Assembly: GCF_000332075.2 (NCBI RefSeq)
Contig: NZ_ALVU02000001.1
Span: 1,755,193-1,819,192 of the forward strand
Direction: 5' to 3'
From: Synechocystis sp. PCC 7509
GTDB lineage: Bacteria; Cyanobacteriota; Cyanobacteriia; Cyanobacteriales; Chroococcidiopsidaceae
Length of the DNA stretch: 64,000 nucleotides
Both the position numbers and the translations under genes were made by a program. Below the pieces are notes generated by a model. The model was not told the DNA's origin, made no database searches, and saw only the letters and a list, made by a program, of their open reading frames with translations. This document shows positions 1 through 64,000 of the stretch, one piece after another (the first letter of the stretch is position 1; every line of letters begins with the position of its first letter).

Positions 1-274
1 AAAAAGTTGGCGGACACTCGGCGGCATCTAATACCCCCAATCTGCCACTTGTACCCGCACCGATATAAAATAACCTCCCCCCGTGCCTTAAAGCCTCTGC
101 CGTGCGTTCAATAGCGGTGGCTAAGGGGACTTTTGCCTTGGCGACGGCGGCGATCGCATTTTCATCTTCACGGTTAAATAACTCTACCAATTCCAGACAA
201 CTGAGTTTGTCTAAATTTTGACTATTGGTATTAACTTGTTCTGTTAGTAAGTGTCCCCGATCCAAATTAGTCAT
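1..274 (-). CDS. murQ: N-acetylmuramic acid 6-phosphate etherase, C-terminus beyond window
   Basis: MurQ cleaves the lactyl ether of MurNAc-6-phosphate to GlcNAc-6-phosphate and D-lactate in cytoplasmic peptidoglycan recycling. My translation of the reverse strand begins MTNLDRGHLLTEQVN and runs to a sugar-isomerase (SIS) loop, FYIGAGTSGRLGVLDAAECP, the family's signature. Only the first 91 codons are inside the window; the remainder lies before position 1. The ATG is two bases downstream of the stop of the DUF3110 gene, so the two are probably co-transcribed. The family assignment is firm. The catalytic residues lie outside the window, so activity cannot be judged. Confidence 0.93.
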   Translation of the reverse strand, partial: MTNLDRGHLLTEQVNTNSQNLDKLSCLELVELFNREDENAIAAVAKAKVPLATAIERTAEALRHGGRLFYIGAGTSGRLGVLDAAECPPTF

Positions 275-276
275 TT

Positions 277-654
277 TTATAGCAATCCCTCAAACTGGCG
301 ACGAATTCGCTCTAATTCCGTATCTGGTATTTCACTATCGCTCTCTGGTGGGGGATTTTTGCCTTCTTCTTTCCAGTCAGTATCTTCAACATTACTTTCT
401 GGTGGTACGGCTAAAGCGCCATCGGGGACAAGTTCCCAATCATAACCCGCACCAGAGCAAAATTCCTCCACTTCCTCACTATCCATCCTTTCTACGGTAG
501 CTGGGGGGAAGTCTTGAGCTTCTAGCATTAGGGCAAAACGAGTAGCATCATCTTCTGACTCAAACATCAAAAGTTTATTGCGATCGCCTACTTGAATTGT
601 GTGGATACCCTCGTTTTCGGTACGAGCATTAAATAATAAAACGAATACACGCAT
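277..654 (-). CDS. DUF3110 domain protein
   Basis: Small acidic protein of a family found mainly in cyanobacteria and plastid lineages, with no established function. The domain covers the first ~90 residues (MRVFVLLFNA..., then an FESEDDATRFALMLEAQDF stretch typical of the family). The tail, rich in Glu, Asp, Ser and Pro, is low complexity. I chose the ATG at 654 because family members usually begin MRVFVLLFN; an in-frame ATG at 666 would add MVAP. Neither has a good Shine-Dalgarno. It lies directly upstream of murQ on the same strand, but there is no functional evidence linking it to cell-wall recycling. Confidence 0.8.
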   Translation of the reverse strand: MRVFVLLFNARTENEGIHTIQVGDRNKLLMFESEDDATRFALMLEAQDFPPATVERMDSEEVEEFCSGAGYDWELVPDGALAVPPESNVEDTDWKEEGKNPPPESDSEIPDTELERIRRQFEGLL

Positions 655-881
655 AGGTGCGACCATTTTTAGTTTCGATCCTCAATTACTGATTTTAAGG
701 TTTCACCATTGTCTAACAGAAACAACTAACCCTAACTTAAAATAAATCAATTTAGCGTTCTAAGTTTCCTACGATCGCGCGATCGCACTTAATTAATCTT
801 TCTTTGTACCCCTTGCCGTCTTAACATAGCAGTTGTAACATCTATGGACAGTTCATCGTTCTTGCTAGCGTGGGAGGTGTA

Positions 882-3800
882 ATGACAAAATTGTCGAAAC
901 CTGATAGCCAAACTACATCTAAATCCCGTCAGCGTTTCTGGTTTATTTTACTGGGACGCACAGGTATATATTTAGGCATTCCGCTCTTAATTGGAACTGT
1001 GGGGGGTGCTTGGTGGTTGTGGGTTTTTGTACAAGAGCGATTAGCGCCCATAGTGCAAACAAATTTAATTCAAACTTTAAATCGAGATGTTCAGCTAGGA
1101 CAAGTTGAAAGAGTGTCCCTGACTAGCTTGCGCTTTGGCAAGTCTGCCATCCCTGCAACAAAAAGCGATCGCGATCGCGCTGCGGTGGATGCGGTGGAAG
1201 TTAAGTTTGATTTATGGCAACTAGCTTTTACTCGCACTTTGAAACTCGATATTACTTTAATTAATCCTGATGTCTATATCGATCAAGATTCAACCGGACA
1301 TTGGATTGCTACTACTGTCGCATCTCAAGAGAGTGAAGGAGCTTTTAAAACTCAATTAGATAATATCCGGGTGCAAAACGCTAATGTTGTATTAGCACCA
1401 AACATCCAAACTAAGGGCAAAAATCAAGTACAAATCAATATAAGTAATGGCTCTGCTCAACTATTAGAAAATAATCAGTTAGTCAAATACAATTTAAACG
1501 GTCAATTTGCAACCAAGGGTAGCATCTCAATTCAAGGAGAAACTCGCCCCAAAACTGAAGCTACAAACATCCAATTGCGCGCCCAAGATGTTTTAGCATC
1601 GGAAGTAACTCGATTAATCAAGTTACCTCTAGAACTTCAAGCTGGTAGAGTTAGCGGCAACTTAAAAGTTCAAAGCCAGCCACAGCAACCAACGTTATTA
1701 TTTGGCACAGTTAATTTAAACTCTGTTACTGCCCAAGTTAGGCAACTACCCCAAGCTTTTAACAAAGCTAACGGCACTTTGCGCTTTAAAGATACGCTGA
1801 TTGGGCTAGATAAAATTACCACTAGCTACGGTTTAATTGCCGCCACAGCAAACGGAAGTTTAGATACTCAAAGAGGTTATAACATCAGTGCTGTAGCGCC
1901 ATCGGTAACGATCGCACTTGCCCAAAAAACTTTAAAGCTGGAATTGCCCGTACCTGTAAGCGGTACAGTCCGCGCCAACGTGCAATTGGTGGGCGCTTTG
2001 GAAACCCCAATTTTATCGGGTACAGTAGTTAACACCAAAACCACCCGCATTGACAAAGTAAATTTTAGTAAAATTCGTAGTGAATTCGCTTTTGCACCAG
2101 CAAAATCAGTAATTGCTTTGAGAAATATCCAAGCAATTCCCGCCGCCGGAGGACAAATTACCGGAAACGGGATTATTAAACTGGGAAAAACGCCGCAACT
2201 AGGATTTGATACCGTCGCCCGCAATATTCCCGGCGATGCGATCGCCCGTCTCTATAATGTCTCGCCACAATTTAAGCTGGGTAGAGTTTCGGCTAAAACT
2301 TTAGTTGGTGGGAAAGTCGGTAACTTACAAACTATTGTCAATTGGCAAGCGCCCCAAGCTAGTTACCCCGGTAGCGGACAAATTGTGATTAATAACGCCG
2401 ATACCTTCACTTTCCGCAATACTAGATTGTCAGTAGCTGGTGGTGCAGTTCAAGCGGCGGGCAGTTTAGAAGACGGAGTTTTAAAAGCCTCAGTTATTGC
2501 AGATAAAGTTAGATTAGGACAAATAACTAGCGTTCCACCAGCCTTGCAAGCGCCTTTAAGCGGTCGATTTAACGTTTCTGGTGCGATTAATTCTCTTACA
2601 GCCGAAACGCTTACAGCCGAGGGCGTGGGACAATTAGCAATTGGTGGGGGGACAGTTACCGCCACCAATATTCAGTTAAATAAAGGCAATTGGCAAGCAG
2701 TAGTTAGACCCCAAAACGTGCAGTTGGGTAGTTTAGTTGAAGTACCGCCACAGTTGCGCAATGGCAGATTAACGGGCGCTTTTAATGCTGCGGGGACTAC
2801 CGCATCTTTTCAACCAAAGGCGATCGCACTGGCGGGGATTGGACGCTTAAATATTGGTGGTGGTACAGTTGTAGCCACAAATATCAGACTCAATCAAGGC
2901 AATTGGCAAGCAGTAGTTAGACCTCAAAACGTGCGGTTGGGTAGCCTAGTAGAAGTACCGCCACAGTTTCGTAATGGTAGATTAACAGCAATATTTAAGG
3001 CTGCGGGGACAACAGCATCTTTTCAACCAAAGGCGATCGCAGCCACCGGAATAGGACGCTTAAAGATAGCTGAGGGAACGGTTACAGCTACCAATATCCA
3101 GCTAAATAAAGGCAACTGGCAAGCACTTGTTCAAGCTCAAGCAGTGCAATTACAACAGATAGTCCCGACTGAAGTACCGCCGCAGTTTAGAGGTAGAGTA
3201 AGCGGGGTATTTCAGGCGGCGGGAACTACTGAATCTTTTGAACTAAATGCGATTTCTGCCACTGGGAGAGGGCAATTAAATGCCGCTAGTGGTACGATTG
3301 TGGCGACAAACATTGCTTTAAATAAAGGCAACTTTCAAGCGCTTGCTAGTCCTAGTCAACTGCAACTAAGTCAATTTTCCCCCGATTTACGCGGGAGATT
3401 AAACGGTCAATTGCAAGTAACGGGAAATGTCGCAGCTTTTAGTTTGGCAGGAGTCAAAGCCCAAGGACAAGTAAGGTTGTCTCAAGGCGTGTCTTTAGTC
3501 ACGCAACCGCTAACGGCGGCTATTGAGTGGGATGGGAGAAAAATTACTGTTTTACGAGCCACCTCTGCGGATACTCTGGCTAGTGGAGTTGTGTTTGTCA
3601 ATCCGCAAATTCCCGCCATTGAATCGCTAAACTTGCAAGTCCAAGCAAAAAACTACGCTCTGCAAGACTTACCGTTTGAATTGCCTAACAATGTAAATTT
3701 AGCTGGAAGGGGAGATTTTGCCGGGAGAATTAGCGGCACTTTACCCACTCCAAATGTAGTCGGTGCGGTACGTCTGCGCAATTTGGTAGTAAATAACTTG

Positions 3801-6509
3801 GCTTTTGAACCAGTTTTGACCGGAAACTTGCAAGTTGCGACAAGTAGCGGCGTAAATTTAGAAGTTAAAGGCAATAGCGATCGCATTGCTCTAAATTTAG
3901 ATACTAACTATTTCCCCAATTCTTTTACCCTACAACGCGATCGCGCTGTAGCCACTGGTCGCACTAGCGGCGAAAATCTCTTAGTAAATATCGAAAACTT
4001 CCCCTTAGCAATATTAAAATTGCGCTTGCCAAATACGGTTTTAGGCTCTGAACCTGTAGCAGGGTTGCTAACTGGAGATTTTACTATAAATAAACAAACC
4101 TTTGCCGTTGCTGGAAATGTAGCTATTTCTCAACCTGTTTTAGGACGACTTAAAGGTGAAGAATTTACCGGAGGATTTGCTTATAACAACGGCGCTGTAA
4201 GTTTAACGGATGCGCGATTTAAAATTGGGGAAAGCCTGTATGCAGCCACCGGAAGCTACGCTCCCAATGCTTCGGGCGCTCCTGAAGTTAAAGGTCAACT
4301 CAAAGTTACGAAAGGAAAAGTAACAGATGCGATCGCCGCTTTCCAATTAATTAGTTTACAAAATTCTCAAGGGGAAGTATCGCCAACTCCAGGAGGCGCA
4401 AATAGTCTCAATACTGAACCTGTAGGTTTGCCGGGAGCAACTTTGCTTGCTCAATTGCGCCGCTACTCCGAGATTAATATGCTACTTCAGCTACAGCAGC
4501 AACAGCGTCGTACTAATTCCCCAGCCATCCCCAAACTTGAAGACTTAGAGGGCATTTTTAACGCAGACATTGCTATTAATGGCTCTGTACCCAACGGTCT
4601 ATCAGTAAAGTTTGACATCGACGGCACAGACTGGAAATTAGGTAACTACTACACTGCCAATCAAGTAATTGCTCAAGGTAGCTTTATGGGTGGAGTTTTA
4701 ACTTTTGCACCTTTGCGCCTGCAATCAGACCAATCTTTAGTCGCCTTTAGCGGTCAAATTGGCGGCACAAGGCAAGCGGGACAATTGCAAGTTAATAATT
4801 TTCCCCTAGAGGCGCTCAATAGTTTTGTGAAATTGCCTATAGATGTAACCGGCAACTTAAATGCTCAAGCAACTTTAACAGGTCAACTTACCAACCCCCA
4901 AGTAGCAGGCAACCTGAGTTTAATAAATGGTACTCTCAACCGAAAAGTAATTAATAGCGCTGCTGCTAATTTTGGTTACAACAATGCTCGATTGAGCTTC
5001 GATAGCACGATCGAAGTAGATAGTCCTGAACCCGTAACAATTAGCGGTAACGTCCCTGTACCATTACCTTTTGTAACCGTCAAAAGTAAAAGCGATCGCA
5101 TTACCCTCGATATCAACGTTCAAGACTCTGGTTTAGCCTTGCTCAATCTATTTACTGACCAAATAGCTTGGCAAAGTGGACAAGGCAAAGTTCAACTCCA
5201 AGTCCGAGGGACTCTCAACCAACCTGTTGCTACAGGTGTTGCTACGGTAAGTAATGCTACTTTTACCGCTCAAGCTTTGCCCGAACCTTTAACCAATGTC
5301 AATGGTAGTATAGACTTTGATTTTGACCGTCTTCAAGTTGAAAACCTCCAAGGCAATTTTTCTCAAGGTCAAGTAGTCGCTGCGGGTGTTCTGCCTATTT
5401 TTAGAAGTTTGGTTGCCAATGACCCCGATTTGAGCAATCCTTTGACTTTTAACTTAGATAAGTTGGCTCTCAATCTCAAAGGACTTTACCGAGGTGGTGC
5501 TAGTGGCAATGTAGTTGTCAAAGGAGCCGTCCTTAGTCCAGTAATTGGCGGTGAAGTGCTGTTAGCTGATGGTCAGGTATTGTTAGGCGAAACCCAAGGA
5601 ACTACACCTTCCTCTAGTCAACAAGTTGCCAATTCTTTACGCCCAGCTACTGCAAATCAAGCTTCGGCTTCGCCAGAGTTTAATAATTTGCAGCTAACTC
5701 TCGGCGATAATATTGCCATTACCCGTCAACCCATCTTACAATTTCAGGCAGGCGGTACTCTTACTCTCAATGGCTCGTTAGACGATATTCGCCCCCAAGG
5801 TAACATTCGCTTACGTAGTGGCGGCATAAATTTGTTTACTACCCAATTTGTCCTCGCGCGCGGCTACGAAAATCAAGCAACTTTTATCCCCGATCGCGGA
5901 CTAGACCCTACTCTTGATGTCCGCTTGGTGGCTAGAGTTCCCGAAGTTACTCAATCAAGAGTTCCTTCTTCGCCGATTTCGTCGGAAATTAGCGAAACTT
6001 TAGCTACCGATTTTGGATCTCTGCGTACCGTGCGCGTTCAAGCTAGAGTTCAAGGTCCCGCTAGTCAAATCTTTGACAACTTAGAATTAACTAGCGACCC
6101 CAACCGCAGTCAAAACGAAATTATCGCCCTAATTGGTGGTGGATTTGTAGATACTCTAGGACGTGGTGACAGTACCTTAGGGTTAGCCAATTTAGCAGGC
6201 TCGGCAATCTTAGGCAATTTTCAAGGTACGTTTAGCCGAATTGGTAATGCTATTGGCTTAGATGAATTGCGTTTATTTCCCACCGTTACGACTTCGGAGG
6301 AATCGCGCAACTCTACATTGGGATTAGCGGCGGAAGGTAATGTGGATCTTTCTAACAATCTTTCGGTGTCGGTGTTAAGAATCCTTACCACTAACGAACC
6401 TACTCAATTTGGTTTAAGTTATCGGTTAAGCGATCGCGTCCGCATTCGTGCTTCCACAAACCTAAATGCTGAAAGTTTGGCAATATTTGAATACCAAAAC
6501 AATTTTTGA
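882..6509 (+). CDS. TamB-like (DUF490) translocation/assembly module protein
   Basis: Very large (1875 aa) envelope protein of the TamB/AsmA-like superfamily. One N-terminal membrane anchor (about residues 20-50, rich in Leu/Trp) is followed by beta-rich periplasmic sequence and a C-terminal TamB (DUF490) domain that ends in a phenylalanine (FEYQNNF), as outer-membrane-associated proteins often do. Family members form long hydrophobic grooves that bridge the envelope and act in outer-membrane protein assembly or lipid transport. GGAGG at 874-878, four bases before the ATG at 882, fixes that start over an upstream in-frame GTG at 870. A block of tandem ~71-residue repeats lies near residues 580-860. 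No TamA/Omp85 partner is adjacent, as is usual in cyanobacteria. Confidence 0.88.
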   Translation: MTKLSKPDSQTTSKSRQRFWFILLGRTGIYLGIPLLIGTVGGAWWLWVFVQERLAPIVQTNLIQTLNRDVQLGQVERVSLTSLRFGKSAIPATKSDRDRAAVDAVEVKFDLWQLAFTRTLKLDITLINPDVYIDQDSTGHWIATTVASQESEGAFKTQLDNIRVQNANVVLAPNIQTKGKNQVQINISNGSAQLLENNQLVKYNLNGQFATKGSISIQGETRPKTEATNIQLRAQDVLASEVTRLIKLPLELQAGRVSGNLKVQSQPQQPTLLFGTVNLNSVTAQVRQLPQAFNKANGTLRFKDTLIGLDKITTSYGLIAATANGSLDTQRGYNISAVAPSVTIALAQKTLKLELPVPVSGTVRANVQLVGALETPILSGTVVNTKTTRIDKVNFSKIRSEFAFAPAKSVIALRNIQAIPAAGGQITGNGIIKLGKTPQLGFDTVARNIPGDAIARLYNVSPQFKLGRVSAKTLVGGKVGNLQTIVNWQAPQASYPGSGQIVINNADTFTFRNTRLSVAGGAVQAAGSLEDGVLKASVIADKVRLGQITSVPPALQAPLSGRFNVSGAINSLTAETLTAEGVGQLAIGGGTVTATNIQLNKGNWQAVVRPQNVQLGSLVEVPPQLRNGRLTGAFNAAGTTASFQPKAIALAGIGRLNIGGGTVVATNIRLNQGNWQAVVRPQNVRLGSLVEVPPQFRNGRLTAIFKAAGTTASFQPKAIAATGIGRLKIAEGTVTATNIQLNKGNWQALVQAQAVQLQQIVPTEVPPQFRGRVSGVFQAAGTTESFELNAISATGRGQLNAASGTIVATNIALNKGNFQALASPSQLQLSQFSPDLRGRLNGQLQVTGNVAAFSLAGVKAQGQVRLSQGVSLVTQPLTAAIEWDGRKITVLRATSADTLASGVVFVNPQIPAIESLNLQVQAKNYALQDLPFELPNNVNLAGRGDFAGRISGTLPTPNVVGAVRLRNLVVNNLAFEPVLTGNLQVATSSGVNLEVKGNSDRIALNLDTNYFPNSFTLQRDRAVATGRTSGENLLVNIENFPLAILKLRLPNTVLGSEPVAGLLTGDFTINKQTFAVAGNVAISQPVLGRLKGEEFTGGFAYNNGAVSLTDARFKIGESLYAATGSYAPNASGAPEVKGQLKVTKGKVTDAIAAFQLISLQNSQGEVSPTPGGANSLNTEPVGLPGATLLAQLRRYSEINMLLQLQQQQRRTNSPAIPKLEDLEGIFNADIAINGSVPNGLSVKFDIDGTDWKLGNYYTANQVIAQGSFMGGVLTFAPLRLQSDQSLVAFSGQIGGTRQAGQLQVNNFPLEALNSFVKLPIDVTGNLNAQATLTGQLTNPQVAGNLSLINGTLNRKVINSAAANFGYNNARLSFDSTIEVDSPEPVTISGNVPVPLPFVTVKSKSDRITLDINVQDSGLALLNLFTDQIAWQSGQGKVQLQVRGTLNQPVATGVATVSNATFTAQALPEPLTNVNGSIDFDFDRLQVENLQGNFSQGQVVAAGVLPIFRSLVANDPDLSNPLTFNLDKLALNLKGLYRGGASGNVVVKGAVLSPVIGGEVLLADGQVLLGETQGTTPSSSQQVANSLRPATANQASASPEFNNLQLTLGDNIAITRQPILQFQAGGTLTLNGSLDDIRPQGNIRLRSGGINLFTTQFVLARGYENQATFIPDRGLDPTLDVRLVARVPEVTQSRVPSSPISSEISETLATDFGSLRTVRVQARVQGPASQIFDNLELTSDPNRSQNEIIALIGGGFVDTLGRGDSTLGLANLAGSAILGNFQGTFSRIGNAIGLDELRLFPTVTTSEESRNSTLGLAAEGNVDLSNNLSVSVLRILTTNEPTQFGLSYRLSDRVRIRASTNLNAESLAIFEYQNNF
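2622..3463 (+). repeat. Four tandem ~71-codon repeats inside the tamB-like gene
   Basis: Units begin at 2622, 2835, 3048 and 3264, each opening with G-x-G-R/Q-L and containing ATNI-x-LN-x-GN(W/F)QA, then VPPQ-x-R-x-GR in the first three, then AAGTT-SF. The first two units are 213 bp and nearly identical at the protein level (both contain NWQAVVRPQNV and GSLVEVPPQ); the third is 216 bp and the fourth is clearly diverged. Reading frame is kept throughout. This looks like recent internal duplication lengthening the beta-groove. Confidence 0.85.
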
Positions 6510-7162
6510 GTTTGTATTTATACAAAGCCTATTTATGTAAGTATTAACTTATACTTCTTGTTACTTAAAATAAAAGTAATTTTTGTTTTTCTATAAATTT
6601 TACTTGAGGGAGGCAACCCCAATCCTTAACTTCCAGACGGTTTTATAGAGCCTCCCTACGGAAACATAAATCACTTTTGTCTCCTAAAGTTTTTTAGATA
6701 CTTATAACGTGGTTAAAAAATATACATCTACCCTGAGAACAGTTTACAAAAAATTATCAGCTTTAATTAAGCTGGGTCAAAAGTTTTATTAAGGCTATGT
6801 TTTTTAAATATAAAGTAACAGTAAAGTTGTTGATTTGAGGAAGATTTATTTCATCAATATGTAATAATTTTTTTAAGAATTACTATAAAGAAAAGTTCAT
6901 TTTCTGGATACTAATATCTCTAGTTTTCCTTGTATTCTCTGCATTTGGGAAGTTCAAGCAATACTTAATTTAATTCTAATGAGGGGTTGACAACTAAAAT
7001 AAAATCTGTAAAAAACAGTGTCTAGATCGCAATTAGTTATTTAAAAATTAAATAGTAATTAATGCAATTAAATGATTAAACAACTAACTAGAAATAGACA
7101 GAAAATTAGCAAATAGCAGGCTGACTAGGTTATTGTATCCACTTGTAACAGGAGTAAAGATT
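6510..7162. other. AT-rich intergenic region with one long-range inverted repeat
   Basis: About 650 bases with no credible gene. At 6607-6614 AGGGAGGC is complementary to GCCTCCCT at 6650-6657 across a 35-base loop; this could form a hairpin at the 3' end of the tamB-like transcript. A TTGACA at 6987-6992 resembles a -35 box for the downstream PEP-CTERM gene, but I see no good -10 at the right distance. The rest is A/T-rich without evident repeats. Confidence 0.5.
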
Positions 7163-8272
7163 GTGATTTCAGTAAAGCAGTTATCAATTGCCACCGTCGG
7201 GATTGCCCTTGGGCTAGGAAGTATTGCACCTGTTAGCGCAGCTTCTTTATATCAAATTAGCGGGTTAGATTTTACGCCATCAGATATTAACGATAGCGCT
7301 CAGGTAGTAGGAGAAAATTATTTTTGGCAAAATGGCAATGTTACGGATCTAAATACCCTTGCGGGTGCTAACAACAGCAATGTTTTCGCTAGAGCTATCA
7401 ATAATAATGGTGCGATCGTTGGCGGTGGATTAACCGTAAATGAGCCTACTACTACCCAAACGACTATACCCTTTCAAGCATTCATCTCAGATGGCAATAC
7501 AATTTCTGACTTACCCCGTAATTACTTCTGCGAATTCTCTTGTCCTACTATCACTGCTGAAGATATCAACGATTCCGGTACAATAGCACTAATTTATGAT
7601 TTTCGCGTCGGCTTAGTCCAAGAAAGCGATGGGACAACAACTGAGGTACTAGGTGCTAGACAAGTTTCCAATACTGCTATCAACAATCAAGATCAAGTAG
7701 TTGGTACTGGTATATTTAGTGGTAGTGGTAATCAGGGTATATTTGCTGAAGACGGCAACCAAACTACTCTCATAGCCAACACTTCTTCGGGCGTTGCGGG
7801 TGTACCTCAATCTGCTGCAAACGATATTAACGATTCAAGTAACATCGTTGGCAGGTCTAGTACAATTAGTTCTACTAATACAGTATTTGAGACGGCGACT
7901 TTGTGGACAGATCCTACTCAACCTGGAGTGAGTTTAGGGACATTGGGCGGTGAAAATAGCGATGCAACTGGTATCAATAACTTGATGCAAGTGGTTGGTT
8001 CTTCCTTTTTGGAAGACAACTCTACACAACACGCTTTTTTATGGGAAGAGGGCAACTTAATTGACCTCAATAGCTTGATAGATCCTGGACTAGGTTGGGA
8101 ATTAACTTCAGCTCTTGAGATTAATAGTAGTGGAGATATTATTGGAACTGGTCTTTATAACGGCGTACAGCGCGGCTTTGTGGCTAAAGCAATACCTGAA
8201 CCAAGTTCAGTTTTGGGAGTATTAGGTTTAGGATTATTTGGTCTGAGGGGATGGTTAAAGCGTAAAAAATAA
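7163..8272 (+). CDS. HAF-repeat protein with PEP-CTERM sorting signal
   Basis: Secreted protein of 369 aa. A signal peptide (about residues 1-27, ending APVSAAS) is followed by at least seven HAF-type motifs of the form (D/A/G)INxxxxxVG (DINDSAQVVG, AINNNGAIVGG, AINNQDQVVGTG, DINDSSNIVGRS, GINNLMQVVGSS, EINSSGDIIGTG), then a C-terminal PEP-CTERM tripartite tail: IPEPSS, a hydrophobic helix, and RGWLKRKK. PEP-CTERM proteins are processed by exosortases and displayed at the surface or in the extracellular matrix; a cyanoexosortase A gene lies at 46932. Start chosen as GTG 7163, preceded by AGGAG at 7150-7154; a TTG at 7133 would put ten residues before the signal peptide. The exact role is unknown. 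Confidence 0.85.
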   Translation: MISVKQLSIATVGIALGLGSIAPVSAASLYQISGLDFTPSDINDSAQVVGENYFWQNGNVTDLNTLAGANNSNVFARAINNNGAIVGGGLTVNEPTTTQTTIPFQAFISDGNTISDLPRNYFCEFSCPTITAEDINDSGTIALIYDFRVGLVQESDGTTTEVLGARQVSNTAINNQDQVVGTGIFSGSGNQGIFAEDGNQTTLIANTSSGVAGVPQSAANDINDSSNIVGRSSTISSTNTVFETATLWTDPTQPGVSLGTLGGENSDATGINNLMQVVGSSFLEDNSTQHAFLWEEGNLIDLNSLIDPGLGWELTSALEINSSGDIIGTGLYNGVQRGFVAKAIPEPSSVLGVLGLGLFGLRGWLKRKK

Positions 8273-8282
8273 TTTTAGTGTG

Positions 8283-8305
8283 AAGACGTTTCACCGAAAC
8301 GTCTT
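8283..8305. terminator. Hairpin between convergent genes
   Basis: A perfect 10-bp inverted repeat, AAGACGTTTC and GAAACGTCTT, with a 3-base loop, lies between the convergent PEP-CTERM and NB-ARC/WD40 genes. T-rich sequence follows only loosely, so it is a plausible bidirectional terminator rather than a canonical one. Confidence 0.6.
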
Positions 8306-8307
8306 TA

Positions 8308-11300
8308 CTAATTTTCTACCGCGCCTAATGCTTTTAAAGTTGATTTTTGGGCTTGAGTCAAGCCTTTGACATTGGTAATTTGCATTCCTTCGTAGGGACG
8401 AGGCGATCGCATTGACAAAAAACAATTATTCGTTTCCAAATTCCAAACTTTAATAGTTTCGTCAAAGCTGCTACTAAAAACAACTTCTTTGGGTATCGAC
8501 GCAGACATGGCTAGAGAATAAACAATTCCTGTATGTCCGCTCAACGTCTGGGTGCATTCTCCATTAAATAAATTCCACTGACGAATAGTTTGATCAAAGC
8601 TACCGCTTACTAATCGCCAATTATCGGCGGTAGGGAAAGCCATTTCTATTGGTTGATAAGAAATTGAAGTCACAGGGGCGGTATGTCCTGTTAATATATG
8701 CGTACATACTCCAGTAGCGATATTCCAGACACGGATACTACAATCAAAACTGCCACTAGCTAATTGCTGACCATCGGGACTAAAAGAAACTGCCCAAACG
8801 CTGTTAGTATGTCCTTGGAAGGTAAAAATACATTTTCCTGTGCAGACTTCCCACACTTTAACCGTTTGGTCGAAACTACTACTAGCCAAGTATTTACCAT
8901 CAGGACTAAAAGCCACCGCCGTTACTGAAGCTTTATGATCTGCCAAAGTTTGCAAGCATTTTCCGGTTTTTACTTCCCAAAGCTTGATCGTTTGATCGTA
9001 ACTAGCACTGGCTAAGTAGTTGCCATCAGGACTAAAAACCACCGACCAAACCCAACTAGAATGACCCAATATAGTCCGCAGACATTCCCCAGATTTATAA
9101 TTCCATAATTTAATCGTGCGATCGGCGCTACCTGTAGCTAAAAGCTCCTCCGTAGGCGCAAAAGCCACACTCCAAACTCGGTTAGTATGTCCGGGAATGG
9201 TTTGGTAGCATTGATTAAGGGCTAAATTCCATAACCGAATATTTTGGTCTTCGTGTCCGCTTGCTAAGAAATTACCGTCATTACTTAAAGCGATCGCCAA
9301 TACTGAATTAGTATGTCCGATAATTGTGCGATCGCATTCCCCAGTTTTAATATTCCACAACGCCGTTGCATGGTCATCGGCGCCACTAACTAACGTCCGA
9401 CTATCGGGACTAAAGGCCACACTCCAAACGCGGTTAGTATGTCCGATAAAAGTCTTGTAGCAATTCCCCGTTTGGACATCCCAAAGTTTAAGAGTTTGGT
9501 CGTAACTGCTACTAGCTAACCATCGCCCATTATTACTAAAAGTCACCGCCGTTATTACACTTGTGTGAGCGGGAATAATGTTTAAGCATTGCCTAGATTT
9601 AACATCCCACAACCTCAAAGTTTGGTCGTAGCTACCACTAGCAATCGTTTGACTATCGGGACTAAAAGCCACACTTCTCACCCAGTTTGTATGTCCTTGG
9701 AGATATTGACAATTACCCGTTGCTAAATCCCATAGTGCGATCGCCTTATCTTCCGACGCACTAGCTAGAAGTCGCCCATCGGGACTAAAAGCCACCGACC
9801 ACACGCGCTCAGAATGTCCTTGTAAGATGCGGGGAGGATTTTTAATATTTGTTAAATCCCAAAGCCTAATCTCTCGATCTTGACCGCTAGTTGCCAAAAT
9901 TCGCCCATCAGGACTAAAAGCCACCGTATTTACTGAATAAGTATGTCCTTTTAAAGTCGTTAAACATTTGCCCGTTTTTACATCCCAAAGCTTGACTAAA
10001 TAATCATCCGCCACACTTGCCAAAAATTGACCATTAGGACTAAAACAAACCGCCCAAGCCCAGTGTCCATGACCTTTACAAATATTTAACTGTCTGCCAT
10101 CACAAGCAAGCCGAATATGAATATTACCACCAGTATCGCTAGTGGCGACTAATTGACCATCAGGACTAAAAGCAACACAAGTAATTCCCCCAAAGGTTTC
10201 TGCAAATACACAGCGATCCATTTCGGTTTGGGTAAAGTTAAATTGATGCAGAGTTACGTTAGGTAAATAAGCTTGACGGACAGCTAAATGCGAATAATCT
10301 GTAACATTGCCTAAATCGATTTGCAGATGCCAATACAAGTTAAGCAGATTTCCGGCAACATAACCATTTTGGTAGAAAGAGTTAGCCCGTAAAGTTGGCA
10401 AAAGTTGGTCGAGATGGGCTTTCAGTAGCTGCTTATTTTCAAAAGCATTTTTCAGCGCTTCGGTTACAGGTTGCAGAATCAATCTAATTTGCGCTTCGCG
10501 GATATAGTCTTTAGCGGAAGCTTTAATTAAGGCGTAGCTATTAAGTAGTGATAATTGGTGGTGATAAATTTCGCTATAAAACTGTTTGACCAAGCATTCT
10601 GTTATGTATTCCATAACTACTGGTTGTTGGGTGCAGCCAAGAGTATTAATTTCAATTAGCGATCGCTTTTGCAGAGATTCCAGCACCTCCATTAGTTCGC
10701 GCTGGGGGATTTTGGGAAGGATGTCTGCGTGTAATTCTTGTAAAGTTACTCGTTCGCGCGCAATTGCCAACCAGCGCATTATTTGCTGTTCTAAGTCTGA
10801 CAAGCGATCGCATTGTTGTGCAAGTAAATCCCAAATATCGCCAAAAATAATCGTACCTTGGCTAATAAAGGCGCTAATACTTCCCCCAAACAAAGATTTA
10901 ATAGTAGCGGCGGCAATTTTGAGGGCTAAAGGATTACCAGCATAGCGATCGCTTAGTTCTTTTGCATCCTCTGCAAACTGCGTTAAACCAACAGAAGTAA
11001 GGATTATTTGCCCAGTTTCTTGAGCAACTCCAGCAAGAGACAGCGACTTTACCGGGAGAATATCACCTTCTCTAGCCGATAATCCGGTAGGTTTTTCTCT
11101 ACTTGTTAAGACTAAACAACTTTGATGGCGCTCGTCAGCAATGCGTCTAATTAGTTGTCCGTAACCTTCGTAGCCAGGGCGATAGTTTCCTCCTTGTTCG
11201 CAACTAGCCAAGATTGTTTCGGTATTGTCAAAGACTAACAGACAGCGTGAGGAATTGAGATATTTAATTAATAGAGAAATTTGCTCGTCAATAGTGCCAA

Positions 11301-11862
11301 GTTTTTCCCCTGCTTGCTGGTGAGAAACAAATAAAATCAAGTCAGATAGCAGCTTTTCAATAGCTGGTGCATTACGCAGACTTCGCCAAATCACAAATTC
11401 AAAATCTGTTTTTACTTGTTCGGCAATCTTCACCGCTAGAGCAGTTTTACCAATTCCGCCCATACCCAAAATTGTAACTAATCGACAGCGATCGCCTACT
11501 ATCCATTTTTGCAGAGTAGTTAATTCTTGCGATCGCCCATAAAACACTGAAACATCTATTGCTTCTCCCCAATCTTGAATCCCCGAAACTACGGGAGCAG
11601 GATTTATATTTTTTTGAGCAAAACGTTTAATAACTACCTGACAATTTTGCTTATTTACTTTTTCTCCCAAAGTCTCCGAAAGCAAAACCCACAACTTATA
11701 ACCAGTGTCTTTAATATAGCCGCAGTCGTAGCCAGAGCTTTTCGACATCTCTTGATAGGAATGACCTTGAATTGAGGAAGCCAGGACAAGGAGTTGCAGC
11801 TTATTCAATTGCTTTGGTTCTACAACTTGCTCAATAAATGCGATCGCTTCTTCAATAGTCAT
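8308..11862 (-). CDS. NB-ARC STAND ATPase with 14 WD40 repeats
   Basis: Protein of 1184 aa with three parts. Residues 1-100 form a helical region resembling the N-terminal helix-turn-helix-like domains of cyanobacterial STAND proteins. An NB-ARC ATPase follows, with Walker A GMGGIGKT at 133-140, a Walker B-like CLLVFDNTE and a later LTSREKP. The C-terminal half (~550-1160) holds 14 WD40 repeats (GH ... W/V-x-SVAFSPDG ... D-x-T-I-K-L-W-D), enough for two seven-bladed propellers. STAND proteins are ATP-driven switches in which the repeats sense a ligand and release an N-terminal effector or adaptor. The ligand cannot be inferred, and there is no caspase, TIR or nuclease domain here, so the effector would have to be a partner protein. 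Monocistronic. Confidence 0.9.
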   Translation of the reverse strand: MTIEEAIAFIEQVVEPKQLNKLQLLVLASSIQGHSYQEMSKSSGYDCGYIKDTGYKLWVLLSETLGEKVNKQNCQVVIKRFAQKNINPAPVVSGIQDWGEAIDVSVFYGRSQELTTLQKWIVGDRCRLVTILGMGGIGKTALAVKIAEQVKTDFEFVIWRSLRNAPAIEKLLSDLILFVSHQQAGEKLGTIDEQISLLIKYLNSSRCLLVFDNTETILASCEQGGNYRPGYEGYGQLIRRIADERHQSCLVLTSREKPTGLSAREGDILPVKSLSLAGVAQETGQIILTSVGLTQFAEDAKELSDRYAGNPLALKIAAATIKSLFGGSISAFISQGTIIFGDIWDLLAQQCDRLSDLEQQIMRWLAIARERVTLQELHADILPKIPQRELMEVLESLQKRSLIEINTLGCTQQPVVMEYITECLVKQFYSEIYHHQLSLLNSYALIKASAKDYIREAQIRLILQPVTEALKNAFENKQLLKAHLDQLLPTLRANSFYQNGYVAGNLLNLYWHLQIDLGNVTDYSHLAVRQAYLPNVTLHQFNFTQTEMDRCVFAETFGGITCVAFSPDGQLVATSDTGGNIHIRLACDGRQLNICKGHGHWAWAVCFSPNGQFLASVADDYLVKLWDVKTGKCLTTLKGHTYSVNTVAFSPDGRILATSGQDREIRLWDLTNIKNPPRILQGHSERVWSVAFSPDGRLLASASEDKAIALWDLATGNCQYLQGHTNWVRSVAFSPDSQTIASGSYDQTLRLWDVKSRQCLNIIPAHTSVITAVTFSNNGRWLASSSYDQTLKLWDVQTGNCYKTFIGHTNRVWSVAFSPDSRTLVSGADDHATALWNIKTGECDRTIIGHTNSVLAIALSNDGNFLASGHEDQNIRLWNLALNQCYQTIPGHTNRVWSVAFAPTEELLATGSADRTIKLWNYKSGECLRTILGHSSWVWSVVFSPDGNYLASASYDQTIKLWEVKTGKCLQTLADHKASVTAVAFSPDGKYLASSSFDQTVKVWEVCTGKCIFTFQGHTNSVWAVSFSPDGQQLASGSFDCSIRVWNIATGVCTHILTGHTAPVTSISYQPIEMAFPTADNWRLVSGSFDQTIRQWNLFNGECTQTLSGHTGIVYSLAMSASIPKEVVFSSSFDETIKVWNLETNNCFLSMRSPRPYEGMQITNVKGLTQAQKSTLKALGAVEN

Positions 11863-12042
11863 TGTCAGAAGGGGGGTAGATTATTTGTTTACTACAAAGA
11901 ATATTGTCTTGATTTCGGAAGACTTCGCCCTAAATCTAGGTTGTTTTAACCTTTTGCCCTCAAATCTCAACAATTACTGACAAAAAGCATTAAATACTGA
12001 ATTTTTCAACTTAAAATGTATATAGGTTTCTAAGATTGGCTA

Positions 12043-12258
12043 ATGGACGCTTTAACCACGAATCGAGAGCAAATTATTGAGTCAATTAAGACATTGCCAG
12101 AAGAATCTCTCGCGGAACTCATCAATTTTGTTGATTACCTTCGCTACAAATCAACCGAAAAACAGCCTCCAAAACCTAGCAGCAACTTTTTACTTTCCAT
12201 TGCAGGCTTAGGAACTTCAGTAGAGAAGGACGTTTCAGGGCGAGATGACTATAGTTGA
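12043..12258 (+). CDS. DUF2281-type antitoxin
   Basis: A 71-residue protein starting with a helical IIESIKTLPEESLAELINFV segment typical of DUF2281/VapB-like antitoxins paired with PIN toxins in cyanobacteria; the C-terminal part is the toxin-binding tail. Its last codons overlap by 14 bases the start of a VapC-type reading frame that has lost its middle. It is therefore an antitoxin whose partner is no longer functional. A possible promoter (TATATA near 12020) lies just upstream, but this is weak. Confidence 0.75.
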   Translation: MDALTTNREQIIESIKTLPEESLAELINFVDYLRYKSTEKQPPKPSSNFLLSIAGLGTSVEKDVSGRDDYS

Positions 12259-12352
12259 TACTAGCTTTCTGTTTGCACTGACCAACCTAGGCGATCGCAA
12301 TCTGTGCTTTGTGCATCCAAGACATTGTGATTACTTTGAGTTGCTGCCTTAA
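12245..12352 (+). pseudogene. VapC-like PIN toxin remnant, internally deleted
   Basis: An ATG overlapping the end of the antitoxin opens a 35-codon frame that I translated myself. Its first ~19 residues, MTIVDTSFLFALTNLGDRN, match a PIN-domain N-terminus, with the first catalytic Asp in VDTSF. Its last ~15 residues, HPRHCDYFELLP, match the C-terminal end of VapC toxins of this type. The ~90-100 residues that should lie between them, including the other acidic metal ligands, are missing without loss of frame. It cannot be an active ribonuclease. Confidence 0.72.
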
Positions 12353-12419
12353 TGGATGCGATCGCGCTTAATCTGAGCAATTACGGAGAAAGTGCGATCG
12401 TTTTAGTTTAACTACTGAC

Positions 12420-12452
12420 TTTTATCTGACTTTTTACCGACCTTTTACCGAC
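12420..12452 (+). repeat. Three tandem 11-bp repeats upstream of the hydrolase cluster
   Basis: TTTTATCTGAC, TTTTTACCGAC and CTTTTACCGAC follow one another without gaps, about 130 bases before the first amidase. An 11-bp period is one helical turn and is the arrangement bound by OmpR/PhoB-type response regulators. This could be the control site of the cluster, but no regulator gene is adjacent. Confidence 0.55.
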
Positions 12453-12584
12453 TGACAAAGCTTATATTTAACGGTTAACTTGGATTTATTCGCACTACAG
12501 CAGTCCAACTTTTTTTTGAATAGTGCGATCGTATTTACTTGTATACCGCTTGAGTAAAAAACATTTCTAATCAAAAGGATATTT

Positions 12585-13619
12585 ATGGCTAATTGGATCT
12601 TATTTGCCCGCGATTCGAGCGGTATGCCCCTGGTATCTGCCATGAATGGCGGATCTCCAGAAAACAGCCTTAGCACCAATCTCAAAGCTAATCTGATTGG
12701 ATTTCTACAACTTTTTTCGGGGGTAGGTACATTTTTAGTAGCAAAACCTAGTGGTACTGACAATGAAGTAGAATCTGTCGATCTTCTTCCGCGTACTGAT
12801 TTAGATACACCCACTAATTCTAGTGCGCTATCTAGTGCTACGTGGTTTCAATTTTTTTGTGATGATGATGGTCAACCTGTTGTAGTGGCTATGGATGGTA
12901 CTAACCCTGCTGAGTTCTACAAAGGGAATCTTAAGTTAGCCTTAATTGATTTCTTGAGCAGATACTCTAACGCTAATACTTTTCAAATTGCTCCGGCGGG
13001 TACATCAATTTCTGGGAGTGTTGCTGAATGGAAACCCTCACCACCATTGCCACCAAGTAAACATCGAGTAATGCTAGAAATTGGACATGGGCCTGGAGTT
13101 CCCTTCGATCCAGGTGCGATCGCTCATGACAGTGTAACTACAGAACATTCTCTCAATATTATTGCTGCTAATTCTGCCCGAAATGTAATTGCTAAAGCGG
13201 GTATCAACTGTACTGTTATCGATACTGTAGGAAGCTTACACGGTATTGGTTTGCAGTCATCTGGTTTTGACGTTTTTTGCAGCGTTCACCACAACTCATT
13301 TAATGGAACAGTTCAGAGAGCAGAAGCGTTTTCCCATGCGACTAAAGGTGATGGATTAGATAGCGACCTTGCTGGAATGATAGCCACAGAGCTTTCTAAG
13401 ACTCTCAGTATTCCCAATGCAGGCGCAAAGAAAGCCAAGCTAGGGGTTTTGTCGGGTGCAGAAGATACTAATGTTCGAGTTGCTGTTCTAGCGGAAGTTT
13501 ATTTTATTGACTTCAAAGGTAATGGAACATTGCCAAAACCTCACCTCAAAGATTTTTCAACTCGTGGAGGTGAAGCAATTGGTCGAGGAATTGTTGAGTG
13601 GTTAAAAAAGCACCCCTAA
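12585..13619 (+). CDS. N-acetylmuramoyl-L-alanine amidase with duplicated N-terminal module
   Basis: Protein of 344 aa. Two 50-residue modules (residues 4-53 and 87-136) share the pattern W-x2-F-x2-D-x2-G-x-P-x-V-x-AM-x-G ... NLK-x2-LI-x-FL ... TF-x2-A. I do not recognise this module; it may bind the wall or a partner. Residues 158-344 form an Amidase_3 domain with likely zinc and catalytic residues H168 (IGHGPG), E187 (TTEHS), H235 or H236 (SVHHNSFN) and E304 (LAEVYF). The enzyme would cut the MurNAc-L-Ala bond. There is no signal peptide or membrane segment. AAAGGAT at 12575-12581 supports the ATG. First of three consecutive peptidoglycan hydrolase genes on the same strand, probably one transcript. 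Confidence 0.85.
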   Translation: MANWILFARDSSGMPLVSAMNGGSPENSLSTNLKANLIGFLQLFSGVGTFLVAKPSGTDNEVESVDLLPRTDLDTPTNSSALSSATWFQFFCDDDGQPVVVAMDGTNPAEFYKGNLKLALIDFLSRYSNANTFQIAPAGTSISGSVAEWKPSPPLPPSKHRVMLEIGHGPGVPFDPGAIAHDSVTTEHSLNIIAANSARNVIAKAGINCTVIDTVGSLHGIGLQSSGFDVFCSVHHNSFNGTVQRAEAFSHATKGDGLDSDLAGMIATELSKTLSIPNAGAKKAKLGVLSGAEDTNVRVAVLAEVYFIDFKGNGTLPKPHLKDFSTRGGEAIGRGIVEWLKKHP

Positions 13620-13680
13620 TTAAAACATAGTTCAACTAGATAATTTTTGACTATTTCAACAAACAAAAGGAGATTAAAAT

Positions 13681-14430
13681 ATGAAATTTGGAATTGATAT
13701 CGGACACAATTGTCCTCCAGACACAGGCGCGAAAGGAATAGCAAAAACAGAAGATGTATTAACCAAAGATGTAGGTACTAGGCTGATGAAAAAGTTATCA
13801 GCCGCAGGTCACAGTGTAATTAATTGTACTCCTAACACTGCTGCAACAGTAGGGGAATCTCTAAGAAAAAGAGTTGATAAAGCGAATGCTAATTTGGTTG
13901 ATCTTTTTGTTTCAATTCATTTTAATGCTTTTAATGGAACAGCCAATGGATCGGAAATATTTGCCATTAGTAATACATCTAAAGCGATCGCACAATCGGT
14001 TTTGAAGGAGATTGTCAAGTTAGGATTTAAAACTAGAGGTGTAAAAAATACCGCATTTTTTGTTATTAAAAACACCTCAATGCCAGCGATTTTAGTTGAG
14101 TGTTGTTTCTGTGATTCAAAAGCAGACATGAACCTTTTTGATGCTGAAAAAATGGCAGAAGCAATTAAAGTAGGCTTAATTGGCGATTCCGTTGATACTT
14201 CCACACCTCAACCAGGCACTTTAAAAATTACTACAAAAACTGTTCTTAAACCCTCTACTGAGCAATCGTCAGAGTTGTCTCCAGAAACTTTATTTGAGAT
14301 TCATCCTGGCGATTATCCAGTGATGGATTTTCGCTATGAAGAAAGACACTACTGGATTAAATTTCCTAATAAAGACATAGGCGATCGAGATGAGCATTTT
14401 GTCTTTGATGAACACGCAAAAGTTATCTAA
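13681..14430 (+). CDS. N-acetylmuramoyl-L-alanine amidase (Amidase_3) with C-terminal extension
   Basis: Protein of 249 aa. Residues 1-170 are a compact Amidase_3 domain starting at the very N-terminus: H9 (DIGHNCPPD), E24 (KTEDVL), H80 (VSIHFNAFNG) and E140 (ILVECCFCD) occupy the zinc and catalytic positions. Residues ~178-249 are an accessory domain I do not recognise, containing PGDYPVMDFRYEERHYWIKF. No signal peptide. AAAGGAG just before the ATG is a good ribosome site. It is a different lineage from the preceding amidase (no N-terminal repeats, distinct loops) rather than a tandem duplicate. Confidence 0.85.
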   Translation: MKFGIDIGHNCPPDTGAKGIAKTEDVLTKDVGTRLMKKLSAAGHSVINCTPNTAATVGESLRKRVDKANANLVDLFVSIHFNAFNGTANGSEIFAISNTSKAIAQSVLKEIVKLGFKTRGVKNTAFFVIKNTSMPAILVECCFCDSKADMNLFDAEKMAEAIKVGLIGDSVDTSTPQPGTLKITTKTVLKPSTEQSSELSPETLFEIHPGDYPVMDFRYEERHYWIKFPNKDIGDRDEHFVFDEHAKVI

Positions 14431-14508
14431 ATATAGCTTTTTTAGAGCAAATACAAGCAAATAATCAGTATTCATACCACAGTTATTCAAGTCAAAGAGG
14501 ACAAACCT

Positions 14509-16098
14509 ATGACATTACTAGATGAATTAGTGAAGAAGTATGCTACGACAGATTTAAACACAGTTTTTAGCAAGGTTAGTACTGATGGTATCGAAATCGA
14601 TTCTACCAAAATTAATGAAATTAATTACCAACATTTGCAAGAAGTTACTCTAGCTCAATGGCTATTAGAATCAGGTAGAGCAAGTAGTAAGCTCTCTATT
14701 GAAGCTAACAACTTTGCAGGTTTAAAATGGCGACCTGAGATGAACGGCTTCGCTACTAAAATTAACATTTTAGTTCCTTCTGAACCTACATCAGTTGATT
14801 TTTGTAAGTTTGATAGTGTTGATGCTTTTATTATTGGTTACTGGAGGTTTTTGGCTCGTTCTACCTATGATGGTTTAGAAGCACATACTAATTCCCCAGA
14901 TACTTTCATTGGGTTTTTACAACGTAAGGGATATGCCGCCGATCTTGACTATGTTAACAAAGTAATTCGCCTGCTTCCAGAAGCCCACGCGCTATTCGTC
15001 AAAGCAAACGGTATTGTTATTCCTGCTGTACCAGCAAGACTCCAAGTTACCCACTTTCCTCAAGAAGTTGAACTAAGACAAAGTTTCAGAGTTAAAGGAG
15101 TAGCATCAACCACCGATAAAGGTAAAGTTGTCTTGATTAAAATAGATGACCGCTTCGATGCTCAAGGAACTCTTATTAATGAGGATGGCAAATGGCAAGC
15201 TGATTTAGTATTTACTTCTTTGTTTACTCCTAATGGTGTACGCAGAGTCACGTTTTCTATAGGTAGTGAAAGCGTAAATATTCAAATTAAAGCAACTACT
15301 CCTATCGATGCTGATGACGAGCCAGACACAGCACAACCTTCAGGCTCAATTAAAATTGATCTAAGTGGAAGTGTAGGCTCTGGTGGAGTCAACAAAGAAA
15401 AAGATGTTATAGCTGTTAAAAAACGTCTACACGATCTTGGTTACACTTGGGTGGGCGATCCTAATAATAAAACCATAACAACTGGCACAGTTCAAGCAAT
15501 TAAATTATTTCAATCTATTGTTGCTGGTCGTAGCACCCTTGCAGGTGATGGGCGAATTGATATTGGCGGCCCTACACATCGGTGGTTGCAAGCAGCTAAT
15601 GCTCCAGTTTGGCAAACAATGCCAGCAAGCGATTCATCAGTTGGTTTTGTCAACCATGAAAAAGATCAAACTGGTGACGATCATGACTTTGGCACAAATT
15701 GGTTAGCTGATACCATCAAAGCTATTGCTAAGGATTTTCAAACTAGCCATCGAACTTCTAATCCCGGTGCTGCGCCTTTTGCCCTCAATGATATCAGTCG
15801 CCCACATGGAGGTGATACGCCCGATCATGCTGGACACGAAACTGGTTTAATGTGTGATGTCTTTTTACCAAGAAAAGATGGAAAATTCGGCGGTATTGAT
15901 TTTACGAGTCGAGATTACGATCAAAATGCTACGCGCGCTTTGATTAAATCTATACGTAAGCAAAAACTAGTAAGGGCTGTTTTCTTCAACGATCCAACGC
16001 TAAGAGGTGAGACGTTCATGGGTATTAAACTATGTACTTTTTCGCCTGGTCATCATCACCACATTCACTTTGAAATTAACCCACCAGTAAGAACTTAA
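14509..16098 (+). CDS. Multidomain peptidoglycan hydrolase: glucosaminidase plus LAS-type peptidase
   Basis: Protein of 529 aa. Residues ~1-170 are a glucosaminidase (GH73-like) domain with QWLLESGRASS; E54 is the likely catalytic acid, followed by NNFAGLKW. Residues ~175-265 are beta-rich and Ig-like. Residues ~285-370 resemble a peptidoglycan-binding repeat (VKKRLHDLGY ... GTVQAIKLFQ ... GRIDIGGPTHRWL). Residues ~385-529 contain H443-x6-D450 (HETGLMCD) and H518-x-H520 (HHIHFEI), the zinc-ligand pattern of LAS metallopeptidases (M15/M74-like). One chain would thus cut both glycan and peptide bonds. No signal peptide. It follows the two amidases with a 78-base gap and an AGAGGA-type ribosome site. 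Confidence 0.8.
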   Translation: MTLLDELVKKYATTDLNTVFSKVSTDGIEIDSTKINEINYQHLQEVTLAQWLLESGRASSKLSIEANNFAGLKWRPEMNGFATKINILVPSEPTSVDFCKFDSVDAFIIGYWRFLARSTYDGLEAHTNSPDTFIGFLQRKGYAADLDYVNKVIRLLPEAHALFVKANGIVIPAVPARLQVTHFPQEVELRQSFRVKGVASTTDKGKVVLIKIDDRFDAQGTLINEDGKWQADLVFTSLFTPNGVRRVTFSIGSESVNIQIKATTPIDADDEPDTAQPSGSIKIDLSGSVGSGGVNKEKDVIAVKKRLHDLGYTWVGDPNNKTITTGTVQAIKLFQSIVAGRSTLAGDGRIDIGGPTHRWLQAANAPVWQTMPASDSSVGFVNHEKDQTGDDHDFGTNWLADTIKAIAKDFQTSHRTSNPGAAPFALNDISRPHGGDTPDHAGHETGLMCDVFLPRKDGKFGGIDFTSRDYDQNATRALIKSIRKQKLVRAVFFNDPTLRGETFMGIKLCTFSPGHHHHIHFEINPPVRT

Positions 16099-16114
16099 GT
16101 ATACAAGATTTAGA

Positions 16115-16165
16115 AAAGGGCGATCGCATCACATTTCCTAATAATAAATCAAAGCGATCGCCTTT
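16115..16165. terminator. Long-stem hairpin built from two HIP1 sites
   Basis: AAAGG-GCGATCGC (16115-16127) and GCGATCGC-CTTT (16154-16165) can pair over 12 bp with one bulged G across a 26-base loop, between the last hydrolase and the membrane-protein gene. It could be a transcription terminator or simply two facing HIP1 octamers. Confidence 0.4.
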
Positions 16166-16265
16166 ATATCCAATAATACTTGCACTGTATTAGGGCATAG
16201 CTGGGGAGATACAGTTTAACCAACCTATAACCTTTTATACATTATGATTTTGAGGAGATTTTATT

Positions 16266-17261
16266 ATGCGTTACCGAATGATACCTCTGTTCGCTCTTGT
16301 ACTATGTTTTGTGTTTACTACGAAGGTTAATGCATCTAGCGTCAACACACCATATTGCCAACGTACTAAAGACTCCTCGATAACTGCAAAAATTGAGAGC
16401 ATCAGTATGGATCGATCTGCAATGCAAATCCGATGTCGTCAAGACAAAAGTTTCATAAACCCTACCATCACAATCGCAGATCCCGCACTTCAAGCTGCTG
16501 TGCAACACTTTGGGGAAGGTGACCAAGTTGTCTTAGAGTATAAGACAGAAAATGAAAAAAACATTCTTCAAAACTTGTCTGTGAAGACACAAGAGTTGGG
16601 GTTGTGGCTTCGTATAGGGACACTCATAGGCTTCTGTCTCCTGCTTTTGTTGGTCTTCCGGTTTTTCCTGCAAAATGGATTGTGGAATCTTATTGTCGGC
16701 ATAGACAATCGCTACAGTAATTCCAAAACTCAAATCGTGCTTTGGTTTTTCATCTTAATAACTACTTATATTGCCTCCATTGTGTTGCGTGGTTTGTATG
16801 GTGGCATAGATTTCGTCGGAGGAGTGTCAATTCCTCAAAACCTTCTACTTTTGTCAGGACTGAGCGCCTTGACTTTCGCCACAGCTAAAGGCATTACCCA
16901 AGACAAGTTCCCTCCGGGAAAAGAAAAACCGAAAGCTGATAAACCAAAATTTCCAGATGACCTTTTCCTAGACGATCAGCGTCGCGTAGATTTAGGTGAC
17001 TTCCAAATGATTATTATCACGTTGCTTGCTGTTTTTGTTTACCTTGCAGAAGTTCTCGGCTTTCTTGGCACGATTGAATTCCATAAGGTAGTAACTCTGC
17101 CAGATGTAGACACAACTATACTAGCGACCTTTGGTCTTGGTCAGGGAATATACCTTGCGAAAAAATTTGTGGGTGATGCAGGCGGAGGCAACCCAGTAAC
17201 TTCGCCTACCCCTGCTCTCAACACTACTCCCGATCCAAATGCTGTATCGCCGCCTCCTTAA
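16266..17261 (+). CDS. Unfamiliar four-helix membrane protein with signal peptide
   Basis: Protein of 331 aa that I cannot assign to a named family. Visible parts: a signal peptide (~1-23, ending VNASS); a ~90-residue extracytoplasmic region with two or three cysteines; four predicted membrane helices near 113-135, 155-176, 186-206 and 245-268; a charged Lys/Pro loop; and a Pro/Thr-rich tail. Conserved-looking motifs are DNRYSNSKTQ before helix 2 and TTILATFGLGQGIYLAKKF after helix 4, which I recall from uncharacterised bacterial membrane proteins. A good GAGG ribosome site precedes the ATG. It follows the three hydrolases on the same strand, which suggests but does not prove that they work together. 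Confidence 0.7.
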   Translation: MRYRMIPLFALVLCFVFTTKVNASSVNTPYCQRTKDSSITAKIESISMDRSAMQIRCRQDKSFINPTITIADPALQAAVQHFGEGDQVVLEYKTENEKNILQNLSVKTQELGLWLRIGTLIGFCLLLLLVFRFFLQNGLWNLIVGIDNRYSNSKTQIVLWFFILITTYIASIVLRGLYGGIDFVGGVSIPQNLLLLSGLSALTFATAKGITQDKFPPGKEKPKADKPKFPDDLFLDDQRRVDLGDFQMIIITLLAVFVYLAEVLGFLGTIEFHKVVTLPDVDTTILATFGLGQGIYLAKKFVGDAGGGNPVTSPTPALNTTPDPNAVSPPP

Positions 17262-17369
17262 CTAATAAAGTGAAACCGCCAATGGGTAGAGCATTGAGAT
17301 CATGAGGTTCAAGAGTTTTGTCACAGAACAAAACAAAATTACCATTAAAAAAAAAGGAGTAAAAGGGAT

Positions 17370-17750
17370 ATGGAAATGATTACTAAGGTACTAATCGGAA
17401 TTGTTGCATTTATCCATGTACTTTTTTTGATGATGCAGATGTTTTTCTGGGATACACCTTTGATTCAAGATAAATTACTCAAAGATTTCACTCCAGAACA
17501 AGTAGCTACAATTCTTGCTCATAATCAAGGGTTATATAACGGATTTCTTGCTGCTGGTTTAATTTGGGGATTATCCACAGCGCAAATGTCTCGCAATATT
17601 GAGCCTACTTCGATTTGGATCTTCTTTCTGATTTGTGTTGTCATTGCTGGTATTTACGGCAGTATTACCCTAAAACGCCCAACGGCATTTTTACTGCAAT
17701 CCTTACCCGCAGCATTGGCTTTATTGCTCTTATGGTTGCCTAAAAAGTAA
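17370..17750 (+). CDS. DUF1304 membrane protein
   Basis: A 126-residue integral membrane protein with four hydrophobic helices (about 5-27, 52-70, 74-94 and 105-123). The FIHVLFLMMQMFFW opening and HNQGLYNGFLAAGL after the first helix match the DUF1304 family, whose function is unknown. AAAAGGAG upstream gives a strong ribosome site. It ends 8 bases from the convergent ParD-like antitoxin gene. Confidence 0.85.
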   Translation: MEMITKVLIGIVAFIHVLFLMMQMFFWDTPLIQDKLLKDFTPEQVATILAHNQGLYNGFLAAGLIWGLSTAQMSRNIEPTSIWIFFLICVVIAGIYGSITLKRPTAFLLQSLPAALALLLLWLPKK

Positions 17751-17758
17751 GATGAAAC

Positions 17759-18013
17759 TCATTTTATTTGACTAAGCAGTTGGCGAAATCCTTCGCGCTT
17801 ACTATCCCACCATTGTTCGCTAATCTCGATTGGTTCGCCACTATCTAAACCACCAAGCAACATAGTTTCTAAACGTTTCTGTTCTTCCCGTTCTTGCTCT
17901 TGACGAATTAAGTAATGAATATACTCAATCGCTGTATTGTAGCCTTTTTGCTTGGCTTGCTCATCTACAAAGGTCTGCATTGAATCAGAAAGGGAAATGT
18001 TGAAAATCGTCAT
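17759..18013 (-). CDS. ParD-like antitoxin without a toxin partner
   Basis: Eighty-four residues with a ribbon-helix-helix start (MTIFNISLSDSMQTFVDEQA), the YIHYLIRQEQ segment of ParD/CC2985-type antitoxins, and an acidic C-terminal tail (SGEPIEISEQWWDSKREGF) that would clamp a ParE/RelE toxin. In such operons the toxin follows immediately. Here the downstream sequence is the oppositely oriented DUF1304 gene, and no RelE/ParE frame is visible on either side. It is thus an orphan antitoxin, possibly autoregulating or a relic. Confidence 0.78.
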   Translation of the reverse strand: MTIFNISLSDSMQTFVDEQAKQKGYNTAIEYIHYLIRQEQEREEQKRLETMLLGGLDSGEPIEISEQWWDSKREGFRQLLSQIK

Positions 18014-18097
18014 AAAAATAGGAGTCTCAAAATTGTATTCCCACTACTGGTACATTTTACCGTTTATAGCCAAACTACAAGTGGATAATAAAAAACT

Positions 18098-19381
18098 ATG
18101 CAAAAAACTGTTAAAGCCAACAATATTGACATTTATGTTGAAACCTTTGGCAAGTCTACCCATCCCGCCGTACTCTTAATTATGGGATTGGGTTGTCAGT
18201 CTCTCAACTGGTTTCCTTACTTCTTCGAGCCAATAGTAGAGCAAGGTTACTATGTTATTCGCTTCGATAATCGTGATATAGGATTATCAACATGGAGCGA
18301 TGCTAAAGACTGGGAAAACAATCCCTATTCCCTAGACGATATGGCAACCGATAGCGTAGAGTTGCTTACAGCATTGAGGATTGACAAAGCACACGTTATT
18401 GGTGCATCAATGGGAGGCGCGATCGCACAACGAATAGCTATTACCTATCCCGAACGAGTTTTATCTCTTACTTCTATTGTCTCGTTTGCAGATTCATCAG
18501 CTTTGACAAGTAGCAGTGTATTGTCCTTATCTTTGTTTGCTAATGTCCCATCTTTAGAGGAATATTTGGGTTTTTGGTCGGCGTTAGTAGGTACAACTTA
18601 TCCCCTTGATATTCCCCTTTACACCCAATTGTATAAAGACAGCGTAGAAAATAGTAAACGTTACAACCCTCATTGTATAACTCATCAACTTAGCGCGATC
18701 GCTCGTTCGCCTACCCCAGACTTAGCAAAGCTCAACGTTCCTACTCTCATTCTCTACGGTACAGCCGATCCCTTAATTCCTGCCAATCATGCGGAAGATT
18801 ACGCCAAACTAATCCCTGGTTCTCAACTGTTCAAAATGGACGGTGTTGGACACGATATCCCCGCCGGAATTTGCGATCGCATTCATCCAGAAATTTTCAA
18901 ATTACTTCAAAGGAGCAAATCTAATATGTCTAACCAAATCGAAGCTGTAAAAACACAATTTATCAACTATTCTGAGGTATTTAACAAGCTTAAACCTGAA
19001 TTAATGCCTCCTTTCTTTCATGAAGGTTCTGTACTGATAACTACACCTTTAGTAGCGACAATGAAGAATGCAACGGAGATCCAGGGTGTTTTTACTCAAT
19101 TCATGAATGCTTTACGCTTACAAAATTTTACTCGTAGCGTACTAGATGAAAATAACCTCCATGCAAAAATGTTGAGTGAAAATATCGCAATTGTCAGTGG
19201 TACGGCAATTCGTTATAAAAAAGATGCCGATGTAGAAGATGAACTAGAGCGAATTGCCATTATTTATACTTTCTGTAAAGATATCCCTGAAGCTACCGCT
19301 ACAACTCCACAAACTCCCGATGGTGTTTGGAGAATTGTTTCAGGCATTATTCATCAGCCAGAAAATGCGATCGCTCCATAG
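18098..19381 (+). CDS. Alpha/beta hydrolase fused to an NTF2/SnoaL-like domain
   Basis: Protein of 427 aa. Residues ~1-270 are an alpha/beta hydrolase: nucleophile elbow GASMGG, acid in YGTADPLIP, histidine in GVGHDIP. Residues 277-427 form an NTF2/SnoaL-like domain of the kind that occurs alone as a ~150-residue protein. The junction reads LLQRSKSNMSNQ, and the Met codon at 18926 is preceded by AAAGGAG at 18909-18915, a good internal ribosome site. The C-terminal domain may therefore also be made on its own, or the fusion may be recent. Substrate unknown. Confidence 0.85.
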   Translation: MQKTVKANNIDIYVETFGKSTHPAVLLIMGLGCQSLNWFPYFFEPIVEQGYYVIRFDNRDIGLSTWSDAKDWENNPYSLDDMATDSVELLTALRIDKAHVIGASMGGAIAQRIAITYPERVLSLTSIVSFADSSALTSSSVLSLSLFANVPSLEEYLGFWSALVGTTYPLDIPLYTQLYKDSVENSKRYNPHCITHQLSAIARSPTPDLAKLNVPTLILYGTADPLIPANHAEDYAKLIPGSQLFKMDGVGHDIPAGICDRIHPEIFKLLQRSKSNMSNQIEAVKTQFINYSEVFNKLKPELMPPFFHEGSVLITTPLVATMKNATEIQGVFTQFMNALRLQNFTRSVLDENNLHAKMLSENIAIVSGTAIRYKKDADVEDELERIAIIYTFCKDIPEATATTPQTPDGVWRIVSGIIHQPENAIAP

Positions 19382-19405
19382 CGTTTTCTAAATCAATTGT
19401 GAACT

Positions 19406-19437
19406 TTGTAGGGGCGCAATGCATTGCGCCCCTACAA
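19406..19437. repeat. Dispersed palindromic element, copy A (perfect 32-bp palindrome)
   Basis: TTGTAGGGGCGCAATG followed by its exact reverse complement, 16 bp per arm with no loop, begins 25 bases after the hydrolase stop codon. The left flank (GCGTTTTCTAAATCAATTGT, from 19381) recurs at copy C near 32121, and the right flank ATTAATGTTT recurs at copy B near 30874. It may also serve as a terminator between the convergent hydrolase and permease genes. Confidence 0.8.
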
Positions 19438-19477
19438 TTAATGTTTGTAAATCTATCATGCGATCGCTTTATAATCT

Positions 19478-20380
19478 CTAACTAATGCTGTTTCTCCCCG
19501 CCGATAGCTTCAAGTTCAAGATAGATAAGCCCAAAATTGCCAAAAACAACACTAATCCAATCGTGCAAGCATAACTAATTTCGAGGTTTTGAAAGGCTTG
19601 CTCGTACAGGTAATAAACTATTGTTTTGGAGCTATTGCGCGGACCTCCTTGGGTCATAATATAGATTTCCTCAAAAACCTTGGTGGCGGAAATTGCCGAG
19701 ATTACAGCCACCAAAACTATGTAAGGTTTCATCAACGGAACTGTGATATCCCAATGCTTAGAGATACCATCAGAACCATCTATCGCGGCGGCTTCGTACA
19801 AGTCTGCGGGGATGGCTTGCAGCCCTGCTAAGTAAATAACCATGTAATACCCCAATCCCTTCCATATCGTTACTGCCATGACGCTAAATAGGGCAAATTG
19901 AGGGCTTGTTAGCCAGCCGATCCCCTCTTTAACGGAAAAGACGCTTTTAATAATTTGATTGAGTAAACCATTTTCGGCGTACAGCCAGCGCCAAGCAATT
20001 CCCGCCACTACCATAGAAATTACTACAGGCGTGTAAAAAGCGGCTCTAAACCAATTCATTCCCCGGAGTTTTTTGTTAACTAAAATTGCGATCGCCAAGG
20101 GAGCAGTTACCAAAATCGGCACGACACCAATAAGATAAAGTATGGTGTTTTGCAATGTTTTCCAAAACACGCGATCGCCCATCAAACGTTTAAAATTCCC
20201 TAGCCCTATCCACTGCGGCGGTTGCGTCAAATCGTACTCATAGCGGGTAAAGCTCAGATAAAAAGCTTGCATTGCTGGCAAAAATACTGTCAATCCCAAA
20301 ATTAACAGCGCCGGAAGCAAAAATAAGTAAGGAGTCAAGCGTTGAATCAACACCCGGTTTGCAGAGATGGTTTTTTGCAT
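19478..20380 (-). CDS. Sugar-type ABC transporter permease (MalF/UgpA family)
   Basis: A 300-residue inner-membrane permease with six hydrophobic helices and the ATPase-docking EAA loop EAAAIDGSDGISKHWDITVP near residue 195. The sequence type (LTPYLFLLPALLILGL start, YTPVVISMVVAGIAWRWLY) is that of carbohydrate-uptake (CUT1) MalF-like subunits. A working transporter needs a MalG-like second permease, a binding protein and an ATPase; none is adjacent. The subunits must be elsewhere. Substrate unknown. Confidence 0.85.
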   Translation of the reverse strand: MQKTISANRVLIQRLTPYLFLLPALLILGLTVFLPAMQAFYLSFTRYEYDLTQPPQWIGLGNFKRLMGDRVFWKTLQNTILYLIGVVPILVTAPLAIAILVNKKLRGMNWFRAAFYTPVVISMVVAGIAWRWLYAENGLLNQIIKSVFSVKEGIGWLTSPQFALFSVMAVTIWKGLGYYMVIYLAGLQAIPADLYEAAAIDGSDGISKHWDITVPLMKPYIVLVAVISAISATKVFEEIYIMTQGGPRNSSKTIVYYLYEQAFQNLEISYACTIGLVLFLAILGLSILNLKLSAGRNSIS

Positions 20381-20484
20381 TAGTTTAGTTCGTTAAAGTT
20401 AGTTGCAAGTTTTACCACTTGTCTTTTGACTGCAAACAGTTTTCAACTCAAAATAGTAGTAGTAACTGGGCAAAATGGGAACCT

Positions 20485-21285
20485 ATGCAGAAAATCTTAT
20501 CAGTCATAATACTTGTTATCGTGACTTTTGCCTTTACTTCCTCGGCTCTTGCTGAAAATGAGCGCCAAGCAGAAATTTATAGCCAATCTTGTAATGCGCG
20601 GATAGAGTTAGCTGATTATCAAGGGGCAATTTCTGACTGTACCACTGCAATTAATCTAGCAAATAACCCCACTGAACCCCTTATTAGTCGCTCTATAGCC
20701 TACTACCGCCAAGGAAACTATCAAGCGGCTATTATCGATAGCGATCGCATAATTTCTCTACACAAGTGCGATTTTCGTGCTTACTACAATCGCGCCTTAG
20801 CCCATGCTGGCGAGAAAAACTACCTTAAAGCCATCGACGATCTAAATATAGCTTTGGTACAACTTCCAAGTATGTCTCCTTCTTTACTAGCAGATATTTA
20901 CACCGATAGAGGGTTGGCAAAGTTTGAACTCGCCGACTATCAAGCTGCTATGCAAGACTTTTCTCTAGCTATTCGCCTCAATCCCCAAAATGCTAGAGCT
21001 TACTATAACCGAGGTTGTACTTGCTTTCTGCATGGAGATTATCATCATGCGGTTTCTAACTTTACTACTGCTTTGCAACTTAACCCCAATAATTCTCAAG
21101 CTTATGTAAATAGAGGTATTGCTAGACATCAGCTAGGCTACCAACAAGCAGCTATTCAAGACTTACAACAAGCATCTCAAAGCTTTCTCACCCAAAAAAA
21201 CCAACCAGCCTATCAAAAAACTATCCATTGCATCAAGCAAATTCAACAAATATTGGTATCAAACTTTGAAATAGTTGATGCTTAG
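20485..21285 (+). CDS. Exported tetratricopeptide repeat protein
   Basis: A 266-residue protein with a signal peptide (MQKILSVIILVIVTFAFTSS, cleaved after ALA) and five to six TPR units of the form AYYNRG-x-(A/C)-x8-Y-x2-A-x2-(D/N)-x2-x-A. Start set at ATG 20485 because it opens the signal peptide; an upstream in-frame start at 20419 would add 22 hydrophilic residues. Probably a periplasmic scaffold for protein-protein contacts; partner unknown. Confidence 0.8.
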   Translation: MQKILSVIILVIVTFAFTSSALAENERQAEIYSQSCNARIELADYQGAISDCTTAINLANNPTEPLISRSIAYYRQGNYQAAIIDSDRIISLHKCDFRAYYNRALAHAGEKNYLKAIDDLNIALVQLPSMSPSLLADIYTDRGLAKFELADYQAAMQDFSLAIRLNPQNARAYYNRGCTCFLHGDYHHAVSNFTTALQLNPNNSQAYVNRGIARHQLGYQQAAIQDLQQASQSFLTQKNQPAYQKTIHCIKQIQQILVSNFEIVDA

Positions 21286-21315
21286 ATATCATAGAGTAGT
21301 TGCGATCGCACTTTT

Positions 21316-21612
21316 ATGAGAGCCAAAATTGAAGACATGGTTCTTTATATCCATAAAGAAGATGTGCCAGAGTTTAAAAAAGGTGGCTCTGTAGTTAGAA
21401 ATAGTTATTTTTGGGCGTTACGCTCGATTGCAGGACAAGCTTACCGCAATCGTGATTGGGAATACGAAGCAGAGGTATGGGTAGCCTTAACTCGAATGCT
21501 GTTATCGTTTAGCGAATCAAGGTATTTGGGCTTAAGTGAGACTATTTTAGAGTTTCCCTCTAGCCAAGCACAAATTCCTGATGTACTGCGGAGTATTTCT
21601 ACTTGGGAGTAA
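21316..21612 (+). CDS. Conserved-looking hypothetical protein, 98 aa
   Basis: I do not recognise this family. It is a soluble, mixed-charge protein without signal peptide or membrane segment, containing EYEAEVWVALTRMLLSFSES and a Trp/Tyr-rich middle. It starts 30 bases after the TPR gene on the same strand, and its codon use looks like its neighbours'. No clear Shine-Dalgarno is present, only a HIP1 site just before the ATG. Confidence 0.55.
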   Translation: MRAKIEDMVLYIHKEDVPEFKKGGSVVRNSYFWALRSIAGQAYRNRDWEYEAEVWVALTRMLLSFSESRYLGLSETILEFPSSQAQIPDVLRSISTWE

Positions 21613-21696
21613 GAGTTTTAAGTAATTTCACTGTAAAAAAATTTTGGCATCGCCTCCATAATAGTTACATATCCTTTGTAGTTATTGTTACCGTTT

Positions 21697-22065
21697 ATGA
21701 GCTTAAAAAAAATTACTACCGCGATCGCCATTAGTTCTATACTGCTCTTAGCTGGTGGTGCTAAGGCGCAACCTCCGTCCAACTCTAACTATGGCAAAGA
21801 TATTCAAAAAAATACTATCTGTTCTTTTATTACGGGTAATAACGTCAATATCCGTAGTGGTGCAGGAAATAAGTATAAAATTATTACTAAACTTAATCGC
21901 GGTGATGGCGTAAGAGCTACTTATAAAAAAGGCAACTGGGTACAAATTGCCGCTACCACCTCTGGATTTGTCCCCAATGAAACTTTTAAACCGCTAAAAG
22001 GTTGGGTATACAATGCTTATATCAATGGTTGCTCTGAAGATCAATTTGATAGATGGCGCTCTTAG
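21697..22065 (+). CDS. Exported bacterial SH3-domain protein
   Basis: A 122-residue protein: signal peptide to about residue 24 (AIAISSILLLAGGAKA), then one bacterial SH3 (SH3b) domain, with GNNVNIRSGAGNKYKIITKL and GNWVQIA. Such domains bind cell-wall peptides or proteins in the periplasm. ATG 21697 is preferred because it precedes a normal signal peptide; a TTG 12 bases upstream is less likely. A solitary small SH3b protein like this may modulate wall enzymes, but nothing in the context says which. Confidence 0.8.
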   Translation: MSLKKITTAIAISSILLLAGGAKAQPPSNSNYGKDIQKNTICSFITGNNVNIRSGAGNKYKIITKLNRGDGVRATYKKGNWVQIAATTSGFVPNETFKPLKGWVYNAYINGCSEDQFDRWRS

Positions 22066-22210
22066 TTTAACGGCTTTAGTGATTCAATCTCTAAAACAGT
22101 TTGGCATAAAACTTCATACCTAATCATTTTGGGATTCATTCTAAAGAAAGATCGTTTATGGGTGTACTTCTTGGTACATTGCGAATAATCCAATTAGATA
22201 GGAAAAATCT

Positions 22211-22663
22211 ATGAACAATCCCATAAGTGGCGTTATTCCGCCCCAGCCTCCTATTGATTCCCAATCTAATGCTCACGAACTCAAATCGCGTCTAGAGTGG
22301 GGCGAACCTGCTTTTACAATTCTCGATGTGCGCGATCGCATGGTTTACAATGACGGTCATATCATGGGCGCAATGTCAATGCCTATGGATAAATTAGTAG
22401 AAATCGCCAAAAATACTATTGCTCCTAGCCGCGATATCTATATTCATGGTGACACTGACGAAGAAACAGCCCAAGCTGCTCAACAACTCCGCAGTGCTGG
22501 CTTTGAACATATATCTGAACTAAAAGGTGGTTTACCCGCATGGAAAGCCATCGGCGGACCCACCGAAGGAATTATTGAGTCCCAAACTCCTGCGGGCGCT
22601 GATGACTACAATGTAGTTGCTAGAATGCAAAATCACGCCGAAACTACCAAAAAAGACGTATAA
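22211..22663 (+). CDS. Cysteine-free rhodanese-like protein
   Basis: A 150-residue single rhodanese domain (LDVRDRMVYNDGHIMGAMSMP; LKGGLPAWKAIGGP). At the active-site loop, where sulfurtransferases have C-x-x-G-x-R, the sequence reads HGDTDEET, and the whole protein lacks cysteine. It cannot form the persulfide intermediate and is more likely a binding or regulatory module. It is paralogous to the next gene, with the same loop and the same N-terminal PPxPP-like segment. Cytoplasmic. Confidence 0.85.
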   Translation: MNNPISGVIPPQPPIDSQSNAHELKSRLEWGEPAFTILDVRDRMVYNDGHIMGAMSMPMDKLVEIAKNTIAPSRDIYIHGDTDEETAQAAQQLRSAGFEHISELKGGLPAWKAIGGPTEGIIESQTPAGADDYNVVARMQNHAETTKKDV

Positions 22664-22727
22664 ATAACGTTTTTTGTCGACAAATTAATAGTCCCCAACG
22701 CTTATTTAATTAAAACAACAGGACTAA

Positions 22728-22768
22728 AAAATACCCATCTCTAAACTGATTTTGGAGGTGGGGTATTT
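22728..22768 (+). terminator. Hairpin after the first rhodanese-like gene
   Basis: AAATACCC at 22728-22735 pairs with GGGTATTT at 22761-22768, extended by imperfect pairing of CATCTC with GGAGGTG. It lies about 65 bases after the stop codon and is followed by a T-containing stretch. Consistent with a Rho-independent terminator separating the two rhodanese paralogues. Confidence 0.55.
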
Positions 22769-22932
22769 ATTTGTTCAAGTGTAAAGCCGGACACATTATT
22801 ACAATAAACAAATATATATAAATAGATTACTCCTCATAAATTGAGCAAAATTCTGAGAGATGTTACAAAAAATTTGTAAATATTAAAGTTGTTTGTTACA
22901 TTATGAGAAATAAAATTAATAATTATATGGTT

Positions 22933-23301
22933 ATGTCTCAGTTTTTTGGCATTATTCCCACACCGCCACCATTTAAAGCTAAATCGCTAGTTTTTGAACT
23001 AAAAGCACGGCTAGATTGGGGTGAACCAGCATTAACAATTATTGATGCGCGCGATCGCACAGAATTTAATCTTCGGCATATACTAGGGGCTATTCCCATG
23101 CCCATGTCAGAACTTGTAGACCGTGCTGAGGCATCCTTAGAAAACAGCCGCGACATTTATATTTACGGCGACACCGATGAAGAAACCTACCAAGCGGCAG
23201 AAAAGTTACGGAATGCAGGCTTTCAAAATGTATCCGAACTAAGAGGCGGAGTTGCAGCTTGGCGGGCGTTAGATTACCCAGTAGAGTCAATTTCCAAGTA
23301 G
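22933..23301 (+). CDS. Second cysteine-free rhodanese-like protein
   Basis: A 122-residue rhodanese fold (IIDARDRTEFNLRHILGAIPMP; LRGGVAAWRALDYP) with the loop YGDTDEET in place of the catalytic Cys motif and no cysteine anywhere. It is a clear paralogue of the gene at 22211. ATG 22933 was chosen because it gives MSQFFGIIPTPPP, aligning with the start of its paralogue; ATGs at 22903 and 22927 are in frame and possible. It ends 7 bases before the sulfurtransferase gene, so the two are probably translated together. Confidence 0.8.
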   Translation: MSQFFGIIPTPPPFKAKSLVFELKARLDWGEPALTIIDARDRTEFNLRHILGAIPMPMSELVDRAEASLENSRDIYIYGDTDEETYQAAEKLRNAGFQNVSELRGGVAAWRALDYPVESISK

Positions 23302-23308
23302 CTCTCAA

Positions 23309-24148
23309 GTGGAACTTAGTCCTGAGCAATGGATAGTCAACGCCAATACAGCTAAACAGCTAATTGAATCAGACGCAACAGTTCTTGATGTTCGTAACAA
23401 AATTACCTGGAGATTGGGACATTTACCTAAAGCTCGTTGTATCAATTGGCAGCAATTTTCCCAAAAAACTATACCAAACAAAGGCAAACTTTTAGATAAT
23501 TCTCAAGTTTTAGCTCAACTTCTCCGTCACCAAGGGATATCCAACCATCAGCCTGTAATTGTAGTTGGTAATCCCTCGCAAGCTTTCCACTTTGGCGAAG
23601 AAGGGCGAATTGTTTGGATGTTACACACCTTGGGACATTCTCAAGCCGCTTTTGTCGATGGCGGACAACAGGCGCTAGTTAACGCGGGAGTAGAACTAGA
23701 AATGTGGGGGAGTAAACCTCAAAAAGCAGGGGATTTTACTATTAATCGTACAGATCATTGGGAAATTCAAGCCGATCAATTGCAGTCTAGTCTAGCAAAT
23801 TCCCAAAACCTGATTATCCTTGATAACCGCGAAGCAAGAGAATACGCAGGCGCTACACCTTACGGCGAAAAACGCGGCGGCCACATCCCTAGAGCAATAC
23901 ATTTCTACTTTAAAGAACTATTGCAACCTAATGGTTACTTACTCTCTTGCGAACAAATTAATTCCTTGCTTAACCAACTAGGGATTGAAAAGGGTAGCAA
24001 TATTATTACCTATTGTACTGGCGGCATTCGTTCCGCTTTTTTTGTTGCCGTGCTAGTTAGTTTAGGCTACAACAACAGCAAAAACTATACGGGTTCAATG
24101 TGGGAATGGTCGCAAGCTGAACCTTCTAGCCATCCGCTTGTAAATTAA
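23309..24148 (+). CDS. Two-domain thiosulfate/3-mercaptopyruvate sulfurtransferase
   Basis: A 279-residue tandem rhodanese protein. The N-terminal domain is the usual inactive one; the C-terminal domain carries the active-site loop YCTGGIRS, with the catalytic cysteine near residue 231. Such enzymes transfer sulfane sulfur to cyanide or thiols in the cytoplasm. It starts at GTG 23309, 7 bases after the preceding cysteine-free rhodanese. The three-gene order of inactive, inactive and active rhodaneses is worth noting because the inactive ones could regulate the active one. Physiological acceptor unknown. Confidence 0.88.
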   Translation: MELSPEQWIVNANTAKQLIESDATVLDVRNKITWRLGHLPKARCINWQQFSQKTIPNKGKLLDNSQVLAQLLRHQGISNHQPVIVVGNPSQAFHFGEEGRIVWMLHTLGHSQAAFVDGGQQALVNAGVELEMWGSKPQKAGDFTINRTDHWEIQADQLQSSLANSQNLIILDNREAREYAGATPYGEKRGGHIPRAIHFYFKELLQPNGYLLSCEQINSLLNQLGIEKGSNIITYCTGGIRSAFFVAVLVSLGYNNSKNYTGSMWEWSQAEPSSHPLVN

Positions 24149-24224
24149 ACAACTATTTTTCCCAACACACAACAAAGCCGCGTAAAATAAATTGCACGTA
24201 TTCGGTGGACTTAGAAATTAAATC

Positions 24225-24533
24225 ATGCCAGCAGCAGTAGGGACAATAGAAGCATTGGGATTTCCAGCAGTGCTTGCCGCAGCAGACGCAATGGTTAAAG
24301 CTGGTTCAGTAACGCTAGTTAATTACAACTTAGCAGAGAGCGGACGTTTTGTCGTCAGCATTCGGGGAAAGGTTTCGGAAGTAAAAATTGCTTTAGAGGC
24401 GGGAATTGAGGCAGGGGCAAAAGTTTGTGGAGAACAAGCAATAACTTACTTTATTGTCGCAAATCCGCCCGAAAATGTCGAAAGTGTTTTGCCAATTCAC
24501 TATACGCCACAAGTAGAAGAATATAGAACATAG
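24225..24533 (+). CDS. ccmK3: Carboxysome shell protein CcmK3
   Basis: A 102-residue bacterial microcompartment (BMC) domain that builds hexameric facets of the carboxysome shell. It opens AVGTIEALGFPAVLAAADAMVKA. The pore-lining loop reads NLAESGR and the conserved G-D-VSEV is altered to GKVSEV, as in CcmK3 rather than CcmK1/2/4. CcmK3 is known to need CcmK4 to form mixed hexamers, and ccmK4 follows 93 bases downstream. The pair sits away from any main ccm operon, as usual in beta-cyanobacteria. Confidence 0.9.
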   Translation: MPAAVGTIEALGFPAVLAAADAMVKAGSVTLVNYNLAESGRFVVSIRGKVSEVKIALEAGIEAGAKVCGEQAITYFIVANPPENVESVLPIHYTPQVEEYRT

Positions 24534-24626
24534 TAGCTTTTGGCAACATCAAGCGCGATCGCTCTTGCCTAAATGTTCGTACAATTATTGTCTGGTACAT
24601 AATCTATTAAACTTAGGAGATTTCCC

Positions 24627-24974
24627 ATGTCCTCAGCACAGGCAGTTGGGTCGATTGAAACGAAAGGTTTTCCGGCAGTTTTGGCAGCATCAGACGCGAT
24701 GGTTAAAGCTGGTCGAGTTACCTTAGTTGGCTATTTGAGAGCCGGAAGCGCGCGTTTTACTGTCAACATTCGGGGGGATGTTTCGGAAGTCAAGGTAGCG
24801 ATGGAGGCGGGTATTGCTGTAGTTGAGAAGGTTTACGGCGGTACGTTGGAATCATGGGTTATTATTCCTCGTCCTCATGAAAACGTTGAAGCAGTTTTAC
24901 CGATTGGCTATGGTGATGATGTGGAAATGTATAGAGAATCCCTCGACCGACCAATTATTAGAGGCGCAAACTAG
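24627..24974 (+). CDS. ccmK4: Carboxysome shell protein CcmK4
   Basis: A 115-residue BMC-domain shell protein. It has the unaltered RGDVSEV motif, pore loop LRAGSAR and the longer C-terminal tail (DVEMYRESLDRP) typical of CcmK4. It is thought to tune shell permeability together with CcmK3 under changing CO2 or pH. A good ribosome site (TTAGGAGA) precedes the ATG. The 93-base gap to ccmK3 contains a HIP1 site and an AT-rich stretch that could hold a separate promoter. Confidence 0.92.
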   Translation: MSSAQAVGSIETKGFPAVLAASDAMVKAGRVTLVGYLRAGSARFTVNIRGDVSEVKVAMEAGIAVVEKVYGGTLESWVIIPRPHENVEAVLPIGYGDDVEMYRESLDRPIIRGAN

Positions 24975-25013
24975 AAACTATATTTATTAAAAACATCATA
25001 AATTGCTAACACT

Positions 25014-25038
25014 GTAGAGATGCCTAAAACGTCTCTAC
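25014..25038 (+). terminator. Hairpin after ccmK4
   Basis: GTAGAGA (25014-25020) and TCTCTAC (25032-25038) flank an 11-base loop ending ACG. The AACGTCT core is shared with the hairpin at 8283-8305, suggesting a small repeated hairpin type in this genome. It lies 40 bases after ccmK4 and is likely to terminate or stabilise that transcript. Confidence 0.5.
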
Positions 25039-25054
25039 TACCATTAACCTTAAA

Positions 25055-25786
25055 ATGTCTCGCGTCTCAATTGTTATTCCTACTCTTAACGAAGCAAGCT
25101 GTTTAGAACGTACTTTGCACCAGTTAAGTATTTTAAACCCTCCCGCCGGGGAAATATTAGTAGTTGATGGTGGTAGTGAAGATGCAACGATCGCAATTGC
25201 TAATAAAATAGGTATTAAGGTTTTAAGTTGCCAACCACCAGGGCGAAGTCTGCAAATGAATTATGGAGCAAAAGCCGCTACTGGGGATATATTGTGTTTT
25301 CTCCACGCCGATACCTGCGTCCCTGATGATTTAATTGCTGTAATTATCGCTACGTTAGAAGATAAAAGTGTTGCAGGTGGCGGGTTTATTTCTTTAATGG
25401 CAGGTTTTGAAACTACCCGTTGGGGAGTATCGCTACATAACTATTTAAAAACTTACTATGCCCCATTAATCTTTCATCCACACCTATTTTTTAAAGGACT
25501 ACGCTTGTTGTTTGGCGACCAGGTGATGTTTTGTCGTCGTGGAGATTTTTGGGAGTGTGGCGGCTTTAATGATGCCTTACCGATTTTAGAAGAAGCAGAT
25601 TTATGTTTGAAGCTAGTAAAGCGGGGAAAGATACGCCAAGTGAATCGAATAGTTACTTCAAGTGATCGCCGTGTGGCTCGTTGGGGTACGCTAAAAGCTA
25701 CAGGCATATATCTTTATATTGGTTTATTGTGGGGTTTGGGTGTTTCGCCAACCTATTTAAAAAAGTTCTACGAAGATATCCGTTGA
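25055..25786 (+). CDS. Family 2 glycosyltransferase (TIGR04283-like)
   Basis: A 243-residue GT-A fold enzyme: IVIPTLNEASCLERTL start, VVDGGSEDAT for nucleotide-sugar binding, FLHADTCVP as the DxD-type metal motif. The overall sequence resembles the TIGR04283 group often linked to arsenosugar biosynthesis, but no ArsM or ArsS gene is nearby, so the acceptor is open. One hydrophobic segment lies near the C-terminus (GIYLYIGLLWGLGV). A stand-alone gene. Confidence 0.85.
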   Translation: MSRVSIVIPTLNEASCLERTLHQLSILNPPAGEILVVDGGSEDATIAIANKIGIKVLSCQPPGRSLQMNYGAKAATGDILCFLHADTCVPDDLIAVIIATLEDKSVAGGGFISLMAGFETTRWGVSLHNYLKTYYAPLIFHPHLFFKGLRLLFGDQVMFCRRGDFWECGGFNDALPILEEADLCLKLVKRGKIRQVNRIVTSSDRRVARWGTLKATGIYLYIGLLWGLGVSPTYLKKFYEDIR

Positions 25787-25855
25787 TTCTGGGTTAATAA
25801 ACAGACAAGTTAGAATAAATAGGCGCAAGTTCTTTTTCCGGGTGAGTCAAAAGCT

Positions 25856-26842
25856 TTGCAAACACAAACTCTCAAACGCATACGGCTAATTATCAATCCG
25901 GTTTCTGGCGATGACGAGCCTAATTTGATGAAATTGCCAGAGATTATTGCCGCAATGGAGGCTGAGGGGATTAGAGCCGATATTGCCTTTACAGACCCCG
26001 ATAACTCCCCGGCTTTAATTGCCCTTAAAGCGATTGAAGAAAACTACGAGTTAGTGGTAGTTGCAGGGGGAGATGGTACAGTTGGCGAAGTTGCTAAAGG
26101 TTTGCTGCGATCGCCCGTTACTTTAGGAATTATTCCTGTTGGCACATACAATAATATTGCCCGTAGTTTGAGCATTCCCACCGATATAGTTGCAGCTTGT
26201 CAGGTAATTGCCAATGGTCAAATTAAAAGTATTGATGTGGGTCAAGCTAATAACGAACATTACTTTTTTGAAGCGGCGGGAGTTGGTTTAGATGCGGCGC
26301 TGTTTCCCATTGGTGAAGAAATTAAAGGCGGTCGTTGGGGACAACTACTGCAAGCGATTCGACTAGCAATAAATTACAAACCCCAACGGTTGCGTATGGA
26401 GTTTGACCGCCCAATAACAGAAGCCCGTGTATCGACTGTAAAGCGGCGGTTTGTGCGGAAAAAGCCCCTTGCTAGGCACGAGTTGCGGCTTTCCGCCTTG
26501 CTAATTGTAATTGCCAATGGATCTTATTACGGTACTGGTTTTACTGTTGCTCCTGATGCCGCCATTGATGATGGGTTGCTCACAATTAGTGTTTTCCGCA
26601 ACTTTAGCAAATGGGAACTAATGCGTCATTTTTGGTCAATTAGCAAAGGTCAGCGTCAGTATAGCCCCAAAATAGAAACTTATCGGGTTGGTGAAGTAAA
26701 GTTTACGTCTGATGTCAGTATACCAGTACATATTGACGGTCATCCTATTGGCGAATTACCCGTAATTTTGAAAGTAGTTAAAGATGCTCTCAATGTAATT
26801 GTGCCAAAAACTACCGTAATTTTACCTGTTGGTGAAACTTAG
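25856..26842 (+). CDS. Diacylglycerol/sphingosine kinase family lipid kinase
   Basis: A 328-residue DAGK-catalytic-domain protein (YegS/DgkB type). It shows LIINPVSG, the nucleotide-binding VVAGGDGTVGEVAKGL, GIIPVGTYNNIARS (Thr-Tyr replacing the common Thr-Ala-N) and IDVGQANNEHYFFEAAGVGLDA. It would phosphorylate a lipid hydroxyl at the inner face of the membrane. The start appears to be a TTG; no in-frame ATG is nearby and the first residues (MQTQTLKRIRL) look normal. Lipid substrate unknown. Confidence 0.88.
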   Translation: MQTQTLKRIRLIINPVSGDDEPNLMKLPEIIAAMEAEGIRADIAFTDPDNSPALIALKAIEENYELVVVAGGDGTVGEVAKGLLRSPVTLGIIPVGTYNNIARSLSIPTDIVAACQVIANGQIKSIDVGQANNEHYFFEAAGVGLDAALFPIGEEIKGGRWGQLLQAIRLAINYKPQRLRMEFDRPITEARVSTVKRRFVRKKPLARHELRLSALLIVIANGSYYGTGFTVAPDAAIDDGLLTISVFRNFSKWELMRHFWSISKGQRQYSPKIETYRVGEVKFTSDVSIPVHIDGHPIGELPVILKVVKDALNVIVPKTTVILPVGET

Positions 26843-26939
26843 GGGGAAGATGTGTGATCGCTAAAAGTTTGTGTTTAGGAGTTAATGGTCATAGTCTACT
26901 GACCTAAAGATTTAAATCTTACATCAAAAAAGAGTTTTT

Positions 26940-28210
26940 CTATAAATTGTAAATATCTAACTGTGTATTGGTGGGCAGATTATTTATTGGTGAATTAGGT
27001 TCTGGCTCGTTATCTTCCCAAGGACGTAGAGATATTAATTGATATACCTGTTTTTCTTCTCCCGTCACAGGTGTGGAGTTATTAACTTCCTGAATAGTTG
27101 CAATGTATATCTGACTTATAGTAGCTGTTCCTGCGTCTGGCATTGCTTCCTCAAGAATTGCGCCTTTGTATTTTATTTTTGATTGAATATCTTGTATTTC
27201 AAATCTTTTATTGCGTTTATGAATTGCAATCAATTCTCCTATAATTTTATATTCATTTTGATTTTCTAGTTCTATTTGATTAATTATTTCTAGAACCTCT
27301 TTTACGAGAGAGAAAGATAATTCAGCAGAACCTCCTCTACCTGGAGTGGGCGAACCCCAATTAACATGAAGTCCAGTTCCAGCACCTGCTATTGAATGAA
27401 GAAAGTCACGATACTCAGACGCAGTTTTACTTTTTTCAGTACGAGTAAACGCCCATGCAATTCTTCACGATTTCTACCGATCCTCAGTAATTTTAAAAAT
27501 TCTTCAATAGCATCTCCGGCAAGTGTATTACCAAAAATATCTTTTTGAGACGATGGTGACGAGCCTAGCGTTGCTACAAAAGAGCCTGAAGATGTTCCAG
27601 TGATTGCCATCTCTGTTTGCTTCAATATTTGTGAAGAAATCTTTTTAGATATTTCTCCCACACTCTTTATTTGACCAAGAGCATCTACAAAAGGTTGAAA
27701 CGAACTTAAAGTTTTTCCTAAATGTAGCGATGGAGCTTCTGTTGACTGTACGGATGGAAACTTAAATGTAAAGTTTATAATTTCGCGCTTTTTTTCTAAT
27801 GCTAATTGATTTATATTGCTTGCTTCCAGGGCAAAAAGAGATTCGTTTCCAACCTCAATCATTTCACCTGATTTAGGAAGTTGTTCATCACTAAGAGTTT
27901 TACAACTTAATTGCTCAACTTCAGCAGGACTGTTATCATAGAAGGTTGTAACTTTATAGACAAACCTATCTTCTGAGTTTAAAAAGACATTTTTTAAATC
28001 TATGTCTCCGGCTCTAATCCGCTTAAATCTCTGCAAAGAAACTGGAGCGTATAACCATGTTTTGTGAGTTTCTGTTTGATCTATCCAAACTGCAAGAAAG
28101 ATTTGTCCCGAACCATTTTTACAGGCAAAAAGACAAGGTTCATCGTAATAATCATAAACCTCAATAATTTCAATATTGCCTAAAACACTCAATTGTAGAG
28201 AACTACTCAT
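26940..28210 (-). pseudogene. DUF6575-like protein gene split by a frameshift
   Basis: From ATG 28210 an open frame of 273 codons ends at 27389 with an odd tail (KKVKLRLSIVTFFIQ). Reading the -1 frame from the A6 run (T6 on the top strand, 27431-27436) gives an uninterrupted continuation, KSKTASEYRDFLHSIAGAG and onward, joining the frame that ends at 26940. One extra A would restore a protein of ~424 aa. The N-terminal ~110 residues (EVYDYYDEPCLFACKNGSG, FLAVWIDQ) resemble DUF6575; function unknown. No membrane segments. It could be a true frameshift mutation, a homopolymer sequencing error, or slippage. The small gene at 28279 lies 68 bases upstream on the same strand. Confidence 0.72.
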
Positions 28211-28278
28211 GGCAATGTCTCATCTGGAATACTGATAATTTGAAAGACAGCCCAAGGGCTAGTATCTTTATATAGCCA

Positions 28279-28620
28279 TTAAGTATGGTGAGATTTACCT
28301 GTTTTTGAAGGAGTATTTTGTATTAACCCCAAATTAGAAGTTAAATTACCTAAAGCAAGCTTCTTTTTTTTAAAGGCTGGAATTCTTTTAGGAACTCTAC
28401 GCACATCATCTATCGATCTATAAACAGATACCCCACAATATTGACATTCTGTAGCCCCTTTAGGGCAAGGTTTATCAGGGTTCAATTCCCGAAGTGATAA
28501 GAAATCTTCAGGTAGTGGGGTGCTATGGTTCATATCAATAAAACGATCCACTTCCCCAGAAGTGCTTTCGGTAGATGAAGGTGGACAATCACTAGGAAGA
28601 TGAGCGCGAAATTCCATCAT
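28279..28620 (-). CDS. Hypothetical protein with a small zinc-type Cys cluster
   Basis: A 113-residue protein of no family I know. It has a Ser/Thr/Pro-rich start, a C-x7-C-x2-C element (CPKGATECQYCG) that could hold a metal, and a basic C-terminal half (RRVPKRIPAFKKKKLALG). It lies directly upstream of the frameshifted DUF6575-like gene and is probably co-transcribed with it. Two adjacent ATG codons start the frame. Confidence 0.55.
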   Translation of the reverse strand: MMEFRAHLPSDCPPSSTESTSGEVDRFIDMNHSTPLPEDFLSLRELNPDKPCPKGATECQYCGVSVYRSIDDVRRVPKRIPAFKKKKLALGNLTSNLGLIQNTPSKTGKSHHT

Positions 28621-28975
28621 TTGCTAGATTAATGCAAAAGCCAGTTAATTAAGCATTCTAGCGATCTTTTTAGAGTTATGCTTTTTTTGTATGAAGGTTG
28701 TTATACAGTACAATTGTACTATTAAAGTTGAGAAACTCAACAGTTTTATTGCCAGTTGCTCTGACGGTTATTAGCGGTTTATCAAACTATTAACGTAATT
28801 TTCCGACTCAGTAATTATTTCAGCCCTTACATATACGTTATTAAGTGCGATCGCCTGTCTTCCCTAAATTAGAATGTTGTGGGCGATCGCCAGGTAGATA
28901 AGTTATTAAATGCGATCGCACATTTTCCCTAAAATAGAATTATTTATGCGATCGTATTATTAAAAACTTGTTAGT
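28621..28975. other. Intergenic region rich in HIP1 sites
   Basis: About 355 bases with four HIP1 or near-HIP1 sites and repeated TTAxTxGCGATCGC...TTCCCTAAA(T/A)TAGAAT segments (near 28840-28880 and 28905-28940) that look like an imperfect duplication of ~60 bases. No credible gene or promoter is evident. It separates two same-strand genes and should carry the promoter of the gene at 28620 on its left side. Confidence 0.4.
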
Positions 28976-30718
28976 CTAATATCCTACCGCCGCCCCATCT
29001 CCGCGCGGATCTGCTCCTCCTGATTTAACATTAGTTTGAGGATCGATTAAAATTGCGCCAGCGTGTCCCATTGTATCGGTATAATCATCAACCATTTTGA
29101 CAGGATGACCTCTTTTAACTAATTCTTCACTGACAGCTTTTGTGATTCGTCCTTCCATCTTTAAATCGTTAGAAGATGCGCCCCAAGTCCTTCCTTGCAG
29201 CCATCTTGGGGCTTCAATCGCCTCTTGGACGCTAAAACCAAAATCAACAATGCGAGTTACTAGCGCCGCTTGAGTTTGTGGTTGTCCTTCTCCTCCCATT
29301 GTGCCGTAAACAAGATAAGGTTTCCCTGTTTTAAATAGCATTGCTGGATTTAATGTGTGAAAGCTACGTTTTCGGGGTTGTAAATGATTAACGTGAGTTG
29401 GATCTAAGGAAAAGAAACTACCCCGATTTTGCAGCAAAACTCCAGTGTTTTTTGCAACAACACCTGATCCAAAATCATGATAAATGCTTTGAATTAAAGA
29501 AACAGAATTACCATTTTTATCTACTACCCCTAACCATACAGTATCGCCTTTAGGATCGAGGAGTTTTGCTTCTTTAACTGTCTTCGTTAAGTTAATGCGG
29601 CTGGCTAATTCTGTGCCATATTTTTTTGATAATAGGGAATCCAAGGGAATTTTTACAAACTCAGGATCGCTCAAATATTTATCGCGATCGGCAAAAGCTA
29701 GTTTAGTTGCTTCTACAATTACATGATAGTAATCTGCTGTTCCTTCTCCGATCTTTTTCAAATCAAAATTATTCAAGATGTTTAAAATTGATAAAGAAGC
29801 CATCCCTTGAGTATTGGGAGGGAAATTATAAGCCTGATATTCACGGTAATTAACAGAAATTGGATTTACCCAGTTGGCAGTATGTTGAGCAAAATCTTTA
29901 GTAGTTAAAACTCCGCCATTAGCTTGTACATCTGCTACTATATTTTTCGCAATTCCTCCTTGATAAAATTCTTTTGCCCCTTTAGTTGCAATTAATTTCA
30001 ATGTTTTGTTAAGATCAGGTTGCTTAAAAATTTCTCCAGCTTTATACGGTTGATTTTTTGCATTAAGATAAGTTTTTCGGAAGCTGTCAAAACGTTGCAA
30101 ATCGCGTAACTCTTTGTTATCTTGCCCGATATTTGTAGTAGTCCAAATTTCTTGACTTGGTGTTACTGGAAAACCGTTTTCTGCATAGGAAATAGCCGAA
30201 GTCATTACTTGCGACCAAGGAAGACTATTACCCATTGTTTTTTGAGCATATTTATAAGCTTCATCCCAACCGGAAATAGTGCCAGGTACGGAATTTGCAG
30301 CCAGATAGCCTCTAGCTGGAATTTTTTTATATCCCAAATCCTGATAGAATTTAATTGTTGCTTTTTCACTAGAACGGCCACTAGCATTTAAAGCTTTAAG
30401 TTCTTTAGTTTTTGCATTATAAATTAGCCAAAAGCTATCTCCTCCTATACTATTCATATGAGGATAAACTACTGCTAAAGTTGAAGCTGCGCCAATTGCT
30501 GCATCCACCGCATTTCCACCGTCTTTAAGAATATCTATCGCTGCTTGAGAAGCTAAATAGTGCGGAGTTGTTACCATGCCATTAGTTGACATGGTTGTTG
30601 GTCGGTTAGCGGCTTTTGCTACAGAAATTGTAGAGATTAATGTCCCTGTTGAAATTGTTGAAAATCCAATAGTTCCTGTTAAAGCAAAAGCTGTTACTTT
30701 TCTACTAATTAAATGCAC
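28976..30718 (-). CDS. ggt: Gamma-glutamyltransferase
   Basis: A 580-residue periplasmic Ntn-hydrolase. A signal peptide (to about residue 37, SVAKAANR) is followed by GMVTTPHYLASQAAIDILKDGGNAVDAAI, the classical large-subunit start. Self-cleavage is expected before T393 in GDTVWLGVVD, yielding the small subunit with its N-terminal Thr nucleophile. The oxyanion loop GGEGQPQTQ and the C-terminal PRGDGAAVGY are present. It breaks down glutathione and gamma-glutamyl amides outside the cytoplasm. Monocistronic. Confidence 0.93.
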   Translation of the reverse strand: MHLISRKVTAFALTGTIGFSTISTGTLISTISVAKAANRPTTMSTNGMVTTPHYLASQAAIDILKDGGNAVDAAIGAASTLAVVYPHMNSIGGDSFWLIYNAKTKELKALNASGRSSEKATIKFYQDLGYKKIPARGYLAANSVPGTISGWDEAYKYAQKTMGNSLPWSQVMTSAISYAENGFPVTPSQEIWTTTNIGQDNKELRDLQRFDSFRKTYLNAKNQPYKAGEIFKQPDLNKTLKLIATKGAKEFYQGGIAKNIVADVQANGGVLTTKDFAQHTANWVNPISVNYREYQAYNFPPNTQGMASLSILNILNNFDLKKIGEGTADYYHVIVEATKLAFADRDKYLSDPEFVKIPLDSLLSKKYGTELASRINLTKTVKEAKLLDPKGDTVWLGVVDKNGNSVSLIQSIYHDFGSGVVAKNTGVLLQNRGSFFSLDPTHVNHLQPRKRSFHTLNPAMLFKTGKPYLVYGTMGGEGQPQTQAALVTRIVDFGFSVQEAIEAPRWLQGRTWGASSNDLKMEGRITKAVSEELVKRGHPVKMVDDYTDTMGHAGAILIDPQTNVKSGGADPRGDGAAVGY

Positions 30719-31136
30719 CCTAAAGCCTCCCTAGAATTACTTAAGTTATAAATCTTTGTGGAATTAATGTAATGTTTCCCAAAATAAAAAATAGTAGCAA
30801 ACTTTACAGCTTTTAGCCAAATAGATAAAATGTTTTTTATTTTAGTAGGGGCGCAATGCTTTGCGCCCCTAAGATTAATGTTTATGAATATAGATAGGAT
30901 TGCTATATCTTCATCCTAATTAAAGATTGACAAAATAACGAAAATATATGTTTAGGATTCAAAGATAATTTGATTTCAAAACCAATGCAAGAGACGTTGC
31001 AAAAATTGGCGTTGTTAAACGTGCAATGATTTTCCTGAATCTATAGCTCTCCCGTCTCACCCTCTTTAATAATGTATTGGGAATTACTCATTAAAGTTAT
31101 TACCAATTATCAATTACCTATTCAGCAACGCATTAA
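30719..31136. other. Intergenic region containing repeat copy B
   Basis: About 420 AT-rich bases between two same-strand genes. Apart from the palindromic repeat at 30844-30908 I see no gene; the left part should carry the ggt promoter. Confidence 0.4.
30844..30908. repeat. Dispersed palindromic element, copy B
   Basis: AGGGGCGCAA (30847-30856), TGCT loop, TTGCGCCCCT (30861-30870), then ATTAATGTTTATGAATATAG and AGGATTGCTATAT. The core is the same palindrome as copy A, with four central bases unpaired. The right flank matches copy C, but the left flank of copies A and C is missing. Confidence 0.75.
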
Positions 31137-31913
31137 TCAAAACTCAACAATTACAGGCGCGTGATCGCTAGGTTGGGTAAGTTTTCTAGGCGCAGTATCA
31201 ATAATGCAGCTAGTCGCCTGTTTGTAAAGGTCAGAAGTTAGATAATGATGGTCGATTCGCCACCCCAAGTTACGCCGAAAAGCCGCAGCGCGATAGTCCC
31301 ACCAACTATAATGTCCGCCTTCGGTAGTAAACTTGCGAAAAGCATCAGCAAAACCCAATTCAATAATTGCTTGCAAAGCTTGACGCTCTAACTGAGATGC
31401 CATAGTCTGACCTGTTAGTAAAGCTGGAGCATGAATATCTTTATCTTCTAAAGCAATATTGAAGTCGCCGCAAATACAAATGTTAGATATTTCATACAAA
31501 GCAAAGCGCAAGTATTCTCCCAAGGCTTTTAACCACGCCAGCTTGTAAATATATTTCTCGCTACCTACCGCGCCACCATTAGGGACATACACGCAGACAA
31601 TCTTCACATCGTCAATAACCCCAGTAATTACCCGCTTTTGAATATCTAGGTCACTAACTCCAATTAAAGGTGCAAACCCTGTACTAACATCTTCCAAAGG
31701 CTGGTTGCTAATTATTGCCACACCATTGTAGGACTTTTGTCCTGAAGCATAGATGTGATAACCTAATTCCGTAAAAGGCGATCGCGGAAAATCATCATCT
31801 ACAACTTTGGTTTCTTGCAAGCACAACACATCTACCGGATTTTCTTTTAGCCAATTTACCACCGTCTCTAGGCGAATCCGAATTGAATTTACATTCCAAC
31901 TGGCAACTTTCAT
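31137..31913 (-). CDS. xth: Exodeoxyribonuclease III
   Basis: A 258-residue AP endonuclease/3'-5' exonuclease of the EEP fold that nicks at abasic sites during base excision repair. Metal and catalytic motifs are in order: SWNVNSIR at the N-terminus, CLQETKV (metal-binding Glu), GVAIIS, CICGDFNIA (Asp-x-Asn), WRIDHHYLTSDL and PSDHAPVI (catalytic His) at the end. Full length for the family. Stand-alone gene. Confidence 0.94.
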   Translation of the reverse strand: MKVASWNVNSIRIRLETVVNWLKENPVDVLCLQETKVVDDDFPRSPFTELGYHIYASGQKSYNGVAIISNQPLEDVSTGFAPLIGVSDLDIQKRVITGVIDDVKIVCVYVPNGGAVGSEKYIYKLAWLKALGEYLRFALYEISNICICGDFNIALEDKDIHAPALLTGQTMASQLERQALQAIIELGFADAFRKFTTEGGHYSWWDYRAAAFRRNLGWRIDHHYLTSDLYKQATSCIIDTAPRKLTQPSDHAPVIVEF

Positions 31914-32283
31914 TGACTATAAGTAATTAATTTGTTAGAACTAGCTTGAACAAAAAATCTGATTTCTTAACTTTTTATCATACTAATTATTTAAGTTTAT
32001 TTAACTAATAACATTTTTTTATTAATACATATTTCCAGTTTATTAACAGTAAACTTAAACTTACTCCTGAGAGCAAATAATTAAAATAATATTTATTCCT
32101 ACCGATGGAAGCTAAATATAGCGTTTTCTAAATCAATTGTGAACGTAGCAATGCTTTGCGCCCCTACGAGATAGTGTTTATGAATCAAATAGGATTGCTA
32201 TAGTAGCTATTAGTTATTGTGTTTAAATAGCTACTCTGGTAATATAAGCTTTTTGCCGCTACTCTTTATGCAATACTACATAG
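31914..32283. other. Intergenic region containing repeat copy C
   Basis: About 370 AT-rich bases between divergent genes, so it must hold both promoters, though none is clear. The only structured element is the dispersed repeat at 32117-32203. Confidence 0.4.
32117..32203. repeat. Dispersed palindromic element, copy C (most complete)
   Basis: This 87-base copy begins TATAGCGTTTTCTAAATCAA and ends AGGATTGCTATAG, so its ends form imperfect inverted repeats (TATAGC...GCTATA). The central palindrome has lost the left GGGGCG (GTAG-CAATGC-TTTG-CGCCCCTAC). The left flank is shared with copy A and the right with copy B. The structure suggests a MITE-like or REP-like element. Confidence 0.7.
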
Positions 32284-32517
32284 ATGATTAAACAGTTGAT
32301 TATAGGCTTCATGCAAGGCTTTAATGCACCTTGGTGGGCAGAAATTACAACTGTTAAGCCCCGTTGCGTGTACTACTTTGGGCCTTTCAAAACCTCTGCG
32401 GAAGCCAAAGCCGCCTATCCAGGCTATGTTGAAGATTTGAATAATGAAGGAGCGGAAGGAATTGTAGTAGTTGTTAAACGCTGCAACCCAAAACAACTAA
32501 CTATAGATGACGAATAG
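32284..32517 (+). CDS. DUF1816 domain protein
   Basis: A 77-residue cyanobacterial protein (WWAEITTVKPRCVYYFGPF; AKAAYPGYVEDL; EGIVVVVKRC). Members of DUF1816 are small, soluble, and of unknown function; some resemble phycobilisome linker-type domains. Full length for the family. Monocistronic. Confidence 0.82.
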   Translation: MIKQLIIGFMQGFNAPWWAEITTVKPRCVYYFGPFKTSAEAKAAYPGYVEDLNNEGAEGIVVVVKRCNPKQLTIDDE

Positions 32518-32621
32518 CGCTCATAAGCGCCAAAAGAGTAAGAAGAAATAACAAATTTTAGTATAAATACCTTCTTACTCAGTCAAAGGTATTGATAAAC
32601 TAGGTTTGGTAGAAGATGGGT

Positions 32622-34259
32622 TTATAACTTACAGTTTAAATCGCCAGATTTTTGCGTAAATCTAGAGTTTTCGCGGTAATCTACCGGGCAATCAATTACC
32701 GCCGGGACATTTTGGGCTAAAGCAGTTTTGAGGATAGGAATAAAATCTGTTGCCGATTCTACGCGGTAGCCTTTTAAGCCCATACTTTCAGCAAACTTTA
32801 CAAAATCTGGGTTGCCAAAATGAACGTAGGAGGAACTACCAAATTGATTTTGCTGTTTCCACTCAATTAAACCGTAACCGCCATCATTGAAAATTAAAGT
32901 TACAAAAGGCGTACCGACTCGTAAAGCCGTTTCTAATTCTTGGCAATTCATCATAAAACCACCATCTCCAGTAGCTGCGACTACTTTACGGTCGGGATAA
33001 ACAAGTTTTGCTGCTACCGCGCCAGGAATGGCGATCCCCATCGCGGCAAAGCCATTAGAAATTAAGCAAGTATTGGGGCGATCGCAATGATAATGACGAG
33101 CCAGCCACATTTTGTGTGCGCCAACGTCCGAAATTACAATATCTTCCGGGCCCATTACCTGGCGCAAATCGTAAATTAGTTTTTGGGGCTTAATCGGAAA
33201 CCCGCTATCGTTGGCGTATTCTTCATAATCTGCCCGAATATCGGCGCGTAATTGCAAGGCGTAGGGTTCGGGTTTGCCTTGACGATCAACTCTGTGCAAA
33301 ATCTCCTCTAAGGAATCAGAAATGTCGCCCACAACCTCCACTATTGGCACGTAGCTACTATCAATCTCGGCAGACATGGCATTGATATGGATAATCGGAA
33401 TATGGGCTTGAGGATTCCATTTTTTAGGCGAATATTCGATTAAATCATAGCCGATCGCAATCACCAAATCCGTATTGTCAAACCCGCAATTGATATAGTC
33501 TCGCTGCTGCAATCCCATCGTCCACAACGCCAAAGGATGAGTATAAGGAATTACGCCTTTACCCATAAAAGTATTGACGACAGGAATATTTAACTCTGTA
33601 GCAAACTTAGTTAAAATCTCGCTGGCATTGGCTCTAATTGCCCCATTACCCACTAATATCAACGGATTTTTTGCTTCAGAAATAGCGGCGGCGGCGGCGG
33701 TAATACTTTGAAAAGCCGCATAGGTTTTTTGCAGAGCGCTGTTATTTAAAGGTGTCCCCACCGCAGGCATGGCGGCAATATTTTCGGGTAAATCGATATG
33801 TACCGCCCCAGGTTTTTCACTTTGGGCAGTCTTAAAAGCCCGGCGGACAATTTCGGGAGTATTGCTAGGTCTAACTATTTGGCTATTCCACTTGGTTACA
33901 GGGGCAAACATTGCCACTAAGTCGAGATACTGGTGCGCCTCAATGTGCATCCGATCTGTTCCTACTTGCCCAGTAATGGCAACTAAAGGAGCGCCGTCTA
34001 AATTCGCGTCAGCAACGCCCGTCATTAAGTTTGTGGCCCCAGGGCCCAAAGTTGAAAGACATACCCCAGACATACCCGTTAAGCGCCCGTAAACGTCTGC
34101 CATAAACGCCGCGCCTTGCTCGTGTCGAGTAGTAATAAACTTGATGGAGGATTTTTTTATTGCCTCCAAAACGTGCAGGTTTTCTTCTCCAGGTAAGCCA
34201 AAAATGTATTGCACGCCTTCGTTTTCTAGACATTGAACTAATAATTCTGCTGTATTCAT
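32622..34259 (-). CDS. 2-oxoglutarate decarboxylase (acetolactate synthase-like ThDP enzyme)
   Basis: A 545-residue thiamine-diphosphate enzyme with an ALS-like sequence: FGLPGEENLHVLEAI, TRHEQGAAFMADVYGR (cofactor-activating Glu), GPGATNLMTGVADA, and the ThDP-Mg motif GDGGFMMN...NDGGYG. By sequence alone it would be called acetolactate synthase large subunit. However, the upstream gene is a succinic-semialdehyde dehydrogenase, and in Synechococcus 7002 the ALS-annotated neighbour of that enzyme (A2770/A2771) was shown to decarboxylate 2-oxoglutarate. I infer the same role: 2-oxoglutarate to succinic semialdehyde plus CO2, closing the TCA cycle without 2-oxoglutarate dehydrogenase. No ALS small subunit is adjacent. 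Confidence 0.82.
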   Translation of the reverse strand: MNTAELLVQCLENEGVQYIFGLPGEENLHVLEAIKKSSIKFITTRHEQGAAFMADVYGRLTGMSGVCLSTLGPGATNLMTGVADANLDGAPLVAITGQVGTDRMHIEAHQYLDLVAMFAPVTKWNSQIVRPSNTPEIVRRAFKTAQSEKPGAVHIDLPENIAAMPAVGTPLNNSALQKTYAAFQSITAAAAAISEAKNPLILVGNGAIRANASEILTKFATELNIPVVNTFMGKGVIPYTHPLALWTMGLQQRDYINCGFDNTDLVIAIGYDLIEYSPKKWNPQAHIPIIHINAMSAEIDSSYVPIVEVVGDISDSLEEILHRVDRQGKPEPYALQLRADIRADYEEYANDSGFPIKPQKLIYDLRQVMGPEDIVISDVGAHKMWLARHYHCDRPNTCLISNGFAAMGIAIPGAVAAKLVYPDRKVVAATGDGGFMMNCQELETALRVGTPFVTLIFNDGGYGLIEWKQQNQFGSSSYVHFGNPDFVKFAESMGLKGYRVESATDFIPILKTALAQNVPAVIDCPVDYRENSRFTQKSGDLNCKL

Positions 34260-34341
34260 TAACTTGCTTCCTTCACACTCTATATAAAAAATAGTTGACG
34301 CGATCGCCCTTCTACCTAATAGTTCCCAATTAGATAGGACT

Positions 34342-35706
34342 TTATTTCACCCAAACGGTTTTAATATTCACAAATTCATGAATCCCCGCTCTGCCCAATT
34401 CTCGACCATAACCGGACTTTTTGATGCCGCCAAAGGGCATTCGGGGGTCAGACTTGACCATACTGTTGATAAATACCGCTCCGGCTTCGATTTCGTCAAT
34501 TAGGCGATCGCTTTGGGCTTTATTATTTGTCCACCCACTAGCACCTAACCCAAAGGGCGTATCGTTGGCTAACTTAATCGCTTCATCAATATTTGCTACT
34601 TTAAATAACAATGCCACTGGCCCAAAAAATTCCTCTTTTGCTGTGGGGCTTTCGGGGGGAATATCCGTTAATATTGTCGCTGGATAGTAGTTTCCGGGGC
34701 GTTCTAACCTTTGTCCGCCAATTAACACTTTTGCGCCGTCTTTTACTGCTTGGCTAACTTGATAGTCTAAGTCTTTGAGAATGTTCGGCGTTGCCAATGG
34801 GCCTAAGTCTGTATCTGGCTGCATGGGATCGCCGACTTTTAAAGCGGCAAATTTTTCTACTAATTTTTGCTGGAATTGCTCGGCAATTTCTTCTACCACA
34901 ATAAAGCGTTTTGCCGCAATGCAAGATTGTCCATTATTAAGCATCCGCGCTGTGACAGCGGTAGTTACAGCAGCTTCTAAATCGGCGCTACCCAAAACTA
35001 TAAACGGATCGCTGCCTCCCAATTCTAAAACTACTTTTTTAATTTGTTTTCCGGCGGCGGCGGCTAAACTTGCTCCTGCTACTTCACTTCCGGTTAAAGT
35101 TGCGGCAGAAATGCGATCGCTATTTATTAAATCGCTAACTTTGTCCGCTCCTACTAACAATGTTTGAAATACTCCCGTAGAAAAACCTGCTTTAGTAAAA
35201 ATCTCCTCTATTGCTAAGGCACACTGCGGTACATTGGAAGCGTGTTTAAGTAAGCCTACATTCCCCGCCATTAACGCGGGTGCTGCAAAGCGAAATACTT
35301 GCCAAAATGGGAAATTCCAAGGCATTACCGCCAAAATTGCCCCCATTGGTTGGTAGCGAATAAAACTAGCACTAGCATCGGTAGCAACGGGTACATCGGC
35401 GAGAAATTTGGCAGCGTTTTCGGCATAGTAACGACACACCAAAGCGCATTTTTCAACTTCCGAAATTGCACCTTTAATCGGTTTGCCCATTTCTAAAGTC
35501 ATAAGTTGCGCGTATTGCGCTTTATTTTGCTCTAACATGGCGGCGGCGGCGATCATTACCTCCGCGCGTTTGTTTATCGGTGTTTTTCGCCACTTTTCAC
35601 TAGCTTGCTGCGATAACTCAAGTTTAGTTTCAATTTCACTATCTGTTAGTGCTGTAAAGGTTTTTAGCGTTTCCCCCGTAGCCGGATTAATTGTAGAAAT
35701 CGCCAT
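34342..35706 (-). CDS. gabD: Succinate-semialdehyde dehydrogenase
   Basis: A 454-residue aldehyde dehydrogenase with the N-terminus INPATGETLKTF, the cofactor region MPWNFPFWQVFRFAAPALMAGN, the catalytic Glu in ELGGSDPFIVL, the catalytic Cys in NNGQSCIAAKRF, and the C-terminal MPFGGIKKSGYGRELG. The sequence type is NAD(P)-dependent SSADH. It precedes the 2-oxoglutarate decarboxylase gene by 82 bases on the same strand, forming the two-step bypass that ends in succinate. Confidence 0.88.
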   Translation of the reverse strand: MAISTINPATGETLKTFTALTDSEIETKLELSQQASEKWRKTPINKRAEVMIAAAAMLEQNKAQYAQLMTLEMGKPIKGAISEVEKCALVCRYYAENAAKFLADVPVATDASASFIRYQPMGAILAVMPWNFPFWQVFRFAAPALMAGNVGLLKHASNVPQCALAIEEIFTKAGFSTGVFQTLLVGADKVSDLINSDRISAATLTGSEVAGASLAAAAGKQIKKVVLELGGSDPFIVLGSADLEAAVTTAVTARMLNNGQSCIAAKRFIVVEEIAEQFQQKLVEKFAALKVGDPMQPDTDLGPLATPNILKDLDYQVSQAVKDGAKVLIGGQRLERPGNYYPATILTDIPPESPTAKEEFFGPVALLFKVANIDEAIKLANDTPFGLGASGWTNNKAQSDRLIDEIEAGAVFINSMVKSDPRMPFGGIKKSGYGRELGRAGIHEFVNIKTVWVK

Positions 35707-36135
35707 TACTTTTCGCCTCCAGAAGTGCGATCGCCTTTCCCTTTCTATTTTGGCGCTAAAATTAGGGAATGTAACGCTTTTTGAGCGATCGCTTTCTCCT
35801 TTGTTTTTGACAAATTTTTCATTATTTTAATAAAACGTATTGCTTTGTAAACCTAACTACAGCTTTCTCCAAAAACCTAAGCTATTGTTAAAAAATATTA
35901 AGTTTATTTGAGATGCCAACCAGTTGAATCTTAATAATCTTGGCTACTGTTAACAGCGATACTAAAACTTAGTTAGCTTTTTTGCCTGTCTCGTCTCAGT
36001 AATACAGTAAAAAATTAGTTAAGAGCCAGTCCGTCACGAGCGCCAGCTACGCCGCTTGGGGAATGCCTCAATTAGAAGTTAGGGCAAAAATGCTTTCGTC
36101 TGTTGATGAAGTCCCACTTAATGGAGTAAAAAAAA
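35707..36135. other. Intergenic region between divergent genes
   Basis: About 430 AT-rich bases. A short GC-rich block near 36033-36060 (CACGAGCGCCAGCTACGCCG followed by CTTGGGGAATGCC) stands out and resembles repetitive intergenic sequence common in filamentous and coccoid cyanobacteria. Otherwise nothing recognisable; it should carry the promoter of the SSADH gene. Confidence 0.35.
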
Positions 36136-36546
36136 TTGGAAGTTTTAGCTAAAAATAGCGAAACAATTGCTAAACAAGCACAAATTTTAGCTGTAGATGA
36201 TAATGAAGATAATTTGCTGTTACTGAGAGAAGTATTAAATGTATTTGACTGTTCGTTAATCACCGCAACAGAGGGGCAAATAGCTTTACTCCTAGCCCAA
36301 GTTTACCATCCTGACCTGATTTTGCTAGATGTAATGCTGCCAGATTTAAACGGTGTAGAGGTTGTCCGCCATCTGAAGCAAAACCCAACTACAAAAAATA
36401 TTCCTGTAATTGCTGTAACGGCTTTAGCTAGACAAGAAGACCGCGATCGCCTATTAGCGGCGGGTTGCCAGGAATATATCACAAAGCCCTATATGCTGGA
36501 AGAATTAGAAGCAATGGTGCGTTGTTATTTAGCTAGAAATAGTTAA
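36136..36546 (+). CDS. Stand-alone response-regulator receiver protein
   Basis: A 136-residue CheY-like receiver: acidic pair in VDDNEDN, phosphorylation Asp in ILLDVMLPD, Thr in AVTALA and Lys in YITKPY. No output domain, so it is a phospho-relay or protein-interaction regulator. The start is probably TTG 36136, preceded by GGAG at 36123-36126, since no ATG fits. Its 3' end overlaps the convergent DUF2294 gene by 18 bases. Confidence 0.88.
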   Translation: MEVLAKNSETIAKQAQILAVDDNEDNLLLLREVLNVFDCSLITATEGQIALLLAQVYHPDLILLDVMLPDLNGVEVVRHLKQNPTTKNIPVIAVTALARQEDRDRLLAAGCQEYITKPYMLEELEAMVRCYLARNS

Positions 36547-36906
36547 CTCTGGGGCATGAGCTAAAATCGCTACAATGCTAGTTCTCCCACTATCTAATGA
36601 TGACTTGCTAATTAAATCTGTAAGTGGAATAGACGTAACTTCTTCAATTGTCGATTTAAGATAAGGTTCAAAAGCCAAGTGAATATTAGTTCTTACTTCT
36701 TGCGCCAATTCTCCCTTGCCAATATCTATCAATAACTGCTCTGGTTGGGTAACAGAATCTTCAATAATCACTGTTAAATTTTTATCTAGCAGTTTACAAG
36801 AAATTTGCTGGGGTTGATGTCCGAGAATTTTTAAATATACCTGTTGAATGCGCTCTAATAACTTTTGCTCTAACTGTTCTTGAGTTGGGGGAAAACTTTT
36901 TGTCAT
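36529..36906 (-). CDS. DUF2294 family protein
   Basis: A 125-residue soluble protein of the DUF2294 (Na-translocating-associated) family, of unknown function: EQKLLERIQQVYLKILGHQP, LTVIIEDSVTQPEQLL, VRTNIHLAFEPYL. Its last codons run antisense into the end of the receiver gene (18-base overlap), which may couple the expression of the two. Confidence 0.72.
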   Translation of the reverse strand: MTKSFPPTQEQLEQKLLERIQQVYLKILGHQPQQISCKLLDKNLTVIIEDSVTQPEQLLIDIGKGELAQEVRTNIHLAFEPYLKSTIEEVTSIPLTDLISKSSLDSGRTSIVAILAHAPELTISS

Positions 36907-37284
36907 AAATTATTTGTTAAAAAAGTAACTAATTTAATTTTTTAATAATTTATCCGATCAAGGTTTAACTACAAACAACCCATAGGCATATATAGCGATC
37001 CTATTCGAGTTATGAAATATGAATAGCCCCCAACCCCCAATTAAAGGTGGCTAAGAGTCTTGTCCCCCAAAAAAAGGGAGTTAGGGGGCGAAACTCTCTT
37101 GCTGTTCACGACTGATTGCAAACGTTGTAGGGGGCGGCATCTTTTGGGGAGAATCCTTCTTCCCAAAAGATGCCTTCGCAATGCATTGCACCGGTGCATA
37201 AATAAAAAAGCAGAGCTTCCTGAGAAACTCTGCTTTTTTTAAAGTAACGGTTAAGGCGCAAGTAATACTTACACCTACGGACGA
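36907..37284. other. Intergenic region with half a repeat element and C/G-tract hairpins
   Basis: TATAGCGATCCTATTCGAGT at 36992 onward matches the end of the dispersed element in reverse (compare TATAGCAATCCTAT, the complement of copy B's right end), so this looks like a half copy. Then come CCCCCAACCCCCAATTAAAG (37028) and CCCCCAAAAAAAGGG-type hairpin sequences to about 37092, common intergenic filler in cyanobacteria. No gene. Confidence 0.4.
37204..37240 (-). terminator. Rho-independent terminator of groESL
   Basis: AAAAAAGCAGAG (37204-37215) and CTCTGCTTTTTT (37228-37239) form a stem with a 12-base loop and T-runs on both sides. On the minus strand it follows groEL by about 45 bases and is the expected operon terminator. 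Confidence 0.85.
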
Positions 37285-38982
<1,698 letters not shown>

Positions 38983-39003
38983 TTATCTTTGCAGTGAGAT
39001 TGC

Positions 39004-39315
39004 TTAGGCAACTACGGCAAGAATGTCTTTTTCAGATAACAGGACGTATTCTTCTGTACCAAGCTTGATATCTGTGCCAGCATACTTGGAGTAAAGGACT
39101 TTGTGTCCTATTTCTACTTCCATTTGCTGACGAGTACCGTCATCATTACGCTTACCATCACCCAAAGCGACTACTTCCCCTACTTGGGGCTTTTCTTTGG
39201 CGTTATCGGGCAAATATAGACCTCCGGCGGTCTTTTCTTCGGCGGCGCTGACTTTGACAAATACGCGATCGCCTAGGGGCTTAACTGTCGATACACTTAA
39301 AGTTACTGCTGCCAT
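39004..39315 (-). CDS. groES: Co-chaperonin GroES
   Basis: A 103-residue GroES lid protein: [22 protein letters not shown] with the mobile loop, then [20 protein letters not shown] and [13 protein letters not shown]. First gene of the groESL operon, 81 bases before groEL. The leader carries a CIRCE operator. Confidence 0.97.
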
Positions 39316-39336
39316 AAATAGGTTTCTCCCAAAAAA

Positions 39337-39363
39337 TTAGCACTCTCTGCTCCTGAGTGCTAA
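39337..39363. promoter_or_regulatory. CIRCE operator for HrcA upstream of groESL
   Basis: TTAGCACTC (39337-39345), nine bases, GAGTGCTAA (39355-39363): an exact match to the CIRCE consensus. HrcA binds it to repress groESL until heat stress. It lies 22-48 bases before the groES start codon. Confidence 0.96.
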
Positions 39364-39505
39364 TTTAGCTAAATATGCAGCCTAAAAGCAACAAAATTTT
39401 GTGTACGGGTTTCCGAACTTATACCCTGTGATAGTTGCAATGGCTGTGGTAATTGGTTTAGAAGTGCGATCGCTCTATTGACACCAAATATTATCTTTTG
39501 TAACA

Positions 39506-39976
39506 ATGACCCCAGAAAATCCCGCCGCCATCGAGCTAGTTGAAAAAAATGAAACTTGCCAAGCTAAAGACTTAGACTCCTTAGCTATTTGTATTAAAAA
39601 CTTAGGATTAGAGCAAATTGAACGCCACATTTTTATTTGTGCTGGCCCAACTTTTCCTCAATGCTGCTCCACAAAGACGAGTTTAGAATCTTGGGAGTAT
39701 CTAAAAAAGCGATTAAAACAGTTAAAACTCGATAAGCCAACAGATACTCGTCCTAGTTGTATATTTCGCACCAAAGCTAATTGCTTGCGAGTTTGTAGCG
39801 CTGGCCCAATTTTAGTAGTTTATCCTGATGGCGTTTGGTATCGTCAAGCAACTCCTGAAGTTATTGAGCGGATTATTCAAGAACATTTAATTAATAACTG
39901 TGTTGTTGAAGAATATGCTTTTTTAACTCATCCTTTACCGCAACCTGTAGTTTTTGATACACAAGTAAATAAATAA
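39506..39976 (+). CDS. (2Fe-2S) thioredoxin-like ferredoxin domain protein
   Basis: A 156-residue protein with a ferredoxin-like C-terminal domain: HIFICAGPTFPQCC, CIFRTKANCLRVCSAGPILVVYPDG, with the Cys pattern for a 2Fe-2S cluster in a thioredoxin fold; the extra Cys pair QCC replaces the usual arrangement slightly. Such stand-alone proteins occur widely in cyanobacteria; redox partner unknown. Confidence 0.82.
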   Translation: MTPENPAAIELVEKNETCQAKDLDSLAICIKNLGLEQIERHIFICAGPTFPQCCSTKTSLESWEYLKKRLKQLKLDKPTDTRPSCIFRTKANCLRVCSAGPILVVYPDGVWYRQATPEVIERIIQEHLINNCVVEEYAFLTHPLPQPVVFDTQVNK

Positions 39977-40235
39977 TAGTGACAATGGTTTTTTATGCTA
40001 AGACAATATCAAACCTAATAGCAACATTTGTTGATAAGACTGCTAAGATTTTAGACGGAAAAATTAATATATAATAACGCATTAGATATACTATATAATT
40101 CCGTAGCATTACTGGAATGCAATTTTTTAAGATTGGCAACTTCGCTTTAACCGCTAGATGCTATCTTTCGGGAAACAAGGCAAGACACCTATTTATAAAA
40201 TTTCCTTGAATTAAAAGTAACCACCGTAGCAAAGT

Positions 40236-40883
40236 ATGAAAGAAACTAGCGTTAAAGAACACAAAAGACTGCTATTAATTGATGATGACCCAAATTTAAT
40301 ATTGCTAGTCAAGGATTATTTAGAATTTCGGGGTTATGAAGTGATCACGGCAGAAAATGGTAGAGAAGCTCTAGAAGTTTTAGAAAATGATGTCCCAGAC
40401 ATGATTGTTTGCGATGTGATGATGCCAGAAATGGATGGCTATGATTTTGTAAGTAACATTCGCGAAGATGAGCGTACTAGCTGGATTCCTGTCTTATTTC
40501 TTTCTGCCAAAGGTCAAGCTCAAGACCGAGTCAAGGGTTTAAATGTAGGCGCAGATGTGTACATGGTCAAACCTTTTGAACCAGAGGAATTAGTAGCCCA
40601 AGTAGAAGCATCGCTCAAACAAGCTTTTCGGCAAAGACAGCAATCAAGTGATGGGGGCGATAATGAATCAAAAATTCAAGTTCCCTTCGATGTTCACCTG
40701 ACGCAAACAGAATTGAAAGTAGTGCAATTTGTAGCTAGAGGTTTAGCTAATAAAAATATTGCTGACGAACTCAATGTAAGTCAGCGCACCGTAGAAAGTC
40801 ACGTTTCCAATATGCTAGGCAAAACCGGGTTGCACAACCGCACCGAACTAGCGCGGTGGGCAATTGAAAACCAAATGACTTAA
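40236..40883 (+). CDS. NarL/LuxR-family response regulator
   Basis: A 215-residue two-domain regulator. The receiver (1-125) has LIDDDPN, the phospho-acceptor Asp in VCDVMMPEMDG and Lys in MVKPFEPEEL. The LuxR-type HTH (~148-210) has LTQTELKVVQFVARGLANKNIADEL and QRTVESHVSNML. It would bind DNA when phosphorylated by an unlinked histidine kinase. It differs from the Ycf29/Rre1 type in its HTH, so I give no symbol. Its target is unknown. Confidence 0.9.
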   Translation: MKETSVKEHKRLLLIDDDPNLILLVKDYLEFRGYEVITAENGREALEVLENDVPDMIVCDVMMPEMDGYDFVSNIREDERTSWIPVLFLSAKGQAQDRVKGLNVGADVYMVKPFEPEELVAQVEASLKQAFRQRQQSSDGGDNESKIQVPFDVHLTQTELKVVQFVARGLANKNIADELNVSQRTVESHVSNMLGKTGLHNRTELARWAIENQMT

Positions 40884-40919
40884 AAGTTACAGAAACTCAA
40901 ACTTATTATCAATTACCAA

Positions 40920-41216
40920 TTACCAACCATCTTCTTCCGCCCTCGATTGTCCCCAAATTTCTAAATCCAACTCATTGAGGTAAGTCAAAGCACTTTGAAT
41001 TTGCTCGGCTTTACCTCGCAATTCGAGTTCAAACCAGCCATCATCTCGGATATTTGCGCCCAGTAAGGCGGCAGCAATATTTACGGTGACACCATAATGT
41101 GAAACTAAACGCGAAATTATGGGTTCTTCGTGCAAGTTTTTGGGGATATGAATTTTGATTCGAGTTTGAGTTGGTCTAGAGTGCAAAGAAAAGTTGTCTT
41201 GATTTTGGATAGACAT
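40920..41216 (-). CDS. NIL domain protein of the sulfate transport operon
   Basis: A 98-residue protein with one NIL domain (IKIHIPKNLHEEPIISRLV; NIAAALLGANIRDDGW; LTYLNELDLEIWG). NIL domains bind amino acids or metals in methionine-importer ATPases and ferredoxins. The gene follows cysW by 11 bases, so it belongs to the operon. It could act as a sulfur-status sensor for the transporter, which is an inference. Confidence 0.82.
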   Translation of the reverse strand: MSIQNQDNFSLHSRPTQTRIKIHIPKNLHEEPIISRLVSHYGVTVNIAAALLGANIRDDGWFELELRGKAEQIQSALTYLNELDLEIWGQSRAEEDGW

Positions 41217-41227
41217 AACACGCTCTC

Positions 41228-42106
41228 CTATTCAATATCTTTGATTTGAGTTTTACGTTCCAAAACTTCCTTCAATACCAACGTTACCAAGGCTAAACCC
41301 GCCAGCAAAACCGCCGCCGCAAAAGCAGATTCGGTTTGATACTGCTTGTAAGCCTCCTCTACAAATAAAGGTAAAGTTTGGGTTTTGCCGCCAATATTTC
41401 CCGATACAACCGAAACTGCACCAAATTCGCCCATAACTCTAGCATTGGTTAAAATTACTCCGTAGAGCAGACCCCAGCGAATATTTGGCAGGGTGACGCG
41501 CCAAAATATTTGCCAATCGTTCGCTCCTAAAGTTTTTGCCGCTTCTTCTTGGTCAAAACCGGATTCTTCCAAAACCGGGATAACTTCACGGGCGACAAAA
41601 GGCATCGTAATAAAAGCACTAGCAATTACCATGGCTGGCAGCGCAAAAATTATTTTAATATTTGCCGCATTTAGTAATGGCCCAAACCAGCCATTACGCC
41701 CGTAGAGTAATACAAGCATTAATCCTGCTACTACGGGAGAAACGGCAAAAGGTATATCAAGAATGCTAATTAGCAATGCTCTACCGCGAAATTGATTGCG
41801 GGCAATTACCCAGGCTGCACAAAGTCCAAAAACGGTGTTGACGGGGACAACAATTAAGGCAATTATGACGGTGAGCTTAATTGCATGAAGAAAAACAGGT
41901 TGGGTTAGGTTTGTCAAAAAAGGCGCAAACCCTGACTTAAAAGCTTGAACAAAAACGTTTGCGGCGGGAATAAATAGAATTAAAGCAAGATAAGCAACCG
42001 CAATTCCAATTAAAACAAATTTTACCCAGGGGCGATCGCCATTAGCTAATTTTTTCTTAGGAAAACTTGCATTAAAAGACTTACCAGCAATGTTGTTAGA
42101 GTTCAT
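41228..42106 (-). CDS. cysW: Sulfate ABC transporter permease CysW
   Basis: A 292-residue inner-membrane permease with six helices, the EAA docking loop EEAAKTLGANDWQIFWRVTLP, and the CysW hallmarks NARVMGEFGAVSVVSGNIGGKTQTLPL. It pairs with CysT to form the sulfate/thiosulfate channel. The start overlaps the end of cysT by 11 bases, indicating translational coupling. Confidence 0.94.
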   Translation of the reverse strand: MNSNNIAGKSFNASFPKKKLANGDRPWVKFVLIGIAVAYLALILFIPAANVFVQAFKSGFAPFLTNLTQPVFLHAIKLTVIIALIVVPVNTVFGLCAAWVIARNQFRGRALLISILDIPFAVSPVVAGLMLVLLYGRNGWFGPLLNAANIKIIFALPAMVIASAFITMPFVAREVIPVLEESGFDQEEAAKTLGANDWQIFWRVTLPNIRWGLLYGVILTNARVMGEFGAVSVVSGNIGGKTQTLPLFVEEAYKQYQTESAFAAAVLLAGLALVTLVLKEVLERKTQIKDIE

Positions 42107-42953
42107 AGCGTCGCCCCCAAGCTTGCAACAGGTTGATTGCTAACAAAATCAGTAGCGACAGCACCAGCAAAACTGTACCAATTACTGTTGCTCCCGAATA
42201 GTCGTATTGTTCCAATCTTTGAATAATTAGCACCGAAGCAATCAAGTCCTGATAAGGGATATTTGAGGCAATAATTACCACCGAACCATATTCCCCTACC
42301 GCACGAGAAAAAGCTAAAGCTATTCCCGTCAACATCGCCGGCATTAAGGGCGGTAAAATTACCCGCCAAAAAGTCTGCCATCTAGAAGCCCCCAATGACC
42401 AAGCTGCTTCTTCGATTTCTTTTTCCATTTCTTGCAACACAGGCTGCAAGGCACGCACGACAAAGGGCAGAGAGATGAATAACATCGCTATCCCTACCCC
42501 TAAGCGCGTAAAAGCTATTTTAATTCCGTAGGGGGCAACCAAAGAGCCAAGCCAGCCGTTATCGCTATAAACCGTTGCTAAAGTTAATCCGGCAACGGAA
42601 GTAGGCAAAGCAAAGGGTAAATCAATTGCCGCGTCTACTAAGCGTTTGAGCGGGAAATCGTACCTAACTAACACCCAAGCAATTAATAGTCCCAAAACTC
42701 CGTTAATTAGGGCGGCAACAAAGGCAGTAACAAAAGTAACATCGTAAGTTGCTAAAGCAACAGGACTTGTGGCAATTTTCCAAAAGTCAATTGGCTTTTC
42801 TGTTGCTGCTTTTAAAATTAAGGCTGATACTGGCAACAACAGCACAATTGTCAAGTAGCCTAAAGTAATTCGCCAAGGGACAGACAGCCCTAATATTTTG
42901 TTTAGGGGTTCCCAGGAAGTCGGTTTTTTTTGCTTGGAGTAAGAAGATACCAT
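42096..42953 (-). CDS. cysT: Sulfate ABC transporter permease CysT
   Basis: A 285-residue permease of six helices, with EEAAWSLGASRWQTFWRVILPPL (EAA loop) and ALAFSRAVGEYGSVVIIASN. It has the CysT (CysU)-type N-terminus WRITLGYLTIVLLLPVSALI. Second gene of sbpA-cysT-cysW. Confidence 0.94.
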   Translation of the reverse strand: MVSSYSKQKKPTSWEPLNKILGLSVPWRITLGYLTIVLLLPVSALILKAATEKPIDFWKIATSPVALATYDVTFVTAFVAALINGVLGLLIAWVLVRYDFPLKRLVDAAIDLPFALPTSVAGLTLATVYSDNGWLGSLVAPYGIKIAFTRLGVGIAMLFISLPFVVRALQPVLQEMEKEIEEAAWSLGASRWQTFWRVILPPLMPAMLTGIALAFSRAVGEYGSVVIIASNIPYQDLIASVLIIQRLEQYDYSGATVIGTVLLVLSLLILLAINLLQAWGRRYEL

Positions 42954-42981
42954 TTATAGTTTTTTGGTTGCGAATATTTCT

Positions 42982-44046
42982 TTAACTAGCTTGAATTTTG
43001 TCAAAAACTGCCCCATCTTCAAAAAACTTTTTCTGAATTTCGTCCCATCCGCCCATATCTTGGGCAGTAAACAAGGTTTTAATCGGTACGTACTGCTTTG
43101 ACACTTCGGCTGCTACGGTAGGATCTACGGGGCGAAAGCCGACTTTAGCAAATTCTCTTTGGGCTTCTGGAGTGTAAAGATACTCTACAAAGGCTTGGGC
43201 AATTTCTCTTGTGCCGTGCTTGTCAACATTTGCATCTACCACTGCTACAGGATTGTCGATAGAGATATTAACATCGGGAACTACATAAGGCAATTTTTCG
43301 CCATTTAATCCTGCTAAAATTACTTCATTTTCGTAGTTAATTAATACATCTCCCTGTCCTTGCTTAAAAAATACATCGCTAGATTCGCGAGCATCCCTAG
43401 GCAATATCGGAGCATTTTTGATTACTTTAGTTGCAAAGTCAAGGGCTTTTGCTTCGTCGCCTCCGGTTCTTGTTACCGAACCCCATAATCCTAAAAAGTT
43501 CCATCGCGCCCCCCCGGAGGTTTTGGGATTGGCGGTAATTACGCCTACTCCTGGTTTGGCTAAATCTGCCCAAGTTTTAATGCCTTTGGGGTTGCCTTCA
43601 CGGGTAACTAATGCCGCTACAGATTTATGGACGATCGCATTATTAGGTGCTTGTTGTTCCCATCCTGGTTCAATTAGTTTTGCTTGCTCGATTTTTTTTG
43701 TATCTAATGCCAATGCTAAAGCTACTACGTCGGCTTCTAAACCGTCAATTACTGCACGGGTTTGAGAACCACTACCGCCGTAACTTTGGTTAAAAGTGAC
43801 ATTTTGATTTTTTTCTTGTTTCCACTTGGCGGTAAATTGAGGAATAATTTTTTCATAAGCAGCGCGGGTAACAGCGTAGGAGACAAGGGTTAATTCTTTA
43901 TCGCCTCCACTGGCGGCGGTGCTGGAAGTGCTGCTAGTGCTGTTTCCTCCCGAACAAGCGGCGATCGCACTTGATAATACTACTCCTACCAAAAATAAAG
44001 CTACAAAGTTTTTTAACTTGCTTTTAGTTATACGCCACCAACTCAT
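42982..44046 (-). CDS. sbpA: Sulfate-binding periplasmic lipoprotein
   Basis: A 354-residue binding protein that delivers sulfate to CysTW. The N-terminus is a lipoprotein signal with lipobox AIAAC (Cys about residue 31). Diagnostic stretches are LVSYAVTRAAYEKIIPQF, QSYGGSGSQTRAVIDGLEADVVALAL, NPKTSGGARWNFLGLWG and NYENEVILAG. First gene of the operon. The ATPase CysA, which follows in Synechocystis, is not here. Confidence 0.95.
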   Translation of the reverse strand: MSWWRITKSKLKNFVALFLVGVVLSSAIAACSGGNSTSSTSSTAASGGDKELTLVSYAVTRAAYEKIIPQFTAKWKQEKNQNVTFNQSYGGSGSQTRAVIDGLEADVVALALALDTKKIEQAKLIEPGWEQQAPNNAIVHKSVAALVTREGNPKGIKTWADLAKPGVGVITANPKTSGGARWNFLGLWGSVTRTGGDEAKALDFATKVIKNAPILPRDARESSDVFFKQGQGDVLINYENEVILAGLNGEKLPYVVPDVNISIDNPVAVVDANVDKHGTREIAQAFVEYLYTPEAQREFAKVGFRPVDPTVAAEVSKQYVPIKTLFTAQDMGGWDEIQKKFFEDGAVFDKIQAS

Positions 44047-44097
44047 ACTCTTTTCTCCTTTTAATCCCCGGTTAATCGGTCGGAATACCGGACTATT

Positions 44098-44116
44098 GTA
44101 TCAAAATAAATGATAC
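44098..44116. promoter_or_regulatory. Inverted repeat upstream of sbpA, operator candidate
   Basis: GTATCA (44098-44103), seven bases, TGATAC (44111-44116), located 52-70 bases before the sbpA start codon. The symmetric arms and the AT-rich spacer fit a LysR-type or other dimeric regulator (for example a CysR-like sulfur regulator); this is inference. A partial match to another site, CGGAATACCG, lies at 44081-44090. Confidence 0.45.
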
Positions 44117-44304
44117 AGGATAATTAGGCAACTGATGGGGAGGTAAAAATTTTTGTTACTTATTGCCATGAAGTATCCAAAGCCAAAGTAAACCACAACT
44201 GGCTGACTTGAATTTGGAAAATACAAATGTATTCAACTCCAAGCTAATTACCAGTCAGCAATCAAAAATCGCACTCACTGACTAAAACTAATCAATTAAA
44301 TTAC

Positions 44305-44958
44305 TTACAAGTAACCATTTTCCGCCAAAAACGCCGGAGTCAAATCATTTTCATGCCGGGAATTAGGAATTAATTTTTCCATGTACTTACCCAAAATATC
44401 GGCTTCCAAATTCACCGCATCACCTAGCTGTAAATAGCTGAGGTTAGTCTCTGAGTAAGTTAGGGGAATAACCGCTACTTTAAACCAATAACGTTCATGG
44501 TTATAATCAGCAATGGTTAAACTTATACCATTAACCGCAATACTACCTTTGGGGACAATGTAACGCGCGATCGCACTTGTAGTTGTAAAACTTATCTCCC
44601 AAGAAGTCGAAGTTTGCTCAATTGCGTCCACGTAACCAATCCCGTCTATATGTCCCATGACAAAATGTCCCCCCAACTTACTCCCTACGCGCAAAGAAGG
44701 TTCTAAGTTGACAAAACGATCGCTCCTCTGACTTTGAGCTAAAGTAGTTCGCCCTAGAGTTTCGGGAGAAACGGCGGCGATAAATCCTTGGGGCAAAACT
44801 TCCATAACTGTTAAACAAATACCATCTACCGCCACGCTGTCACCAAGGGCAAGATCGGTCAAAATTAGACTAGCATTATCATCGTTGCAACTGACCCTTA
44901 GGCGATCGCTGCCCAAGGCGCGAACTTGTCCTAAAGCCTGAACTAATCCTGTAAACAT
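44305..44958 (-). CDS. ribE: Riboflavin synthase
   Basis: A 217-residue enzyme that joins two lumazine molecules to give riboflavin. It has two tandem lumazine-binding barrels: MFTGLVQALG ... DSVAVDGICLTV (first) and GHFVMGHIDGIG ... GSIAVNGISLTI (second). Full length for the alpha-chain type. Stand-alone; I checked the leader and see no FMN riboswitch. Confidence 0.93.
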   Translation of the reverse strand: MFTGLVQALGQVRALGSDRLRVSCNDDNASLILTDLALGDSVAVDGICLTVMEVLPQGFIAAVSPETLGRTTLAQSQRSDRFVNLEPSLRVGSKLGGHFVMGHIDGIGYVDAIEQTSTSWEISFTTTSAIARYIVPKGSIAVNGISLTIADYNHERYWFKVAVIPLTYSETNLSYLQLGDAVNLEADILGKYMEKLIPNSRHENDLTPAFLAENGYL

Positions 44959-45219
44959 ATAAAAAACTTACCTAAATAAAAATCATCTTAATTTCTTCTA
45001 ATCCGCTTTACATAAAACTCATCAAGACGGGTCATACTGGGGTAAAGAGCGTTTGTTGGACACTGACACAAAAAACTAAATACCGCTCCTAAATTGGAGT
45101 TAAATCAATCCACTTTATCAATATAAATATGTATAACGTTTCTACTAGCTTATCTCTAGTTTCCGTTGACCTCCATACTGCGATCGCTATAAAAACAAAG
45201 AATTTTAGAGGCTACGTCA

Positions 45220-45723
45220 ATGATTGAAATGAGAGTTGCTGGCATTGCCATAGATGCTGTAAACCGCAGCCCGATTGTATTGCTAAAAGACGGAACCGAG
45301 CGTCGGGCGCTACCAATTTATATAAATCAAGACCAAGCTAAGGCAATTATTAGCGCCTTAGAACACCAAAAACCGCCTCGCCCCCTAACTCATGACTTAC
45401 TAGCAAATATGTTAGAAGTTTGGGGGATGGTATTAGATCGCGTGGTGATTCACTCAATTCAAGATGGGACGTTTTTCGCTGTCTTAAGCATCCGCCAAGG
45501 GGAAGTAAAAAAAGAAATTGATGCTCGTCCTAGTGATGCGATTGCGATCGCCTTGCGTACCAATAGCCCCATCTGGGTAATGGAAGAAGTAATCGCTGAT
45601 GCCTCTATTCCCGTTGATAGAGATGCCGATGAAGCCGAACAACTAGCTTTTAAGGAATTTTTGTCTAATCTCCGCCCCGAAGACTTAATTCAAGGCAAAG
45701 GTTTTAGTCCTGGGGAAGCCTAA
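45220..45723 (+). CDS. Bifunctional nuclease family protein (DUF151)
   Basis: A 167-residue protein of the BFN/DUF151 family (MRVAGIAIDAVNRSPIVLLKD; RRALPIYINQDQAKAI; RPLTHDLLANML; RPSDAIAIALRTNSPIWV). Plant homologues have RNase and DNase activity; bacterial roles are unclear. It is 14 bases ahead of the aldo/keto reductase gene, so the two may be co-transcribed. Confidence 0.9.
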   Translation: MIEMRVAGIAIDAVNRSPIVLLKDGTERRALPIYINQDQAKAIISALEHQKPPRPLTHDLLANMLEVWGMVLDRVVIHSIQDGTFFAVLSIRQGEVKKEIDARPSDAIAIALRTNSPIWVMEEVIADASIPVDRDADEAEQLAFKEFLSNLRPEDLIQGKGFSPGEA

Positions 45724-45737
45724 ATTATTATTTCTTT

Positions 45738-46859
45738 ATGCGTTATCGACGTTTTGGTAAAACTAATCTCTATTTATCTGTTTTCTCGTTGGGAACGATG
45801 CGCTACTTAGCATCTGCCGATTGTGCGCGACAAACTATCGAAAAAGCTTATGCTTGTGGCATCAATCACTTTGAAACAGCTAGAGGTTACGGCAAAAGTG
45901 AGGAGTATTTGGGAGCGGCGTTAGCTTCCTTACCCATCGAACGAAGTCAAATCTACATTACAACCAAAATCTCCCCCACCGTAGATGCTGATTCTATGAG
46001 TTGCTACATTGACGAATCATTGCAGCGCTTGCAATTAGACTACATAGATTGCTTGGCAATGCACGGCATCAATACTTGGGAACATCTCAAACAGTTACTT
46101 GGCAAAGGTTGCATGAGCGCAGTGCAAGCGGCGGTAAAGGCGGGGAAAGTCAAACACGTTGGGTTTTCAACACACGGCTCTTTGGAATTAATTACTGAAG
46201 CGATCGCCACAGGCTTATTTGAGTTTGTTAACCTACATTACTACTACTTTTTTCAACGTCATGCCGCCGCCCTAGAGTTAGCCAAAACTAAAGATATGGG
46301 AATATTTATTATTTCCCCCGCCGATAAAGGCGGTAAGCTCTATAACCCTCCCCAAAAGCTAACTGATTTATGTTATCCCCTCACACCTTTGGAATTAAAC
46401 TACCGTTTTTTACTTAGCGATCCGAGGATTACTACTTTAAGTGTAGGAGCGGCTAAGGCGGAAGAACTCATTGAGCCGCTTAAACAGTGCGATCGCACTG
46501 AACCATTAAATCCCACCGAAATTGCTGCGTTTCAACGCTTAGAGGCGCAATTAACTACCATAGAACCGCAAAAATGCAGTCAGTGCTACGCCTGCTTGCC
46601 TTGCCCGGAAAATATCAATATTCCCGAAATTCTCCGCCTACGTAATCTTGCGGATGCTTACGATCTGAGTGACTATAGTAATTACCGATACACAATGCTA
46701 GAAAATGCTGGTCATTGGTTTCCTGGCAATAAAGGCGATCGCTGTACATCCTGCGGTGACTGCCTGCCACGATGCCCCGAACAACTAGATATTCCGGCGC
46801 TGTTAGCTGATGCTCACCAAAAACTTAATGGCTCACCCCGTCGTCGCCTCTGGGAATAG
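45738..46859 (+). CDS. Aldo/keto reductase with C-terminal Fe-S domain
   Basis: A 373-residue protein. An AKR TIM barrel (1-280) with RRFGKTNLYLSVFSLGT, the catalytic Tyr in ETARGYGKSEEYLG and GKVKHVGFSTHG is followed by a cysteine-rich tail (QCYACLPCPENI; CTSCGDCLPRCPEQL) for one or two 4Fe-4S clusters. The architecture is that of ferredoxin-linked AKRs. Reduction substrate unknown. Confidence 0.9.
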   Translation: MRYRRFGKTNLYLSVFSLGTMRYLASADCARQTIEKAYACGINHFETARGYGKSEEYLGAALASLPIERSQIYITTKISPTVDADSMSCYIDESLQRLQLDYIDCLAMHGINTWEHLKQLLGKGCMSAVQAAVKAGKVKHVGFSTHGSLELITEAIATGLFEFVNLHYYYFFQRHAAALELAKTKDMGIFIISPADKGGKLYNPPQKLTDLCYPLTPLELNYRFLLSDPRITTLSVGAAKAEELIEPLKQCDRTEPLNPTEIAAFQRLEAQLTTIEPQKCSQCYACLPCPENINIPEILRLRNLADAYDLSDYSNYRYTMLENAGHWFPGNKGDRCTSCGDCLPRCPEQLDIPALLADAHQKLNGSPRRRLWE

Positions 46860-46931
46860 GTATAAAAAGTAATGTTTCTAAAAGCAAAGTAGCTTTTTGC
46901 CCACAAAAACTTAACTTACTCAATTAAAACT

Positions 46932-47804
46932 ATGAAAATCAATTCCCTTGCGGATCTAAAACCTTTAGAAAACACTCAATTTTGGTTATTAGCGACTTCT
47001 GCTAGTTTGACAGCCGTTTATGCCAGTGTATATTTAAGGCTTGATGGTAATTCAAGTCAAGTAGCTGTAAGCTTGCTAGGTCTAGGGGCAGTATTTTCTT
47101 TACTAGCAGAGAAACGTCAAACTTTAAAATTTGAAAGCGATATTTTTTCAAGTTTGCTAGGTATTTTATTAATTGGTTTTGTTTTACTAAGAAGTAATTA
47201 TGTTGGGGCTGTGGATTCTTTTGTAGAACTGACACCATTTATAGCTTTTTTTGGTCTAGCGCTGCTGGCTTCAGGGATAAAAGGGCTGCGTCAGTATTGG
47301 TTAGAACTACTAATTATTTTTGCTTTTAATTTACCTGTAGCTTATATTTCCCAACACTTAGATATATCAATATTTACAGCCAAATTTTCCAGCGCATTTT
47401 TAGCTTACTTGGGTTTGCCAGTGGTACGCCAAGGGGTAAACATTATCATGCCTACGGGAGCAGTAGAAGTCTATCCGGGTTGTTCGGGAATGGAAACTAT
47501 ATCGCAGCTAGTAAAGTTGGCTTTACTATTTCTAATTATGTTTCCTACCCACAGCTTATTTAAAAAAATCCTTGTTCCGCTTGTCGCGACAATCATTGCC
47601 TTCTTGATTAATGCCGTCAGAGTCGCGTTAATGGCTTATTTAGTCGCCAAATCAACCCCCGAATCATTTGACTACTGGCACACAGGTACAGGATCGCAGA
47701 TATTCTTTTTAGCCTGCACGCTCCTTTTTGGTGGTTTTTGTTACTTAATTACCAAACAAGATGACGATAGCGATCGCAACGAACAATTGGAGTTGCCCAG
47801 CTAA
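46932..47804 (+). CDS. crtA: Cyanoexosortase A
   Basis: A 290-residue integral membrane transpeptidase with about eight helices. The catalytic triad of exosortases is visible: C184 (YPGCSGMET), R230 (NAVRVALMAYLV) and H250 (YWHTGTGS). It cleaves PEP-CTERM tails and transfers the proteins to a cell-surface acceptor. It is followed by its two customary partners. The PEP-CTERM protein at 7163 is a likely client. The symbol refers to the cyanoexosortase name and not to a carotenoid gene. Confidence 0.9.
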   Translation: MKINSLADLKPLENTQFWLLATSASLTAVYASVYLRLDGNSSQVAVSLLGLGAVFSLLAEKRQTLKFESDIFSSLLGILLIGFVLLRSNYVGAVDSFVELTPFIAFFGLALLASGIKGLRQYWLELLIIFAFNLPVAYISQHLDISIFTAKFSSAFLAYLGLPVVRQGVNIIMPTGAVEVYPGCSGMETISQLVKLALLFLIMFPTHSLFKKILVPLVATIIAFLINAVRVALMAYLVAKSTPESFDYWHTGTGSQIFFLACTLLFGGFCYLITKQDDDSDRNEQLELPS

Positions 47805-48490
47805 TGAAACTTAAACAGTTACATATTCCACTGCTGATATTTGTCTTTGCAAGTACCACTTTGGTTTTAGGCAAATTACTTATAGACCCAAACATTGGCA
47901 AACGCCAACTGACTCCGGTTGTATTTCCCCAAAACGTACCTTTAAACGGCTGGCAACTCCAATCTAGCGAACCATTGATTAGCAAAACTGCCGAATACGG
48001 TCAAACTATCGGTAAACCCTTTGACAAAGGTAAACAATATCGCTATAGCCAAAATAACTTGCTGCTAGATATTCAAATGGTCTATGAAATAGAAAGTCAT
48101 AGTGCTTACCAGCAGTTTTTGTCAAACTACAGCCCTCTGCCAACTTCATCTAACGAACAATTTTTTGTTGCCCGCCAACAACCACAAGTCGGAACTTATA
48201 GTTTATACGTTGTCAAAGACCGTGCTTATCTAACTACTTGTATGAACTCGCGAGGTGGTAGTACCCTAACAAGGCAGGAGTTTAACGATAATCGCACTCG
48301 TTACGATTTGTTGTCAAATCGTACCATCCCTTGGCTACTAGGTCAGCTAAGTTTACGAGATACTCGTTGCTTATGGAACCATTTTTCCATACCCTTAAAT
48401 AAGTCTTCGCCACAGGCAGCTTATGCCATTTTAGAAAAAGCGTGGATTTCTTGGTATCAGTGGTGGATTTTAAACTATCCCCAAGAATGA
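47804..48490 (+). CDS. Cyanoexosortase A system-associated protein
   Basis: A 228-residue membrane-anchored protein: one N-terminal helix (HIPLLIFVFASTTLVLGKLL), then a periplasmic domain (EposI/EpsI-like, with VFPQNVPLNGWQL and NNLLLDIQMVYEIESHSAYQQ). Its start overlaps the stop of the exosortase gene (ATGA-type coupling), a pairing conserved in cyanobacteria. Likely assists substrate handling; the mechanism is not known. Confidence 0.85.
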   Translation: MKLKQLHIPLLIFVFASTTLVLGKLLIDPNIGKRQLTPVVFPQNVPLNGWQLQSSEPLISKTAEYGQTIGKPFDKGKQYRYSQNNLLLDIQMVYEIESHSAYQQFLSNYSPLPTSSNEQFFVARQQPQVGTYSLYVVKDRAYLTTCMNSRGGSTLTRQEFNDNRTRYDLLSNRTIPWLLGQLSLRDTRCLWNHFSIPLNKSSPQAAYAILEKAWISWYQWWILNYPQE

Positions 48491-48533
48491 TTTGTGTTCG
48501 AGATTAATTGTCGTAATTCAAGGTTTTGTTGGC

Positions 48534-49217
48534 GTGACAAAAGCAAATAGTAATGAATCGTGGTTCGCTCCTCTCTTTCGCATCGTTGGTTATGCGTTAT
48601 TAGCTTTGTCATTATTTGACGTAATCGATATTTTTATCCCAGCGCTATTTACAAACGCCGCTTGGGAATTTCAAACAGTAAGAAGTTTGGTAGAGCGAGT
48701 ACCTGTACCTTTACTAGGTGCGGTGCTGGTATTTTCTGGCGAAAAAAGCCTAAAAATCTTTAGATTTTTATCTTGGGCTTGTTTACTTGTAGGCATATTA
48801 TTTTTCTTATTAGTACCTTTAGGAATTAGTGCCAGTTTGAGACTTGACAACCAAAGCGCTCAAGAACTTAATACTAGAGTCACTCAGCAAGCCAATCAAT
48901 TGCAACAGTTGCAAGGTGTACTTAATAAAGCCACTACTCCCGCAGAAATTCAAAGCGTGTTAACGCGCCTCAATCCCCAAGCGGGTGCTGTACCGACTCA
49001 AAACGTTGCTGAACTCAAAACTCAACTGCTAGCCAGAATTGCTGGTGGTCAAAAGCAATTACAAGCCCAAGCCGCTACCAATCGCTCCAACGCTCAAAGA
49101 TTGCTGCTCAAAAATACAGTTAAGTCAGTTTTGGGTGCTTTAGTTGCAGGAACAATATTTATTCTCATCTGGCGACAAACCAATAGAGCGATCAAAGCAA
49201 ACCGACAACGAGCTTAG
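48534..49217 (+). CDS. HpsJ-like protein, cyanoexosortase A-associated
   Basis: A 227-residue membrane protein with helices near residues 13-35, 48-66, 76-100 and 195-215 and a glutamine-rich coiled region (LNTRVTQQANQLQQLQGVLN). It resembles HpsJ of hormogonium polysaccharide gene sets and is the third member of the exosortase A cluster. I prefer GTG 48534 (MTKANSNESW) because TTG 48492 would add a non-family extension. Predicted to work in polysaccharide or surface-layer export. Confidence 0.8.
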   Translation: MTKANSNESWFAPLFRIVGYALLALSLFDVIDIFIPALFTNAAWEFQTVRSLVERVPVPLLGAVLVFSGEKSLKIFRFLSWACLLVGILFFLLVPLGISASLRLDNQSAQELNTRVTQQANQLQQLQGVLNKATTPAEIQSVLTRLNPQAGAVPTQNVAELKTQLLARIAGGQKQLQAQAATNRSNAQRLLLKNTVKSVLGALVAGTIFILIWRQTNRAIKANRQRA

Positions 49218-49290
49218 ATGGTAATTTATCCGCCGATTTGTAGGTAGGACTGCTAAGTTAGTAGTAAGAACATCAACCAATTATTAAATT

Positions 49291-49848
49291 ATGCGACTAG
49301 GTGTTTTGGTTAAAGCAAAATCGCTATTATTACTAACTATTAGCCTGTTTACGGCGGGTTTTATTTTCTTCTCTCCGTCTGCTACAGCAAAAACTCCTGC
49401 TGTACCATCACCTGCTAAGGAAGGATTGGAATTAAGTTTATTGGCTCCTAATGCTGCTATCAAAAATGGTGTGATTACTGCTAATAATATTTCTCAAAAA
49501 CAATTAACTATTCCTAGCATCTGGTGGGCAAAAGAGCAGTTTGGAGGTAAGTTGCTAGACAATTGGTTGGCTTATCCAGCCAAAGGCAGCCGCGCAGCAC
49601 GTATAGATTTAATTGTTAATCGGCAAATTTGGAGCTTGTTAGATTATGTAGAGCGTTATAAATTTGTCAATAACTTGGGCAATGTTGCCCGTGATTACGG
49701 TTACAACGTCCGAGTATTTAATTATCAACAGGAACTTTTAGCTACTTATACTTGCAACTTTAGCGTTCAGCCCCGCTTGTGTAGTATGGCGGAGCTTGAT
49801 GCTTTGGGTAAAGCCAGCGTTCGCGGTTCTAGAGCAGTTAGTAATTAA
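49291..49848 (+). CDS. Exported hypothetical protein, 185 aa
   Basis: A signal peptide (to ~residue 33, ...SPSATAK) is followed by a soluble domain with PSIWWAKEQFGGKLLDNWLAYP and VNRQIWSLLDYVERYKFVNNLG; I recognise no named family, although it looks like a conserved cyanobacterial protein. It lies after the exosortase cluster on the same strand, 73 bases away, and ends with a 4-base convergent overlap with the next gene. Confidence 0.65.
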   Translation: MRLGVLVKAKSLLLLTISLFTAGFIFFSPSATAKTPAVPSPAKEGLELSLLAPNAAIKNGVITANNISQKQLTIPSIWWAKEQFGGKLLDNWLAYPAKGSRAARIDLIVNRQIWSLLDYVERYKFVNNLGNVARDYGYNVRVFNYQQELLATYTCNFSVQPRLCSMAELDALGKASVRGSRAVSN

Positions 49849-50996
49849 AGCTTCATTGCTTGCCAAAGTGATTTGTATTGCTGCATAGTTTCTTTAGGCA
49901 AGGGTAGTAAAAATTCGCTTTGAGCAAAAGTTTCGGATTTAACTAGGAGTAAGTTTCTTAATCCCTCTTGAACATCTGTAGGATTGATGTCAATTTCTAT
50001 GGGCGATAAAGCTTTACTCAAGATAGAAATTTGCTTTTGACTTTGAGGCAGCCAACAAAAATCAATCCACTGCTTTGCTAAAAGCTTATTGACAGGGCTT
50101 TTTGTCGGACTTACCCACACATCTGCCCAAATTGCGCTGCCAGACTGGGGGACGATCGCAGCAATTTCTTGATAGCGTTGAATAACCGGGATAACATCAC
50201 TAGACCAACCTACAGCTAACCAAGTGTCTCCTAAAATTAATGGTTCCATATAGCGATCGCTACTATAAAACTTGACTTGCTGATGTAGGGTTTTGAGTTG
50301 GTCGGCTAATTGGGAAACTTGCTGTAAATTTTGACTATTGTAAGAGTAACCAAGTTTTTTTAAAGTTAAACCAATCACTTCTCGCGGCTGATTGGGTAAA
50401 GAAATGCGACTTCGCAATTCTTCCCGCCACAAGTCACTCCAATTCGTCGGTGTCCATCCCAAAGACTCAAATTTTTTGCGGTTGTAAGCAATTACTGTAT
50501 TACCCCAACGATAGGGAGCAGCCCAAATTTGCCCGTTGATATCGACTTCACCTTGAGCGTTACGCCGAACCAGTTCTTGCCAACGAGAAGGTAGGTTTTG
50601 CCATTGGGATAAATCGGTAATTTCTAAGGGCTGAATTAGTTTTTGGGCGATCGCTTCTTTTAATCGAAAATCCCCCAAAGTCAATAAATCTGCTACGTCT
50701 GGCGCTGGCGGATTAATTAATGGAATTGCTGGTAGCTGCCAAGGGCTACTATTATTTACCTTTGGTTGTTGCCAAGACTTCAATAAGTCAAAAGCCGTCG
50801 CTAATTGTTCTACGGGTGCAAATTCTAAATTAGCAGGTTGTTTTAAATTGGCTTTAAATTGTCCCAACAACTGAGCCGGAATAGAACCTTTTAAGGACTG
50901 TACTTGCAGTTTTTGTTTGTCTTGACTATTACAGCCTGCTACTAACTGCAACAGCGCCATTGTCCCAGCTTGAATTAAAAAGTCCCTGCGATCCAT
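49845..50996 (-). CDS. ABC-type solute-binding lipoprotein (PotD/family 1 type)
   Basis: A 383-residue extracellular solute-binding protein. The start MDRRDFLIQAGTMALLQLVAGC combines a twin-arginine motif and a lipobox (Cys 22). PAPDVADLLTLGDFRLKEAI and WAAPYRWGNTVIAYNRKKFE are typical of polyamine/spermidine-binding proteins. ATG 50996 was chosen; an upstream in-frame start at 51035 would run into the preceding gene. No permease or ATPase is adjacent. It is 4 bases after the phycobiliprotein lyase gene, an odd partner. Confidence 0.8.
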   Translation of the reverse strand: MDRRDFLIQAGTMALLQLVAGCNSQDKQKLQVQSLKGSIPAQLLGQFKANLKQPANLEFAPVEQLATAFDLLKSWQQPKVNNSSPWQLPAIPLINPPAPDVADLLTLGDFRLKEAIAQKLIQPLEITDLSQWQNLPSRWQELVRRNAQGEVDINGQIWAAPYRWGNTVIAYNRKKFESLGWTPTNWSDLWREELRSRISLPNQPREVIGLTLKKLGYSYNSQNLQQVSQLADQLKTLHQQVKFYSSDRYMEPLILGDTWLAVGWSSDVIPVIQRYQEIAAIVPQSGSAIWADVWVSPTKSPVNKLLAKQWIDFCWLPQSQKQISILSKALSPIEIDINPTDVQEGLRNLLLVKSETFAQSEFLLPLPKETMQQYKSLWQAMKL

Positions 50997-51000
50997 AAGT

Positions 51001-51627
51001 TTAAGCGCTGTAGCGCCGCTCCACACCAAAACCAATTAAATCGATCGTAGTTGGTATTTCTCCTGGTTGTGGGCGCTGATAGGTAACAATTGTACGCATT
51101 CTGACATCGGGGGCAACTAAACGCATTTGATCGACGGCGACCGAACGCCGATAATAAGTTGTCATTTCCAAAGTTTGCCTAATAGGTTGATAGCTAAATC
51201 TTCCGGCGATCGCTCCAGCTTCAGAATACCCTTGATCGCGCAGATAAAAGCCCTTAATCAATCCAGTTTCCAAGCCTACTTGAGCGCTTAAGGGTGGCGG
51301 TGGTAAGTCTAGAGTCACTTGAGTCGGTACATAAGTATCAGGAACAAATAACGCTTGCAAACTCATAGAGACAGTTTCCCCAGTTTCCGATCGCGTGTCA
51401 AAAGTAATCGCAAATCCAGGAAATTTTTGCTGTTGTTCTATCAATTTTACAATTTCTACATTCAAGTTAGATTGCGCCAAAATCTCTTGTTTTTGAGCTT
51501 GATCGATTAAATCAACTCTAAACTCTGTATAAGACCTTTCTATTTGTCCTTCTAACAAAGAATGATAAATTCGCTCGGTTTTCCATAAACCACTACAAGC
51601 ATTAAAAAATTCGTCAAAACTTAGCAT
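51001..51627 (-). CDS. cpcS: Phycobiliprotein lyase of the CpcS/CpeS family
   Basis: A 208-residue lipocalin-like lyase that attaches bilin chromophores to phycobiliprotein cysteines. Typical stretches are FDEFFNACSGLWKTERIYH near the N-terminus, SGEWKSERRT-like positions replaced by LLEGQIERSYTEF, and GRFSYQPIRQTLEMTTYY. CpcS and CpcU subtypes cannot be separated by eye. It sits between a hypothetical gene and a solute-binding protein gene on the same strand. Confidence 0.8.
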   Translation of the reverse strand: MLSFDEFFNACSGLWKTERIYHSLLEGQIERSYTEFRVDLIDQAQKQEILAQSNLNVEIVKLIEQQQKFPGFAITFDTRSETGETVSMSLQALFVPDTYVPTQVTLDLPPPPLSAQVGLETGLIKGFYLRDQGYSEAGAIAGRFSYQPIRQTLEMTTYYRRSVAVDQMRLVAPDVRMRTIVTYQRPQPGEIPTTIDLIGFGVERRYSA

Positions 51628-51645
51628 CTAAATTCCTTTTGTCAC

Positions 51646-52137
51646 TTAAGCTTGGGGGGATTTTAAAGCGCGATCGAGGACTTCGCGAGCAACTTCTGCT
51701 TTTCCTCTAGCTTCTTGATAGCGTAAATTAGCTTGAGCAAAGGTTTTCAACACCTTAAACCCTTCCTTTAGATCGTTAATTTCTTCCTCACTTACCAATT
51801 TATCCGTAAATAATATATCTACCGCCGCCCGTACCGCCAGCGCTTCGCTACGGGACTCTTGGACTTTTAATTTCAGCGTGGCAAGATTATTTAACACCTG
51901 TACCGCTTGAGTAATTCCGTCTTCATCACTGCGATCGCCTGGGGGTAAATCTTTAACCTCAATTAGCTGCTGAGGACTAAAACCTTCTTCAAGATCGGTA
52001 GCCAATGTTCCATCGTCCATAAGTTCCATTAGTCGATCCATTGCTTTTTCGCGAGCTTTAACAGAATCTTTACCAGGAATATCTAAAATAACTTCAGGAC
52101 TAGCGGCGAGGGTGTACTTAACCATATTTTCAGTCAA
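51646..52137 (-). CDS. Conserved-type hypothetical protein upstream of cpcS
   Basis: A 163-residue soluble, mostly helical protein (VKYTLAASPEVILDIPGKDS; KAMDRLMELMDDGTLAT; SEEEINDLKEGFKVLKTF). I know no named family. An in-frame ATG at 52125 (MVKYTLAASP) is a likely alternative start. It lies 18 bases ahead of cpcS and may be co-transcribed with it. Confidence 0.65.
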   Translation of the reverse strand: MTENMVKYTLAASPEVILDIPGKDSVKAREKAMDRLMELMDDGTLATDLEEGFSPQQLIEVKDLPPGDRSDEDGITQAVQVLNNLATLKLKVQESRSEALAVRAAVDILFTDKLVSEEEINDLKEGFKVLKTFAQANLRYQEARGKAEVAREVLDRALKSPQA

Positions 52138-52602
52138 AAATATTAACTAATTTTACTTTAATCTGGAAAGCCACAGGAAATCTCGCGCTCTCGGTCATTT
52201 TTGCCAGCTTGTCGATGGGAGGGCGATTTGTCTATGGTTGCAGTAAATATAAATTATTGCCAAAGGCGATCGCGCTATTAATTTTCTCCCCAATTTGCCT
52301 AAATTTTGCTGATAAAAACTGTAAATATAGCTGTTTTGTACTTAGGGGCGATCGCTCTTTGCAGCAATCATCCCACTCGAACAACATCCGCCGTCTGTAC
52401 TACCTATAATTGAACGCAATCGCGCAATTTTGGGAATTTTTAATAAAACAACTATTTTCCCTTCTTTATACCTAAAAATTCGGCATATAAACTGATTGAT
52501 GCTAGAAAAAATTAGCTTTTTTCCCATTGATTTAACTCCCGTGACTTACTAGCGCCAAAAAGCTAAACTAGACCCAAAGCGCCCCATTCTATAGGTATTA
52601 AA
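52138..52602. other. Intergenic region between divergent genes
   Basis: About 465 bases with several HIP1 sites and no convincing gene; short open frames (66 aa on plus, 61 aa on minus) lack ribosome sites and look like chance. It should contain both divergent promoters. Confidence 0.4.
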
Positions 52603-53205
52603 ATGAAAGACCGTGACTATACTTTGATTATTGACAAAAGTGGCAGTATGTCCACTCCCGATCGGCAAGGTGGCAAAAGTAGATGGGAAATAGCTCAAGA
52701 ATCTACTCTTGCTCTTGCTAGAAAATGCGAACAATTCGATCCCGATGGAATTACTGTTTATGTTTTTTCTGGTCGGTTTAAGCGCTACGATGATGTAACT
52801 TCTGCCAAAGTCGCGCAAATATTTCAAGAAAACGATCCATCAGGAACAACTAATTTAGCATCGGTGCTTCAAGACGCAACCAATAATTATTTTAAACGCA
52901 AAAGTAGCGGACAATCTAAACCCGCAGGCGAAACAATTTTAGTAATAACTGATGGAGAACCCGACGATCGCCGCGCAGTTATGGAGGTAATTGTTACCGC
53001 TTCAAGACAAATGGATAATGACGAAGAATTAGCAATTTCGATGATTCAAGTTGGTAGCGATCCTCAAGCAACTAATTTTCTGAAAGCTTTAGACGATCAA
53101 TTGCAAGGAGTGGGAGCAAAATTTGATATCTGCGATGCGATTACGCTTGACGATATGGAAGATATGAGCCTTGCAGATATACTACTAAATGCGATTAATG
53201 ATTAA
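52603..53205 (+). CDS. von Willebrand factor A domain protein
   Basis: A 200-residue single VWA domain with a complete MIDAS metal site: D-x-S-x-S in IIDKSGSMS, T in DPSGTTNLASVL, D in VITDGEPDD. Cytoplasmic (no signal peptide). Such stand-alone proteins bind partners in a metal-dependent manner, often AAA+ ATPases or tellurium-resistance-type complexes; no such partner is next to it. Confidence 0.9.
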   Translation: MKDRDYTLIIDKSGSMSTPDRQGGKSRWEIAQESTLALARKCEQFDPDGITVYVFSGRFKRYDDVTSAKVAQIFQENDPSGTTNLASVLQDATNNYFKRKSSGQSKPAGETILVITDGEPDDRRAVMEVIVTASRQMDNDEELAISMIQVGSDPQATNFLKALDDQLQGVGAKFDICDAITLDDMEDMSLADILLNAIND

Positions 53206-53302
53206 TTAATAATTAAAGTAATTCTCTTTGGTTAGCGGGTGCGTCAATAGTAGATTTAACGCTGTTATAATAGCAGCGTTGAGTCTTTTAAGGTGGCAAA
53301 AT

Positions 53303-53740
53303 ATGGATGCAATTGATAAACTATTGTCCCAAATTAAAGCCGACACTCCTAAACCCTCAAAACCTATCAGCCAAAAACCAATCATTGTACCGCTTCCCTC
53401 TAACTCAGAAGATATAGATAACCTTTTAGCAGAAGTTCAAGCTGACTTTCAAAATCAATCAACAACGCCCGCAGCTTTAAAAAATAATCCGCCGATAATT
53501 GAGAGTATTTTAGCTCAAGTTAAAACTCACTACGACGAACAAGACAAAACGAGATCGCAAAACGAACAGCAACAACTACAAGCAGAACAACTAAAACAAA
53601 TTGAAAAGTTAAAAATTCGGGCTAAATCTTGGTTAAAACAACTAGATCCTTTATCCACCGAAGGGTTATGGTTTGAACAATTTGCTGAAGGCTATCCCAC
53701 AAAACTAGCCGCAGCAATTAATTATCTTCAAGAATCATAA
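53303..53740 (+). CDS. Salt stress protein of the Slr1339 family
   Basis: A 145-residue soluble protein: MDAIDKLLSQIKAD start, repeated DNLLAEVQADF and ESILAQVKTHY elements, then a charged helix and WLKQLDPLSTEGLWFEQFAEGY. It matches the cyanobacterial Slr1339 family named for salt response; the biochemical role is unknown. ATG 53303 has AGGTGG upstream; the longer frame from 53228 is not needed. It ends 5 bases before the marR gene. Confidence 0.75.
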   Translation: MDAIDKLLSQIKADTPKPSKPISQKPIIVPLPSNSEDIDNLLAEVQADFQNQSTTPAALKNNPPIIESILAQVKTHYDEQDKTRSQNEQQQLQAEQLKQIEKLKIRAKSWLKQLDPLSTEGLWFEQFAEGYPTKLAAAINYLQES

Positions 53741-53745
53741 ATTAA

Positions 53746-54225
53746 GTGAACCAACCCCAAGAAAAACCCTCAGCAGAACTTAATAGTACGGCAACTCACA
53801 CTGCGGCTAAAGAAACATTTATGGCAACAGTAAGAGAATTAGTTTGGGCTTATCAAGGTTTTAGAAGTTACTCAGATGCTCAAATTCGACAAATGGGTTT
53901 AACGTCTTCCCAGTTTGATATTATCAGCACTTTGGGGAATACTTCTGGCATGACTTTTAACAAACTAGCAGAAAAAACTCTTACTACCAAAGGCGAACTT
54001 ACAGGCATTATCGATCGTTTAGAAAAAAAAGGGTTGGTGCGGCGAGAAGTACCAAAAGAAGATAGACGCAGTTTTCTAGCTGTACTAACCCCCGCCGGAG
54101 AAAAAGTATTTACTGAAACTTTCCCCGCTCATATCGCCCATCTCAAACAGAAATTCGATCGCTTGAGTAGTGATGAATTGCAGCAAATTCAGAGCGCTTT
54201 GGCAAAACTGAGAAATTTGTTTTAA
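53746..54225 (+). CDS. MarR-family transcriptional regulator
   Basis: A 159-residue winged-helix repressor: LTSSQFDIISTLGNTSGMTF, recognition region LTTKGELTGIIDRLEKKGLV and wing PKEDRRSF. Starts at GTG 53746, five bases after the Slr1339-type gene and likely co-translated with it. Ligand and target unknown. Confidence 0.9.
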   Translation: MNQPQEKPSAELNSTATHTAAKETFMATVRELVWAYQGFRSYSDAQIRQMGLTSSQFDIISTLGNTSGMTFNKLAEKTLTTKGELTGIIDRLEKKGLVRREVPKEDRRSFLAVLTPAGEKVFTETFPAHIAHLKQKFDRLSSDELQQIQSALAKLRNLF

Positions 54226-54289
54226 TTTTGAATATAGATTATTTGTGTCAAAACAAAATTTCTATGGCGTGAGGTTTCGCAAGCCCCTA

Positions 54290-54781
54290 CTAGCGGTAGT
54301 TGGTAAACTGTAAAGCTACGGGTAGTTCTTCTTGTTTTAAGCGCTGAATTACCACTTGCAAATCATCTTTGTCTTTGCTAGAAACTCTTACCGAGTCGCC
54401 TTGAATTGACGGCTGTACTTTTTTAAACTCATCTCGAATTAGCTTACTAATTTGTTTAGCTATTTCTTGACTAATACCTTTTTTCAGCTTGACTTCTTGG
54501 CGAATGCGATTGCCGCTTGCCGATTCTATTTTGCCGTAATCAAATATTTTCAGCGAAAGGTTACGTTTAGCGGCTTTTTGCTGAAGAATTGAGTGGACAG
54601 CATCTAAAGTAAATTCGCTATCGGTACTAATATTAATTACTTCGCCGCCCAATTCTACAGTTGTTTTAGTATCTTTGAGGTCATAGCGGCTGTTAATTTC
54701 TCGATCGGTTTGGTCTAAAGCATTGACTAATTCTTGGTGGTCAAAGTCGCTGACAATATCAAAAGAATAGTTAGAAGCCAT
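54290..54781 (-). CDS. YajQ-family nucleotide-binding protein
   Basis: A 163-residue protein of the YajQ family ([31 protein letters not shown]-type strand; [21 protein letters not shown]), a double ferredoxin-like fold; homologues bind nucleotides including cyclic di-GMP. ATG 54781 was chosen from the conserved family start; an upstream in-frame start at 54811 adds ten residues. Confidence 0.9.
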
Positions 54782-54823
54782 AAAACTGCAATAAGTAAAT
54801 AGTATATTCAAGCTTAGTAGCTA

Positions 54824-55234
54824 TTAGCCATGCAGAACGCTCAAAACAAACAGCGTCCCCGCACAAAGATTTCCAATAGCAAACATCAAACTCCGTCCTA
54901 CAGGTATGTTAGCAATATAAAACCCTGAATACAGTAACCGCGCTCCTACAAAAGTAATTGCCGCAATTTCTGCTATTTGGGAATTTTGCCCAGTAACGTA
55001 AGCCATCAAAGCGGCGGCGGCAAAAATTGGGAAGGCTTCAAGGGTATTTTGATGCGCCCAATTAGCTCGTTGAGCATAGGGCGGTAACTTGTCAAACATC
55101 GCACGCGGCGCAGCCATATCATAACCCACCTGGAATCGCCCGTAAGCGACCGCTAAATAGGGAATATAGATAAGAACTGCTGCCGCTACAATGCTAGTTA
55201 AAAAAACTGTCGGCGCGGTAAATAGCGATATCAT
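54824..55234 (-). CDS. MAPEG family membrane protein
   Basis: A 136-residue, four-helix protein with the MAPEG pattern: RANWAHQNTLEAFPIFAAAALMA (catalytic-type Arg-x-x-x-x-x-Asn and Glu) and ARLLYSGFYIANIP. Family members conjugate glutathione or make eicosanoid-like lipids in the membrane; bacterial substrates are unknown. It follows the SLOG gene by 3 bases. Confidence 0.87.
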   Translation of the reverse strand: MISLFTAPTVFLTSIVAAAVLIYIPYLAVAYGRFQVGYDMAAPRAMFDKLPPYAQRANWAHQNTLEAFPIFAAAALMAYVTGQNSQIAEIAAITFVGARLLYSGFYIANIPVGRSLMFAIGNLCAGTLFVLSVLHG

Positions 55235-55237
55235 TTT

Positions 55238-55741
55238 TTAATCAAAGTAGAATAATGTAACCACTTTTCTTTGATCTTCTGCTTCTTGGCAAGTTTGTAA
55301 CAAAGTGCGGCTGTCATGAAAAGCAAAACAGATTAGTTGCTGACAACGGGAAACAATTTCTTGATTGCATAGCGAACTTGCTTCGGCTAAAGATAGGCGA
55401 TCGTTGCCAGGATTTTCAACTAAGTGCATAACTTGTTCTAACTGCTGGCGCGATTCTTGGGGTTGACGCTCCAAACTTTGCGGCAAAATTACCGTTAGTA
55501 AGTTGGGATCGGCACGCATTGCACCGCGAATTGCTGCGGAATTTGTACCAGCAGCACCGGAAGTTAGCAAGCGATTTCCTGATAAAACTAAGGCGTAGCT
55601 CATCATCTCAATTAAGTGTTGATGAGTAAGGGGGACATGGCGCGAACCTAGTAAAGCAATCCGTTTAGAGCCTGTTTGCTGGATTGTTGCTAATTCTTGC
55701 GCTAATGTATCGATTTTGGGTAGGTCTATGGACTGACTCAA
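55238..55741 (-). CDS. SLOG-superfamily (DprA-like) protein
   Basis: A 167-residue Rossmann-type protein with IALLGSRHVPLTH, LLTSGAAGTNSAAIRGAM (nucleotide/DNA binding loop of DprA/SLOG proteins) and VILPQSLERQPQES. Only the core fold is present; it lacks the flanking SAM and winged-helix domains of DprA. Cyanobacterial copies are annotated as DNA recombination-mediator protein A. Direct evidence of a DNA role here is lacking. Confidence 0.75.
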   Translation of the reverse strand: MSQSIDLPKIDTLAQELATIQQTGSKRIALLGSRHVPLTHQHLIEMMSYALVLSGNRLLTSGAAGTNSAAIRGAMRADPNLLTVILPQSLERQPQESRQQLEQVMHLVENPGNDRLSLAEASSLCNQEIVSRCQQLICFAFHDSRTLLQTCQEAEDQRKVVTLFYFD

Positions 55742-55795
55742 ATTGGCGCGATCGCGTTTTTCAAAACAACCTCGTTATTTTAGCAGACACCGCCG

Positions 55796-56344
55796 CTATT
55801 GAATGCGATCGTCTACTTTAAGTAGTTCTATAGCTTCATCACACCAATTTAACCAGCTATTTTCCTCATGAATGCCTCTAATTAGAGTCAAATAACGAAA
55901 TTTTGCGTCGAGGGAAAGTGCTGGAGGATCGGCAAAATACTGCTCCTCCAACTGCTTATAAGCCTGTAACTTCTGTTGATGAAGTTGGCGATGTCTTTGC
56001 AACTCTGTTTGCAGGGTTTGGGGTGCAGCTAAATAACCCACAAAAATTTTTACTAATAATTCGTCTTTAACTGGTATCGGTTCGCACTGTTGATTTAGCC
56101 AGTCAGTTAACTCCTCTTTCCCTACTTCGGTGACGCGATAGAGCTTTTTGTCTGGTTTTCCGGTTTGAGCAATGGTTTCGTAACTAACCCAGCAAAGTGC
56201 CTCGATTTTGGACAATTCCCGATAAATTTGTTGGTGGCTTGCTTTCCAAAAAAAGCCCACCGAACTATCAAACTGCTTTGCTAAATCGTACCCGCTACAG
56301 GGACAGTCATATAACAAAGCTAATATTGCCTGAGCCAAAGCCAT
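55796..56344 (-). CDS. PadR-family transcriptional regulator
   Basis: A 182-residue regulator: winged helix (MALAQAILALLYDCPCSGYDLAKQF; GFFWKASHQQIYRELSKIE; LYRVTEVGKEEL) plus a C-terminal dimerisation helix domain. I prefer ATG 56344, preceded by AAGGA; earlier in-frame starts at 56353 and 56380 are possible. Divergent from the DUF4188 gene, with inverted GCATATA sites between them, so it likely represses that gene and itself. Confidence 0.9.
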   Translation of the reverse strand: MALAQAILALLYDCPCSGYDLAKQFDSSVGFFWKASHQQIYRELSKIEALCWVSYETIAQTGKPDKKLYRVTEVGKEELTDWLNQQCEPIPVKDELLVKIFVGYLAAPQTLQTELQRHRQLHQQKLQAYKQLEEQYFADPPALSLDAKFRYLTLIRGIHEENSWLNWCDEAIELLKVDDRIQ

Positions 56345-56376
56345 AGAGATCATTTCCTTGACATATAAAACTTTTT

Positions 56377-56414
56377 GCATATACTTTTACTTATATGCCA
56401 TTAGTTGCATATAA
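56377..56414. promoter_or_regulatory. PadR operator candidate
   Basis: GCATATA (56377-56383), eight bases, TATATGC (56392-56398): a perfect 7-bp inverted repeat, with an added half-site GCATATAA at 56407-56414. It sits in the spacer between the divergent padR and DUF4188 genes. The AT-rich ATGYAT-like dyads match the type bound by PadR proteins. Confidence 0.65.
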
Positions 56415-56475
56415 GTTAGAGCAAGTACAAAAGAATTAATCGTTAATAGCTTAATAAAATCAAGGAGTGTCTTGT

Positions 56476-56961
56476 ATGGCTCAAGTAATTCCCGGCAGAT
56501 TTACCGCTCAGATGGATGAACCGTTTGTTGTCTTTGTAATTGGGATGCGAATCAATCAGTTTTTCGCCTTTTCTAAATGGATTCCCACCGCCAGAGCAAT
56601 GTCGCCAATGCTCCAAAACTTGATTCAAAACCCAGAAAAGGGATTTTTGGGCGGCGAAAACTTTATTTACTGGCGAGGTGTAGCACTAATTCAGTATTGG
56701 CACTCTTTTGAGGACTTAGAAAAATTTGCCAGAAATCCGGGAGAAATTCATCAACAGGCTTGGCAAAAGTTTAATAAATCAATTGGTAATGATGGCAGCG
56801 TGGGCATTTGGCACGAAACTTATGTAGTACAACCAAAACAGTACGAAGCTATTTATGTCAATATGCCTGTGTTTGGTTTAGCGGCGGCAACTAAGCATAT
56901 TCCTGTCTCTGGCAAACGAGAAAGAGCAAGCCAACAACTTCAACAAGAGGCAAGTCTTTAA
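56476..56961 (+). CDS. DUF4188 family protein (monooxygenase-like)
   Basis: A 161-residue protein of the DUF4188 family (PGRFTAQMDEPFVVFVIGMRIN; GFLGGENFIYWRGVALIQYWHSFEDLEKFA; VGIWHETYVV), structurally in the dimeric alpha/beta-barrel group that includes heme or hydroxamate enzymes. No catalytic role has been assigned. AAGGAG upstream of ATG 56476. Probably regulated by the adjacent PadR. Ends with a 4-base convergent overlap with the next gene. Confidence 0.85.
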   Translation: MAQVIPGRFTAQMDEPFVVFVIGMRINQFFAFSKWIPTARAMSPMLQNLIQNPEKGFLGGENFIYWRGVALIQYWHSFEDLEKFARNPGEIHQQAWQKFNKSIGNDGSVGIWHETYVVQPKQYEAIYVNMPVFGLAAATKHIPVSGKRERASQQLQQEASL

Positions 56962-58046
56962 GATAAAGCTACCGCCGCATCTAGTCCCAAGATAGACAAC
57001 AAGCGCTCAATATCAAAATGCTCCTGCATTAATTGGCGAATACAATCTACTTTAATTGGTTCGTGCAGGCGGACTTGTCCAAAGGCGCGATCGACAATTT
57101 CTACAGTGGAAAGAGTATCGAGATCCACCGACAAAATCGGAATTTCTAATTCTTCGGCTTTATTGAGAATAAAATCCGGTGGTGGTAATTGTCCAGTCAG
57201 AATTAGGCATTGAGTAGAACTTTCCAAGGCAGCTAATTGAATTTCTACGCGATCGCCCCCTGTAACTACTGCCATATTTCGCCGCTTGCGGAAGTATTTT
57301 AAAGCAGAATTGACATTCATTGCTCCAATAGCGAGGCTTTCTACCATTAAGTTAAGGCGATCGCGCCGACAAAGCACGTCCGCTTGTAATTGCTTAACAA
57401 GTTCTGCCACACTGACGCTACGCAGCAAAGCATTTTTTGGTAACATTCCCAGTACAGGGATATTTTGCTGTTCTAAAAACGGGCGCATTTGGCTATTGGC
57501 AAACTCTAATTGGTCGCTGGGAATATCATTTAGCAAAACGCCAATTAAGGAATCGCCCAAGTTTTGTTTTGCAGCTATGAGCGCCTCTATCGATAAAACC
57601 GATTTATAGCGCACTACCAATAATACGGCGGCATCAACCGCTTGAGCCACTTGAGGCAAGCTGAGATCAAATAATACTCCCTCAGCTAAATTACCCGCAC
57701 CTTCTAGCAATACTAAATCGCTGCCAGTTTTTTGCAGATATTGTTTAGCTTCCTGTTGATAATTAGTTGTATCTTCACCGCTTAAACGTTTTTCTACAGT
57801 AGCGGCATTTAAGTTTAGCAGTGTGGGGAACAATTGACGGGGTGACAAATCGAATATCTGCTTAATAAGTTCAACATCTGCTTCCTCTACCTGTCTATCT
57901 CCATCAAAATTACCACCTACAGGCTTTCCATAGGCAATATCTAGCCCTTTTTTTTGCAGTTGATGAAATAGACCTAGTACCGTAGCGGACTTACCACTGT
58001 AAGCCTCTGTTGACCCAATTAGTAAATATTTAGCAGCTGTTGGCAC
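56958..58046 (-). CDS. BioD-like and DRTGG-domain protein (phosphotransacetylase-type)
   Basis: A 362-residue protein with an N-terminal P-loop NTPase domain resembling dethiobiotin synthetase/cobyrinate amidase (GSTEAYSGKSATVLGLF; LVLLEGAGNLAEG) and a C-terminal DRTGG domain (~215-325: MNVNSALKYFRKRRNMAVVTGGDRVEIQLAAL). It corresponds to the N-terminal half of long phosphotransacetylases without the Pta catalytic domain; probably regulatory. Function unproven. Confidence 0.82.
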   Translation of the reverse strand: MPTAAKYLLIGSTEAYSGKSATVLGLFHQLQKKGLDIAYGKPVGGNFDGDRQVEEADVELIKQIFDLSPRQLFPTLLNLNAATVEKRLSGEDTTNYQQEAKQYLQKTGSDLVLLEGAGNLAEGVLFDLSLPQVAQAVDAAVLLVVRYKSVLSIEALIAAKQNLGDSLIGVLLNDIPSDQLEFANSQMRPFLEQQNIPVLGMLPKNALLRSVSVAELVKQLQADVLCRRDRLNLMVESLAIGAMNVNSALKYFRKRRNMAVVTGGDRVEIQLAALESSTQCLILTGQLPPPDFILNKAEELEIPILSVDLDTLSTVEIVDRAFGQVRLHEPIKVDCIRQLMQEHFDIERLLSILGLDAAVALS

Positions 58047-58200
58047 GCGATCGCTCCTTAGTTCATGTTTGGCAGTATCTCCAGGAGTTCCCAGATTAAA
58101 TACTTAAGTGCAACTTTTCGTTTATTTTAAGTTGAACTTGAGCTTTAAAAGGTAACAAAAATATTGTCCATGTTAGGAGAATTTTTAGTTTATTTAAAGA

Positions 58201-58575
58201 TTAATCATCCTTACGCAAGAGTTTACGATAAAACCCTTTGGGAAAATCGGTAGTCTGAGCTAGTTGAAAAGTGACTACTACATCAATTAAAAAATCCACC
58301 AACACCGAGCTTGCCATCATGATTTCATAACTTAGCTCCGCATTACCATCAAACTGCATCCGACACCGGATCAAATCGGCAGGTAGAATCGAAACGTTCC
58401 AAGTCGCAACAAAAGGAATACTATCTCCTGCCTCGATTTTGCGCTGTCCTTCTAGCACTCCTTTTTTATATAAGCTAATGGCTAAAGGTAAAATATTGCG
58501 CTTGTTTCCCTGAAAATAGGGCATATATACGCGGACATCTTGCGGGTTAGCGGGCTGTAGTTGTTCGACAGACAT
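58201..58575 (-). CDS. ebsA: EbsA-like type IV pilus biogenesis protein
   Basis: A 124-residue soluble protein with the pattern I associate with EbsA of Synechococcus elongatus, where it is needed for pilus assembly and biofilm self-suppression: LQPANPQDVRVYMPYFQGNKRNILPLAI, GDSIPFVATWNVSILPADLIRCRMQF. Full length. Assignment rests on remembered similarity, so it is moderate. Confidence 0.6.
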   Translation of the reverse strand: MSVEQLQPANPQDVRVYMPYFQGNKRNILPLAISLYKKGVLEGQRKIEAGDSIPFVATWNVSILPADLIRCRMQFDGNAELSYEIMMASSVLVDFLIDVVVTFQLAQTTDFPKGFYRKLLRKDD

Positions 58576-58771
58576 AAAAATATTCCTTAAATTGATTGCT
58601 AAAAAGCTGTTAACCTAGACTGCTGTTCATAATATGCCCAAAAACTAGCGATTAATCCCACAGAAAATTACTAATTTCTGCTGCTAATTTTTTTAGTCAA
58701 AGTCAAAATGATTGACTCACGGTTTATTATGGGCTGAAGATGACTTAAGAAAATTCTGGTGAGCAAATTTT

Positions 58772-59746
58772 ATGGCTCCACTGGTTGCCAACTACTACTT
58801 GACCTATCGGTGTAATGCTCGCTGTCACTTTTGTAACATTTGGGCATTAGAACCACCGAAAGAAGCCGATTATGAGACAATTCAACATAATTTGGTTGAT
58901 TTACGCAAGCTAGGTGTAAATTACATTGATTTTACTGGGGGCGAACCATTGTTACGCGCCGATGTTGGTCAAATATACCACGAGGCAAAGCGTCTAGGGT
59001 TTATGACCAGCATGACGACAAATACAATTTTGTATCCCAAAAAAGCCAAAGAAGTTCAAGGAGTCGTAGACTTTTTAAATTTTTCTTTAGATGGCGCGGA
59101 TTCTGAAACTCACGACCGATCGAGAGGAGTCAGAATTTTTGACAATTTGGTAGAATCGGTAAAAATTGCCCAATCTTTAGGGGAATATCCCGTACTCAAC
59201 CACACTGTCACAGCGCAAAACTACGAGCGAATTGATGAGATTGGCGAATTAGGATTGCGATTAGGGGCGAGAGTATGGCTAAATCCAGCCTTTACCGCCT
59301 ATGACAACTATAATTCCCAGAAAAACCCGACTCCCGACATGGTGGCGGCAATTCAAGCCAGTGGGAAGAAGTACAAAAATGTCGGGTACAATAAAGCTGC
59401 ATTGGCTTTTATTGAAGCTGGCGGCAATGATACCAAAAACCCCCGTTGTAAAGCGGTAGATGCGGTAATTGCAATTTCTCCTGACGACCAACTGCTGTTG
59501 CCTTGTTACCACTTTGCCCAATCGGGCGTACCCATTAACGGTAAGCTTTATGAGCTTTATCGAGAATCGGAAGAAGTGGAGAAGTATCGCGCTTCTCAAG
59601 GTAAGCTATCAGTCTGTGAAGGCTGTACAGTATGGTGTTATTTGATCCCCAGCTTCAATATGGGTGTAGACAAATACTGGTGGCTAAATACAGTAACTTA
59701 TGCCAGCGAATTTTTGGCAAGAAAACGATTCTTACAACGAGCTTGA
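58772..59746 (+). CDS. Radical SAM protein (HpnH-like)
   Basis: A 324-residue radical SAM enzyme: cluster motif CNARCHFC, GGEPLLRADV, and a C-terminal Cys set (PRCKAVDAVIAISPD; PCYHFAQ; CEGCTVWCYL) for an auxiliary cluster as in SPASM-type proteins. Substrate unknown. Its last 47 bases overlap the start of mgdA in another frame, so the two are tightly linked. Confidence 0.88.
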   Translation: MAPLVANYYLTYRCNARCHFCNIWALEPPKEADYETIQHNLVDLRKLGVNYIDFTGGEPLLRADVGQIYHEAKRLGFMTSMTTNTILYPKKAKEVQGVVDFLNFSLDGADSETHDRSRGVRIFDNLVESVKIAQSLGEYPVLNHTVTAQNYERIDEIGELGLRLGARVWLNPAFTAYDNYNSQKNPTPDMVAAIQASGKKYKNVGYNKAALAFIEAGGNDTKNPRCKAVDAVIAISPDDQLLLPCYHFAQSGVPINGKLYELYRESEEVEKYRASQGKLSVCEGCTVWCYLIPSFNMGVDKYWWLNTVTYASEFLARKRFLQRA

Positions 59747-61130
59747 AGCGCTTAATTCGTTGTTATCTGAGTTCTCCGAACCAGAGGAATCAACAGGAAG
59801 TGTTGAGGAGTCAATGTTAGAGGTTTCAGCATCTCTAACATCTGGCTATAAAGGACGCAGGCGCAAAGCGGCGGTAGTTTTAACTGTAGTTTGGGGCGGT
59901 ACGATCGCCCTACACTTGGTTTCTTGGGGTACATGGTTTGTGGTCGGCATGACTACGATTTTTGGGATTCATGCTTTGGGACTGGTTTTTACTCGCCCCC
60001 GCATCGCACCCGCTCCATTATCGGGAGATTTGACAAATTGTCCTACAGTTTCCTTGCTAGTGGCTGCCAAAAATGAGGAGGCGGTAATTAGTAAGCTAGT
60101 GAAAATGCTATGTAGTATCAATTACCCATTGGATAAATACGAAATTTGGGTAGTAGACGACAACAGCACCGACAAAACACCAGAGTTGCTGGCAAAACTA
60201 GCGCAAAAATATCCTCAATTAAAAGTATTACGGCGCACCGAAACCAGTGGCGGAAAATCTGGGGCGTTAAATGATGTATTGCCATTGACAACCGGAGAAT
60301 TTTTAGGTGTATTTGATGCCGATGCTCAAGTATCGCCGGATTTACTGCGACAGGTATTGCCCTTATTTGATAAACAAGTAGTAGGGGCTGTACAAGTAAG
60401 AAAAGCGATCGCCAATTCTGGAACTAATTTCTGGACAAAAGGACAAAGTACAGAAATGGCTCTAGATAGTTATATGCAGCAACAGCGCATTGCTAGAGGC
60501 GGTTTAGGAGATTTGCGCGGTAATGGTCAATTTGTGCGGCGAGAGGCTTTAGAGCGCTGCGGAGGCTGGAATGAGGAGACAATCACCGATGACTTGGACT
60601 TGGCTTTGCGTTTGCACCTCGATCAGTGGGATATTGAGTTTTTGAGCTTTCCCCCGGTGATGGAAGAAGGGGTAACTACGGCGGTTTCTTTATGGCATCA
60701 GCGCAATCGGTGGGCTGAAGGGCAATCCCAGCGTTATCTAGATTACTGGAGAGCAATTTTTAGCAATCGGCTAGGAAGGGTAAAAAGCTTTGATTTGGCG
60801 ATGTTTTTAATCATTCAGCAGATTTTGCCGATCGCTTCCGTACCTGACTTAATGATGTCTTTAGTTCGCCATCGAGCGCCCGTAATGGCTCCCCTAACTG
60901 GTTTAACGTTGAGTTTGTCAGTAGTATCGATGTTTATGGGCTTAAAGAAAGAGCGCAAAGAGGAGTCGTTAAGTGCGGCGGCATTAGTAGCGATCGCACT
61001 GCAAACTTTGCGAGGTACTATTTATATGCTCCACTGGTTAGTTGTCATGGTTGGTACTACCGCGCGAATGTCAGTAAGGCAAAAGCGGCTGAAGTGGGTA
61101 AAAACAGTCCATGAAGGCAGCCACGATTAA
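59700..61130 (+). CDS. mgdA: Beta-monoglucosyldiacylglycerol synthase
   Basis: A 476-residue GT2 membrane glycosyltransferase. Two helices near residues 57-95, the catalytic core with VSLLVAAKNEEAVI, VVDDNSTDKTP, FDADAQVSP (DxD), TDDLDLALRL and HQRNRWAEGQSQR (Q-x-x-R-W-type), then C-terminal helices. It resembles the MgdA enzymes (Synechocystis Sll1377, Nostoc homologues with the MPAN...W start) that make MGlcDG, the first step of cyanobacterial galactolipid synthesis. Start fixed by the conserved N-terminus; it overlaps the radical SAM gene by 47 bases. Confidence 0.8.
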   Translation: MPANFWQENDSYNELEALNSLLSEFSEPEESTGSVEESMLEVSASLTSGYKGRRRKAAVVLTVVWGGTIALHLVSWGTWFVVGMTTIFGIHALGLVFTRPRIAPAPLSGDLTNCPTVSLLVAAKNEEAVISKLVKMLCSINYPLDKYEIWVVDDNSTDKTPELLAKLAQKYPQLKVLRRTETSGGKSGALNDVLPLTTGEFLGVFDADAQVSPDLLRQVLPLFDKQVVGAVQVRKAIANSGTNFWTKGQSTEMALDSYMQQQRIARGGLGDLRGNGQFVRREALERCGGWNEETITDDLDLALRLHLDQWDIEFLSFPPVMEEGVTTAVSLWHQRNRWAEGQSQRYLDYWRAIFSNRLGRVKSFDLAMFLIIQQILPIASVPDLMMSLVRHRAPVMAPLTGLTLSLSVVSMFMGLKKERKEESLSAAALVAIALQTLRGTIYMLHWLVVMVGTTARMSVRQKRLKWVKTVHEGSHD

Positions 61131-63016
61131 AAATCTACTTCGTCGTCGTCTTCCTCATCCCAGTTACTAGCAGTAGCAATTTGCATTGCTGGGGCGGAGG
61201 TTTTTGGGCTAACAGATGGTTTGAAGTTAAAGTTTACCGTTTCGCCCTTAAAAGCCTCTGCTAAACGTTGGGAAGCAAGTTCTAATTGATTATCAACTAC
61301 TTCAATGGCTGGATCGGTGCTAGGTGCGGCGGCTTCTGGAATTGGTGGCGGTGACTTAACGACGGGTAACTCTGGCGGTTTTGGTGGCGGAGGGGAGAAG
61401 TTATCATTGGGGGCGGTTTCTTGTGGCGGAGAAACAGTAGGCGATCGCATTTGTTCTGTTGGCGGTACTGTTTTAGTTTCGCTGTTACTAACTTCTAAAA
61501 CTACTTTTACTTTTTGCGCTACCAAGATTTGAAAAGCGGCTTCAATATTAGGGATTTTATTTTGTGCTAACTTGAGCAACTGTTGAGAAGTAATCCCTAC
61601 CCGCGCTAAACTACCATCAAAAGATAGCAATCGGCAATGTTGACTAACTAGAGCTTGAGCAGAAAGAGGTTTGATTTCCTTAACTATTTTTTGCCATAAA
61701 TTGCTATCTCCGGCAGCTATGGGGGTTATTGGATCTGTTTCTCCCAAAGGCTGAGAAGGTGTTTCTATTTGGGAGCGATGGTAATTTTGATCGCTCTCTG
61801 CTTGTACTAGCTGAGAAGGTGTTTCTAGAGGTGCGATCGCCTTTGTAGGTGTTTGCTCAATAACGGGAATTGGTTTAATTTCTGGACTGGGTACGCTATT
61901 AATTGTCACAGTGGGTGTTTGAGCCGTATTTGTAGCCAATAATCCCAGTAATGTTACTTCTAACCACAAACGCGGTTGCGTAGAGTTTTTGATTTGGATT
62001 TCGCTTTTTGCTAGGTGCTGTTGTCCATTAACAATCGTGGCAATTTCTACATTATTTGCAAGTTTGCGTAGTGATTCCCAAGTTGCGGAAGTAAGGGAAA
62101 CTAAATCGTTACGAGTGGGAGCAGTTTTAGCAATTAGTAAGTCACGGTAGAAGCTGGCAAGATTTTGCAACACTATCAAGGGTTCGCGTCCTCGATCCAT
62201 GATTTTTCGGGCGCTTTCTAAGATAGTATCGGGGTGACAAAGGGCGATCGCATTCAACAATTCTAAGCAATCTTTTTCGCTGACTGAACCTGCTAAATCC
62301 CACACTCGCTCGATGGTAATTTCTCCAGACAATAAGCTCAACTGATCGAGCAAACTTTCCGCGTCGCGCAAGCCACCTTGAGCAAGCCCAGCTACCAATT
62401 GCAAAGCATCGGAACTAATACTAATATCTTCTTCAGTGGCAATGTAGCGTAAATGATCGGCGATCGCTTGCATCGGAATCCGGCGAAAATCAAACCTTTG
62501 ACAGCGAGAAATAATTGTAGGTAAAACTCGCTCTGGATCGGTGGTTGCTAAGATAAATACTACGCTTTTTGGCGGTTCTTCCAGAGTTTTTAGTAAGCAA
62601 TTGAACGCCGCACTCGACAGCATATGACATTCATCGATCGCATAAACTTTATAGCGACACTGTACCGGAGCAAATTGGGCGCGTTCGATAATTTCCCGAA
62701 TGTTGTCTACTCCGGTATTACTAGCTGCGTCTATTTCAATTACATCTAAAGCAATACCTTTGGTAATTCCTTGACAAGCATCGCACTTGCCACAAGGCTT
62801 TTCTATAGGCGCGGGGCTACTGAGACAATTTAGAGATTTAGATAAAATCCGGGCGCTAGAAGTTTTACCCGTCCCTCTTGAGCCTGTAAACAAGTAAGCC
62901 GGGGCAATTTGGCTCTTGCGGATGGCGTTAGTTAACGTGGTTGCGATCGCCTCTTGCCCGACTAAATCAGCAAAAGTTTGTGGTCGATATTTGTGATGTA
63001 GCGGCTCGTAAGACAT
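61127..63016 (-). CDS. dnaX: DNA polymerase III subunit gamma/tau
   Basis: A 629-residue clamp-loader subunit. AAA+ domain (1-~240) with YRPQTFADLVGQEAI, Walker A GSRGTGKTSSARIL, zinc ligands CGKCDACQGI, Walker B YAIDECHML and sensor 1 FILATTDPERV; then domain III and a long Pro/Glu-rich tau-like tail. No intein is present, although cyanobacterial dnaX often carries one. Ends in a 4-base convergent overlap with mgdA. Confidence 0.93.
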   Translation of the reverse strand: MSYEPLHHKYRPQTFADLVGQEAIATTLTNAIRKSQIAPAYLFTGSRGTGKTSSARILSKSLNCLSSPAPIEKPCGKCDACQGITKGIALDVIEIDAASNTGVDNIREIIERAQFAPVQCRYKVYAIDECHMLSSAAFNCLLKTLEEPPKSVVFILATTDPERVLPTIISRCQRFDFRRIPMQAIADHLRYIATEEDISISSDALQLVAGLAQGGLRDAESLLDQLSLLSGEITIERVWDLAGSVSEKDCLELLNAIALCHPDTILESARKIMDRGREPLIVLQNLASFYRDLLIAKTAPTRNDLVSLTSATWESLRKLANNVEIATIVNGQQHLAKSEIQIKNSTQPRLWLEVTLLGLLATNTAQTPTVTINSVPSPEIKPIPVIEQTPTKAIAPLETPSQLVQAESDQNYHRSQIETPSQPLGETDPITPIAAGDSNLWQKIVKEIKPLSAQALVSQHCRLLSFDGSLARVGITSQQLLKLAQNKIPNIEAAFQILVAQKVKVVLEVSNSETKTVPPTEQMRSPTVSPPQETAPNDNFSPPPPKPPELPVVKSPPPIPEAAAPSTDPAIEVVDNQLELASQRLAEAFKGETVNFNFKPSVSPKTSAPAMQIATASNWDEEDDDEVDF

Positions 63017-63107
63017 TGGTTTTAATACATTCTCTCCTATTAGGATAGAGGAGCAAGGGACGTAATGTTTGTTGATTTTAGTACAAAGTTACTAGAGGAG
63101 GATAGTT

Positions 63108-64000
63108 TTGCGGCGATCGCCTTTTTCTACCTTAGATAAGGAAACTGTAGGTTTAGTCTACGGTTTTTTGGGTGTACTTTGTTTTAGCTTAACTTTACCT
63201 GCCACACGAGTAGCAGTAGCAGACTTAGATCCGGTTGTAGTTGGGCTAGGACGATCGATGGTGGCGGCGCTACTAGCGGCGATATTGTTAAAAATTACCC
63301 ATCAAAAACCCCCGACTCGCCAGCAAATAAAGAGTTTAGTAATTGTTGCTTTGGGAGTAGTAATTGGGTTTCCAATTCTATCAGCTTGGGCGATGGTAAA
63401 CTTACCCGCTTCTCACGGAGCAATTGTTTTAGGGATTGCGCCCTTAGCTACAGCGATCGCTGGAACTCTCCGCACAGGCGATCGCCCTTCATGGGGTTTT
63501 TGGTTGGCGAGTATTTTGGGTAGCACAACAGTAGTTAGTTTTGCTGTTTATTCGGGGGCGGGACACTTGCAAATAGGAGATTTAGCTTTACTGGGAGCAA
63601 TGATTGCAGCGTCTTTTGGCTACGCCGAGGGCGCATTACTAGCGCAAGTAATGGGAGGATGGCAAGTAATTAGTTGGGGGTTATTAGTCGCTATACCAAT
63701 GATGCTATTGCCTGTTATTTTCGCCATTTGGCATCACGGTTTAGTAGCTTCGCCTACAGCATGGTTTGGATTTGGTTATATCGCGGTATTTAGTCAGTTT
63801 TTGGCGTTTTTTGCTTGGTACAAAGGTTTAGCAATTGGCGGCGTGGCGCGGGTGGGACAAGTTCAACTATTGCAGCCATTTTTAACAATTTCTGCCTCCG
63901 CATTGCTACTAGGAGAAGGAATTTCAGCTTCAACTATTGGGACCGCAATTGTTGTATTTATAATTGTGATTTTGGGCAAAAAAACAGCAGTAAAACGTGC
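63108..64000 (+). CDS. EamA-type drug/metabolite transporter, 3' end beyond window
   Basis: An open frame from TTG 63108 (preceded by GAGGAGG at 63095-63101) runs to the last base of the window, 297 codons and still open. My translation gives ten hydrophobic helices in two EamA repeats: SLTLPATRVAVADLDPVVVG, PASHGAIVLGIAPLATAIAG, then FFAWYKGLAIGGVARVGQVQ and LQPFLTISASALLLGE. Typical of DMT-superfamily exporters; substrate unknown. Little of the C-terminus can be missing. Confidence 0.88.
   Translation, partial: MRRSPFSTLDKETVGLVYGFLGVLCFSLTLPATRVAVADLDPVVVGLGRSMVAALLAAILLKITHQKPPTRQQIKSLVIVALGVVIGFPILSAWAMVNLPASHGAIVLGIAPLATAIAGTLRTGDRPSWGFWLASILGSTTVVSFAVYSGAGHLQIGDLALLGAMIAASFGYAEGALLAQVMGGWQVISWGLLVAIPMMLLPVIFAIWHHGLVASPTAWFGFGYIAVFSQFLAFFAWYKGLAIGGVARVGQVQLLQPFLTISASALLLGEGISASTIGTAIVVFIIVILGKKTAVKR

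What the first reader, a model, noticed from the sequence alone, without database searches (positions are those of the whole stretch)
12585..17261. Island of three signal-less peptidoglycan hydrolases plus a membrane protein
Two different amidases, a glucosaminidase/LAS-peptidase chimera and an unfamiliar four-helix membrane protein follow each other on one strand. None of the hydrolases has a signal peptide, so they would stay in the cytoplasm unless released by lysis or another export path. No phage structural or integrase genes are near. The island is bracketed by a broken TA pair and an orphan antitoxin. A programmed lysis, predation or contact-killing module is conceivable; this function is inferred, not shown.
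Basis: partly seen in the sequence, partly recalled or inferred. Interest (0 to 1): 0.72.

Follow-up and report, generated by a model that had tools for sequence, protein, structure and literature searches.

The report
Immune-sensor-controlled cell-wall-lysing gene cassette
A cyanobacterium carries three cell-wall-cutting enzymes that lack an export signal, next to an immune-sensor-like gene switch and a likely DNA landing site for it; the same kind of switch and site recurs in other cyanobacteria in front of ever-changing sets of lysis enzymes, which looks like a built-in, inducible self-destruct or attack cassette.

Summary
The three signal-less peptidoglycan hydrolases are real: A1 and A2 (Amidase_3), A3 (glucosaminidase plus M74/LAS-like peptidase). 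A protein search with a related HTH found 29 close matches in 359 genomes; all 29 loci hold a direct-repeat site (CTCAC-YTTTT-CTCAC-YGACA, at most 3 mismatches), and 45 of 46 sites lie upstream of the HTH gene pointing away from it. Behind the sites, 24 of 29 loci carry wall-lytic enzymes, 5 a holin- or SLATT-like protein; in one genus the same locus holds different cargo in different species. Among 21 A3 loci the site persists with an intact HTH gene (11/11) and mostly decays without (2/10). The window has a variant repeat array (12415-12461) between STAND and A1, rare genome-wide, but its HTH lies outside the main clade, so its assignment is indirect. Best reading: a STAND transcription switch with its own operator driving a variable lysin operon, probably for programmed lysis. 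The regulatory unit is well supported by comparison; binding and lysis are inferred.

The parts
8308..11862 (-). STAND regulator: N-terminal HTH (about residues 1-90), NB-ARC, then WD40 repeats; 1184 aa; divergent to the hydrolases
12043..12258 (+). DUF2281 antitoxin-like gene lying between regulator and lysins; not thought to be part of the mechanism
   Evidence: Pfam DUF2281 3.7e-7
12245..12352 (+). 35-aa ORF, probable remnant of a PIN (VapC-like) toxin
   Evidence: translation; identity as PIN start is recalled, not from a call
12415..12461 (+). Candidate operator: four 11-bp-spaced copies of C[TC]GAC (12415, 12426, 12437, 12448) ending in CTTTTACCGACTGACAAAGC, pointing at A1
   Evidence: sequence; tandem repeat 12419-12452; only hits of a generalised pattern in 64 kb; 12442-12461 single match in window and genome; patterns written after seeing the array
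12585..13619 (+). A1: two N-terminal repeats of about 75 aa (by eye) plus Amidase_3; no hydrophobic N-terminus
   Evidence: full-length relative (66%) behind a perfect site in G434, L161
13681..14430 (+). A2: Amidase_3 with small C-terminal region; no hydrophobic N-terminus
14509..16098 (+). A3: glucosaminidase, beta domain, PG-binding-like, M74/LAS-like peptidase; no hydrophobic N-terminus
16266..17261 (+). MP: membrane protein with N-terminal hydrophobic segment and further TM segments; sits where G542 has a SLATT-like gene; membership uncertain
   Evidence: structure model too poor to use

Best explanation
A STAND-switched lysin operon. An NLR-like HTH-NB-ARC-WD40 protein senses something through its WD40 repeats (inferred), oligomerises with ATP like other STAND proteins (family knowledge), and through its HTH binds an iterated 10-11-bp direct-repeat operator beside its own gene (supported by comparison, not assayed), so controlling the divergent operon. 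The operon encodes peptidoglycan-cutting enzymes with no sign of a signal peptide (shown). They would reach the wall only once the inner membrane is breached; some related cassettes bring their own holin-like or SLATT-like membrane protein (5 of 29). The likely outcome is rapid lysis of the producing cell, as a suicide response to phage or damage, with lysins and, in some cassettes, a chloroperoxidase, DyP peroxidases or a lipase released around it (inferred). Confidence by step: conserved regulator-site-cargo unit in the main clade about 0.9; window belongs to the same kind about 0.8; HTH protein acts as transcription regulator about 0.8; programmed lysis rather than another use about 0.5.
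For: 29 of 29 HTH-clade loci hold a site at most 3 mismatches from the motif; 45 of 46 sites are upstream of the HTH gene and point away from it; reversed-motif control 0 in the same 486 kb. Eighteen of the 29 played no part in finding the motif: 18 of 18 have a site, 17 of 18 upstream and pointing away. Motif at most 2 mismatches: 24 sites in 16 of 386 genomes, reversed control 5 sites. Motif shared by loci of families f2, f12, f15, f16, f31, f33. Of 21 A3 loci, intact HTH goes with a site in 11 of 11, absent or broken HTH in 2 of 10; Fisher p 2.2e-4, not tree-corrected. HTH model (pLDDT 88) aligns with LuxR/NarL-type DNA-binding domains, Z 8.5 for RcsB and 8.2 for NarL, and with sigma region 4. 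Cargo: wall-lytic enzymes in 24 of 29 loci; holin PHROG 8e-8, SLATT_5 4.7e-6; eight loci of one genus share both flanking genes but hold different cargo. Window: divergent STAND; array in the right place; relatives of A1, A2 and A3 all found behind motif sites elsewhere.
Against: The window's HTH is outside the supported clade and unresolved in the tree. The window array scores poorly with the clade PWM: best rank 18 of 127,962 for the 20-bp core, 100 and 47 for the longer versions, and 16 of 27, reached by 23 of 100 shuffles. The patterns that make it unique were written after seeing it. Four of 29 clade loci have other cargo (methylase, chloroperoxidase, alpha/beta hydrolase, DyP) and one is undetermined. 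24 of 29 lack a recognised holin or SLATT. Microcystis has the lysins with no HTH found and no site. The HTH proteins of several Nostocaceae are HTH-only or HTH-Uma2, without the STAND part. Only 3 of 34 HTH genes outside the clade have a generalised repeat upstream. No expression, binding or lysis data.
Confidence: 0.55

Rival explanations
1. Weapon released on lysis or by an unknown export route: the enzymes act on other cells (competitors, parasites, predators), with peroxidases as further weapons; the STAND protein triggers production when the invader is sensed.
For: Cargo includes vanadium chloroperoxidase (L163), DyP (L170, L174) and lipase (L156), more than a cell needs to lyse itself; SLH domains on a GHL10 protein next to an amidase in L090.
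Against: No hydrophobic N-terminus in 28 cargo enzymes picked for the check; holin/SLATT partners fit self-lysis. No search for secretion genes was made.
Confidence: 0.22
2. Ordinary developmental wall remodelling (filament breakage, akinete or hormogonium formation) under a STAND-type transcription factor, comparable to MalT-type regulation (recalled).
For: A related amidase of mostly 306-333 aa without signal peptide is common in family f33; many hosts are filamentous (recalled).
Against: Cargo differs between close relatives at one and the same locus, one related cluster lies on a plasmid, and cargo includes phage-type lysozymes and a holin-like protein, unlike conserved developmental genes.
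Confidence: 0.13
3. Remnant of a prophage lysis region.
For: PHROG endolysin matches for A1, A2, A3 and for several other cargo proteins, plus one holin.
Against: 25 kb around the island has no near match in 50,697 phage records; A3 has 1 partial match in phage records and 2 partial in viral contigs; A2-A3 sits between the same host genes in many Nostocaceae loci. Neighbours were only partly tested against phage families.
Confidence: 0.05
4. The first reader's four-gene module with the 16266 membrane protein as its own holin-like part.
For: Position right after A3, where G542 has a SLATT-like gene; TM segments; no terminator-like site found in the 167-bp gap.
Against: No match in 59 of 60 genomes searched, the one being the window genome; its only relative found (41%) has no hydrolase annotated nearby; no holin-family match.
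Confidence: 0.05

Closest known systems
NTP-dependent conflict systems of multicellular prokaryotes, incl. EAD1/trypsin/STAND operons (Kaur et al. 2020, PMC7159879; passages seen)
   Same: NTPase-based sensors in similar bacteria; the passage names EAD1-linked lysozyme-like and papain-like peptidoglycan peptidase domains as likely attackers of peptidoglycan, some operons with a STAND NTPase
   Different: There effectors are joined to the system by EAD domains; here lysins are separate genes that seem tied to the sensor by a DNA site. The passages seen describe no HTH-NB-ARC-WD40/operator/lysin unit
Sigma70-type domains with NB-ARC and WD40 in cyanobacteria (PMC11119718; passages seen)
   Same: The paper lists NB-ARC and WD40 among accessory domains of cyanobacterial sigma70-like proteins; our HTH resembles sigma region 4 and LuxR types
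   Different: Treated there as sigma factors; no target genes or operator in the passages seen
alp programmed cell death pathway of Pseudomonas aeruginosa (PMC7969949; search listing and start of abstract)
   Same: A regulator switches on cell death in a subset of cells after DNA damage
   Different: AlpA is an antiterminator; absence of a STAND protein and of a multi-lysin operon is recalled, not checked
Avs/bNACHT antiphage STAND proteins (as summarised in PMC10907252; passages seen)
   Same: STAND core with C-terminal sensor repeats; cell death as outcome
   Different: Effector is fused N-terminally and acts directly; here the N-terminus models as a DNA-binding fold
MalT/AfsR-type STAND transcription activators (recalled)
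   Same: STAND ATPase joined to a DNA-binding HTH
   Different: Metabolic or developmental targets, no lysin cassette (recalled)

Membership tests
Main HTH/operator/lysin clade (defined here) | HTH domain of the main clade | tested here: not met
   Window HTH not among the 29 matches below 1e-28 and unresolved outside the 98/98 clade; it belongs to the same wider HTH family. So the window is not a member of this clade, only the same kind of arrangement
Main HTH/operator/lysin clade (defined here) | Direct-repeat site in the divergent gap, pointing at cargo | tested here: inconclusive
   Variant 11-bp array in the right place and direction but poor score with the clade motif
Main HTH/operator/lysin clade (defined here) | Signal-less PG hydrolases divergent from the HTH gene | tested here: met
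STAND NTPase conflict systems | NB-ARC/NACHT core plus C-terminal sensor repeats | tested here: met
   WD40 by Pfam; NB-ARC by alignment to Pfam-positive L031
STAND NTPase conflict systems | EAD/Death-like adaptor or fused effector | tested here: inconclusive
   N-terminus models as an HTH; no dedicated EAD search was made
STAND NTPase conflict systems | Protection against phage | not testable with these tools
   No assay; the only PADLOC match, HEAT-ARM_XIII, falls on the WD40 part
SLATT effectors | SLATT domain in cassette membrane proteins | tested here: inconclusive
   L156 SLATT_5 4.7e-6, 26.5 bits against cutoff 29.5; L143, L160, L171 proteins related to it at 28-31%; L143's own has no Pfam match
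Prophage lysis cassette | Adjacent phage structural genes | tested here: inconclusive
   No near phage match for 25 kb, but most neighbours were not scanned against phage families
Holin | 16266 membrane protein related to a holin family | tested here: inconclusive
   No holin PHROG or Pfam match; model pLDDT 47.5

The most novel reading that the evidence does not exclude
A widespread bacterial self-destruct class: NLR-like STAND proteins that work as transcription switches with a private iterated operator, driving interchangeable cytosolic lysin, pore and peroxidase arsenals; a transcriptional counterpart of NLR-triggered cell death.
Probability: 0.4. Interest if true: 0.9.

Novelty: new variant of a known kind. 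Interest (0 to 1): 0.76.

Why it matters
NLR-like STAND genes are common in cyanobacteria but what they control is mostly unknown (recalled). Here one group has a clear, nearly unique DNA site and a clear product set, so the question becomes testable by binding and reporter assays. If the lysis reading holds, it would give a genetic mechanism for programmed lysis in filamentous and bloom-forming cyanobacteria, and a source of new lysins.

Tried and rejected
Four-gene module with the membrane protein: not supported (no relative in viral contigs). Structure of that protein: pLDDT 47.5, not used. Phage origin. PDB sequence search with the HTH profile gave nothing I could use; its best row (8vd6, 'CAP REPEAT', 4.1e-4) was not followed up. 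Foldseek E-values for the HTH are weak (0.35 at best), so the fold claim rests on Z values and on the listed rows being mostly DNA-binding domains. PADLOC and NCBIfam gave no defence assignment. The clade motif did not pick the window array. A generalised regex found the motif upstream of only 5 of 23 clade genes, because it demands a leading C, a strict spacer and 700 bp, and of 3 of 34 non-clade genes. Motif sites with no HTH found nearby, 8 of 14 loci fetched (L141, L144, L148, L150-L154): seven look like chance; L144 (one mismatch, the variant typical of its genus) may be a stray copy. Two further motif sites lie by HTH genes outside the clade with other neighbours: a UvrD-like helicase (L145) and Adhesin_E-like proteins (L149). 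Second-tier HTH loci: 4 of 20 with a site at most 3 mismatches; neighbours include a patatin (L175), a chloroperoxidase-like protein (L179) and a lipoxygenase-like protein (L185); no lysins by BLAST to my reference set, which is not exhaustive.

Error of mine: the reference 'A3_mid_M74' built was out of frame, so M74 domains were invisible; corrected for the sets. My note says all 46 sites point away; the recount gives 45. Lysin tally: GH24 in L147, L156, L169, L170 by BLAST to the Pfam-tested L143 lysozyme; L142 counted on a C39 peptidase with a PHROG endolysin match. In one search at most 14 candidates per genome were scored, so the 29 may be an undercount. Papers: searches listed nothing that, from titles, abstracts or the passages I opened, describes this unit; only open-licence papers are held, so this is no proof of absence.
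Full report
Observation. The ORFs are as stated. A1 and A2 are Amidase_3 proteins; A3 is a glucosaminidase with PG-binding and M74 matches below cutoff. None has a hydrophobic N-terminus, whereas 16266 has one. A2 and A3 keep their presumed catalytic positions in the relatives aligned. A2 relatives start directly with the amidase domain, so the lack of a signal peptide is inherited, not a start-site error.

Who travels with whom. A3 in 386 cyanobacterial genomes: 15 with a match at 1e-10, the window genome included; 7 full-length, the window's own included. A pattern-based scan of the 84,980-species collection: 25 loci, 21 full-length; A2 directly precedes A3 in 19 of these 21 (L094 and L108 lack it). 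A1 in 386 genomes: 4 at 1e-10, only the window full-length; a later locus, in G434, has a full-length A1 (66%) followed by A3. The 16266 protein: own genome only among 60 searched, one Gloeothece plasmid relative with no hydrolase annotated nearby. So A1, A2 and A3 belong to one pool of cassette genes and 16266 probably does not.

The missed partner. Beside A2-A3 or M74 genes in G052, G409, G078, G370 and the Nostoc plasmid pNPM5 lay proteins sharing the N-terminal domain of the window's STAND protein. In UBA8803 it is a 1221-aa HTH-NB-ARC protein with a long C-terminal part like the window's, in seven Nostoc-type loci an HTH-only protein of 91-127 aa, in Anabaena 4-3 and Trichormus HTH-Uma2. 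Such HTH domains number 3-16 per genome in seven genomes. None was found in 20 loci fetched around related amidase domains (L070-L089), while 20 HTH ORFs were found in the 64 loci.

The operator. Aligning the gaps upstream of A2 showed a conserved block, CTCACTTTTTCTCACCGACAGAGCGAT: 24-26 of 27 in the five HTH-bearing Nostocaceae loci scored, 24 in UBA8803, 24 in G370, 23 in L107 without HTH, 13-17 in five others. A 20-bp core with at most 2 mismatches occurs 24 times in 16 of 386 genomes, against 5 for the reversed pattern. In eight genomes at 3 mismatches there were 11 sites against 4 reversed; in the five genomes with sites, those at most 2 mismatches away sit only at the hydrolase/HTH locus. 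Of 14 loci fetched around further sites, six have an HTH gene beside the site (L142, L143, L145, L146, L147, L149), four of them with lysins behind it (L142, L143, L146, L147), and eight have no HTH found nearby.

Independent test. A search by HTH protein alone in 359 genomes gave 29 matches below 1e-28, then a gap to 7.2e-24. All 29 loci have a site at most 3 mismatches away; of 46 sites 45 are upstream of the HTH gene and point away from it, the exception being L173, where the only site lies beyond the other end of the gene; the reversed motif gives 0. In 25 of 29 the nearest site is 1-800 bp upstream of the HTH start; in L155, L160 and L161 1.3-2.4 kb. Eleven of the 29 were already in hand, seven from the motif's own derivation (L023, L025, L026, L027, L031 and duplicates L155, L167) and four because the motif search found them (L142, L143, L146, L147). 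The other 18 are the clean test: 18 of 18 have a site, 17 in the expected position. Among 21 A3 loci (19 Nostocaceae, UBA8803, Microcystis), intact HTH goes with a site at most 2 mismatches in 11 of 11, absent or broken HTH in 2 of 10 (related species, so the p-value of 2.2e-4 is optimistic).

The domain. The 96-residue model (pLDDT 88) aligns to LuxR/NarL-type DNA-binding domains (Z 8.5 and below) and sigma region 4. Z near 8 is modest for a small helical domain and Foldseek E-values are weak; the weight lies in nearly all top rows being DNA-binding.

The cargo. 24 of 29 clade loci carry at least one wall-lytic enzyme or C39/endolysin-type peptidase: A2-A3 (L155, L160, L167, L023, L025, L026, L027), A1-A3 (L161), A2-VanY-amidase (L164), glucosaminidase-amidase-M23 (L159), GH24 (L143, L147, L156, L169, L170), M15+GH25 (L157), amidase_2+SLT+M15 (L146), C39+GH108 (L162), muramidase (L168, L171), amidase_2+C39 (L166), M74 (L031, L165), C39 (L142) (M15 of L146 from its PHROG match). 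Other cargo: L158, L163, L173, L174; undetermined L172. Holin-like or SLATT-like proteins: L143, L156, L160, L169, L171, 5 of 29. Eight loci of genus g8 share both flanking host genes, yet hold GH25-like+C39 (L142), GH24+SLATT-like+holin-like (L143), chloroperoxidase (L163), M74+SH3 (L165), GH24+holin-like (L169), GH24+DyP (L170), C39-like+muramidase+SLATT-like (L171) or DyP (L174): one regulator locus with swapped cargo. The 28 cargo enzymes picked for the check lack a hydrophobic N-terminus (maximum 1.73, secreted controls 2.36 and 2.73).

The window. Its STAND gene is divergent, A1 starts 723 bp away, and between them lies an 11-bp array with C[TC]GAC at 12415, 12426, 12437 and 12448, pointing at A1. 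A generalised motif hits only there in 64 kb and 3 times in 548 kb of other loci; CTTTT-N3-6-ACYGACARAGC occurs once in 4.9 Mb. These patterns were written after seeing the array, so they show rarity, not prediction. The G230 STAND gene, also outside the clade, has the same CCGAC-CTTTT-CCGAC variant in the same place. The clade motif misses the array and the window HTH is outside the clade. The five other HTH genes of this genome have no lysin among the neighbours shown. I hold membership of the window in this kind at about 0.8.

Mechanism and limits. Shown by comparison: regulator, site, direction, cargo. Inferred: DNA binding, activation by a WD40-sensed cue, lysis. Nothing tells whether the switch is activator or repressor, or what it senses; many clade members have HTH-NB-ARC without WD40 or HTH alone. 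In the window the membrane-breaching step has no identified gene; 16266 is a candidate only by position.

Noticed in passing
L074-L089: An Amidase_3 protein without hydrophobic start, mostly 306-333 aa, with a PG-binding-like end in several, recurs in many genomes of family f33 in varied neighbourhoods; role unknown.
   Followed up: partly
L098:7444-13241: Microcystis novacekii MAG: GHL10, A2, A3, Amidase_2 and LysM-SLT in a row, without hydrophobic starts in those checked, no HTH and no operator found.
   Followed up: partly
L090:14128-17252 and L072:5701-8807: An SLH-GHL10 protein whose SLH domain starts at residue 6-7 (so no room for a signal peptide) stands beside an amidase in two genomes of different families.
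   Followed up: no
L070:2998-7899 and L071:6641-11707: Giant proteins joining subtilase, Amidase_3 (A1-like) and M23 or CHAP domains with DUF4114.
   Followed up: no
L158:4680-9679: A second HTH-NB-ARC gene of the UBA8803 genome has the site in front of a DUF4288/glycosyltransferase/C5-methylase run instead of lysins.
   Followed up: partly
L175:7417-8535, L179:9922-11247, L185:6694-9174: HTH genes outside the 29 stand beside patatin, chloroperoxidase-like and lipoxygenase-like genes, L179 with sites at 0 and 1 mismatch: the wider HTH family may control other toxic enzymes.
   Followed up: partly
L021 (pNPM5) 3134-16522: Nostoc plasmid with HTH-STAND followed by M74-like, GHL10, M15 and SH3 proteins and related but weaker repeats.
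   Followed up: partly
window 2640-3125: 213-bp tandem repeat, 2.3 copies.
   Followed up: no
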